DNA of 64,000 bases from Cheilinus undulatus (taxonomy: Eukaryota > Chordata > Actinopteri > Labriformes > Labridae). Shown here in pieces: positions 1 to 64,000 of this stretch. A program made the position numbers and the translations under genes. Under the pieces are notes generated by a model. The model saw nothing but the letters and a program-made list of their open reading frames with translations, had not been told where the DNA came from and did not search any database. Numbering within the stretch: position 1 is the stretch's first letter; the number at the start of each line of letters is the position of its first letter. The stretch is taken from assembly GCF_018320785.1 (NCBI RefSeq), contig NC_054873.1:25882196-25946195 (forward strand). Direction: 5' to 3'.

Positions 1-429
1 ACAGTATGAAGAAACAGAGAGGTAATATCTAATAAAACAGGACCAACAGCACAACAAGCCACATGATTTTGAGATGTTTTCTCAACACTGAAGATCTTTT
101 TTTCTGTCTTGAGCCAAGCCCATTCGGACTTTGAGGTACTTTCTAAGTAGTTATTTTTAATGACTACAACAAATATCACAGGGTAAGCACCACACAAAAT
201 GATTAAGATCCTGTTGAATCAGACTTCTTTTTTAAAATATTTGCAACAATAATAGTGCTCATCAGGTGTGCCCAGAGAACTGACTGGGCCCCTGAAAAAG
301 TCAGTGGATGGGTGATGTCAAAGAATGTGTGTTCAATAAAATTGTTGCTCGCATCCTTGCAAAATCATTTACTTCATTACTGAAAAGAATGTCAAACCAA
401 TTTGGTTGGGTTCTGATGTTCAAATTACT

Positions 430-1100
430 TATTTGAGCCATTATTAAACCACTTTTCATTGAATTTCCACCCATTTTTCCCCATTTGACCCATTTTTGAT
501 TTCTATAAACCAGTTTTTAGTACTTTTAAACCCCTTCCACTACTCTAGCCTGCCATTTTACCACCTTTTTGCCACTTTTAACCCCTTCTTCCCACATTTT
601 GCCCATGTTTGCCTCCATAGCTCATTGTTGCCAGTTTTAACCAATTTTTTCAATTGCTGACCACTGATGACAATTTTAACCCAGTTTAAACCATTTCAAA
701 TCCATTTTAAATCATTTTTTAAAGACATTTTTAAAATCTTCCTAAACCCATTTTGCCACTTTCTTCCCATTTTTTGCTTCTTTGAACCCAGTTTTTCCTA
801 TTTTTTTTTTCACATTTGACCCATTTTACCTTCTGTAAACCAATTTTTGCTACTTTAAACCACATTTCACTGCTTTGGCTACCAATTTCAAACCTCTTTC
901 ACCATGTTTGCCCATTTTCAACTGCTTTTGTCCTTGTTAACCTATTTTTGACACTTTATTCCTATTTTCTCTTCTTTGAACCCATTTTTTGTTCTTTTTA
1001 CCAATTATGCCACTCTATAAACACTATACAACACTTTTTTTGCAGACATATGCCACTTTTAACCCATTTTTGCCAGTTTTCACACTTTTTGCCTCTTCTT
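430..1100. repeat. Degenerate minisatellite, CCATTTTTGCC-type unit
   Basis: The stretch repeats, with many small changes, a unit of roughly 20 bases close to ACCCATTTTTGCCACTTTTA. Variants such as ACCCATTTTT, TGCCACTTTTAA and TTTGCC recur dozens of times on the plus strand. The long open frame at 816-1190 is a by-product: its Phe/Leu/His-rich translation simply reads the repeat. Confidence 0.7.
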
Positions 1101-1515
1101 GTAATTTTTTTGTTAATTTTCTGCAGAAGCTTCTTTAATTCCTTCTATTTTTTCACTGACATCCTGATGTTTGCGCACATCACAGCTTAGCTATGAAGTC
1201 TGACATTACTTTTAAATGATTTAGTCATTGTGGCCATCTACATTGTGTCTTTACAACAGCTTAAATAAATAATATGTTTTGTTTCTTTGATAAGAGTAGA
1301 TATTATTCAGTTTAAATTTTTAAATGTGGTTATCACAGATTAACTTTAAAATATACCAGGATTTTCCTCACCTCCATTTGCCCCCCTTTGGGCCTTATAA
1401 AGTCCCCCCCCCCCCCTTATCCTCCCTTCTGAGTGGCCTTGATTCTCAATTATTGATAGGAGTGTATCAGTTTCCATCATTATAATTTAACAATTTTTAA
1501 CCATACTTTAGTTAA

Positions 1516-1821
1516 CCCCTTAAAGCCTGAAAACACAAATTATAGCCAGAAAATTCTAATTTTTTGGAACTGAAATTTTTATTTCACTTTCACTTTCTAA
1601 TGAAATCCAAAAAAATCTAAATATCCATAAAATGTAATATATATATATATTTGTTTGCATTTGATACATTAGGTGTTTTTGGTAACTGATAATCCACTTG
1701 AGGGTATTTTTATCATCAGATTGTATTCAGAAGGTATTTTTTTTAGTCATTTATGATCATATTGATTAGATAGAGGTATCATAAAAGTATGTATCAAAAT
1801 GATACAACAGGCGTTAAGGGG
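1516..1821. mobile_element. piggyBac-like MITE with TTAA target duplication
   Basis: The ends are inverted repeats: CCCCTTAAAGCCTG on the left and the complement of CCCCTTAACGCCTG on the right (13 of 14 match). The element is bounded by TTAA at 1512-1515 and 1822-1825. TTAA duplication plus termini starting in CCC is the signature of the piggyBac superfamily. The 306-base interior is AT-rich and has no transposase frame, so it is a non-autonomous element. Family naming is inferred from termini only. Confidence 0.75.
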
Positions 1822-1865
1822 TTAAACTAAGTTTTTGATATCAATTATAATACTCCTCTGCTATT

Positions 1866-1913
1866 TATTATTCTTATTATTATTATTATTGTTGTTATTA
1901 TTATTATTATTAT
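1866..1913. repeat. (ATT)n microsatellite
   Basis: Imperfect run of TTA/ATT triplets, interrupted by a few C and G bases. Confidence 0.8.
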
Positions 1914-2642
1914 ATGATGTTGTTTTCTATGCCAATTTCAAATTACTTGAATTGCGTGAAAGACAGCCAGATAAACACGATTTATCATGAAAATGACAAG
2001 ATTCTTTTTCATTACTGAATATTTGCAAAGATAATGTGCAGGATAAAAGCTTATGTTACTTATTAGAAGTTAATTCTCTAAATCTTGGTAACGGATAACA
2101 GAGAGAATTTGAGGAAACAACTTTTGCTTCGCTTAATCCAGTCTTATTTAACTGTTAGCATAGATGTAGATGTAATAGACAATAATGCAAGTTATATCTG
2201 AGCATAATTCAACTAACCTTACAGAAAAATAATAATGATTCAAACTGGTATCTAATCATAGACTTTAGTTACTATGGGCATGATATCACGATTTAATTTA
2301 CAGTGGAAAACACCAAAATAACTGTGCTGATGCGTTCTGTGACGTGTATTTCTATACCCAGGCCCCTCCTCTCCACATTGTGGTCTCTCTCTGGAGGTTG
2401 ATGTCAGTGTGGCAGCAGAGTCTTCAGGACAGGACTGAGCTGGTCAGAGAAACGCTGAAGAGCCACCAAGAGGGAGAGGAAGAAAAAGTGGGCGATGTTG
2501 CAGCTAAGACCTTGTTTATGGACTGTGTGGAAAGGCTGCTGTTGATACAGTCCACAGGGCTTGTCGCTATTTCTCAAGCTGAAAGGTTGAGGTAGCCTCA
2601 TCGCCGCAGTATTTTTAGATCACTTCTGAAAGGAATACAAAA

Positions 2643-5600
2643 ATGTCGTCTCCAAGTCCGGGCAAGAGGCGAATGGATACCGACGTGGTGAAACTGTATC
2701 CTTTTCAGACCATAAACAACAAGAGTGAAGGACCAAATCAAATGGCTTCTTTTCAATGACTGCCAGCTCTGTCATGTTGGTAATATTTGTTTTCAGTAGC
2801 TGCTGTTAGGATGTGGATTATGTGGTGAATAGATTTGGTGAAAAGTGTAAACACTTTGATGTTAACGTACAGCTCCGTGTTTAACCTATCCCTACATATG
2901 TAAGCTAGCTCACAGTGAAGTTGGCAGGACTGTGAAGGAGCTACATCTCTAGCGTTGTTTTGTCTGTTAGCGTTAGCCTGCTAACACATTAGCATTGTCC
3001 GTGTAGAAATGTATGGTTTGAGAGTTAGCAGCTGAATCTGTCGCAATATGAGACTGAGTCAACTCTGTAAGCTTTGAACAGTGTTAGCATTAGCTTAGAG
3101 GTGATAAAGTTAGCCTGGTAAGAGTTAATATGTGGTCCCACTGGACTGACAACCTTGTCTGAAGGACTGGCGAGGACTGTTTTTACATTTTAGAAATGCT
3201 TCTTAGAGAAAAGGAGTTTATTTTTGTTAATTAGTGACGCTGACGTCAAGGTAGGTAATGTACCTCTCTGTCACCAAGGAGAAAAACACGGTCGCTGTTG
3301 TGTGACAGAATAATTTGTGAAATTAAAGATAGGCCTATATGTGAAGTCGAATGCTACAGAGATTTTACTAATGTAAGGTAATTATAAACTGGACCATCTG
3401 AGCTTTTTTTCATTGTTGCAAAATACAAAAAGTCTTAAAATCGATAATAAATACAACAAAGCTTTATCTCATTGTTTAAAATATAATATGTATGTCATTC
3501 ACGGTATAGTGTGTTTACTAAAAATTAAATGAATCTATATGGTTCAGATTATTTTATCCCTAACGTAATATGCCTAACACAAACCAGGGGTGAGTACATT
3601 TTGGCTATCAGCATTTTTTTCTGTGTAACAAAATCGTCTTTGTGTTGTAATGTCACTTGAGGTTATTTTATATTTTAACTGCTTATTTCTTTAGTCTTGG
3701 TATAATAACTAATCGTATCATTTGCTTTTGTGTAAATATTTGCTGTTATCTGCAAAAGTTTGCATGAAAGGATTTGTGACAGCGTGAGCTGAATTGTTTT
3801 GTTTTTGTCCTGCAGCTAGATGCTGCTCTCTGATTGGTCAGCCTGTTACCATCCGGAACATGGTAGAAGGCGGGGCTTCATACACAGCTGATCGAGGAAC
3901 AACAAGCGTGCAGCACGGGGCACATGAGGGGATGGGGGCTGGGGGCTGGGAACATCCCGTTCAAGGCAGGGGCTGTAAACTACTCTGAGTCGGTGTGGTT
4001 TAAGATGTAGTCTTTTTTTTCACGGTGACCTTTAACTAGCACACAGCTTCAAACAAAACGGTCAGATAATTAAAAGACATCAATAGAGTCTGAAATGTAA
4101 GGATTTCTATTTTTATCAGATTTTATTGTACAGTTTTCCTTTGTTTATATTGATATCTTTAGGTTTTAAAAAACAGTTTGCAAACACATTGTGAAATACT
4201 TAATACTTAACTTAATGACATTTTAGCCTGAAATGATAAAATCTGTCATTGCAGGAAATATAGTTAGATTGGATTTATTCAATTTTAAAATAATTGGTGA
4301 TACAGTTTATTGGTGAATATAAGTAATTGAACATTTAAGTCATTATTGGTTCTGTTCCCACATTCACAGTAAAATCATTAGTGGTAATGTAATTTTGTAA
4401 TGTTAAATTTAACAGAGTTTATATAATTCTCACAGGTTCAGAAGTAAATTTACACTTTGGAAATTATTAATATTTTAGCTCTCGTGTTAATTTTTAGCAC
4501 TTGCATTGTTGTTTACAACAGTTTCAAGTTTGCCTTCACCACAAGATTATTTCCTTTCACTTTAGGTGTAAATTTGAAGAATTAAAACTTCTTTACTGAC
4601 ATAGTTCAATGCACTACCCATACTTAATAAACATTGCCCCTTCATAAGACCTCTGGCAAAGTCAGGTGTTTTACGGTGAGGATGGTGCAAGGAGATAAAA
4701 GCGGAGCTAGAATAAATGTTTTATTTTTATTCAGCAGTAGACCTAATCCTGTCACAGTAAGGAAGTGACTAACTCTGTGGATAACATCACTCACAGTGTT
4801 AAGGTGTTTAACATAAAAAACAACAATCCACCAGGAACATGAGCAAAGGAATGAGTTTTTAATATAAATATATTTGATTCATAATATTTGTAGATGTATT
4901 TGTCATAACTAGTTAATGTTCATAAGGAGTAAATGATTACCAGATAATTCAGTTAATCCTTCACATCTTTTTGAACCCCACCAAAGGCCTCTTATGATAT
5001 TGCCTGTCTTTTTTGTGTCATGTATGGCTTTGTGTGCTTTATTCTTCTAGATCTTTATTCCTTTGCATCATCTCCAGCTAATATTCAAAATAAACACCAT
5101 ATTTAACTGTTAAGAGTTAAGTTCCACACATAAACTTTAAATAACAAACTTATCAATGATTTAAACAAAGGAAAAGGATACAAAACAAAGTTACTGTTTG
5201 TCTTCTATGACATAGATGTTTGTTTTGTTGGTATCATTTTAAAACATTGATTAGAAATCTAAGAATAGTGAGTGGGGCCATCTGAAAAAGCCCTTTAAAA
5301 TCAGGCTTTAAAACTAAGTAACATGAGATCTAGTGTTAAAAATAAGGAAATAGTGTTCATTTACCCATGTGCACTGTGAGCTTTAGCTGAAGTAATGCTT
5401 TCCTATGTGTAGTTACTTTATTCCTGAGTGAGCATGTGCTTGTTTCTGTGTGACTCGGAGGGAAATGCATAAAGGAGAGAAGTCTATAACATGTTTTATT
5501 TAAAGGACCCACAGCCTGGATCTCTTTTAAAGCCACTCTGGCTTCTTGGTCAGTGGTTTGCAAACCTTTTCTCCTGAGTGACTCTTGGATGGATGTTTTC

Positions 5601-8600
5601 ACTTCTATTACCTCCTGACAGTTATGTAATCAAGCTATGGAGCGCTGTTATTTGTGCTCCAGCAGTTTGGCTAAATAGGCATGTGCGCGTTACCTTGGTT
5701 AGATTGTGTGTGAAGAAATGACAGGAGGATTTATGACAGCGTGATAAAACGCAGCGTGACAGCTCCTCGTGTGGTTTCTGGGTGCCTTTTCTCTTCTCAG
5801 TCTGTCATTGTGCCACACTCACATAGTCATTGATGAATGCGCTCGACCTTGCCGCTGTCATCACAAGCTGTGATTATGACACATCCTTCCCACCAAAATC
5901 ACAACCCATCGTCTTCAGTTGAAGAACATGTTCTAACAGTCTCCTTTACTAGTATAGCAGATTTATGCACTTTATGTGTTTTTTTTTCTTTTGATAATAT
6001 TAATGACACTACTACTTTTTAACTTTATTTGACACCTCCTTACCAAGGAGAGAAGTTCAATATGCTTTTTAATGCTGATGATACACTAAAATACAATCGC
6101 ACCCACTTGTGGTAAAGCTCCTGTCATGAGCTTTTTTTGTAACAATTTGGGCGCCCCTTGCAGATATTTCAGTACATCTTATCTTTGCTGATTTTTATCA
6201 TATTAAGTTTTAAAGATTTTCTGTGTTTGAATTAGGGCTGGGCAATTAACCGCAAGTTAGATTCAATCACAATATGGGCTGCTGCAATTTTCAAATCGCA
6301 GAAGATGCCATATTTCTTTAACCTGAAATTTGTGTCAAAATACCAGTTTAGAACTTTTTTTTTGCTGCAGAGATGTCATGCATTACATATCATGCAGTCA
6401 TTCCAGTGACATTTTTTGAATATTGTACAAAAAAATGACATTTTCTTCATTTTTGTATATTTTTCTGACTAAATATGAGAACTATATAAAAAGGATCATT
6501 CCTTTTAATACAACAGTTCATAACTTGTAAAATGAGTCTTAATCATCTCAAAAAGATGTTTTTTCAAAATTGTTGAGCCCTAGTTCAACCTAATATTGTG
6601 TTGGTCATAGTATAGAATGAATTATTTCTTGTTTGAAAATGCATGAGATGAGGAACTTAAGAAATAATCGCATATCAAATCGCAATTGCAATATTGGGTA
6701 AAAGCATTACAATTAGATTATTTTCCCAAATCATTCAGCCCTGGTTTGAATGAAGAAGAAGATCCAAACCCAGGTTTGCAAAAACCTGGTTATGTATTTT
6801 TCAGAAACTGGCAAGCTTATTCATACTGTGACGTAACATTGTTTTATCTTATCACTGGTGCACAAACATACATCAGTTCATTCAGGGGGCAACCCAAGCT
6901 CAGAGCACACCAAAATGTGTTATTTTGACTGTTGGCTTGGTAAAACAAAGATTCCAGCTGCCCTGTAAGAAGTATTCAATCATAACTCTGGCTTCAGCTG
7001 CTCCAGGACCATTTTCTTTGAATCATTGCTGAAAAGTGCTCCCAAACTTTGTAGAAAGTCTCGTTAGTTAAACCCATTAATCCAGTGTTGAAGTTGCCAA
7101 AATGAGAATTCATTAGGAGGCTTAATGAGCTGACAGGTATGATGTGTTCAAGGCAAGCTTAGTAAAATGAGTATTAGGCAGACGTATATAAAATACCATG
7201 ATGTGTTTAAATGTCAAAACAAGGAAATAAACATTTATTTTTGTCCCTCTTAAGTTTTTGATGAAAACTAAGATAATTACAGTTGTGGAGACAAGGGACA
7301 GCTTTATTATTTCATCAGTATAAAATAGAGCAGAAGGAATCAGCATAACTTTTCAACTGAAGCTCTACTCAGCTTATACCAACAGCTTCTGAAAAACTGT
7401 AATGCTGTTTCATCTTTCACACCAGCAATAGAAAAAAAGATTAATAGTTGTATCAATAAGGCTTCAGATTGATGAGAGTACCAATCAAGGGTTGACCAAT
7501 ATATTTTTTTTCAGGGCGGATAGCGATACAGGTTATTTGTAGTGCATTTGAACGATAACCTCTATTTGAAACCAATTTGCATTTGTTATGACAAATAAAA
7601 TGTGCTTAATTTGGCAAAAGTAAATCTGCATGTTAGAATATGAATGGAAATAAACAATTTAGCTCTAGCTCTGTCAACATGAGAAACAACAGAGAGCAAC
7701 ACAGTTGCAGCAGGAAACAGGAAGTGATGCTGTACACTCCTTGTGTCAGTGTCACCCATGCTTCGGTGCTGACTGGCTGGTAGTTGTGTGACATCAAACC
7801 AGCCAGACTGTGTTGTGGACAAGACTTTAGGTGAGACTGTAGAGAGAGAAAACAAAACCAGAGAGGAAGACACCCCTTGCAGTGGAGCCAAAGCAGCACA
7901 CCATTGAATTTACTCATTTTGGCAGATCATCTGTAAAATAAAATGCTGACACTGACATTCAGCTAAATGCTAAATGTCAGCATCAATAATCGGCCTAGCT
8001 GATAACGTGTCTACGCTTAGTCAAATGATGAAAGCCAAATGAATCTCTCATTGAGAATCTTTGTGATATAAAATGTAAAGGGGGTCTGTTCCTGCAGGAT
8101 GCTTAGGCATAAAAGTAATTTTGTTTCTTTAGGTCTTGCTCTCATTTGAACTAATTAAGATACATCACAATTAATTTCAGTCAGTTTCACAACTAACACA
8201 AGAGTGTTTTGGAGTTGTTAGATTGTGTATTTGATGAGTTTGATGAGGGAAAGCCAAAAATACCGTCTGTCTCCATTGAGTTGGCACAGCAGCTCAGAAC
8301 TCGGCAGTGCCAATCTAAAAATAGCGTTCACGGACAACTAAAGGTAACAAACCTTTACTAAGACTATAGGGATTATGGCAATGGGAAAATTTGCCAAAAT
8401 GTTTAAGTATCCCTTTAAACAAACTCTTTTTTATCTAGCTCAGAGGCTGATTTTATTGGGGGATACCACATGATACAATGCACTTTACTGAGGGACTTTG
8501 TCTTAATCTTTAAGTGCTGCACACATTTATCAGTCTCCACAGCAGTAGCAACTAATAACAAGTAATGCTGATAATAATAGTCATTATTAGGGATCAGCTG

Positions 8601-11600
8601 GTAAGCAAAATCAGTTTTATTCACTCTAGAAGTGTAATGTTTGTTCACGTTTCTGCTTTAAGATTGACAACCATCCTGGTCCTGTGCTGACTGAGTGTGA
8701 GGTTCAGACCTGTTGTCTGGTTTGTCAGACACCACATTATTGATCTCATGTTATTGATCCTATCTTTGCCTGGACATGTTAACAGAGGCACTTTGACCAG
8801 CAGCTCAGCCTTTTTTTGTTTCTTAAATCATACTTGTTAACATATTCTTTGAATTTTCTTCCTCTTGTGTTGCTTTTTTTTTTTTTTTGGTCGCTCTTTA
8901 CCTTAACTGTGCTTCAGCATTGAGAGCAAACATGAGGTCACCATCCTCAGCGGTCTCAATGAGTTTGTGGTCAAGTTTCATGGTCCACCAGGAAGTAAGA
9001 GCTATTCGTGTCATTTATTCTTCTGTTTGTTCTGAATTTTTGTTTCAAAGTGTAAACTAATTTGTATTTTTCTCACAGCGCCGTATGAAGGAGGAGTGTG
9101 GAAGGTCAGAGTAGACCTACCAGATAAATACCCCTTTAAATCACCATCAATAGGTATGTGATATTTCTGTCTAAGACACTTAAAAAACTCTATATTAAAT
9201 CAGAAAAATGCATTCATTTAAACTGCTTTTTTTAAACAGGATTCATGAATAAAATCTTTCATCCCAACATTGATGAAGCGTAAGTACTGTAGATATTGAT
9301 TTATATCATTATTTAATGATCTGTATGATGACAAAATCTTTATACCGGCTTGTAAGATTCTTGCATGACTGAAACACTAGTTTCCTGTAGCAGTTTCTAA
9401 TATTTAGCATGTTGGATGGTATTAAGTAAAAGCTGATGTTTCTTTTGTGTTCAGGTTGCTGAAAACAAATGCTGCTTCCCACGCTGCTCTGTTCAACACT
9501 CACAGTGTTTTGTGTTTCAGGTCAGGAACTGTGTGTTTAGATGTCATTAACCAGACGTGGACGGCTCTCTACGGTAGGCTACAGGCACCACTGTCATTGT
9601 CACAACTTTATGTAGTTTCACTGATCATCAGAGGTGAACATCAAACATTAAAAACCATTAACAAAGACGTGAACTTTGTTCCCAGTTAATCCATTTATTT
9701 TATTAAGAATTAACAGAACTTTATATTAATGTTGAATCCTGTTGCAAGTCCGATGGTGTGCTGTCCTATTAGTGTTTTCTTCCTATTGTTAGTATTATTT
9801 ACACAACTGCTGCACATTATTATCATCACTAGATCGTTATGATTCTTGTGATTCCAACCATTCCCATATTTTATAGTCATTTAACCTACCATTTAAAGCT
9901 CCACGGTACTCTCTTGTGCTCTCCTGATCATGATTTTCCAACAAAAACAGTCCTACTACGTCAAAACATGCCTCACAATCCAATTCCAGTTAAAGATTTA
10001 ATTTAAGCACATTACATTCATACAATGTTAATTTTGGCAGCTATTTTTAATTTCAGTCTTTAGATGAAATGTCTTTTAGTTTTAGTTACATTTTAGTCAT
10101 TTCTACCGTTTTTAGTTTTAGTCTAGTTTTAGTCGACAAAAACTCAAAAACATTTTAGTCTAGTTACAGTCTATAGAAAGTCCTCAAATGTTAGTCTTTG
10201 CTTTTAGTCCAAGCATTTATTTTCTTGGCTTAATCTGGTAACAAATGATGGTAGTCTGTTCTATGCACCCTGACAAACCTGAGGTCCCTGCTTTCTACAG
10301 CTGAGCGGCAGAATAGATACAGATGCATTGTTTTTGACAGATTTACCCAGTGGAGAAAAATCACAGATTTTAAATGTCCGACGAAAACTACATGACATTT
10401 TAGTCTAGTTTCAGTCATCTTGACGAAAACTAAACTTACTTTTTGTCAGTTTTAGTCTTCACAGATCTATTTTTGTTAGTCTTAGTCTAGTTTTTGTCAT
10501 GGAAAAAAAGGCTGTCTATGAACATTTTTAGTCATAGTTTTAGTTGAGGAAATTAACACTGCATTCATAAAAATCCACAGATTGCTTAAAACCTACTAAT
10601 ATAGAAACTTTTTCAATATACAACATCTGGACAAAAGTATGTGACGGCCTAACCGTTTCTCCAACGGGGACTGTAACAACATTGTATTTAAATACATGTG
10701 CTTTAATATGGAGTTGGCCTCCCTTGTGCAGCTATAGCAGCTCCACTCTTCTTAGAAGGCTTTCCACAAGATTGTGTAGTGGTGTTTTTTGGGAATTTTT
10801 GCCCATTCATTCTGTAGAGCATTTATGAGGTCAGGCTCTGATGTTGGACGCGAAAGCCTGGTTCGCAATCTCTGTTTCAGTTCATCCCATAGGTGCTTGA
10901 TGAGGTGGAGGTCAGGGCTTTATCCAGCCTAGTCAAGTTCTTCCACACCAAACTTATCAAACCATATCTTTATAGTCCTTGCTTTGTGCACTGGGGTACA
11001 GTCATGTTGGAACAGAAAAAGGCCTTCCCCAAACTGTTACCACAAAATTGGAAGCATAGACTGAATGGCTAGTTGCTTGACTTTATACACCTGTGGCAAC
11101 GGGTCTGATTGAAACACCTGAATTCATTAATTAGCAGGTTTGGCCAAATACATTTTTCCATATAGTGTATAACTAGTCTTCACTCTAATGGAGCCTTAGA
11201 AGTATGTAACTCCATGTAGGTCTAGCAGCACTTCATAATAAAAGAGCCCTGGACGGAGATGGCTCGTTATTCAATGAGCGCTCCAAAGTACTGAAGGTCT
11301 TATGTTCTTACTCTGATTGTCTGTGAGCCATCTGTCCATGTAAGAACTGGGTTTGGATCTTCTTCTCTCTCAGATTGTGGGGAAAGCCGGTATGTAGTCA
11401 TTTTAAAAGGACATCAATGGAAACATAATTTAACTGAGTTAAAGTTTTCCATAATGTTTTTTTTTTTTCAAGATAACGCCCACATAAAAAATTAATAAAA
11501 AATTTACCAAAGATAATTAATGATTAACAGATGTGTGTGAGGCTTTGTTCACTAGCTTAATTTTGCTGACAGAAACAGAGACTGAAAACACACGGCTTAT

Positions 11601-14600
11601 AACTCCATGGTGCAGCTTCAGCCAGAACATCTCACTTGTAATCGGCTTAGACTTCAGCAATCACTGCTCTCTCTACTGAGGTCATCCATTGAGCATTGAT
11701 CAGTAAGAAGGTCATTAGGCTGAGAGGTGCTCTCTGATTGAAGGGCAGAGTACTTGTAGGGCCTGGAGATCTTAAAAAAGCCCTAAATTCTCAAAATAAG
11801 GCCTTTAAAGTCCTCGATTTGGTGTGAAAGTCTTAGATTCTTTTTAAAGGGCTTAATTGTTCTGGTTTTACTTTGGCTAAATAAAATATGACTCCATCAA
11901 TAATTGTCAGACAAAGTTTTTGGTGTGTTATTACTTAGAAAACAACTCTGGATTTGACATCTTCTGATAATATGACAGTACAGGTGACAGTTTCAATACT
12001 TCTTCATTGAGGTGGCAGAACTTTTAAGCACATTTGTTTTAAGTGCCAGTCGTTTGTTTTTCCCAGGTGGGTGGGGATCTGAGATGGATTACTAAGAGAT
12101 AGCTTAAATAATGTGTTTATCTTACTTTTAATCCACATCTCTGTTAGTATGTCTGTCATGTGTTGTCTCTGTAAGAACACCCTGATAAGCGTGTTTTGTG
12201 GGGGTGGTTTGACACCGGTGTGATGAGCCATTAGCGCGCTTTAGTTTGGATGACTAACACACTGAACAGAATACAGTCACTTGCATTGTTTCAATCTCCA
12301 TTGATTCAGCACTCAGATTTGTTGAAGTGTAGCTCAAACTTTGGCATTGTAATGATGGATATTCATTTTCAGCATCTGGTTTGTTAATGTCTTTTTACCT
12401 TTAAAAGAAAAAAGACTTGTTTGCTTGAGTCTTCAGCTGCAGTTAGCTGTCTTAAAGATGCAAGAAATCAGCACACTGGTTTTATTTTATTTAAAAAAAA
12501 ATAAAACAATTCAAAATGCATTCATTGTATTTGTCAAATTTCATAGATTGTTACATTGTTAAAATGGCATTTTATTTGGTAAACAGTGCTTATGACTTGT
12601 AAGGACTTGAAAATTTCAAGCCTATGACTTTGGACTTGACTTGACTTGTCTTTACTTGAGACTTGACTTGGACTTGCACGTCTTTACTTGAGACTTGACT
12701 CGAGTCTTGGGATTAAAGACTTGAGACTTACTTGAGACTTGCAAAACAATGACTTTCTTCCACCCCTGGTACTTTGTGTTAAAATGTTGCCAAATATTAT
12801 GCCAAGTTTGATCAATTTGCACTACTTGGATTTACTGTTGATGTATTTTTTTCAGATCTGACATGACCTTCGATTTATACTGTGTAACAGAAACATGGTT
12901 GATATAATTGATGTCTTGCCCACTTGCAGATAACACAGAAAGAAACTTATTTGGTCTGTACCTCACATGTCTGAAAGACCAGATACTCCTTTAAGTCTAG
13001 CTTACATTTTTCCTTCACACTGTGAACTTACTTCATATTTAACTTACAGCAGTTGTTAATAAAATGAAAGAACTGCATTGTCTTGCAGAGTTTCTTTACA
13101 TCAAACAGATAACAGAGAACGACACAGCCCTTCAGCTGTGAGGATTAAACAGAAGGGAGCCCTCTAGTGACTGTTTTTGTAGCTGTTTTTAGAGTTTATC
13201 CAGCTTGTTGACATATTTCTGTAGCTTTCCTGTCACTGTTCTCCGCGCACTGACTAATCTCTCTCTCTCTCTCTCTCTCTCTCCACATCCACCAGACCTC
13301 ACCAACATCTTTGAGTCGTTTCTTCCTCAGCTGCTCGCCTACCCCAACCCCATCGACCCTCTGAACGGAGACGCAGCGGCCATGTACCTGCACCGACCGG
13401 AGGATTACAAACACAAGATCAAAGGTAGCGAAGCTGACATGCACCTGTATTTGGATGATACAAACTTTAAATGTCATACAGTCTCTAAATAAAAATGTTA
13501 CAGGAACTACTTCAACTATCCAAGCTAGAATGATTTTTAACGTAATTTAGATTAGATATCTGTAACCTGATGAGTCAGAAATTTAACAGAAAACCTTTGT
13601 TTCTACATATTATCAGAAGGAAATTATAGATTTAGAAAAATAAATGCTATAACCCTAACCCTGCTATACAACTTCAAAATTGAAAGAGATTCATAAATGA
13701 AGCTTAGACTTTTTAGTAAAGCAGTAATCATCCCAATGGTTCAATTTCTCACTTTGCAGGCGCTTTGATACTGTGGTCATAGTGCTTTTGCCCTGGCAGC
13801 ATCCACAGACTGAGTTTTAAACCCAGTTCAGACCAAAGATTTGCAACAAGATGAGCTAAAACTCACAACTTCTTGCAACAGGCTCTTCAGTGACTTTCTA
13901 AACACCTGCCAGTTCACACTGCTGTGAGTGAAGGAGACAATGCATTGCTGTCAAAGCAGTAACTCTCATTGTTACTCAGTTTAAGGTGATTTATTTCTGA
14001 AATTACTTCATAATAAATCTGTCTCTGCAAGAGGGACAGTATTTTACACATTAGCTGTTTTTTTCCCTGCATCCTTATCTCCATGATGATGCATAACATC
14101 AGGCTCTTTGATTCCTGTCATCACTAATTCATCTGTGATCAACATTATAAAATATAATATATGAAAAAGCATACAAAATATATGCTTGCATGGACAAATT
14201 TAGCTCCTACAGCCTCGAATTTTTCATGGCTTATCTCATACAGCGCCTCATGTCCTGCTTATGAGCACAGCTAGAAAAATGAGAGACTCTTCTAAGCGAC
14301 AGTATTTCCCTTTTTCACATTTTATCTGCCTCTTGGAAATGATTACATGTTGTTATTTCCAAAATTTATAGCAAACAATTTGGCTAGCAAAATTGGCTTT
14401 TATAGCCTTTCAGAACAAGATTTATATACCTGTTTTTAAAACATATATCAGCTTGCAGTGTCCTGCAACCAGCTGTCTGCGACTTGACAAGCTGAATTGC
14501 AGGCAACAGCATCAGACAGCTTGATTCGAGTTGCAACTGCTCAGTTCAGACCACTGCGAACATTCAGATGTGTCCATAAACCCTCTCACTGCACTGTGAA

Positions 14601-16236
14601 TCTTTGGTCTGAATTGGGCTTTAGAGTGCTTTTAACTAGTGATTATTGTTGCTTTGAAAGTTGACTCAAGCTTTCCTTTGTTGTGTCCATAAAGGCTGGT
14701 TTAATCAGAACCATTAATCATTTATTGTAAAGAAGATTTTCACATACAAGGAATCTGACTTAGTGTTTGGTGCAGAAATAAATAACATCGATGAACTATA
14801 AAAATACTAAGAAGCCAGGAACTTCGACAAAATATTATAGAAAATATAGTATCAAAATAATTACCTAAAACAGAATGTAAACTTCACAAAAAATATGTAC
14901 AAAGGCACAAAAGATGCATTATACAGATGTGCAGGTATATTTGTGAATAGGTAATGGTGCATTTAAACTAAAGGAATATTGCACATGCACTGTGCAGTTG
15001 TAAACAGAAGAGATAAGTCTGGTGTATGTTGATGTAAAACACAAAGTCTCATGTAACAAGCACCATTCTGTCTGCTGGCTCTGGGGTTCAATGAAAGTCT
15101 CTTATGTGAGGGGGGGGGGGGTCAGTGTCCAGCTCAGTGTGCTCAATATTTAAAAAGGAATTTAAAATGAATCGGTGGAATAATATATGAAGTCCTGTCC
15201 CTTCTTGATTTTGATTGGTCAGTGGAGGAGAAAAGAGAGACTGACAAGTGCAGCACTGTCTGGACGTTTAACTTTTTTTTAGTACTTAGAGCCTTGAGAG
15301 TGCTGCCACAAAAAATTGCTGATGCCAAAGGCATTTTTTCATCAGGCACTGAAAAAACGGAACCCCACTGGTTCTGTATTAAAAGTGAGCAATGCCAGAG
15401 TAAAACACACCAGCCATGGACACAGACTCTTATACTGTTACATGTTAAACATATTTTGCGCATATCAATAAAGAATTTCACTAACTTTCCTTTGTCATAA
15501 CCGAAAGAGGAAATAATGAAAAACTATTTGAAATGATTTCAGAAATTTGCAGATCCCTTATCACTCTATGCCCTGTGAGGAGTTTTTAATATATGGTTAA
15601 ACAAAATTAAATTCATACTGATGACTAGATGAGCTTCCAAAGCAAATAAGACACCTGATCTATGATTTTGATTATTTTGACATTGAATTTTAATGCCTCA
15701 GATTGCATCCACAGTGTAGGTGTCAGAGAAGCACATGAAAACAAGAGCCTTTGATTGCTTTCTTCACAACAAAGAAATTATTTGCAGATTTGACTCTTAA
15801 AACACAAAAGGTTTACATTTTTATTTGCCAGGAAAAAAAATGTTTTACCTTGTACAAAACAAAATCACCACTTTGTCCACACAAAAAATACCTTATTCTA
15901 TTAAATAACTTAAAATTACTGATAATAAATTAATGGATGTATTCCTGAAACATCTGAAAACTGATACATCTGACTGTAATTTTTTAAAAGATGTTGGTAA
16001 ACCATGACTTCAATAACCCTCTTGTTTAACACAGTTGCACCTGAAATTATCTGTTGTTAGAAGAAGTGAAGAAGCTCCTGATGTCACATGTGCCCCCCTT
16101 TTTTATTCTAGAGTACATCCAAAGGTACGCCACAGAGGAGGCTCTAAAGGAACAGGAGGAGGGAGGAGGCGACTCTTCTTCAGAGAGCTCCATGTCAGAC
16201 TTTTCGGAGGATGAGGCTCAGGACATGGAGTTGTAG
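2643..16236 (+). CDS. ube2h: Ubiquitin-conjugating enzyme E2 H
   Basis: Seven coding exons join in frame: 2643-2695, 8918-8994, 9079-9153, 9240-9279, 9521-9573, 13296-13424 and 16112-16236. All introns are GT-AG. The product is 183 aa, the length of human UBE2H, and near-identical along its whole length as I recall it. It starts [16 protein letters not shown], carries the E2 HPN motif at 76-78 and the catalytic Cys at 87 (SGTVCLDV). The C-terminal tail after about residue 150 is acidic and Ser-rich and ends EDEAQDMEL, the family hallmark. E2 enzymes take ubiquitin from E1 as a thioester on the Cys. UBE2H is the homologue of yeast Ubc8 and works with the CTLH/GID E3 complex (established knowledge). 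Differences from human are conservative, for example HGPPG instead of YGPQG near residue 42. Confidence 0.97.
2696..8917 (+). other. ube2h: Intron 1 of ube2h
   Basis: A 6.2 kb first intron separates the N-terminal coding exon from the rest. Its donor is GTATCC, and its acceptor is CTTCAG preceded by a T-run. It contains an hAT-like MITE with a perfect target duplication at 6233-6743. A second possible element lies around 7490-8000. No coding exon was recognised inside. Confidence 0.8.
6233..6743. mobile_element. hAT-like MITE in ube2h intron 1
   Basis: The left end reads AGGGCTGGGCAATTA and the right end complements CAGGGCTGAATGATT, giving short imperfect terminal inverted repeats. Both sides are flanked by a perfect 8-base direct repeat, GTTTGAAT, at 6225-6232 and 6744-6751. 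An 8-base duplication with CAGGG-type ends is typical of hAT elements. There is no transposase frame, so it is non-autonomous. Confidence 0.8.
10023..10561. mobile_element. hAT-like MITE built of TTTTAGTC repeats
   Basis: The termini are CAATGTTAATTTT on the left and the complement of CAGTGTTAATTTC on the right. They are flanked by a perfect 8-base duplication, CATTCATA, at 10015-10022 and 10562-10569. The interior is mostly a degenerate array of TTTTAGTCTAGTTTTAGTC-like units in both orientations. No transposase is encoded. Confidence 0.8.
10621..11167 (-). mobile_element. Tc1-like element relic, internally deleted
   Basis: TA dinucleotides flank imperfect inverted ends (CAACATCTGGACAAAAGTATG left; CACTATATGGAAAAATGTATT right, complement strand). 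The interior matches, on the minus strand, parts of the transposase region of the 37.6-38.3 kb and 63.0-63.5 kb relics: the segments around 'TTTGTGCACTGGGG' and 'TTCATCCCA' are shared. At 547 bases it is far shorter than a full Tc1 element of about 1.3-1.6 kb and codes for nothing. Confidence 0.75.
12596..12742. repeat. GACTTGAGACTT-type simple tandem repeat
   Basis: Many near-copies of GACTTGAGACTT and GACTTGGACTTG follow one another, ending before 'CCACCCCTGGT'. The block resembles the body of a dispersed fish repeat. Its ends were not resolved. Confidence 0.6.
13259..13283. repeat. (CT)n microsatellite in the exon 6 polypyrimidine tract
   Basis: About 12 uninterrupted CT units end 12 bases before the acceptor AG of ube2h exon 6 (exon starts at 13296). 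The array is therefore the polypyrimidine tract of this splice site. Confidence 0.85.
13425..16111 (+). other. ube2h: Intron 6 of ube2h
   Basis: 2.7 kb intron with donor GTAGCG and acceptor TTCTAG after a T/C run. It contains a MITE at about 13819-14623 and a G-run at about 15111-15121. The frames at 15143-15500 have no recognisable product. Confidence 0.75.
13819..14623. mobile_element. MITE with ~24-base terminal inverted repeats
   Basis: The left end reads CCCAGTTCAGACCAAAGATT and the right end is the complement of CCCAATTCAGACCAAAGATT (19 of 20 match). The interior has no transposase. A clean target duplication was not found, so the superfamily is not assigned. Confidence 0.7.
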
Positions 16237-18890
16237 TGAAGGGGGACACCCTGACCCCTTTACTTCCCAACAGACTGTCATGTCCCAAAGAGCAGGAGCT
16301 CAGCACTATATTCATATTTAAGACAAGTTTTTTACAGTGACATGAGAATTTTTATCGCTATACAAGGATTTGCAGTATGATATTGCAGAATATAAACCTT
16401 TACATAGGAGTTTATGACCACCTGCCCCTCGCCCTCCTCCTCACTCCTAAAGGAGCCTGTTTGGATCAGAAAGGAGTGCATCATTCATCCTCATGGACTG
16501 CAGAGGTTAAATCATGGCTTTCACAGAAACAATACTGTTTACACTGAGTTTCCTCAACCAGCGACAACACCCACATCTCCCTCTCTTTTGTTGTGTTGAA
16601 CAAACCCCTCATCACAAGGCTGAAGGAGAACAGCATGATTACAAACACTGATTCAAAAGAGCTAGGGTTTTCTTCAGTTTTTTTTTCTAACTCTCATGTT
16701 TTTGACACTGAGGAGTTGCTGTTACAATCATCACTTCTGCTGAGGACCAGAAGGCCACAGTGTGATCATGTGATCATTGTGTACTGACTGGACTGGACTG
16801 CCCTCTGTGCAAACCTGATGACTCATCTACACACACGGTCGAACAACAAGTGCATCCGCCATGACATCAGCCAAGTGTGTGTGTGGCTGTGTGAATCATA
16901 GACTGTTTATAAATATGGACTATGCATCTCAGTTTCCTTCCATGGTACAAAAATGAAGCCAAAATATCTAGAGATGCACAGACTGGGAAAATTTGGGCAG
17001 ATACTAATACAATTTTTTAAAATTTTGATTTAGCCAATGCAGTTTTTTCATTACTTCTTTTCATCTAAGACTCCCACAGTGCCAACATTTTGTTCTGTTA
17101 CCATATTAACAGATGAGAGTTTGTCCAACAGGGGAATTCTTACGCCTTATAAAGAATAGCACCTTTGTACCAGCAGCTAGGCTAACTAGATGCTAGTGTT
17201 AAACTGATTGATTACAAAAAATAAACAGAGATAATTGGTATCTCTTCATGCCACATGGCAAATGTTTGTCAGCTGATACCAATGTAAAAAACTTAAAAAA
17301 CTTTAAAAGGCAGTGGCATATTGTGCTGCTGATACAGGTTAGAGCCAAGTCTTGCAGAAGTGATCAAGCGTATTTCGATTTAGAGTTTGAATTATGTCAC
17401 ATCTGTTAATATAAAGGAGATGGGGTTGGCTTCAGTCTATAGCAGCTGCCGCTCTGTCCATCTTAATATACAGTCTATGGTGTGCATGAATGTAATCCTG
17501 AGAGAATCATGCTGTTTTGATGACCTGTGTTGTGCTTAAAAAAGACGGATCAATATTCTCATCGTTCCTCCCCACCTCTCTCCTCTCCGTTTTAGGAAAG
17601 TCTCTGTCATTCTCTGAGTATTTTGTATATTGTGGCATGGCACTGAAGTAAAGTTGTGCAGGACTGTGTAGACACGCTGAGGAGGCCAGGTGTCGTCCTT
17701 CAGCGATTATTCAGATTCTTGTTGAATTATTGAACTTTTGCTTGTGTTCAACTATAATAGGTGTCTGACTTGCCTAGGGATAGTTAGATTTATTTTATTT
17801 TGCAGGTGGTGATTCTTGTCATGACATGGTTTAATTTTTATACAACATATAGTTAAAAGACTGTCCTGTAAAAATGAGAATGAAAACATCTTTGTTGAAT
17901 CAAATCCTCCAAAGACATGTTGCGCCTCTTCACCCCCCTTCTTATGCAAATATGTCCATAAAAATGATTTATGTAGTCAGACAGAAGTGCTCTTTGTTTC
18001 AGCCATTCGATGCTGGTATATTTACTGTTTCCTGCTGTCAATGGCGTGTTGTTTTCCAAAATGGTGGGACCAATATCTAACCGATCTGCGAGCTCAGAAA
18101 TCCTCCTCAGTGTGAATGTAAGGATAAAGATTTTACACTGAGGTAAAAATAATAATAATAATAATAAGATGGACGGTTTCCTGTCAAGAGTCCATCTGAT
18201 TGTTTCAAATTAAAGTGTTTCATCTTTTTGTCCTGTTTACTCCTTACAGGTGTGTGCCTGTTGGTTAGTAGTAACAGTTCACTGTTACATTTCATGATAG
18301 TGTACTTCTCTGTATGGAAACCTGACAACTGTTTTTAACATGCAGTCATTGCATCAAAGGTCAGCTTGTGTTATTTAAGGAAAAAAGTTTCACTTTACTT
18401 TATCTCCATCTGATCGGGCTCTTTCTTCTTGTTAAAATAAAAAAATGCAAATAATAATCCCTTTATATTTCTTCCATTGTGTATTAAAAGAGGGTTTACC
18501 TTTGTGTAAAAGAGTTGGTAAAAGTAGTGTCACAGTTTTGACATGGCATGAAAATGTTTCATTATATAGCCTAGTTATAATGGCTTAAATTAGCCTCGGT
18601 AACCAAATCTTTGTTGGTGTAGGTCTTAGGACTACATGATGTCACAGTTAACATAGTCGTTAAAATAACAAACCACTGTCCAGCCTTGTTATTTGTCCTG
18701 CTCTGAAATCATCATTGTATAATGTATTTTTTATTGATGAGACATATATTTGATGCCTATTGACTGTTTTTAATTTGTCTTTTAAGCCCTGTGACCAGGA
18801 TACGAGTCAAGATAACCCTGATTTTTAAAATGCAAAAAATGAATAAATGTGCTTCCCTTGTAACTTGAAGAAAGAAATAAAGAAGAAAAA
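16237..18890 (+). other. ube2h: Probable 3' UTR of ube2h
   Basis: After the TAG stop no further splice into coding sequence is needed. AATAAA hexamers occur near 18841 and 18875, the second within a plausible terminal context. UBE2H mRNAs have long 3' UTRs in vertebrates, so a UTR of about 2.65 kb is reasonable. The exact end is inferred. A MITE at 16897-17479 would be part of this UTR, and an (AAT)n run lies at about 18148-18167. Confidence 0.5.
16897..17479. mobile_element. CATAGACTGT MITE inside the ube2h 3' UTR
   Basis: Inverted ends of about 24 bases: CATAGACTGTTTATAAATAT on the left, and the complement of CATAGACTGTATATTAAGAT on the right. Both sides carry a near-perfect 8-base duplication, GTGTGAAT (16889-16896) and GTGTGCAT (17480-17487). 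This points to an hAT-like non-autonomous element. This terminus is a familiar one in fish genomes. No coding capacity. Confidence 0.8.
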
Positions 18891-21500
18891 TGTCCAAACT
18901 TTGTCAGTATTCTGCTTGTTTGATCGTCTCAATGTGACATTTCTTTTTTTCTTCAGGACTTATTAGTCTCCTACAGAACAGCCAATGCTGACAACCCAGA
19001 CCAAAAAGGTGGTATGCTAAATCAACCCGTTACACATACACCTCTATTCTACCCACTAGAGGGCGCCATACCTTTGCTTTATTGTCTGTGGCAGTCTGTG
19101 ATGTGTCCTATTGATGAGCTCATGCAACAAAATTACAGATTAATCCTTGATGTTCATCACTGTTGTATATTCTTAAAACATTAACCTTTGAACCACCCTG
19201 CTCGTATGTGCACCATTCTCCTGTGAGTAAACTTCCTGAGAGAATCTAATGTTCCCTAACGCATTATCTATTACAGCCACAAATTAATGAAGTGGAATAA
19301 ATGATCAATCCCACCCCTCTTTGGATGTGCATGCTGTGCCCTTGTTATACTATCTCTTCTTCTTAATGTTTTTATTTCCCTCTATAAGAGGTTACAAATC
19401 TGAGTACAGGGTGAAAAAAGGCACAAGAGTGATAAAAGATAATTTAAAAAAAGAAAGAAAATTAATCACATTTTACCACATCATCTTCCCTCATCATTTC
19501 ATTATTTTGACTTGTTATTGTTAAATATATATTTTAATCATATTGGATTATTTTTTCAGCAGTTTTTTCTCAAAATTGGCTGCTATACTTCGCAATATTC
19601 TCAGTATGTATTATTTAAAAAAGAAACAAAAAAGCCTAAGCACCATTATAATATAAAATAGTTTTCTATGGAAGCCCAGGATGGATGCTTAAAGTCATGT
19701 CTGGTTGTCTTCTCAAGATCCTGACTCATATTTTTTTCTATTAAAGATGAAAATTCTTGTTCAAAATTAACTTATCATATAAAACAGATCTTGTGCTTCA
19801 GCCCCTTCACATACGGAAGTCAGTGCTTTCAGACAAGGACCAAACATGTTAAAAAGATGATTCAGTGGACTGCTTATCACAAACGGACAAAAAAAAAACT
19901 GAAGCACGACAGCAAGGTTATAATAGTTTGGGATTTTTCATTAGTTTTTCCTTTTTATTTCATTTTCACTTTAGTTTAATTAGTTTTTACTGTTGGTTTT
20001 TTAGTTTTGTTTAGTTTTTATTTTGTAAAAATGGTTCATTTTAGTTTTAACTTTTCATTAGTTGCAGTGTTATTTTTCGGATAAACGTCAGGGTTGAGTG
20101 AAAATCATACATTTTTAAAATACATCATGGCCTATTTTAGCTGTGTAAGCTAAAACATGCCAGTGTCGAAAATGACTTTTCCACAAAAAAGTTTAAACTC
20201 ATATTCTATTTTTTTTTAATTTCAAAGTCACGACAAATTTCTAATCATAAGTTTTATACTTTATTGTAAACGTACTAAAATCTCTTCACCTCCCTTATAT
20301 GTAATGAGTCAGTTTTGGTCTGCACATTCTGCCTTACCTTCACATAACCTGCCCTCACCACCTCAGCAACCTCAGGCTAATGGTCATTAATTGTCAGAAA
20401 AGGATTGGAGCAACTTGCAGATAAGGTTTAAGAAGCCAGGATGCTCCAACTTTATCTGGTCCGTTTTACCTGATGGCTCATTTTATCTGAATTCACTCGA
20501 GGTGTTCTTGAGATCTCATCCTCTGTATTATCAGGCGACAATGCTGGGTTTCCTATGACCAGTCAGTTTCTTGAGTTCTCAAAAAAAGACCCAAGTCACT
20601 CTTTATAAAGGAAAAACTAGCATCGTTTTCCCGAGATAACGAGATTAATCCAGAGACTTGCAGAGAAAACCACATCTACTTCCTGTCCTGGGAAAACTGA
20701 TTAGCATATAATGTATGGATGCATGTCCGCTTTGGGCCTCCGTATCTTCGGGTTTTAGTAAATTTCACATTTTAATAAAAGCTTACTAATTTCAGTGGTA
20801 TATAAATGTAAATGCATATAATGAATGCTGAGATGCTGTATGCGCATGTGCAGCAGGCACACACAGGCTCATAATGATCTTATGAAATATCGATTGTTCT
20901 GGCCCTGCAGCGTCTTTACGTGCACGTGCAGGTTTCTTCTTTCTCCGATTATTAGCACTTTATGGCGATACTCTTAAGAATGAAATATAATATCAAAACT
21001 GTTGGAAGATGTAGCTTCTGTATGAGAGAATGGACGTTGTGTGTTTTAGTGGCCTCGCTCTGTCAAAAGACTTAAGAAAAAGTCAACAAACGACTTAAAA
21101 GAAGCATATGGAGTGAATAATGGATAGATTATTTCTATGATGTAGGAGGACACTTCGGCAAACTTTTCTGGTTCTTGGGAAGCTTTGTTATATCAAATGC
21201 ATGAACTGTGAGTGATATTAAGTGGTATGAGTAATAAAAAAAAAAAGAGTTGCCTTTTTTTGAATTGTTAAAGTTATCAGAGTAACGCGAGCAGCCCTGG
21301 CAGCGCCGTGCGGAGGCTGCTGGCCGGCGGCGCCTCCTTCATAATGTATGGAGAGGACAAAGGCTGCACGGCTGGATTTCAGCGTCAACTTTGAAAGAGC
21401 CGTAACCCAAACCTGCCCTCTCCCACTCTGACGCTCTCACATCAGCTGAAAGGATGATGATGCCTCTTTTTCCACCTGCAATCTGTCTAATAATCACCGA
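18891..21500. other. Spacer between ube2h and the miRNA promoter
   Basis: No gene was recognised. The interval contains a perfect CTCF-type motif at 19053-19067. A short TTAGTTTTTA-rich repeat fragment lies at about 19918-20060. The sequence becomes more GC-rich from about 21290, consistent with a promoter approaching. Confidence 0.6.
19053..19067 (+). promoter_or_regulatory. CTCF-type motif
   Basis: CCACTAGAGGGCGCC fits the vertebrate CTCF core consensus CCASYAGRKGGCRSY at every position. It lies about 160 bases past the inferred ube2h polyadenylation site and before the miRNA promoter, a sensible boundary position. Occupancy cannot be judged from sequence. Confidence 0.5.
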
Positions 21501-21539
21501 CAGCAGGTCAATGAGCTCTCCCGGAACTATGGATGCTCG

Positions 21540-21548
21540 TATATAAAG
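21540..21548 (+). promoter_or_regulatory. TATA box of the probable miR-183 cluster promoter
   Basis: TATATAAAG lies in a GC-enriched stretch (about 21290-21660) that contrasts with the AT-rich surroundings. It predicts a start near 21570. A plausible donor (GCTG|GTAGGT) follows at 21662/21663. No protein-coding exon follows on this strand before the miRNA hairpins 1.6 kb downstream, so the simplest reading is the promoter and first exon of the primary miRNA transcript. Confidence 0.5.
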
Positions 21549-23140
21549 AGAAGCAGAGGAGGCCTTAGGAAGGAGAAACTTTTTGCCCCTTCAGCCGGAA
21601 GGAAGGGGAGCGTGCGGATCGTCAGGACGGGCTGCAGCAGGGTGCCACACCCGGGGGTGCTGGTAGGTCTGCTGTAAACATCAGGGTGTTATTGTGTTGC
21701 AAAATGAGCTCTTCTTTAATGCCTGTGATAGTGTACTAAATCAACTATGTTTGGCTTTATGATGTAGTTTTTTTTTTTCGAACTAATTTGGGCAGCTTGT
21801 TATGACCAATCAGCCGATCTTCCAGTGCCCCCATCATCTCCTCTCCAGCGCGCATCCTGTGCGTAAAAGGCGCAGAGATGTGCTGCAGGCCTGCGTAAAG
21901 CGGCAGCAGAAGGAGATGGATGAGGGCGGCGTGGATTACTATACTACTAGTGGGTTAAGATGCTTACCAACTAATTACCTGTCCACTAAAATCCCCTGCC
22001 ATGCAGTCCAAACAAGCAGGGAGTCGCGAGGAGCGGAGACATGGAGACATGGGGAGTTCATTGATGAGAGTGGGGAAGAGGACTGATGAGGTACCAAAAG
22101 TAGTCAAATTTCCTCCAACAGGACAGTTTTTTTCTTGTCTCGGGAATGTGATTTTGAAGAAATTCTATCAATGGACTCGTTTGGAAGCTCAGAGAAGTTG
22201 TTTCTACTTGTTTTTTGTAGCTGGAGCGCTGTTGTGTTCACTGAGAATGTCTAATCATCTTTATGTAAGGTAAGAATTTGCAGGCCTGGGTCTTCTTAAC
22301 AACTGGAATAAATAAGAAATAGTAAAGCTGCCACTTTTTTTATTATTTTATTATGATGTGTCTGCATTTATTAATGAACTATAGCCAGGGTGATGATCAT
22401 CCAATGGAAAGGCAATTACAGAAATTCTTGCTTTTTGATGTTTTTCTTCTGTTTCATATGACTAATTTCATAAATATCTGAAGATGTATATGCAGAAGCA
22501 GTTGCGGATTTGTCCTTAGCTTTCAGCATTGATTATAACTGGAAGGACTCTGCTGAAGGAGGAGAGTAATGTAGATCTACTGTTGAATTATCAATGAGGT
22601 GTCACATGTACTCTGAGGTGCATTATTACAGTAAGTCACAAGTGACCTTATCATCATCACTGAGACTGTCACTCATCAGAAGAACAACTAAAAACATACA
22701 ACTAAACGCAGCCCCTTCATGACATTCCTGCTTGTGGTCTTTCTCACTCACTCGTTCTCTCTCCCTGATGCTTTTTACACTATTGATCTCTCCCGGAAAC
22801 AGGGAAGATGAGCCCTGCTTTGGGACCCATTTGGAGCATCTCAAAAATCACTTAGCGCATCATTCCCTACAGCCAGGATCAATGTGAGCATCAGACCTGC
22901 TCCTCCAACAGCACCAGGAGGAGATCATGGAGCCCAAACGTGTCCTAAAATACAGAAACAAACAGAAATGCTCTGGTAGATTTGAAAATGTATATATGGC
23001 TGCTTTTTCATCAAGATTTTGTAATGGAAAATTTGAGCTGATGAGTGTCCAGGTAGCAGACTAAATCCCCTTACACTTTTTCTGATGACAGGAAGTCACC
23101 TTTCTGGACTTTTTCTGTATCATGATGGACTACTTGTGTA

Positions 23141-23233
23141 TCTCCTCCTGTTCTGTGTATGGCACTGGTAGAATTCACTGTCGCAGCACACTATCAGTGA
23201 ATTACCATAGGGCCATAAACAGAGCAGAGATAG
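23141..23233 (+). ncRNA. mir183: microRNA mir-183 precursor
   Basis: The 5' arm at 23158-23179 begins TATGGCACTGGTAG and matches mature miR-183-5p as known from vertebrates over its full length. The 3' arm at 23197-23218 begins GTGAATTACC and ends GGCCATAA, matching miR-183-3p apart from two bases in the middle (CCATAGG instead of CCGAAGG). The arms pair into an extended stem with flanking TGTTCTGTG and CAGAGCA also paired. It is the first of three clustered hairpins in the standard order 183-96-182. Confidence 0.97.
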
Positions 23234-23286
23234 AACCACACTGCCTGTGTCCACCCATACCCTCCCTTTCTAACATGACCCTCTTC

Positions 23287-23367
23287 TTTGCCCATTTTGG
23301 CACTAGCACATTTTTGCTTTGTGTCTCCTCCTTTGAGCAATCATGTGTAGTGCCAATATAGGATGAG
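23287..23367 (+). ncRNA. mir96: microRNA mir-96 precursor
   Basis: The 5' arm at 23296-23318 begins TTTGGCACTAGCAC and matches miR-96-5p including the seed TTGGCAC. The 3' arm at 23339-23360 begins AATCATGTG and ends GTGCCAATATA, close to miR-96-3p. The loop GTGTCTCCTCCTTTGA resembles the mammalian loop. In mammals seed mutations of miR-96 cause progressive hearing loss; the seed here is wild type. Confidence 0.97.
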
Positions 23368-23549
23368 AAAACAATCAACTGCTTGGAAAATATACCTGCA
23401 TCTTCTGAGTTTTTCTGTATGGATCTGATGGACTGTGCCCCCACTCTCAGATATCACCGGTTACCATGGAGGCTGGCGCTTCATCTCAACCAGTGTAACC
23501 TGAACCTCAATCGTCCCACAGATCTGGTGGCAGTGACCGCTGCTCTGCA

Positions 23550-23640
23550 TCTCTCTCCCACAGTTTTTGGCAATGGTAGAACTCACTCTGGTGGGCTGAG
23601 AGGATCCGGTGGTTCTAGACTTGCCAACAACTGAAAGAGA
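23550..23640 (+). ncRNA. mir182: microRNA mir-182 precursor
   Basis: The 5' arm at 23566-23589 begins TTTGGCAATGGTAGAACTCA and matches miR-182-5p. It differs from the human form only near the 3' end (CTCACTCT versus CTCACACT). The 3' arm at 23610-23630 begins TGGTTCTAGACTTGCC, as in miR-182-3p. The stem base CAGTTTTTGG pairs with CCAACAACTG. It lies about 200 bases beyond mir-96, tighter than in mammals, where miR-182 is several kb away. Confidence 0.96.
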
Positions 23641-24237
23641 GCTTTGACCTGCCCTCCACCATCACATGACGTCACAAGAACAAGTTTCTAGGTTTAATTC
23701 ACCAGAACCATCAGGGGTGTTAGGAAAGGTCGCAGGCCATGGTTGGTGGATGTGTGAGTGGCTGCAGACGGAGCAGTGAGAGGTTAAAATCTGTCTCTCT
23801 CTCCTGAGCGTTCATGCAGCCACAGAACAGCAAAGAAACTCTGCAAGCAAACAAAACATCCATAAAAAGTGTAGTGAATCTGCAGGTTAAGGAGATTGAA
23901 ATCTCCCTTTGAGATTAAATTGGCCTGATCACAGTTGAGAAGATCCAAATGAAGGTATGAACCACAGTTGACCCTTGAGCCACAGGCCATTAAGCATTGA
24001 GGAGGCTATCATGCCCTGATCAAAATAATCAATTTTGCTCATGTGTTTGGCTGTGAAACCTGCTGTAAATGTGGTCACATGGCTGCTATCCTCTTTGGCA
24101 TGAAGCTCAAGGTGGTGAGCACAAAAGCTATCGAGTGCTGTGGTAAAGGTAGTTAGCCATAGGCCACTTTTGACACCCTATAATCATGATAAAATATCAA
24201 TAAATGAGAAACTTTTGATAAAAAATAAAACTAAAAT

Positions 24238-25180
24238 TTCAGAGTCAAAGTTACACAATCGATAACCCATTATCTTCCTTTCAACAAAAGCTAATATTAG
24301 CATTCAAGCTTTTAGATATCATTACATTAGCTAAAATAATGTTTGATAGCAGGTTATTTGCTAGTTAGATGTTCCAAGTTTAAATTATGCAAGTCATGCA
24401 TCGAAGCTTTTCCTGTTTTTTTTTCCTGTAAAATACCAAACATTAGGCAAGCAATAGCATTCAGGGGCATTATAGCTCACTATGTGTAAGCAGCCTGATG
24501 CTAATATGAGCTATTTGTTCCCTTTGTGTAGCTAGGTTATGTGGTGTTTTATGTTAAATATGACAAGATTTTACTCCAAAATGGCATCAAAATTGTATTT
24601 TTCAGTAATCAACCTGGACCTGGATGAAAATGGTCAAAAACCTTAACTCCAAAAAGCTAACAACATAACCTTAATATATGGCAACAGCGATTCTGAGCTT
24701 CTAAACTACTGACAGTGTATGAAGGTCTTAAACATTGATTATAAAGATCTGTATTTCAATTTTTTAATCTAAATTTTAGAGTCAAAGTTACACAATCAAT
24801 AACTTAGTCTCTTCCCTTCAAGAAAAGTTAATATTCAAGCTTTTAGATACCATTATGTTAGCTTAAATAATGTTAGCTAACTGGTTATCTGGTAGTGAGA
24901 TATAGGTTTAAATTATGAAAGATATCATTGAAGCCTTTCCGTTTCTTCCCCAAGAATGCCAAACAGTAGGTTTGTACTAGGGTTTAGGAACATTTTAGCT
25001 TTCCATATTTGTTTGTGAGCTGCTTGATGCTAACACTAGCTGTTCACTGTGTGTAGCTAGGTTATGTGGTGCTGAAATACGACCAGATTTCAGGATTGTT
25101 ATCAACCTTTAAATTCAAACAGCTAACAACCTGGATTTAGCAAATGGCAACAGCTGTTGTTTATAAAGGTTTGTATACTA
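24238..25180. repeat. Local tandem duplication, unit about 540 bases
   Basis: The segment starting GAGTCAAAGTTACACAATC at about 24241 recurs at about 24780. The two copies stay alignable through AAGCTTTTAGAT, AGCTAGGTTATGTGGTG and GCTAACAAC to about 25180. The second copy is shortened by deletions and has diverged. No coding capacity or transposon termini were seen. Confidence 0.75.
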
Positions 25181-25322
25181 CTTACTAGTATCATTTTATA
25201 TCTAGGTGGACTTCCATGTTTCAGACATAAATGATCCATGGGTCCCTAAACACTTAACAGCTTTTAAAAAAATCATAACTAGCATATTTGCATTTTACAG
25301 GAGCTTTTGTTTAACCTTTACA

Positions 25323-25839
25323 TAGTGGTTTTCAGCTGGTGGGTCGGGGCTCAAAGGTGGGTCACAAAGCTGTTTTCAGTGAGTCATGAATGTTTGTCGG
25401 AAATAAATTAGAAATTAAAATGTGGCAAAAAGTCTAGGATATATCAGAAGAAGCAGACGCACATCCATATATCTATATTATTCAATTATCCTCTTATAAG
25501 GAGTATATTTATGTTGTTTCCCCAAGGTTTTGACTGACTTACTTTTCTTCAGTGAAAGCTGTTTTTCCCCAGATAATGAGGTAATTCTTTAAAAAATTAT
25601 TTAAAAAATCCAAACTTTAACAAGAAAATCCAGTAAAAAAAGTTTGCACATTTGTCCTCCCATGGCTTCTGTAATAATGTGCTTTTAAAAATACTTGCTT
25701 TGTCCTGTCTTTTGTTCAGTCATATGTTTTCTTCTATAAAAGGTCAAAAATGCTATTTTTTTTCAGTAAATTTGGGTCTCATTTTTTTTAGGAAGAGGGT
25801 AGTGTTGGATCCTTAGGATCAACCAATTGAGAAATACTG
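25323..25839. mobile_element. hAT-like relic with CAGTGGTT-type ends
   Basis: The left end TAGTGGTTTTCAGCTGGT pairs as an inverted repeat with the complement-strand right end CAGTATTTCTCAATTGGT. The flanks CCTTTACA (25315-25322) and CCTTACAG (25840-25847) look like an 8-base target duplication with one base lost. CAGTGGTTCTCAA is a common hAT terminus. No transposase frame remains. Confidence 0.65.
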
Positions 25840-28216
25840 CCTTACAGGACGATGGCCTTTTTTGAGTTTTACTGAGTTTTTAGTCATCATAAAAGTAGTT
25901 TACACTCTCCAGCTACACTCACAATACATATGCTGAGTTTTTAAGCTGTTTTCAGATCTTATAGACTAAAAGTTATTCTTTTTGACTGCTCTGGCCTTAA
26001 ATATATAATCAAGGGAGATTTTGTTATGTATTGTTGTGAATGTTATTCTCAAAAACCTTTAATTCTGTGATAGCGGGTAGTTTTTGTAGCAATTTGGGGA
26101 AATGGTTAGAGAAAATATGTGGAAGATCTACTTTAACAGCAACATTTGTATGCATAATAAAGTTCAGAGACAGACCTGGCTTCAGTCACAACATTTTTTG
26201 TATTTTAAAGAAGCTCTACATTACTCTCGCAAATACTGATTTTCTTAATGTGTTCTAGGTGTGACTGAAAAAAGTGAAGATTTACTAATTTTTGGGAACT
26301 TTGAGGAGTTTTTAAAGAACCTAATGCTTTGAGAATAGACAGAAAGGAGGAAAAATAGCACAAGAGGACAATCTTTGTTAATTATTATGATAATTGCATA
26401 ATCAAACAGAAACTCTTGCAAAAGTACAGTCAGTTTAAGCAGCATAAAACATACCATGAGTGCTTTGTTTTTGTTCAGTGAGAATCAGCGTTTACAGTCT
26501 GATATATGTGTGCTCATGATGTTTCACTATAACACAGGGAGTCCATTACGGCCGCCTGCAGAGGATGTGAGGTTAAGTGGTGCTGCAGACGCAGAGAGGA
26601 AGGAGGGAGGCCCACACGCCGACAGCTGGTACCAGTGATTAGACCAGGGAGTGATGCAAGGAAGGCATCAAAGCTCTTTAGGAGAATCCCCGTCAGGGAG
26701 GAGGCGAGGACACATGCTCATACACACAACAGACACACACACCTAGACACACTGAATCCTGATACACAACTCCACCGTTGCTGAAACTGTCTTTAAACTG
26801 ACGACCAAGTCCAACAGTGCACCGGCTGCATGGACCATCTGTCATTCTTTACTGCATCACCAACCAGTGGATTAGCAGCAGCTCTGCCCCTGGACACCAA
26901 ACACAAACCCCCTCTGATCATGCCATTCTGGTAATGAAGGAGAATGAGTGGTGTCATTATATTAGATTGGGTGTGGAACTCAGCGGATCTCTTTATTCAC
27001 CTCCTGAGCCAAATGGATGTTAAATTGCCTTTGTAGAAATTGCTGCTGATGTCCCTTAGAGCCCTGATGCTGCTACAACTTAGCTTTGAATGATTAAATA
27101 TGTTTTATTGCTGGGGGAATGTCAGTTTCTTAAAGGCGTGGGGATTCATTCAACATTAAGAGAATCAGAAGAGGGAAAGACTTTTCTATAAAGGATATCC
27201 TCCGCCTAGCCATGCTACGACTTACAAACACACAGAGGGAGACTCTGGATTACAGTAATCCAGGGACAGGAGGTATTTTGAGGACTTCATGTTCAGACAG
27301 ACAGGATGCAACAATCGACCAACCAAATTAACCAAATTAAATACACAGTGTCTGCAGAAAGGGTTCATTTAGTCATTGAACCTGATGGAAATGTCTGAAA
27401 GATTTTTTTTACACTCAGAGAATACTCTAACAAGTCTGTACTAGAATGAAAGCAGGAGGCCGTGGCTTCAGCAGAACCGTCACTGTTCAGAACCTTAAGC
27501 TGGAAAAGGATATTTGTCAAACAAACAGAACTAAACATTAAGATAACTAATCATTTACACAGAGAAAGAGGGCACCACATAAGACAACAACAGACCAAGG
27601 GGACTGGCAAACTCTCTGAGATAAACCTTTAAAACAACATCACAGCGTGATTGATCATGCAACTCTGAGATTATAATCAATGTCTGGTAATTACAATGAC
27701 ACAAAATGTCTCATCAACTTCAGCTGCTTTTACACACTTTGTTTACAGATCTCATCATCATGTTTTTGTTTTTTTGTTGTTTTGATTGATGAGGCTTGAT
27801 TTCTAGAGAATAAATTCTGATGCTTCATTTAAAGACTTGTCTGTCATTCTGATTAAAGACGGTAAACAAAGACTGTCTGCTTCTTAAATCTCACTGCTGC
27901 GTGCTCAGTAATAAAGGAGACAGATCTCACATCTGGACTCTGGTGACAGGAGAGTCAAAGAAAAATGGTTGCAGAGAAATAAACAACAAACAATCAGGAC
28001 TTTTTAAAAGTACTGAAAAAAGTTTTTTAAAAAATCCACAATTTTGATTTGACTTCATCGACATGTAAAACTATCAACGCCTGTGACATAAGGCTAATTT
28101 ACAGGCTTCAACTTCTGATAAATATTAGAATAACAGGGTGAACAAAGAGGGCTTTAAATGCACAGGAAAAACAGTCTGTTGCCTCTGGGTTTCATTTTAA
28201 CAGGAGGGTGTTCAGA

Positions 28217-28264
28217 CGCCCCCTAGTGGACAAACACTTATGGGAGTTTTTGTCCACTAGAGGG
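28217..28264. repeat. Inverted repeat carrying CTCF-type half motifs
   Basis: Arms 28219-28234 (CCCCCTAGTGGACAAA) and 28249-28264 are reverse complements with one mismatch, separated by 14 bases. The left arm, read on the minus strand, is GTCCACTAGGGGGCG, a near-perfect CTCF core. The right arm on the plus strand reads TCCACTAGAGGG. Confidence 0.6.
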
Positions 28265-30778
28265 TATCTCATCACTGACTTAACTCAAACCAAGACTACC
28301 AATTGTGTTACCAAGGGGATGTATATTACATAAATACAAATTAACAGAATTACACTATATAAACAATGAAAACTTAACAGCTAAGTCACATAATGACAAC
28401 AGGAAGTGACTGAAAGCAGGTAATTTGGATCGAATTGTTGCAATTATTTTAAATCCCTTTCACACTGGACATGGGTTTTCATTATAATTGTCTGTTATAT
28501 TTTGATCAGTCTTAAAAATTATTCTAATCTCCATAATTTCACGTGATTTTTCCCCTCAAAAAAATCATTTAGATGATGGACGCTGGCCCTGCACGTTATA
28601 AAAATGGTCTTCAATGCTTATTTGAGAAGTTTTAGGTGGTAAAGAAACACACTGAAATGTGTTTGGATGCCTTTCTAAGAACTAAAAAACAAACAAACAT
28701 CATCAACATTTTAACTGAATATTTCTGTGTAGTTACTTTTTATGTCTAATATGCAGGGGAGGAGCTACTGATTACATTTATTCAGATTACTATAATTGTA
28801 TAGCTTTTTTATGTATTTATAGTTTTTTGAGTACTTTAAAAAAAACTTTTACTGGAGTATATTTTGGAGTAAGTGTTGTACTTTGTTATATTTCAAAAAG
28901 CATCAAGTGTTGTACTTGTTATGTACTGGTTACTTAGTCATGTAGTTTTTATAGTTTAATGATTTCATAATGCTGCTACTGAATCTTTTTCATTTTCTAA
29001 TGTCACTTCTAAATCATTTTTGGTTTCTTTTTATCTTATTTTTGCATTTTAGGCACTATATAATGTTGTTATTGTGTGTTGGTCATGTCATAACTATTGC
29101 CGTCCTCTATTTCTATATTACTGCAACTGCATCCTGGTTATTTTATGATAATACTTTGCACACTATATATCTTATAGACTAGGTTTTATCTGTGGTTTTA
29201 TTAATCTAGTGTGAGCCTCAGCATTTGAACCAATCTGTTTGAAATATTTCTGTAAAAATGTTAGACAACTTTTTTACTTTTATACAGTTTGTCCTGAGTA
29301 GGACTTATTTATTGTTCTCTATAATGACCAACAATGTATATTAATGTATATATTATCTGTTGTCTTGTCAGGTGTTTGCCCTTGCTACATGGGATTTTTA
29401 TGTGTATTTTGCATCAGATTTATGTGGGACCACAGATGGAAATTAGTGACTCGCTAAATCTGGTGCAACCATGTATTCATTTACTATTTACTGTGTATGA
29501 ATGATCAATGTCATTGCACACAGTCCCCTGATAAATAAACAAAACTAAGTACTGAGTAAAAAAAATGTATGCTCTAAACCAGAATGAGGAGGTCCAAGCT
29601 TTCTGCCAACAAGAAAATGTAAAGTAGTCTGACCTTCACAGGACATGACGGTCAGTAGCACACAGCGAGCAAATGAACACACATTTCATCCCAAAACAGC
29701 TGTTGGATTTTACTTTAGGTTAAGTCACACCTTATAATAATCAACCTGGCTGTAGATCCATAATTTCTTGTGCTTCCTGCACATTGAGGAAATATTTTAT
29801 TTTACCATGACATCCCTTTGGATATCAAAAAGCTACTCAGTAGTCTGTGCTTTGAGTAAACTTTAACTGACTTTCTTTTTCTTTTACTTGAGTAGATTTA
29901 TAGATCAGTCATTTTACTTGAAGACACAGACTTTCCCAGCAAAGATTTTTGATGAATGTTTTTTCTTACTGTTTAAGCAGTTTTTATGTATATTAAAAAA
30001 AATTCACATGCACAGGACGAGAAAAAAAAAAAAAAGCAGCACGGCACCCACATACAGAATCTACAGTTCTCAATGCACTAATTGCAGGTTTAAAATCTGA
30101 TCCTGCCGCCTTTTAGTACATCTTCCCCAAGTTTCTCTCCCCATATTTCTCATCCGTCCTCAGCTGTCCTATCCATTAAAAGCCCTCCTAAAACCTAAAA
30201 AAAGGTATACCAATTTGGGGTCCAAAATTAGACACTACCAGACACTACTAGGCTGTTAGAGGTGCAGAAGTTTCAGTCTTTATTATGATATTAGATCAGT
30301 CAATATGAATATATCACCTTCTGATAAAATGGATTAGACATGGACACGAGTACGCTCTCAGCACTATGTGGAAAAACAAACAATAAATAAATCTGTAGTG
30401 TTATTTGTGGACTGTTAAAGCATGTTTAAATGTGCCTTACTAAATAATATTGCATTTTAAAAAATACCAATAACAGGTTTAAATTATGATTGTTAAGGCA
30501 TTATACTACACATGGTAAAGTGATAATTAAAGATAACTGATAATTTTGTTATTATGATTACATTCTGTTAACATTTATAACAGGAAGAGTGTAACACATG
30601 AATACAAATAATAGAAAAATCAGTTCTTGTCCACTGTCCCTCAGTCACACTGAGTTTGACAGATTCAGACTGTAGAGGGCACCAGAGCTCCATCTGCATG
30701 ACTGGTAGGGTTTTTTTTTAAATAAAATTTACAGCAGCATGTTTGAGGAGCCTCTATCTCAGGTTGATTTTTGCAGAT

Positions 30779-39394
<8,616 letters not shown>

Positions 39395-39521
39395 GTCTGC
39401 TCCCCGTCTGTGCTCTGACTCAGCTTGTTGACTCTGCTGCCTTAACTTCAAGTCCAGCTTCACTAAAACCCAATAACTGAAGGCTTAGCTGGTAGTTTAT
39501 CCCTCCTACTGAGAGCTCTTG

Positions 39522-39529
39522 CCTTTATA
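39522..39529 (-). promoter_or_regulatory. ahcyl2: TATA box for the short ahcyl2 form
   Basis: TATAAAGG on the minus strand lies 128 bases upstream of the ATG of the 39.39 kb first exon. A start about 30 bases downstream would leave a leader near 100 bases without needing an intron. A CACGTG E-box is nearby at about 39567. This supports the exon as a genuine first exon with its own promoter. Confidence 0.5.
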
Positions 39530-41797
39530 ATGGAGACTATTTCTGATTTTGTTCTTACGCTCTAACACACGTGAACACATAAACAAGCAGCAAACACAGA
39601 CTTGTTCAGAGGGCATGCCCCCCTTGAAATTTGATTGGCTGTCCAGAATTCCTAGTCTATAATTAGCTGGTTTCCTGGTCAGAAGCAGGACTTACGTTTA
39701 TGATTATTATAGGTGTGCTAAATATACTGCTGTAAGCTGCTTTCTTTGTATTTTGATGTGGTGTGTTTCCCTGCTAATGCTTAAAATTTTTTAAGTTGTG
39801 CTTTCACACCACAAGTCCCACCTACCAATACACATGGAGAATCAGACATTGGTAGTTATTCCCATTCATACACATTGATATTCCCCCAGTTAAGAGTTTT
39901 GTCAAAGGACACACTGACATGACCGTGGCAGCGGCTTGGGGCACAGAACCCTCCGTGTTTAAGGCGACCAGCTTTACCTACTCAGCCACAGACAACATGG
40001 CTCAGTTGTGGTGGGACACAAAGTGGTATCAGCACCGTCACTGGCGAAATTCCTGCCAAGGAATGAAATTCTGCAGCACCGCTATCACCAGCTAAGATGC
40101 ATGCGCTGCGTTGCAGTGCACATAGGAGGCATACGCTCTGTTTGCTCTTTCCTCTTTAATGTCTGTAATAACAGCAACATATAGCAAGTGCGCTCGCTGA
40201 GCCTGGTGTTGCAGTCATTCATCTTATGGCTTAAACAACTGTTTAAGGTTTTTTTTTTTTAACTCATGACTGGTTTGTTTTAAGTCCATGAAACTTACAA
40301 TTGCAGTGAACCAAAGATTGCAGCATCCTTTTCTTGTAAGATATCTGAAATTACAAACCTAAAAATGTCCTTTTTCACAGATGAACAAGGACACGTGTTG
40401 CGTGCCAGAGTTCCACCTTTGTGTTCCTTCTATTCCACAGTACTAAATATTGAAATTATTATAGATTATTGCTTATTGGAAATGTATAAATTGATTAAGA
40501 ATCTTCCACCTCCACATCAGGATACATCTAAGAATCAATTTTTTCTCCCACCTCTACTATCAGTTCCAAATTGTGCAGCTTGGGGTATAAATGTTGTTTT
40601 TAAGCTAAACAAAACTCCATGTGTTCTTGTCGTCACATAATCTCAATTTTGTATAATATCTCCATAATATCTCAATGACCCCAAAATCACATGCTAAGTT
40701 TGCATTTTTAAACAGACATTTTAACTGTAAAAGTTCAGAGTTTTTGTATACAAACACATCATCATCCACATCATCCAACTGTGAAACGTGTGGTTGTGTG
40801 TTAAAGCTCTGTTTTAATTTTTTTTTTATCTACATGACAATTCTTCTACTCATAGCTGCTGACAAAGTAAATCAGGTAAAAGACTCAATGTCAATAAGGG
40901 TTAATCTAGATTTATGTCATATGATGCTGTTTGTCAAAGAGTCCTCAAATCTTCATTGGGCACAGTGGAACCTAAGATAACTAAAACTCTAAGTGTTTTC
41001 AGCTGAATTAATTTTCCCTTTTTAGGCATTTTTTATTGTTTTTAGCCATTTTAAAGGGGATTCAGGGCTGTTTTTCTCCTTCAGTCATTAATGCAAGATC
41101 CTGTACACTAGCAGAGCAACAAATACACTAAAAATACATCATCTTCAATCATGATGATCAACAGATAATTGGCTCATCAAGGTTTCAAGATCATTTTAAC
41201 TAAACATATAAAAGATCCTCATGTTGACTCGCTTTTTTTCAATCTAAAAATACAAACTACATCTAAGTCATCTGTAGAAAAATAAGAACCTGCGTGTAAG
41301 GATAAAACAACATTTCAAGGTTCCTCTGCAGTCGTCACTTAAACAGCTGCTTAATCTTTAACACAAAAAGACATTAAGCTGTGTGTGTGAGCGGTGTAAA
41401 AGTTAACTCAATAAACAGTCATTGCTTAGAAAACTTAGAAAACAGATCTGAATTGAGGTCAACTACAAAAAGCACAGCAAAAAAAATATGATTAAAAAGT
41501 GAGTGCTATAGCCTTAATGATAGAATAGAACAGGTTTTGTTTTGATCAGTTGCATGTCTAAGTTTTAATTATATTCATTCTTATATCTTGTCATTCTTAT
41601 ACTCAATGTCAAAGAAATTTGTAGTAAATGAAACAGTAGTGAATATCATTATTTATACCCGTACAAAGTCATCTTTATATGAACCTTGGTCTAAACCAGC
41701 ATGCAGGTTTTTATTGTGTCCTTCCAAAATAAAAGTCCAAACTTTCCTGCTAGTATAATGACAATGACAGCACCTTCAAAATAAAAAGCAGTGCTAC
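39530..41797. other. Gap between ahcyl2 short-form promoter and upstream candidate exon
   Basis: AT-rich sequence without a recognised exon or intact mobile element on either strand. The frames at 40365-40640 and 40675-40980 resemble nothing known. If the upstream exons belong to ahcyl2, this is intronic. Confidence 0.5.
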
Positions 41798-41914
41798 CTT
41801 GATGCAGATGGACTGTACGGCCTCCTGGTCCTTGGCTTTAGTAATGTTAACTAGACTGTACACTTTCTTCATACTGACAGAGAGATCACGCTTCCTCTGC
41901 AGGGCTGCTGCTGT
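41798..41914 (-). CDS. Candidate alternative 5' exon of ahcyl2
   Basis: A 117-base frame reads TAAALQRKRDLSVSMKKVYS... to ...AVQSICIK and ends at a GTAGCA donor in phase 0. That is the phase needed to join ahcyl2 exon 2, which begins with QIQF, giving K-QIQF as in the known protein. It contains its own Met (SVSMKK), so it may be a first coding exon or an internal one joined to the 43.9 kb exon. The start is uncertain: the nearest good acceptor (ATCAG, exon from 41918) would shift the frame. I do not recognise the residues, and a separate small gene remains possible. Confidence 0.35.
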
Positions 41915-42239
41915 CTCACTGATCAGAAAGCTCTCAGAGCAACACTTTAAGCCACACCCTCAGCCAGGAAGCACAGGTGACAGGTGGACAGACAAGAGTG
42001 TGAATAAGGGAAGTCTTTGTGAGACTGATAGAATGAAGTCTGGGAAAATAGAGAAGAGCAGGTCAAGGTTGAAGAGAAGAAAGAGAACTGGAAGAAAAGA
42101 AACGCTGAGACACATAAAATTAGTGTGTACAGTTCACTCAGCTCCTTGAGTTTTAAGAGATGAACTGCATAGAGATTGATATATTTGACATACACATGAC
42201 AGAATGCTGATCCCCCAGATTCAGATAAGTTATAAAGGG

Positions 42240-43590
42240 GAGATCCATGCCACCTCTGGACGGGAAGTGATTTCTGAATAGAGAAATGCTACTAAAAGGT
42301 CATGTTTTGAGCTGTTTATGACTATGCCAAGCGTTCAAAGTAAAAAGAGAAGTAAAAATAAAATCTTGCTGAGAAAAAGCAGGCTTAAAAGCCTCCATCT
42401 AAAGCCTGGACTAGCGGTGTCACACAGCGCTCTTTAATGTATGGTCCATTTCCACAAAGCGATCCAGTTTGGTTTAGTACAGTTTTGTGGTTAAGCTCAT
42501 TAAACTCTGATCTTACCTTTGCTGCCTGATGTCTATCCAGTCTTGTCTGTTGTGACAGGAAATCTGCCTCTTTTAAGAGATAATTTGTAGATAATTTGGC
42601 TCAGCTCAGTAGAGCTGGTTGTTTGGCCACATTTTGGCTCTTTAAATGTAGATTATATAACAACAAAGGAAAGGAAACTGGCATTTAAACAGGAGCTTGC
42701 TGTATGGACTGGGAGAAGCCAGTAATACCTCTAACACCAGCATCCAGTCCTGTTCGAATTTTGCACGATAAATATCAGTCATGCCCGGGTCACACCTACG
42801 TAGCTTCCTTTATCATATTGCCATCTAGTGTTGACAGCCTTTACTCTCTTAAATACAAAGTGCAAAATGCTCGTTTTTTTTTTTTTTTTTATTAATGACA
42901 GTCCTGGGGGGCTCTATGTGGTCTCTGCTGTACTGCAGCACACTGCATGGTTTACGAACACCCAGGGCTGGCTGCATATCTGTGTTTGCCACACACTCCT
43001 AAATGCACCAGGGTGCAAGGGCCCTTATGTGCTGCTTTTTTTTAGTTTTTAATTTTATATCATATTCCCCAACCTTCCCTCTAAGTTTCTCTTTGAAAAA
43101 CACTGGTCTAATACAAAAACCCAAAATACAAATCTCTTAACATTTTAATCGCACACATTATTCCTCATACCCACAATGCAGTAGTTGGAAGTTTATACAA
43201 GCCACCATTCAGCTGTTAGTGTTATGCTATGATGAAGAGCCTGCTACAGGGGTCAAGAAGGCTTTTTTTCTTTAAAAGGTTAAAGACCCTGAAATTTAAA
43301 AATAATCTTTTAACTTTTAGTGTTTAATTGATTTTTCCTCAGGTGACATCACATGAGTCAATCTATCAAACATGCCACTTTCTCTGAGCCTATACTCTGA
43401 CGTAACTTGATGTACTTCAGCCTTTTTAAAGAGACTTAATGAGGGTTATATGTATGCAGAGATGCTGGTTAAACATTCATAAAGGCACATTACTGCTCAA
43501 ATCATTGACAGCTTGATTATATGCAGATTCACGTTTCCTCCTTACAGACACACATATTATATAAAAAGTCTTCATCTAGTCAGGAATAAC
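42240..43590. other. Gap between the two upstream candidate exons
   Basis: No exon or intact element recognised. A T-run occurs at 42874-42891. A partial CTCF-like GCCATCTAGTG lies near 42821. Confidence 0.5.
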
Positions 43591-43633
43591 AAACTCAGTC
43601 AAAGTCAGGGAGTTCAGCAGTGTCCTCACTCAC

Positions 43634-43906
43634 CATGTCTGTCTTCAGAGCCTCAGTCACTGGCTCTTCTTTCCCAAAATCAGGCGCCTCGGTCTCATCT
43701 CTGTTCCGACTCTGGGCTGCCCTCCTGCTCTCTGCTGCCTTCAGCATCTGCAGCAGGTTGGGGCTGCTTTTTACTCCGCTAGTGACGACTCCTTCCTCAT
43801 CCTCTCCTTTTAACACTGCTCTGCCCTCCATGTGGGGCTCTGGAAACTCATCAGGTAGTGACAGGTCGTCCCTAAAGGCCTCTGAAGGCTTCTTTTCCTC
43901 AGCCAT
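43634..43906 (-). CDS. Candidate first coding exon (alternative ahcyl2 N-terminus or separate gene)
   Basis: The frame starts MAEEKKPSEAFRDDL just after an acceptor-like TTTGTAG and runs 91 codons to a strong GTGAGT donor in phase 0 (ACATG|GTGAGT). Without splicing it would stop 12 codons later. It is hydrophilic, acidic and Ser/Pro-rich, with no domain, signal peptide or membrane segment. Phase, strand and position just upstream of ahcyl2 fit an alternative long N-terminus, as exist for mammalian long-IRBIT. The residues do not match the mammalian N-termini I know. It could instead be an unrelated short gene. Confidence 0.45.
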
Positions 43907-43959
43907 GACTCTACAAATGAAGAGACTTAGATTCCTGCTTAGCAAGCCCACATCTACCT

Positions 43960-46900
43960 GATATTTTCTGCTCTGAGGGTCTGTTTTTACTCCAAACAGC
44001 AGCAGTTCATGTGTTACTTTGACTCAATATAAAATAATTAGTCCTGAATGCTCTGTGTGCAGGATAAACACTGAAGTGCTGCAAGAAGAGTAACCTGATA
44101 ATACATGAATCTAACTCATCTTTAGCCCCATTACAATAGTTAATGTCAACACATGTAATCATGCTTTGTTTTCTTGCTTTTTTAACCTTGAGGTCTCCTG
44201 TTTACGCAAAAGAAAGCTCTTATAATGAAGACTTCAGGCATTAGAGCTGCTTCATGTTTCCGTGTTGTCTGATAATAACACTGGCTTCATTCACAAAGAG
44301 CACAACGACATGACGCTTACATAATAAACAAGCAGACGTGGTTACATGTTTACATTAAACCCTGGCCAGCATCAGTGGTGGCACCATGGTGACTGACCTC
44401 CTCCACTTATGTGTTCACTGAAGGCTGGTGAAAGTAAGAGCCAAGCTGTTTTCTTTTCTCCCATTCTCAGGTGGAGCCATATTAGGAGGTTTATTTTAAA
44501 TTAAAGTGTAAACAGAGGGAGTCATACGAGTGTTTGAGTATTGACTTTAGACAGAAAAATTGACATTATCCTCTCAGGTATTTGAATATCTGGTTTAAGT
44601 TTGTCTGCCTTTTCCTATAAAGGACAAGTGTTTTCAACATCTTGAGTTTTGTCTATAGTGCAGACAAAGGTTCCTCCACAAGGTGTATGAAGATGTCTAT
44701 CCACTGTAATTGCTGTTAAAGAAAGCAGCCTGGGTACTTAGCTCTCTTGGACTTTTTGTGTTTTTGAAGTACACTCCCACATGATTCCATCTGAATAAAC
44801 ACAAGATACTTGTGCCCTACAGAGAGGATCAGTGCTCAGTGAAGAAATCCATTACTTTTTGTCTTCACAAGTCAACCGTGCAGACTGGGTAAGAAACCAG
44901 CACTTCGCCAGGGTTGTCAAGTGGTAACCCTACTTCCTCTGTGTTTCATCCAGTTAGTCCTACAACACCTCCAGAGGGCTGAACAGTGATCTTCAGCATC
45001 CCAGAGCCACCCTCCTCCATGCCACATAAAAAACAAAACATGAGCAGACAGGAACCGACATTCAGGTCTACAGAGCGAATTACTGGGACCGACCTCTCCT
45101 CCATCAATGACTTGGACTGGTCCAGGGTCAGGAAACAGGCAGGTAACATTGCTGCAGACTCCACACACCCCCTGTTTAGAAACGACTGTGACTCTGATGA
45201 TCCCTCAACAGTCCCAGAGTGTCTGTTAATAGAACTTCCTTTTCACAAGCACTTTAGCCCTGCTTGATATGAAATATCCTGTGCTGTCCCTCGTGCACAG
45301 CACTCCTGTCCGTCTCTGACGGGTGCCAGAAGCGCCACTCCAGATAAGCCCAAGGTCTACTTTTGTTAGAGGCAGTAGAGTAGGTCGATCCAAACAGGAG
45401 GAAGAATATGAAAAGGATACTGTCATTTTGAAAATACAATACAGTGCACAGACTCCTGACTATATCACATCACTATATCATCATTACGTCTCATCTTGTG
45501 GCATAAGCCTAATATAAGTTTATTATTTGGTCAGGGAGTCACAGAGTCTGCACAACACTGTAGACAAGAGAAGTTGACATCTGAGTTGGAAATCCACAGG
45601 ATTTTATATGATACCACAAATTCTGTCTAGAAAAAATACTTTTTGACTTCTTTAAGTACTCACCAATGGTAGAAGCAAAAATTGAACTGCAAATTAACTT
45701 TATAAAGGCAAAGTAATCAGTTGTTTACATACTATCCCTTCATGAGCTTGTAGTTGTCCTGTGATCTCTTGTCTTCAGCTGCTCAGGGCTGTGCTTTGCC
45801 ATGCATCACTCCAGAAACCCATCCAGTGGGTGAGGGTGCACGCTGTTGGAGCAAACGAACGCATGCAGTGAAGGCATCTTATGTGGAAGAGGATTACGCC
45901 ACAGGTCACACTGACCTATTCAATTCATGCTCACTTGCTTATGGGGAAGGCTGCTATTTAGAGTGACCATCGGTATTAATCAGTCCCATTCATAGAGGAG
46001 CTGGGGATCAGAGCTTCCAGTTGCAACATGGCCAACTCTTTCTATCGAGCCACTGTTGCCCCAATAGTTGTTGGGTTGTTTTGTGTTGTCTGCTGCTGAT
46101 AAAAATAATAAGAAGTGATCAGGCTCTTCCCACAAAAACATCATCACACACAAACATGGAAATGTGTCTTGTATCACAGTGCTCGTGTGACACCTACCCT
46201 TTGGCAAAAGTTACAAGCATTAGAAATTAAAGAACAGAAACAGTCAATCTTGAATCAGATAGTCCCTTTGCCTTTTAAAAGTTAAAGAGACAAGTTAATG
46301 GTTCATTACCGGTTCAGTGAGACTGTGACTTGCTGCTGAAATATACATGGATTACATGTAGTGAAGTTCAGTTTACAGAATTGTACAGCCAGCCTGAACT
46401 GTACACATCTCAGAATTCAGGCCTCCAATGCAGCGTGATCGATGGAGGCATGCTTTTGTTCCACAAGAGGGCAGTCACAGACAAAGACACTGAAACAATC
46501 TGTCCTTTGTTTTTCTCAGTGTGAGGACAGGGGGGAGAATTTTTGACTTCGTCCTCGCCATCTGTTTTTCTTACAGCAAAAAAAAAAAAAAAAAAAAAAA
46601 AGATTTGTGTACTCAGTCTCCAATGTCTATCTCAAATTATTTTGATGTTGATTTATTTTCAGAATTTCAGCATTAAACTAGGAGGAACTGGTCAGAGTTT
46701 TAACGATCGGTTTAGTTGGGATGTTATGGTGGAGATGAGAAATCAGCCACTGGGATTTACAATTTGCACTTCAGTTTTAGGCCGTACGAAACAGGCTGAA
46801 AGGGACTATGTTGGTTATTATGACTTTTATTCACAGGAAAAAAGTTTAGATGCAGGAACAAAGAGAAGATTTTGGTGAATACCACATTTGGGTTCATTTC

Positions 46901-47470
46901 ACAAAACTGTGGGTTACAGACATCTTTATCTTCATATGACAGAATAAACATGCATAACTCTCACTCACACATACACTCAGTGTTGCCAGCTATTAAAATC
47001 AGTTATTCTCTATTTTCTCAGTTGAAAGTGAACATTTTCTTCAGCAGATACCAGTAATTCTCTTTTTTACAGCTCAGTGTCTTTTTTAACACTCATCTAT
47101 TTATTTATACAGTGTCTTTTTAAAAGAATGGTATTATTTCCTGGTACTAGTCATTATTCTATTTGAAAATAACAGTTTTGGTCACAAAACCATCACATTA
47201 AACACTATTACATTGTCAGGGTAAAAATAGGTTGCATATCAAACGACGTATTGCACAAGTTCATGTATGAGGAATGAAAGAGGAAGCATCCTTTCAAAGA
47301 GAAATCCCCATCTGAAACCCAGTCCAGTGTATTTTTTTCACAATAAACTTCCCATCTGAACGCTTAGTCTGAAGAATTAAACTACAATGTCATATATTTC
47401 TAATCTCTTTAAGGTCTGTTCTGTAAAACATGGTATTATATGAAAGGATGTGGGGGTATTTTTGCTTTCA
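43960..47470. other. Spacer between ahcyl2 and chrm2
   Basis: No gene recognised. Overlapping frames on both strands at 44917-45440 show no family resemblance. An A-run of about 24 lies at 46577-46600. A CTCF-type motif is at 46461-46475. Confidence 0.5.
46461..46475 (+). promoter_or_regulatory. CTCF-type motif between ahcyl2 and chrm2
   Basis: CCACAAGAGGGCAGT matches the CTCF core at all but about two positions. Confidence 0.4.
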
Positions 47471-47729
47471 AAACAAAACAGAGCACCCTTAGTCTATATA
47501 GGATAATTCACTCCAGTATGCTTGTCGTTGTAGTTTTAAGTAGGGCTGTAACAGGGCGCAAATGTCCTAGCAGTTAGGTAGCACCCCATCCACGTTGGTG
47601 GCCCAGGGATGGAAATGTTTTTTTTTTTTTGTCTGAATTGTTGGCTAATTGAGGATATTCTTGGTCAGTCCTGATTTAAAGATTCTTATTATTTTACTCC
47701 ATCACAACCATAAGTCCTTGTTTCCGCCC

Positions 47730-50700
47730 TCATCGTGTCGTACGTATGTTCTTGTACTGGCACAGCAGCAGGTGCTTGAAGGTGTTCTTAAAGGTGGCGT
47801 TGCAGAGGGCATAGCATGCAGGGTTGATGGTGCTGTTGATGTAGCAGAGCCAGTAGCCAATGGTCCAGAGGGAGTTTGGGATGCAGATCGAACAGAAGGT
47901 GTTGATCAGAACCATCACGTTGTACGGTGTCCATGTGACAACAAAAGCAACCAGGATGGCCATGATGGTGCGTGTCACCTTTTTCTCCCTGGAGGATATA
48001 CCTTTCTTTTTCCACCGTGCCACAGCATTCTGCTTTGTGACCTGTAAAAAGAAAAGTTGAATCAGCCACATCTCCTTTTTTTGACAACTTGAAAGCCAAA
48101 CTTAAAGTGATAACTGACTCGCTAGTTGCTCTTGTTAGTTTAATCCAGTAAGACTGAGTGATTACAGCTCGTTGGGCTAGTGATAGCATGAAAAATTGTT
48201 CCCACTAAAGGCTAAATTATGCTCTAAATTTAAAACTCTGCAGTCATTTCATTTGTTTTTCATCAGTTCTCTCGAAGCTTACGGGTACCGACCTGACATT
48301 GCAATGCCACCACCAACCACCAATCAATGCCACCAGTGTTGAGCAATGCAGCAAACAGTTCAACCCAGCGTAGCAAAACACAATAAAGAAGAAGAATTTG
48401 GAAAAAAGATGGGCACAAAGACAGACAACTACAACAGCACAGCTGAGCAGAGGATGGACCGCTCTTTCTTCAGTCTATAGGGCAGAAAGAGCAGCTTCAA
48501 AGTAGCTCCGTGAGAGACGGCGACCTCTAGTGGAGTAGTTTTTTCAATGGCTACTCAGACATAACAGACGCAGGTAATATGAGGGCAGTGGCAGTTGTAA
48601 CATTTAAAATGCACAGATCTATTTTCATACGTAAAGCATAAATGAGCCTTTAAAATGCTAGCATGTTCAAGTTTAGCAGTCTTTATGTTTAGCATTCAAA
48701 GATGATAGTTAAGTGTAAGCATGCTCATGCTAATATCTTAATCTAAAGAATTTAGTAGGCAATATGTTTTCATTGTAAAGACTCACCTTGGGAAAAACAT
48801 AAAGATCTGGAGAAACTTCATGGAAACCCTCATAAAGTTGTCAGCCAGCATGCTAAGTTGTCAGCCTGCATGTCTCTGAGGGTCTGCACTTCAGGCTGAT
48901 GTCAAGACTGACTGACTTCTAGCTTTTTGTTGGATCAAAAAGTAGCTAAAGGTTACTAAAAGGTTTTGTGTTTCCATCAAGATTTAGAGTTTAGTGTCAT
49001 GTTCTTGGCTATCTTTAGCTCGCACAGTGCTAACATTAGCAAGATGAAATGTTCAAAATGAAGCGTTTTGCATATTTATGTTTGACCGGTTTTAAGACTC
49101 AGATGTCTTGTGTCTTCAGTCTTGACTATAGCATGTGAGCATGCTATTGTCTGACTGGATAGTAAGTGCGTGTTGTTTAAAGAATTAAACCCAAGAGGAA
49201 AACTGAATAACTGGACAAAATTTTGGCAGCCATCGGGAAATTACAAGGACTAACTCAACCTCAGCAGCAAAAATGGTCAAGTATTTTTGATCTACATCAC
49301 TCTAATATAACTTCTTGCTAGCTCTGTGTCAGTAAAAGAGGTTGGCAATCACTAGTTTGCTATCACGCCAGATGGATGTGTTTCACACATGTGTGATGTG
49401 TTTCACACATCCATCTGGGAAACCTTCAATACTAAACGTTTGGGAAAGGGCAGAGGCTTTGAAAAAAACTCGGAGTGTGATTGGATGAACATTCTGTCAC
49501 ATCTTTACGGGCCAATCAGAGCAACAAAACACGTGATGTAACCGCTATCAAGGTGCGCGTGCGCAGCTACCAAGGAATAACACGAACCATGACGACTATA
49601 GACATGTCAGTACACGACATTTGTCGTTTTTGAAAAGAAAACAACTCACTGCTGTTCTTTGTTCTTTTAATGAAGAAATGTCAAGTTCTGATAAAACTGG
49701 TGCTTTAGCAGCATCCACGCTAATGTCTTCCACCATAATTGCACTGGGCCCTTGTTGCTGCTTGCTTCTGTCACGACTCTGTCGCGCCTGGAAGTACTGC
49801 CTCTTGTTGCTGATTGGTCCTGTCACTTTCTAATTGGGCCCAAACGGTTCAGACGGGAGCTTTGCAAGATGGATTCGCCAATGAGGAACATGGAAATGCC
49901 TGCTTTGCAAGGTTAGTGGTTTGTATGGTTAAATTAATTTGGAGGGGCCCAGATGACATAGAAGTTAGTTACGCCCATGTATGCAGGCAGACCGGGTTCA
50001 AGTCCAGCCTGTGGCTCTTTTCCCGCATGCCTCTCACCCAATTTCTAATCTCTTACTTCTGCTTCTATCCACTGTCCTCCATAAATAAAAGGTATAAAAT
50101 GCACAGTTCATGGATTAGATTCCATGTCCATCATCAGACAGATTAATCTTGTAATGCTTCAGTCTGAAATGTTTGTGCCCACTCTGAGAATTGACTGACC
50201 AATCAGCAGGTTAGCAAGTAGCTCAGATGAAGCTACAGTGGTAATTTCATCAGAACAGGACATTTTTTTAATGAAAGAAGAGAAAATAATTACACTGAAA
50301 TCTTTTCTTGGCAAAAAAAAAAAAAGTTCTCTCTGACCAGCTTCACTTTCCGGAGCTGTGCATGCCCTCTATGTCATTCCCTTTTTCAAAGGTTCTGCCC
50401 AGATTGATGTGAGACATATCCAGTGGATATGTAAAACAGTCCATCAGGCATGTCCGGTTGGGTTAAAGATACTGATACCTATAAATCTGGTCAGTGTTTG
50501 TTTTGGTTTCAGATACATCTCAAAATGTCCAAGTCTATATTGAATACAATTACCTTCAATAGTGTCCTTGCAACCATGCGTTGTCTGTCAATGGCCAAGC
50601 TCTCCGGGGAAGGCGGCTGTGCTTGATTCAGGATTTTCTTGACAATTGCCAAGGCAGGCTCAGCAGTGTCCTTTGAAGTTGATGCGTTGGTACTGTCTGT

Positions 50701-51768
50701 GGTTGAGTCCACCTCTTCAGCTCTGTCTTCCTGGCAGGGTCCACTTCCATTCTGCTGCTGCAACATCTCCTCCTCCTTAACATCCTCCGTCTCCTCCTTA
50801 GCCTCTTTGGTTTGTATGCAGTTGTTCTGGCTCTCACATCCGTCCTCCTGGCTGGGCTCGGGACATTCTCCCAGACTGGTGCCTGAAGTCTTCCTGCTGT
50901 CCTTCCTCATGCGGCTACGGCTGGCTCTGGAGATGCGCCAGTACAGGTAGATCATGATGGCTACTGGGAGGTAAAAAGCTGCTATGGCTGTTCCGAACGT
51001 CACCGCTGGATTGGAGAAGAACTGGATGTAGCACTCATCTGGCGGCACAGTTCTCCCACCTACGATGAACTGCCAGAATAGAATAGCTGGAGCCCACAGG
51101 ATAAAGGACAAGACCCAGGCTGCAGCGATCATCAGACCCGCCATCTTGGTGCTGCGGCGTGCAGGGTAGCTGAGTGGTTTGGTGACGCAGAAGTAACGGT
51201 CAAAGCTGATGATGAGGAGGTTCATGACAGAGGCATTGCTGACAACATAATCGACGGCCAACCACAGATCACACACCACCGCTCCTAGAGGCCAGAAGCC
51301 AATCACGATGTAGACGGTGTAGAGGTTCATGGAGCAGATGCCGATAATGAGGTCTGCACATGCCAGGCTGAACAGAAAGTAGTTGTTGACAGTCTGCAGG
51401 TTCCTGTTTACCTTTAGAGAAAGAACATGAAGCAGGCAGTCAGATGCTAATCGTTTTTGTGCAGTGTGATGTGTGTTTTCTCCTTTTAATCAGATCACAC
51501 TTGGCACAGGGTTGCATATACTTTATCCTTACATCTACATCTGGTTGTCCTTTTCTAAGGTGTGCACTCATTATTTAGGAAAAACTTAGATCCAAACCTT
51601 TATAGAGAGCATGACCAAGATGTTTCCAATGACGGTGATCAGACTCAGAGATCCTGCCACCAGAATGATGAGCATGATCTCCACAGTCGTGTACGGGCTT
51701 CTAAAGAAGAGGCTGGTGTTGCCACCGTTGCTGGTGTTGGGATTGTGGGATGAGTTCAGAGTCTCCAT
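47730..51768 (-). CDS. chrm2: Muscarinic acetylcholine receptor M2-type
   Basis: Three coding exons join in phase 0 on the minus strand: 51598-51768, 50554-51411 and 47730-48041, giving 446 aa (human M2 is 466). The extracellular N-terminus has N-glycosylation sites (NSS, NTS) and is followed by TM1. Exon 2 carries TM2 to TM5, with the ligand-binding Asp in [12 protein letters not shown], the DRY motif in [11 protein letters not shown], and [14 protein letters not shown]. Its third intracellular loop is acidic and Ser-rich. Exon 3 begins in that loop and carries [10 protein letters not shown]6 WTPYNVMVL and TM7 with NPACY. M2 rather than M4 is favoured by the TM6-TM7 segment ([18 protein letters not shown]) and location, but the ICL3 is too divergent to be certain. 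M2/M4 couple to Gi/o. Which teleost duplicate (a or b) it is cannot be told here. Confidence 0.93.
48042..50553 (-). other. chrm2: Intron 2 of chrm2, inside the third intracellular loop
   Basis: 2.5 kb GT-AG intron (donor GTAATT, acceptor TTTTTACAG) that splits ICL3 after ARTLLK and before VTKQNAV. It holds a dispersed repeat copy at 49358-49912. No other exon recognised. Confidence 0.85.
49358..49912. mobile_element. Non-autonomous DNA transposon, copy A
   Basis: It shares most of its length with the copy at 58134-58628. Common landmarks are GCCAGATGGAT near the left end, GGCCAATCAGAGCAACAAAA, the GAAGAAATGTCAAGTTCTGA segment and CTGATTGGTCCTGTCACTTT. Both end GCTTTGCAAGG on the right. The left terminus of this copy has decayed, and a short TTTCACACAT duplication sits inside it. 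Confidence 0.75.
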
Positions 51769-54700
51769 ATTTAGTGGTTTTGGAAATCCCTCTCACAGAT
51801 GCTTCACAGTCCAATCAAATCTGCATGAAACCTGGTAGACACAGCAGGAATGAAAGAATAGCTAACTCTTTCTTTGTTGTGTGAATTTATCTCTCTGCAC
51901 AGTTACTAATGAAAAAAAACTGTTTAACTGTCAGCTTGTCAACATTTGGCAGCTGTTGAAGCTGACGGCTTGGCCCAGGTGCAGCGATGGACAGGTGTGC
52001 AAATAAAGAATGCTGCAGCTGTGTTTAAAAACACACAGTGATGTCCCATGCTCTCATATCAGGGAAAACACATTGAAATCAGTTCAACAGAAATCAAAAG
52101 GCTTAAAATCTATCTGTTAGTGTGAAATTGAAATAACCATTTGAAACCCTTTTGTTTTGCTCTTGCTTGGCTAAAATGAGTTATTTTTTCTCTTCTTTTA
52201 CAGCTTAAGTCACCTCGAAGTCTCAACCATGATTATGAATCTGACCTGACAGGTTGAATCTATGTGCCTCTCTTAAGAGTTAATTCACTTTGCCCATTAG
52301 GACTTGAAACTTAGAATATGCTCAAGAAGATGATATGACCTGAATCTGAGAGCTTGTTCAAGAATAGTAATTTGCTACCATGATCTTAAAGGCATACAAG
52401 GGATTTGGATCCATGATATCTCTGCTACTTGAAGTGTAATAGGTACTGCCTGGTTTGAAAATTGGATTTTTGTGTAAGAAGGCCTTGAATGTTGGTGCAT
52501 TATGTTTGTTGTAAAAAAGGAAAACGATTAGGTTAACCAAGTATGCATTGATTAAGCCTCCACTAAACAGGGTATACATATATATAGCGAGCATATAGAG
52601 ATTCTATTTGTTTGCATTGGTTATATTTTTAAAATAGCCCCTGAGGCAATGCATCATTCCAGCTACTATTATGTTAAATAAAAGAAACATCAGGAATAGA
52701 GCTATAGCACACACAACCTAACAATGTGATTAAGTGATGTATTATGATCAGGAAATCAATGTAAAGACACTTAGTTGAGACCACGAGTCTTGTTGCATAC
52801 TGCTTCAATCCTGTAAGTGACTCCATTAAGGCCACATGATAACATCAAACTGTACCTGAAAGATGTTTCCTTCCTGCTCTTACAGCCAGATCAAACTTCA
52901 TTATAGCATCACTAACTCCATCACTCATTCATCAAAGACCCATTCTGGGCGTTTTCTGTCATAGATGAGTGGGAGCTGGCGTCGCTCTCTTTCTCTCTCT
53001 GTCGCTCTTGCTCTTTCCCTGTGCAATAGTTTAGTAAAGCTCTAGCTCTCAGTCCTTGTCTTAATGGACTGTGGTTTCCAGGTTTTACATCTGTTATGTC
53101 CACAAACTATACCAGAGTGAAAATGACTGCTGATAAGTTAAAAAGAAAACGTTTTAGACAATGGGTGGCTCACGTTCTGATCAAATCTGATGGTCAACAG
53201 AGGAATCAACAGGTCCAGCACAGTCTTATCACAGACCGTCATGTGCAGCAAGATAAGGAATCTCAAAGGGATTGACTACTTCAGCCCAATCCTTTTTACC
53301 CCAGTTAAGTTCCTCTGGTAACTCTACACAGCAAGGATGACTAAAAAAAGGACAGCTCTGAGACTAAAAGAGGCATGCCATTTCTTTTACCTCCACAATG
53401 GCTCTCCTCTCTCTTACTGGGCACAGACTTCAGTCAGAAGTAGTTTTATCTTTCTAGTTCTGATATTTTTTTCCTGTCAATTCCTGATAGGAGCTGCTTA
53501 AACTGTGCGAGCATTCACCTCAGGACCACTACCTAACCACCCCAGGGTTTAAAACATTGGGTAGACGGAGACCCACTGTATTTTGAGATTGCTATGTTAA
53601 GTATTATCTGTCATGTTGTAAGATTAGTCCATTGCAAAGTTGTTCAATGCAGTCTCATAACCAGGCTTAAAAGACAGAACTTTGGAGGTGTTTAGAGAAA
53701 GAATACTGCAAACCAAACTACAAATGAGGGAGAGAAATATAAAGAAGGTACATTATTATGTAGGCAAGCATCATGGGCAGTTGTTCTAAGAGTAGGTCCT
53801 ATGGCCCTTAGGGGGCCTGATTGAAAGAGGGCTAAATAAAGGCAATGCACAACATTTTGCGAGGTGTTGTCAAGTAAACGTAGGGCTAACACTGATATGA
53901 CAATTACTAAATCAATGTCATGAAATTTTGAAGTTCTCCTGTACAATGCTAGATTATGGAGACAGATCCTTCCTTCTGCCACAGTAGGTTTGCTGTTACC
54001 TCATCAGCAAATTACAGATCAAAAGCGTACATTAAAAATAGGTTAAAAGTGACAGTCTCAACTTGGATGCCCCACGTTTTAATGGAAGTTCTGTTCTTTT
54101 GCAGACAATGTTTGAGGTTGAAAAAATTTTCATCTAGTGAAGGGGGCCAACAGAAAAAGTTTGTGAACTGCTGGCTTAGTAGATTTAGGATGACACCTCT
54201 ACAGTACATAGTTTGCACTAAGACGAGGCTTGTGAAAGGCACTTAGCGCAGTGTCTTCTCTGGTATTTCTTCCTTCATGAAGTTAGGGAGTAGGGGGATG
54301 TAGACAATGTAGATTGTAGATGTAGACTGTGCAACAGCACAATCTGGTAACCATGAGCTAGGCCACCTCCCCCTGGTCCTAGTTCATCTGCCTCTCTATT
54401 TCTCTTGTATTCTCTTTGCATGTCTTTCCTGTGTGGAATTTTGGCACCAGGAAAAGTGGTTTTGTTTGAGGGGGAAAATTAGGGGCCATGGGCTAGGACA
54501 TTTTGAATAATTCCTCAAACATAAACCAGCCACCAGATTTTCAACTTCTCTGTTCCTCCTCCTCTGCTCCTTCAGCCTAACTTTACTGCTCTCTTTGTCT
54601 CTCTTTCCCATGTGTGCTTATAGCGCACACTCAGCAAGAGCATGAAGACAGAAAAGATCCCAGAGCATACAGAACCCTTAAAAAAGTCGACCAAGTATCT

Positions 54701-54850
54701 TATGATTGATCTAAAAAAGAAGAGGAAGAAATAAGTGCTGAAAGTACATATCAGAATATTGATTAATGGCATTAATATGTATTTCTTCATCATGATTACA
54801 GGGGCAAATATTTATGTGTGCCATTAAGTGATTACACAGAGTACTTTATA
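51769..54850. other. Upstream of chrm2 start codon, no exon proven
   Basis: The region directly upstream of the ATG contains an acceptor-like TTTCATGCAG (minus strand, about 51820). The coding exon may therefore begin with spliced leader sequence from farther right. No coding exon and no intact mobile element were identified up to 54.85 kb. Confidence 0.5.
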
Positions 54851-55439
54851 TAGACAGACCTCTGTGGATGATGGCGAGAGGAAGATCAGCAGGCTTTATT
54901 TGTAAAACAAGTCCCTTTAGTAAAGCAGATGCCATTAGATGAACTTCTTCAGTTGATCTAGATTCCTAAACATCTTCACAAAACCTTAATCTATTATAAT
55001 TTCGCATTTATACATGTAAGGACTTAAGACCTGTCTGGTCTTGGATTATTATGAACTGACCCAGCACAAGACAAAGCCTCATTTGCATTGCCTGATTTGA
55101 TTAGCCTCGTAAACCTGAAGGAAAGTGTGCAATGCCTCCCTTTATATTGATACTGCAAAAGATAACTAACAACTACTCATAAAAGCCTCTGCAAGAGTAC
55201 CTTTTGGGGTACCCTTGCAGCTCACCTGGTAACAACAAAAGCAAAGAAGCACCCAAAAGCTTAAAAAGGATAACAACATTTTCTTACTTTCTATTTTAGG
55301 CCCTCAAACTCAATCTAGAATGGAAATTTTACATCTAGTGCAAAGAGCGGATGAATTTAAAAGGCTGTTTTACACCAGTGGTTTATACCCTCTCTGCTGT
55401 TTTGCTGTTTCCCAGTCTGAATTTTGACCACTGCTCAGA

Positions 55440-56030
55440 GACTGCTTTTTCGAGTCTTCACTGACATCCACTTAAACACAGACAGTGGAAAAGTTCCAGT
55501 CTTGCTTTATTAGATCTCAGTGCTGCATTCAGTAAAACACAACATATTACTGGACAGACTGGAAAATGGGGTGGGACTTTCTGGCACAGTGGTAAACAGA
55601 TTTAAAATCCTATTTGAAGGACAGAGACTACTTTGTGTCGACAGTAATTACACAGCTGAGTGTTCGGAATTGACATTTGGAGTTCCCCAAGGCTCCATAC
55701 TCGGGCCTTTTATGTTTAACATCTATATGATACCAAAGGCTCAGATTACTGACAACAACAAAATTTCCTTCCATCATTTCACAGATTCATGTAACAGGAA
55801 GTGACTTTTAGCAGTCGGATCAGACAGATCAGAGATTGTAAATGTCATCATTTTCTCCAGTTGGAGGGATTGTTGCCCGTTATGTGGATGTTGAATCAAT
55901 GTTGGGTACTGTTGTTGGGTCAGGTTTCCTCAGCGCTCAGGGAAGTATACATACAATATGTTCCACCTTAAAAATACAAAAAGGTTTAGAGTGTAAATTC
56001 TCCCAAAGCCATAGACTGTCCTAGAGCTGA
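55440..56030 (+). mobile_element. Non-LTR retrotransposon reverse transcriptase fragment
   Basis: The frame at 55520-55804 contains HNILLDRLENGVGLSG and FGVPQGSILGPFMFNIYM, hallmarks of the RT domain of jockey-superfamily (L2/CR1-like) LINEs. Just upstream LALLDLSAAFS is visible in another frame, so a frameshift separates the first catalytic-Asp block. The YADD block reads HHFTDS and is lost. The fragment is truncated at both ends and inactive. Confidence 0.8.
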
Positions 56031-56559
56031 GATGACTGATTTTAAATCAAATCAGTTTAAAAAGACATGTTTTTCAGTCACTCGAGACTGAAGTTCAATC
56101 AACCAACTACTTGGTGTGCATGAGTTATTTTGTCCATTGTGCAAACTAATTTTAATGTTTGAATGATATGCTAATAGCATTAGAGCCTGACTCCATTAAA
56201 GTGTAAGTTAACCCCCAGCTCAAAGCTAACTCCGCCCACTTCAAGATTTCAAAAAATGCACAGAAAGTGGGCAGTTTGGTACTGAGAGGAGGAAACAGAC
56301 GTTTCTTTTGTTTGTTTGTTTTGTTTATTTTTTTTAAAGGACAGGGTTTCCCGTTTCACTGCAGCTCTATCGTATTGTAAAAAATGTAAGACTTTTGAAA
56401 GTGTAGTTTAACTCTGTGTAGTGTGGGACAATATAATCTCTTATGTAGTATTACATTTAGCCCTATATGAATTTAATTAACACTGTCAATTTTTCCGTGT
56501 ATTTTACTTTATTATAGAGGTGTGACTTTACATGAACAACCTGGTTGGGGATTTATTCT

Positions 56560-56770
56560 TTTCTTATTCTTGCCAGTAAAGAAAGCTCATATTTTACTGT
56601 ACAATCCCTTTAGTAGCTACTGAGTACTCTGTACTTAAGTAAACTTTTAAATGAAGTACTTTTACTTTTACTTAAATAGATGTATGGACCAGAGGGCTAT
56701 TTTTACTTACATTTTAACCAGAACAACTTACTTGAGTACACTGTGATCCAATTTTTCCACCTGTGGCTGT
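56560..56770. repeat. TACTTTTACTT-type dispersed repeat fragment
   Basis: The stretch contains ACTTAAGTAAACTTTTAAA, AAGTACTTTTACTTTTACTT and ACTTGAGTACACTG. It recalls the ends of a common fish repeat, also glimpsed near 28840 and 29870. Confidence 0.45.
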
Positions 56771-57899
56771 CAGTGAACCATGAAGAATCCCTCAATAATT
56801 AACCATTAGCTGATAAAAATTATTCATTCAATAATAACAATAAATCATTTAATGTGACAGATTATTATTGTTATTATATCAAAATTTAACTAATGACATG
56901 CACATTGACATGCAAGATCAAGGCACATTTAATCAGTTTCAATTAATTAAACATCAACACATACAGCCATATCGCTAATATGCAAACCTGAACATAAGCT
57001 TCATGAAAACTGACTGTCTAATGCTACAAGTCTCGAGGGTGTACTCTGAATTTGGAAAATCTGCTTATAGCTTTTATGCTTCTAAAATATGGAACAGTTG
57101 ACAACAAAGTCTCAAGATTGACCTTTTAGCTTCTCTTGGACAATTGAAGGCAATGATTCCAAATCATGTCACATCATTAATTGCTTTAAGTGAGTACCAT
57201 ACTTAGTAGTGAGTTTTTTTTTTTTAATTTTCTTTTGTATCTCAACATCATTGTAAATGATGGAAACCTCACTGATATCAAAACTTGAATAAAGTTTGGA
57301 ATAGAAATACACAAATAAATAAATTGGTCAACAATTATGGCCAGTTCACTATTTTATGACAGTATAGTGACATTTCAGAGTAGCAACATGGTTTAACCCT
57401 TTATGGGGTTATCTTTTATCAGAAATAAGCCTTAGAATATTGTTGATGGACATCGAAATAGTTTTTTGCATTTGTCAATTTTTTAAAATTTTCTTCATTA
57501 TTATGGTGAAAATCAAGGTCAACAAAGTGACCATATGTCTTTTCAGTATTTACTTGCACATTAAAAGTTATTTGAATTCAAAATACTCGTTTTATAAGAC
57601 ATGGTGAAGTTGCCTTTAGAGTCTGGCCTCTTTCACATATATTACACATATATCACACATTTATACCACATTTTTTTTAAAATTATATTTCCACCATAAA
57701 ATGGAAAAAGCATCACTAATATGAAATGTCTTAAATCATTTGAGCAGAAATAAGGCTCACAGTAAAACTAAAAACTGATAAAAGCACATGAATATAATAA
57801 ACTGTTTTAAGGAGATAAACTGACCAAAAACCACACTTATTTTACAATTTCTACCTTGAAAATTTCTATAAATTAGTCAGATTTACCACTGGATCACTC

Positions 57900-57926
<27 letters not shown>
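57900..57926. repeat. Poly(T) run
   Basis: About 26 consecutive T bases, followed by ACAAACCTGTGGCAAC, which resembles an internal piece of the second Tc1 family. Confidence 0.8.
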
Positions 57927-57930
<4 letters not shown>

Positions 57931-58133
57931 CCTGTGGCAACATCTGACTACATTAAAGATACCCGTTATCCTACATCAGAGGTGTCAAACTCAATCACAG
58001 CAGGGGTTGGATTTTGGATTCAGAACTAACCTGATGGCCTAACAGGGTCACCTTTTTAACCATAAACTCTCAACCTTGTGTATATGAAATAAAAAAAAAC
58101 TTTGTTTGGCTTGCTAGATGAGTTGGCCATCAA

Positions 58134-58628
58134 CCTGGCAAGCCAGATGGATTTTTTTCACACATCCATCTTGAAAACCTTTGATAGATGGCGTTTGGGA
58201 ATGGGCAGAGCCTTTGAAAAAAAAAAGTCGGAGGTGGATTGGATATACGTTCTGTCTTTCACATCTCTACAGGCCAATCAGAGCAACAAAACACATGACG
58301 TAGGCTTCACAGAGGTTTTCCACTGCTGAGAACTAAACTCCCTCGAGAGTTTAGACATGTTGACTTGTTCTTCTTTCAATGAAGAAATGTCAAGTTCTGA
58401 TAAAGCTGGCGCTTTAGCAGCATCCACGCTAATGTCTTCCGCCATAATTGCACCGGCCCCTTCTCACTGCTTACATACATCACGACTGTGCCGCACCCAA
58501 AAGTACTGCCCCTTGATGCTGATTGGTCCTGTCACTTTCTAACCGGGCCCAAATGGTTCAGATTGGAGCTTTGCAAGATGGATTCGCCAGTAAGAAATGC
58601 CAGTAAGAAATCCATCTGCTTTGCAAGG
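58134..58628. mobile_element. Non-autonomous DNA transposon, copy B
   Basis: Inverted ends CCTGGCAAGCCAGATGGAT and CCTTGCAAAGCAGATGGAT (complement strand) match at 16 of 19 positions. The interior matches copy A at 49358-49912. Both copies keep a similar short frame on the plus strand ([19 protein letters not shown]) and the complementary one on the minus strand. Neither has a recognisable domain. Superfamily not assigned. Confidence 0.75.
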
Positions 58629-58794
58629 ATAGTTGACCATATGTTTTAATATACACAACATTTTACATCCGTGTATGGTTCCTCTATTTTTCATGCTAAA
58701 ATTTTAGTAATTGATAAAAATCCCACACAAACAAATCCTATCATGGCAGTTAGCACTACTATTCACATTTGAAATGTGGAAGTTTCATCAACCT

Positions 58795-58920
58795 GTGATT
58801 GAATGGCGACTAGTCCAGGGTGTTCACTGCCTCTCACCCAGTGACAGCTGTAATAGGCTCCAGCCCCCCCGTGACCCCCAACGGGATAAGCAGTATTGAA
58901 AATGGATGAATAGATGGAAG
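58795..58920 (+). mobile_element. LINE 3' tail
   Basis: The block GGCGACTAGTCCAGGGTGTT ... GGCTCCAGCCCCCC ... GGGATAAGCAG ... AAAATGGATGAATAGATGG is the familiar 3' end of a fish non-LTR retrotransposon, ending in TGGA-like repeats. No coding part is attached. Confidence 0.65.
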
Positions 58921-59289
58921 TTTCATCAACTTATTGTTAGTTATGAATTTCGTGCCGTTTGTTTTTGGACCTACAGAGATGAACAACTGCATTTTCCGAG
59001 TTCTGTAGGAAACAGGAAGTTTGAGACACTCTGGGCCATTGCTGATTAGTGGGATTGTGTGATGTCTCTTCCCATGATCTCTATTGATTGGCTGAGAAAA
59101 ATCATTCTGGTTCCACTGTATCACAGCGAGTTTGGGGCAGGCCACAAAGGAAGTTGACAGAAGTGACCATATATGGTTCCTTGCCCTATAAAGGGTTAAG
59201 GTCCATTGTGGACCGGGATGAAGATTGATACTATGTTTTCAGACACCACAGGGAATGAGCACTCTGAACTATATGATGTTACAGCGAGT

Positions 59290-59352
59290 CGTAATACAAT
59301 ACAATACAATAATAACTTTATTAATCCCCGAAGGGAAATTCATTCGTCTGGA
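59290..59352 (-). mobile_element. Short non-LTR retrotransposon 3' tail
   Basis: Read on the minus strand: GAATTTCCCTTCGGGGATTA, then AATAAAG and a (TATTG)n-like tail. This is a common fish LINE 3' terminus with its microsatellite tail. Confidence 0.55.
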
Positions 59353-59359
59353 GTCTCAT

Positions 59360-61320
59360 CTGTCTATAGTAGAATTATATAGTCTTATTGCTGACGCTAA
59401 TGGAGACAATTACGTTAGCTCATGTGTTTGAAGCAGTCACAATGCTAGATATTTTCTGTTTTTAACCCCAAATTTGTCCATTCTTTTGGTCCAAGACTCT
59501 GTAAAGTTAACTTTTTTTTCAACATTTTTTTAAAGGTGAGGGGAAATGAAGAGTGCTCCATATCCATTCCATCTTTTTATGCTGCCTTGTTTCCTACATG
59601 TTCTTCTTCTTGATAAATATCAATAAAGCATATTGTTCTTTTGCACTTTAAATTTCTTGTCATTTAGACCTGCAACATTGATACATTTTCATTGCCTAAT
59701 TAGTTTGCAGAGTACAGTTGCAGCATGTGTGGATGAACAAGTTGTCTAATAACCTCGCAGAGGATGCTCCCATGTGTTGTGGGATTATTGGTTGCAGAGC
59801 GGGAGATCACTTCCTGCTCACGAGCTCGTCCTCACGTCTTTGCTGTATTCACACTAATAAGACCAACATTACTGGACCTCCCTAATTGTTATTCAGGGCT
59901 ACTGGAGAGAGTCACAGAGGCAAACAGTATTTCTTTGACAGGCACAGAGAAACAGAGTAATTAGATCCAGCAGACGATGCCTGCAACAGCTGTACCGGTA
60001 ATCTGCTCCAAGGATATAGTAGTGTAGTACTCATCAGGCAGGAGGGCTGAGCTTTAAAAAGTCTGTCTTTGATATCGTGAGGAGACGACAATCGGCTGCT
60101 TGGTAATGAGTGTGAAATGAGGGGTTTGTTTGCAGAGATGGAGGCAGGTGTGTGAACAGAGTGCACAATTTTAATCAAAAGGAGGATTTAACAACTACAG
60201 GGATCATAGTGGTGCAGTTTTTACCTTTAAAAACAGATTTAGAGCTCTTATCATTACACATACTAAGTTTAAACAGAATATGTGATAAAAATGATGCATA
60301 ATTTTGAACATCTTGAGGTCAAATCAGTGTCCTCTGCACATTTTTCTGTTCTTTTTCAATGTATTATTTTGAATTAGATGCCCCTGCTGTTTTTGTACTG
60401 GTGTTGTTTTGGCACACAAGTTAGTTGTGATTTCAGAGAAGTGTGTCCTGAATCTGAGTGGCAAATTTCACATCAGCCTGAGCTTTGGCCTCACACAGCA
60501 GTGCAACAAAGAGAAAACCACTGAATATCCACAGCAGCTCTGCAATGGGGCCAGCAAACAAAAAATACAGAGAGAAGAGGCAACAATAATAGATAAGTGG
60601 ATTGAACTTTGAAATATGGATGAATTATGTAAAATAGATGGCACCAAATGATAATTCTTTAAAACTGGTGAAAGGCGACCGCGGCCAGAGGACAGTGGAG
60701 TAGGAGGGTTAATGAGTAAAGATTACAAAACCTAACTTGATTTCATCTTTGTAGGCCCCCAGTTTCAAGGGAGGAGCCGTCTCTTTGAAATCAAATTTCT
60801 GCCTCAAACACAAACCAAGAGTAACCAGGGGGATTCCTTGGGAGCAGGGAGACTGGGGAATCCACAACCAGAGTCTGGTGTCTGATTAAAACCTCTGAGC
60901 TCAGGATGGAAATGAAGATACGCATTTCCAGAACAGCCTTAGGGGAACAATAAAAGCCCAGATCTTTGTACTATAATAGAAACTTCCTCAGGAAGCATGT
61001 CAAGCATTGAATTTCAATCAATATATTGTCTAAGGTGTCGCATCGTATTCCTGGAATTTTCCTTATGGTGTGTCAGTCATTTGTTTATTGACATTTGATC
61101 AATATTTTAGTCTCTATCATATTGTTTTGTATCATAAAATTGAAGAAGTTTATTTTTTGACTCAAGAGGATAGTAAAATATTATCTGCTCTACAGTATAA
61201 TAAAGCCTATCAATGTTAAGAAATCAAACCTGATTAAAAAGGATTTTCCACTTTACAGGTGAATAACCAGCTGACTCAACAGTAACTTTAGCAGACATAT
61301 CTTTATTTATGCTTTAAGTT
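59360..61320. other. Stretch without recognised features
   Basis: No exon, RNA gene or intact mobile element was recognised on either strand. Short frames (59764-59964, 59912-60178, 60409-60612) have no family resemblance. Confidence 0.4.
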
Positions 61321-61338
61321 ACAGAAAAAGTGTCCTTA

Positions 61339-61500
61339 CCTGCAGAAGTTTGGTAGAAATCAACAAAGAAATGATCCTTACCTTGTATGCAGGGATTGAC
61401 ATGTTTTCCATCCATGTTACTCTCACCTCTGTCGACACACTGGAGCACAGAGAGGAGCAGAGAGTAACCCTACGTGGATGTCGCTCCTCCTCTGACAAGA
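61339..61500 (-). other. Possible non-coding 5' exon(s) of chrm2
   Basis: On the minus strand three good donor sites lie close together: GACAGAG|GTGAGA at about 61432, ACAAG|GTAAGG at about 61383 and CTGCAG|GTAAGG at about 61339. They follow a CT/GA-rich stretch with no coding frame. Mammalian CHRM2 has several non-coding 5' exons, so one of these may be a leader exon. This rests on donor sites alone. Confidence 0.25.
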
Positions 61501-61549
61501 ACCAGTATGTGTGAGTGTGTAGATGTGTGTATGTGTGTTAGAGAGACAG

Positions 61550-63020
61550 TCAGAGAGACTGGCAAACACAGCAGGGAGGGGTTATGGGGGCTATTAGTGG
61601 CTGTTGTGTTGCATCCCTTAAGCTAGGGTCACTAATTTTGAATAAACAAGAGACAGAGATACAGAGATGCTTGTATCAGGACCATGGAAAGCTCTGGCCT
61701 CGCCAACACAAACCAATAATTTAAGCCTGTGCTGTTGGCATTCATGTGGAGGGAGAGAAGTTTGAGCGGCTCTGGGATGAAATAAACGGAAAAACACGAT
61801 TAAAAAGAGGGCAGCACTCTAGTACTTTTGCTGCAGGACTTTAACCTTTAAAACTGTCATTTTGACCTTTTAACCAAACGGGTGATGCAGTGTGCCCTGG
61901 CTGGTGGGTGACCTTACTTTGATGGAATTACCACAGAGAATATAATGGACCCTCTTCGTGAAACAATATTACAGAAGAAACAAGAAGCATGCCATCAAAC
62001 AGGCATGAGCCGGACATGTAAACATGATTTGATATGGGAAATATGACATGATTTATAGAGCTGGTTCAGCTCCAGACTTATGGCAAACTGATCACATCAA
62101 ACATGAGTCTGTCTGCTGTTTTACTTCAAAGTAATGTAAAGTTGGTAAAGCTTCTGCACATCTTGCATTCTGTGTATTCACTGTGATTTATTATCACAGA
62201 AAACTGTATGAGTGTGTCCATGGTAATAAGCTTCACTTCTGCTGTTTGGTCATTTGTCATAAAACAAGAATCAATAGCAGTCTTTGACTCTGTGTCTCCG
62301 TTTCACATGTGTGTGTTTGGCTTTGTGTGTCTCTGGTTTCCTGTCTCTTAGAAGCTCCTTTTTCCAATTTCCAAGACACTCTGAAATGGTTTATTGATTC
62401 TTACAAATATTTAAAACAACAAAAGTACAAATCCTGATGATTTATAATTTCAAAAACCTTGCATCAGAGGTTCTTCTAATAAAGACTGAAATAATGCATG
62501 ATAGTCAATGGCATATCATTGCATCATGGGAAAAAGACTAAATTACTTCTTTTGTTTTTTTGCCAGTAGTCGGAAAGGAAGATTTACAACACTTTTGTCT
62601 GTTCATGATTATGAAGCACTCTGGAGCCAGTGATCCTATGCTCCTTTAACACATCTCAAAACTCACAACAAACTTCACAACATTTTCAGGATGAGCAACA
62701 TTTGTGAACACAGACAAGTGATTCTGTGACCTGACTTTAACTGCTCTCTCTCTCTTGTTTTACATAAGGTCAGCATGAGAACGTGTTAAAACAGCTGGTA
62801 AGGTAGTTATAATGTTATTTGTCTACATGAACTTCTGAAAGATTTCAGACACAGCTAGTCCAGAAATTTTCAGGAGAGTATGTGTGAAAAAGGCTTTAGC
62901 GTTGTGAAGTTAACTTAGCATAAAGTCTGGAGGTCGCCCAGGCTGTGTTCAAAGTGCGTCCTTGTGTTCGGTCTTGTACCTTTCAGACTGCTGTGAGTTT
63001 TAAAAGGATTCATTAGGAGA
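61550..63020. other. Stretch without recognised features
   Basis: No gene or element recognised on either strand. Confidence 0.4.
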
Positions 63021-63029
63021 CACACAGTG

Positions 63030-63480
63030 ACCTCATCAAACCATGTCTTTACAGTCCCTGCTTTGTGCACTGGGGCACAGTCATGTTAGAATAGAAAAAA
63101 GCCTTCCAAAAACTGTTGCCACAAAGTTGGGAGCAAAGCATTGTCCAAAATGTATTGGTGTACTGAAGCATTAAGATTGGCCTTCACTGGAGGTAATGGG
63201 CCAAGCCCAAACCCTGAAAAACAGCCCCATTCCATTATCCCTTTAGCAAACTTCACAGTTGGTTCAATGCAGTCAGGCAGATAATGTTCTCCTGGCATCT
63301 GCCAAACCCAGACTCACCCATCTGACTGCCAAACAGAAAACTTGATTTCTTACTCCACAGAACAAATTTCTTTTGCTCCACAGTCCAGTGTTGGCATGCT
63401 TTACACCACTCCATCCTATGCTTGGCATTGCTGCTCGGCAATGGAAACCCATTCCATAAAGCTACACAGTTTTTCACTTA
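63030..63480 (-). mobile_element. Tc1-like transposase fragment, second family
   Basis: Overlapping minus-strand frames at 63253-63477 and 63086-63298 show HWTVEQKKFVLWSKKSSF (first Asp position reads SKKS, so it is lost) and [20 protein letters not shown]. The protein is the same type as at 37580-38345 but less truncated on its N-terminal side and broken by frameshift. No terminal repeats were seen. Confidence 0.8.
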
Positions 63481-64000
63481 GGGCGCACCCACACTAGGTC
63501 ATCAGTATCAAGCTGTATTCTGACCATGCTAAAGCCCATTTGACCCCCTCCCGTGTCCCCCCTTTGGCCCGCACTCACACTGCTCAACACATTCAGGCCT
63601 GGGCACGGATACGTCACGCGCCGACGTCATCACACGAAGCCTCCACCATTGATGAACTTATACGTGTTGATGACTTAGTTTACACAAGTGTTGTTTTTTG
63701 GCTGTGAAATAGCACCAGCTGTATACGATATCTGATCTGACACTGAAGTTATTTCAGCTGAGCTGGGATCAGTAGGTTACGTTAACTATACAGATCCCAG
63801 TGAGGAGAGAGAGAGAAAGCAGTTCATAGTGGAGAGTTATTGCTCACAGCATATAATCTTCAGCCTGATCAGAGTTCCAAACACTTCTGCTGAATGAAAC
63901 CCTGACTTTTTAACTCATATGAGCCCCTACAGTCATTCTTCTGCGTGTCCATGTACTATCTGAATCCCCCAGCGTTCCTTTATGCGCCATGAACTGTGCC
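63480..64000. other. Possible start of a further MITE, cut by the window edge
   Basis: GGGCGCACCCACACTAGGTC, followed by a GC-richer stretch with ACGTCACGCGCCGACGTCAT, resembles the end of a fish DNA transposon. The other end is outside the window, so this is only a suggestion. Confidence 0.25.

Follow-up and report, generated by a model that had tools for sequence, protein, structure and literature searches.

The miR-183/96/182 cluster of vertebrates is located at 7q32.2 in human and on chromosome 4 in zebrafish, for which a single cluster is listed (PMC2427041, PMC12563060). In human, UBE2H lies upstream of the cluster on the same strand, and transcription of the cluster is described as starting 5.0-6.9 kb upstream; the region concerned holds three matches to the ZEB consensus (PMC5580467). 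The three microRNAs of zebrafish are reported as light-regulated, with one primary transcript suggested (PMC11750094), and Asian seabass appears in a review listing with miR-183a and miR-183b (PMC4159003), so that a fish with two forms has a precedent. According to a zebrafish CAGE study, a canonical TATA box is found in only 9 pri-miRNAs, which counts against a TATA-driven model; the main text of that study does not name the three microRNAs, and its supplement may list them (PMC4838339). No fish map of the cluster promoter was found in the open-access papers searched, a scope outside which most subscription papers lie, and for this cluster, which is related to deafness and to the retina, the promoter seems little mapped in fish. 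Here we describe a copy of the cluster with a candidate promoter and compare it with the other copy that this genome contains.

The window, i.e. the whole stretch of 64 kb that was analysed, is part of contig C9 of an assembly of 1.17 Gb in 46 contigs. A search of the entire window with Rfam at gathering thresholds gave three matches, all on the + strand and together spanning 485 bases:

23151..23224, + strand, mir-183 precursor hairpin (Rfam RF00663, 93.3 bits, E 3.6e-21; fold z -6.1)
23288..23365, + strand, mir-96 precursor hairpin (Rfam RF00669, 84.5 bits; fold z -5.3)
23559..23635, + strand, mir-182 precursor hairpin (Rfam RF00702, 82.7 bits; fold z -2.5)

All three hairpins fold better than the mean of their shuffles; no shuffle folded as well for mir-183 and mir-96 (0/200 each), and 4/200 did for mir-182, the least clear of the three. 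The 5p arms and seeds are wild type when read against the mature miR-183, miR-96 and miR-182 sequences which we take as reference. An earlier sequence-only reading of this DNA had claimed three hairpins in order within 500 bases with wild-type seeds, and both claims hold: the window carries an intact miR-183/96/182 cluster. Hairpins, order, strand and seeds are the same as in the known vertebrate cluster, and UBE2H precedes the cluster on its own strand, as it does in human.

Whereas zebrafish is listed with one cluster, this genome has two. Genome-wide searches were made for the mir-96 and mir-183 families, with scoring of the best first-look candidates only (69 of 345,401 and 59 of 184,139). 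Above the cut-off the mir-96 family was found in two places, on C9 and on contig C23, and the mir-183 family in the same two; mir-182 was found beside the C23 pair. Below the cut-off both searches returned opposite-strand echoes at the two loci, and the mir-96 search one weak match on C5. A third copy of the cluster elsewhere in the genome is unlikely. On C23 the hairpins are likewise arranged in the order mir-183, mir-96, mir-182 on one strand, above the Rfam cut-offs, with seeds identical to those of the window. The two mir-183 copies share 94.7% identity over 95 bases, and position 22 of the mir-182 5p arm is T in the window and A in C23. The C23 hairpins score 96.4 (mir-183), 96.2 (mir-96) and 99.7 bits (mir-182) and thus higher than those of the window in all three families, which makes the window cluster, as judged from these scores, the more diverged of the two, a point missed by the sequence-only reading.

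The genes on either side of the cluster were compared between the two loci. In the window these include:

2634..16251, + strand, UBE2H exons, 5' of the cluster (at approximately 2634, 8915, 9076, 9518, 13293 and 16110; collinear with C23)
47733-48101 and 50512-51489, - strand, muscarinic-like receptor (Pfam 7tm_1)

UBE2H, a gene name which we assigned from its sequence, is located upstream of the cluster at both loci with collinear exons; a single exon matched Pfam UQ_con with E 6.6e-5 and 23 bits, under the cut-off of 27. Of 206 aligned residues, among them a few at intron edges, the two UBE2H copies have 185 in common, and they differ at 43 of 85 four-fold sites (JC distance 0.84), a high divergence that bears on the age of the duplication within the limits of a comparison inside one genome. 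The DNA-binding domain of NRF1 was found on C23 only, approximately 20 kb beyond the cluster on the opposite strand; all five PF10491 matches (5/5) are on C23, and this search gave none at the locus of the window copy. C23 keeps the order UBE2H, cluster, NRF1, which we take to be the human order. The same gene order thus occurs on two chromosomes with one neighbour lost from one of them, and the presence of UBE2H and the cluster on both, with NRF1 on C23 only, fits a chromosome pair of the teleost genome duplication. The two clusters are presumably old duplicates, probably from that duplication.

The receptor, named muscarinic-like by us where Pfam gives only 7tm_1, is split across two open frames. 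It was considered as a further duplicate pair and set aside as undecisive, because its second-ranked match, on C23, lies 8.3 Mb from the cluster with 72% identity, and a shorter match on C24 surpasses this identity with 86%.

From UBE2H to the hairpins the window has 6.9 kb and C23 has 18 kb, and most of this DNA does not align between the copies. The following features of the interval, all on the + strand of the window, enter the discussion of the promoter:

20643..20748, + strand, distal block shared with C23 (68.9% identity over 106 columns; blastn E 1e-8 and 1.2e-10)
21467..21513, + strand, 47-base block just upstream of the TATA box, probably shared with C23 (local score 20)
21540..21548, + strand, TATA box TATATAAAG, 1,611 bases before the mir-183 hairpin
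21567..21662, + strand, proposed leader exon with donor at 21663 (score 8.5), unshared with the duplicate
22749..22900, + strand, inner block between promoter and hairpins, shared with C23 (67.5% identity over 154 columns; E 3.6e-12)

The sequence-only reading had placed a TATA box within a GC-enriched island 1.6 kb upstream of the hairpins on the same strand, and these features are present: the box lies at 21540, the GC content of 21280-21700 is 55.8% against 38.6% for the window, and of all 400-base tiles (step 50) the one at 21251 holds the most CpGs (20). TATATAAAG occurs in the window once on the + strand and once on the - strand, and the + strand has 12 copies of the looser TATAWAAR, so that the TATA box by itself is weak evidence. 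Transcription is predicted to start at approximately 21567-21571; the closest pyrimidine-purine step is 21566/21567, in a weak initiator context. The counterpart segment of C23 (45000-45500) is also CpG-rich (25 CpG) and contains TATATTA, a poor TATA, at c23 45425, 5.17 kb before mir-183. A second GC- and CpG-rich stretch of C23 (L009 6700-7660), in which GA repeats and a CCAAT-like site are found, lies 3-4 kb before mir-183 and could be another promoter of the C23 copy.

Both copies share the order distal block, 47-base block, TATA-like site, inner block, hairpins. From the alignments, the case for the distal and inner blocks as common to both copies is strong. The distal block, approximately 0.8 kb before the TATA box, contains what is presumably an OTX/CRX-type site, TAATCC in the window copy and GGATTA in that of C23. 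The idea that the inner block belongs to a conserved spliced exon was rejected, since the splice sites of the two copies are misaligned. Other blastn matches in the interval are weak: one just past the UBE2H stop (E 0.01), and two out of order at 20184-20247 (E 0.075) and 22702-22733 (E 0.007).

The 47-base block was spotted by eye and tested afterwards. With the island and leader of the sequence-only reading (21280-21662) as query and the C23 place predicted from the distal block as target, its score was reached by 3/4000 shuffles, 0/614 real targets and 0/748 real queries. In an earlier test, one scoring gave 0/300 shuffles as good in all six settings; a second scoring gave counts from 0 to 5 of 300 across six settings, one of which favoured a different place in C23, and with either scoring 0/93 real tiles were as good. 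A blind search of 2 kb against 4.7 kb returned the block as best match, equalled by 13/1031 shuffles and 2/16 real windows. It was undetected by blastn at word sizes 7 and 5. A permissive Smith-Waterman comparison of the promoter with C23 was uninformative (49/500 and 6/500 shuffles; at least 10 of 123 other real windows higher), and a 16-base degenerate pattern taken from the block proved unspecific, with five exact places in the genome (four forward, one reverse) against one for the reversed control. After masking of the block, the best remaining match paired 21350-21379 with c23 47423 (score 18); it lay off the line of the other blocks and was discarded. The stretch directly before the block gives a hint of similarity, with 79/1000 shuffles as good. 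Owing to the mixed outcomes of the blind and permissive tests, the block is probably, short of certainly, common to both copies. The case is stronger because its spacing is alike in the two copies, with 719 bases in the window and 756 in C23 separating its start from the distal block's end, and 26 and 45 bases, respectively, from the block to the TATA-like site.

In both copies CACCT and CAGGT occur within the 47-base block, the second reading CAGGTA in C23 and CAGGTC in the window; ZEB repressors bind cores of this kind. At the candidate promoter of C23, six CACCT/AGGTG sites are found in 621 bases, a number reached by 2/994 overlapping tiles, and two other forms of the ZEB motif gave 4/994 tiles each. 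A similar grouping in the window was rejected, since one site in 421 bases is near the chance count of 0.84 and the other motif forms gave 194/636 and 458/636 tiles; the grouping stands for C23. With six sites and its distance of 5.17 kb, C23 is thus like the human promoter region with its ZEB matches at 5.0-6.9 kb, and the window copy, with one site, is unlike it. ZEB control of the cluster in this fish is only a lead. Clock elements were considered and set aside: one D-box, TTATGTAA, lies at 22261 and one CACGTG lies at 20923, both at places unmatched in C23.

The sequence-only reading had linked the promoter to the cluster by inference. The shared block beside the TATA box, together with the C23 TATATTA near the human start distance, supports this link; order, spacing and the 47-base block come from the comparison of the two copies, and the cluster probably uses the 21.54 kb promoter. 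We consider the following most probable, at roughly 0.72: the window holds one of two copies from an old duplication, and the TATA box at 21540 together with the 47-base block would direct RNA polymerase II to a start near 21570. One primary transcript would run through all three hairpins and be processed by Drosha and Dicer, and the distal and inner blocks would probably serve as enhancer or repressor sites.

Compatible with this promoter is the proposal that a short leader exon (approximately 21570-21662) is joined by splicing to sequence that immediately precedes the hairpins, so that these would lie in or after a first intron. The good donor claimed after the TATA box is present (CTG|GTAGGT at 21663, score 8.5 by a weight matrix), an acceptor with a pyrimidine tract is found at 23091 (7.7), and the mouse cluster has been called intronic (PMC3794778), whereas the human cluster has been called intergenic (PMC12563060). 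On the + strand of the window there are 41 donors of at least 8, or 0.64 per kb, so that one within 150 nt is expected by chance in about 1 of 10 cases. The leader shows no similarity to C23 above shuffles (578/1000 as good), and in C23 the first donor of at least 6 after the TATA-like site comes at 46021, a distance of 596 bases, with none in the 595 bases before it. A better donor, the strongest between TATA box and hairpins, is located at 22270 (AAG|GTAAGA, 10.2), and with ten acceptors of at least 7 in the window any pairing is arbitrary. As leader sequence and donor are unshared, the exon is a feature that chance could supply; this part of the sequence-only reading did not stand up to the comparison, and we regard the spliced leader as unlikely. 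The donor at 22270 comes right after the D-box-like TTATGTAA at 22261.

Transcription could also start elsewhere, from a second promoter at 21.8-22.3 kb or at the inner block, or by read-through from UBE2H. The inner block is better conserved than the 47-base block, and work in human describes two possible start sites as well as UBE2H read-through in infected cells, which the same paper sets apart from transcription of the cluster (PMC5580467). The region 21.55-22.75 kb gives only weak blastn matches to C23 (E 0.15 in a T run, 0.44, and the out-of-order match at 22702), and ten AATAAA/ATTAAA signals are listed between UBE2H and the promoter, words that are common by chance in this DNA. Such a start appears doubtful. 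Far less probable still is that the 21.54 kb promoter drives another gene and not the cluster. None of the 16 plus-strand open reading frames of at least 70 codons in 21450-34140 reaches a Pfam cut-off, a search that single short exons could escape, although two of them have weak matches below it (23089-23358, DUF4074, E 0.087; 29867-30097, T4_deiodinase, E 0.068). A translated comparison with C23 (best match per frame, E at most 1e-4) returned UBE2H, the hairpins and places at approximately 36-38, 50, 56.5, 59 and 63 kb. The latter, including those past the cluster, look like dispersed repeats because they are out of order, transposase-like or on parts of C23 with matches at several points of the window; past UBE2H the hairpins are the only in-order matches without the look of repeats.

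Two further observations concern the DNA downstream of the cluster. The stretch 26250-27250 is GC-rich and contains three plus-strand open frames without a Pfam match. Transposase-like remnants, which we take to be Tc1-like, are found at 36097-36558, 37649-38128 and 63033-63431; the second has a weak DDE_3 match under the cut-off, and the other two resemble the same C23 stretches.

As a system the locus described here, with its probable start near 21570, is ordinary in kind, and its value lies in the mapped candidate promoter. The second copy in the genome provides internal footprints, i.e. three short blocks of a size that can be tested with reporters, and the C9 and C23 clusters are a natural pair for the question of how duplicated microRNA clusters divide control. 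The window copy differs from C23 in the missing NRF1 and in a candidate promoter at 1.6 kb instead of 5.17 kb from mir-183. A tentative and rather improbable extension is that control has been divided: one ancestral promoter of distal, core and inner blocks would have been kept by both clusters, C23 keeping the ancestral 5 kb spacing and the ZEB-type sites, and the window copy losing most of these sites, gaining a strong TATA box and shrinking the distance to 1.6 kb. If this were true, the window copy would be a differently tuned source of sensory microRNAs.
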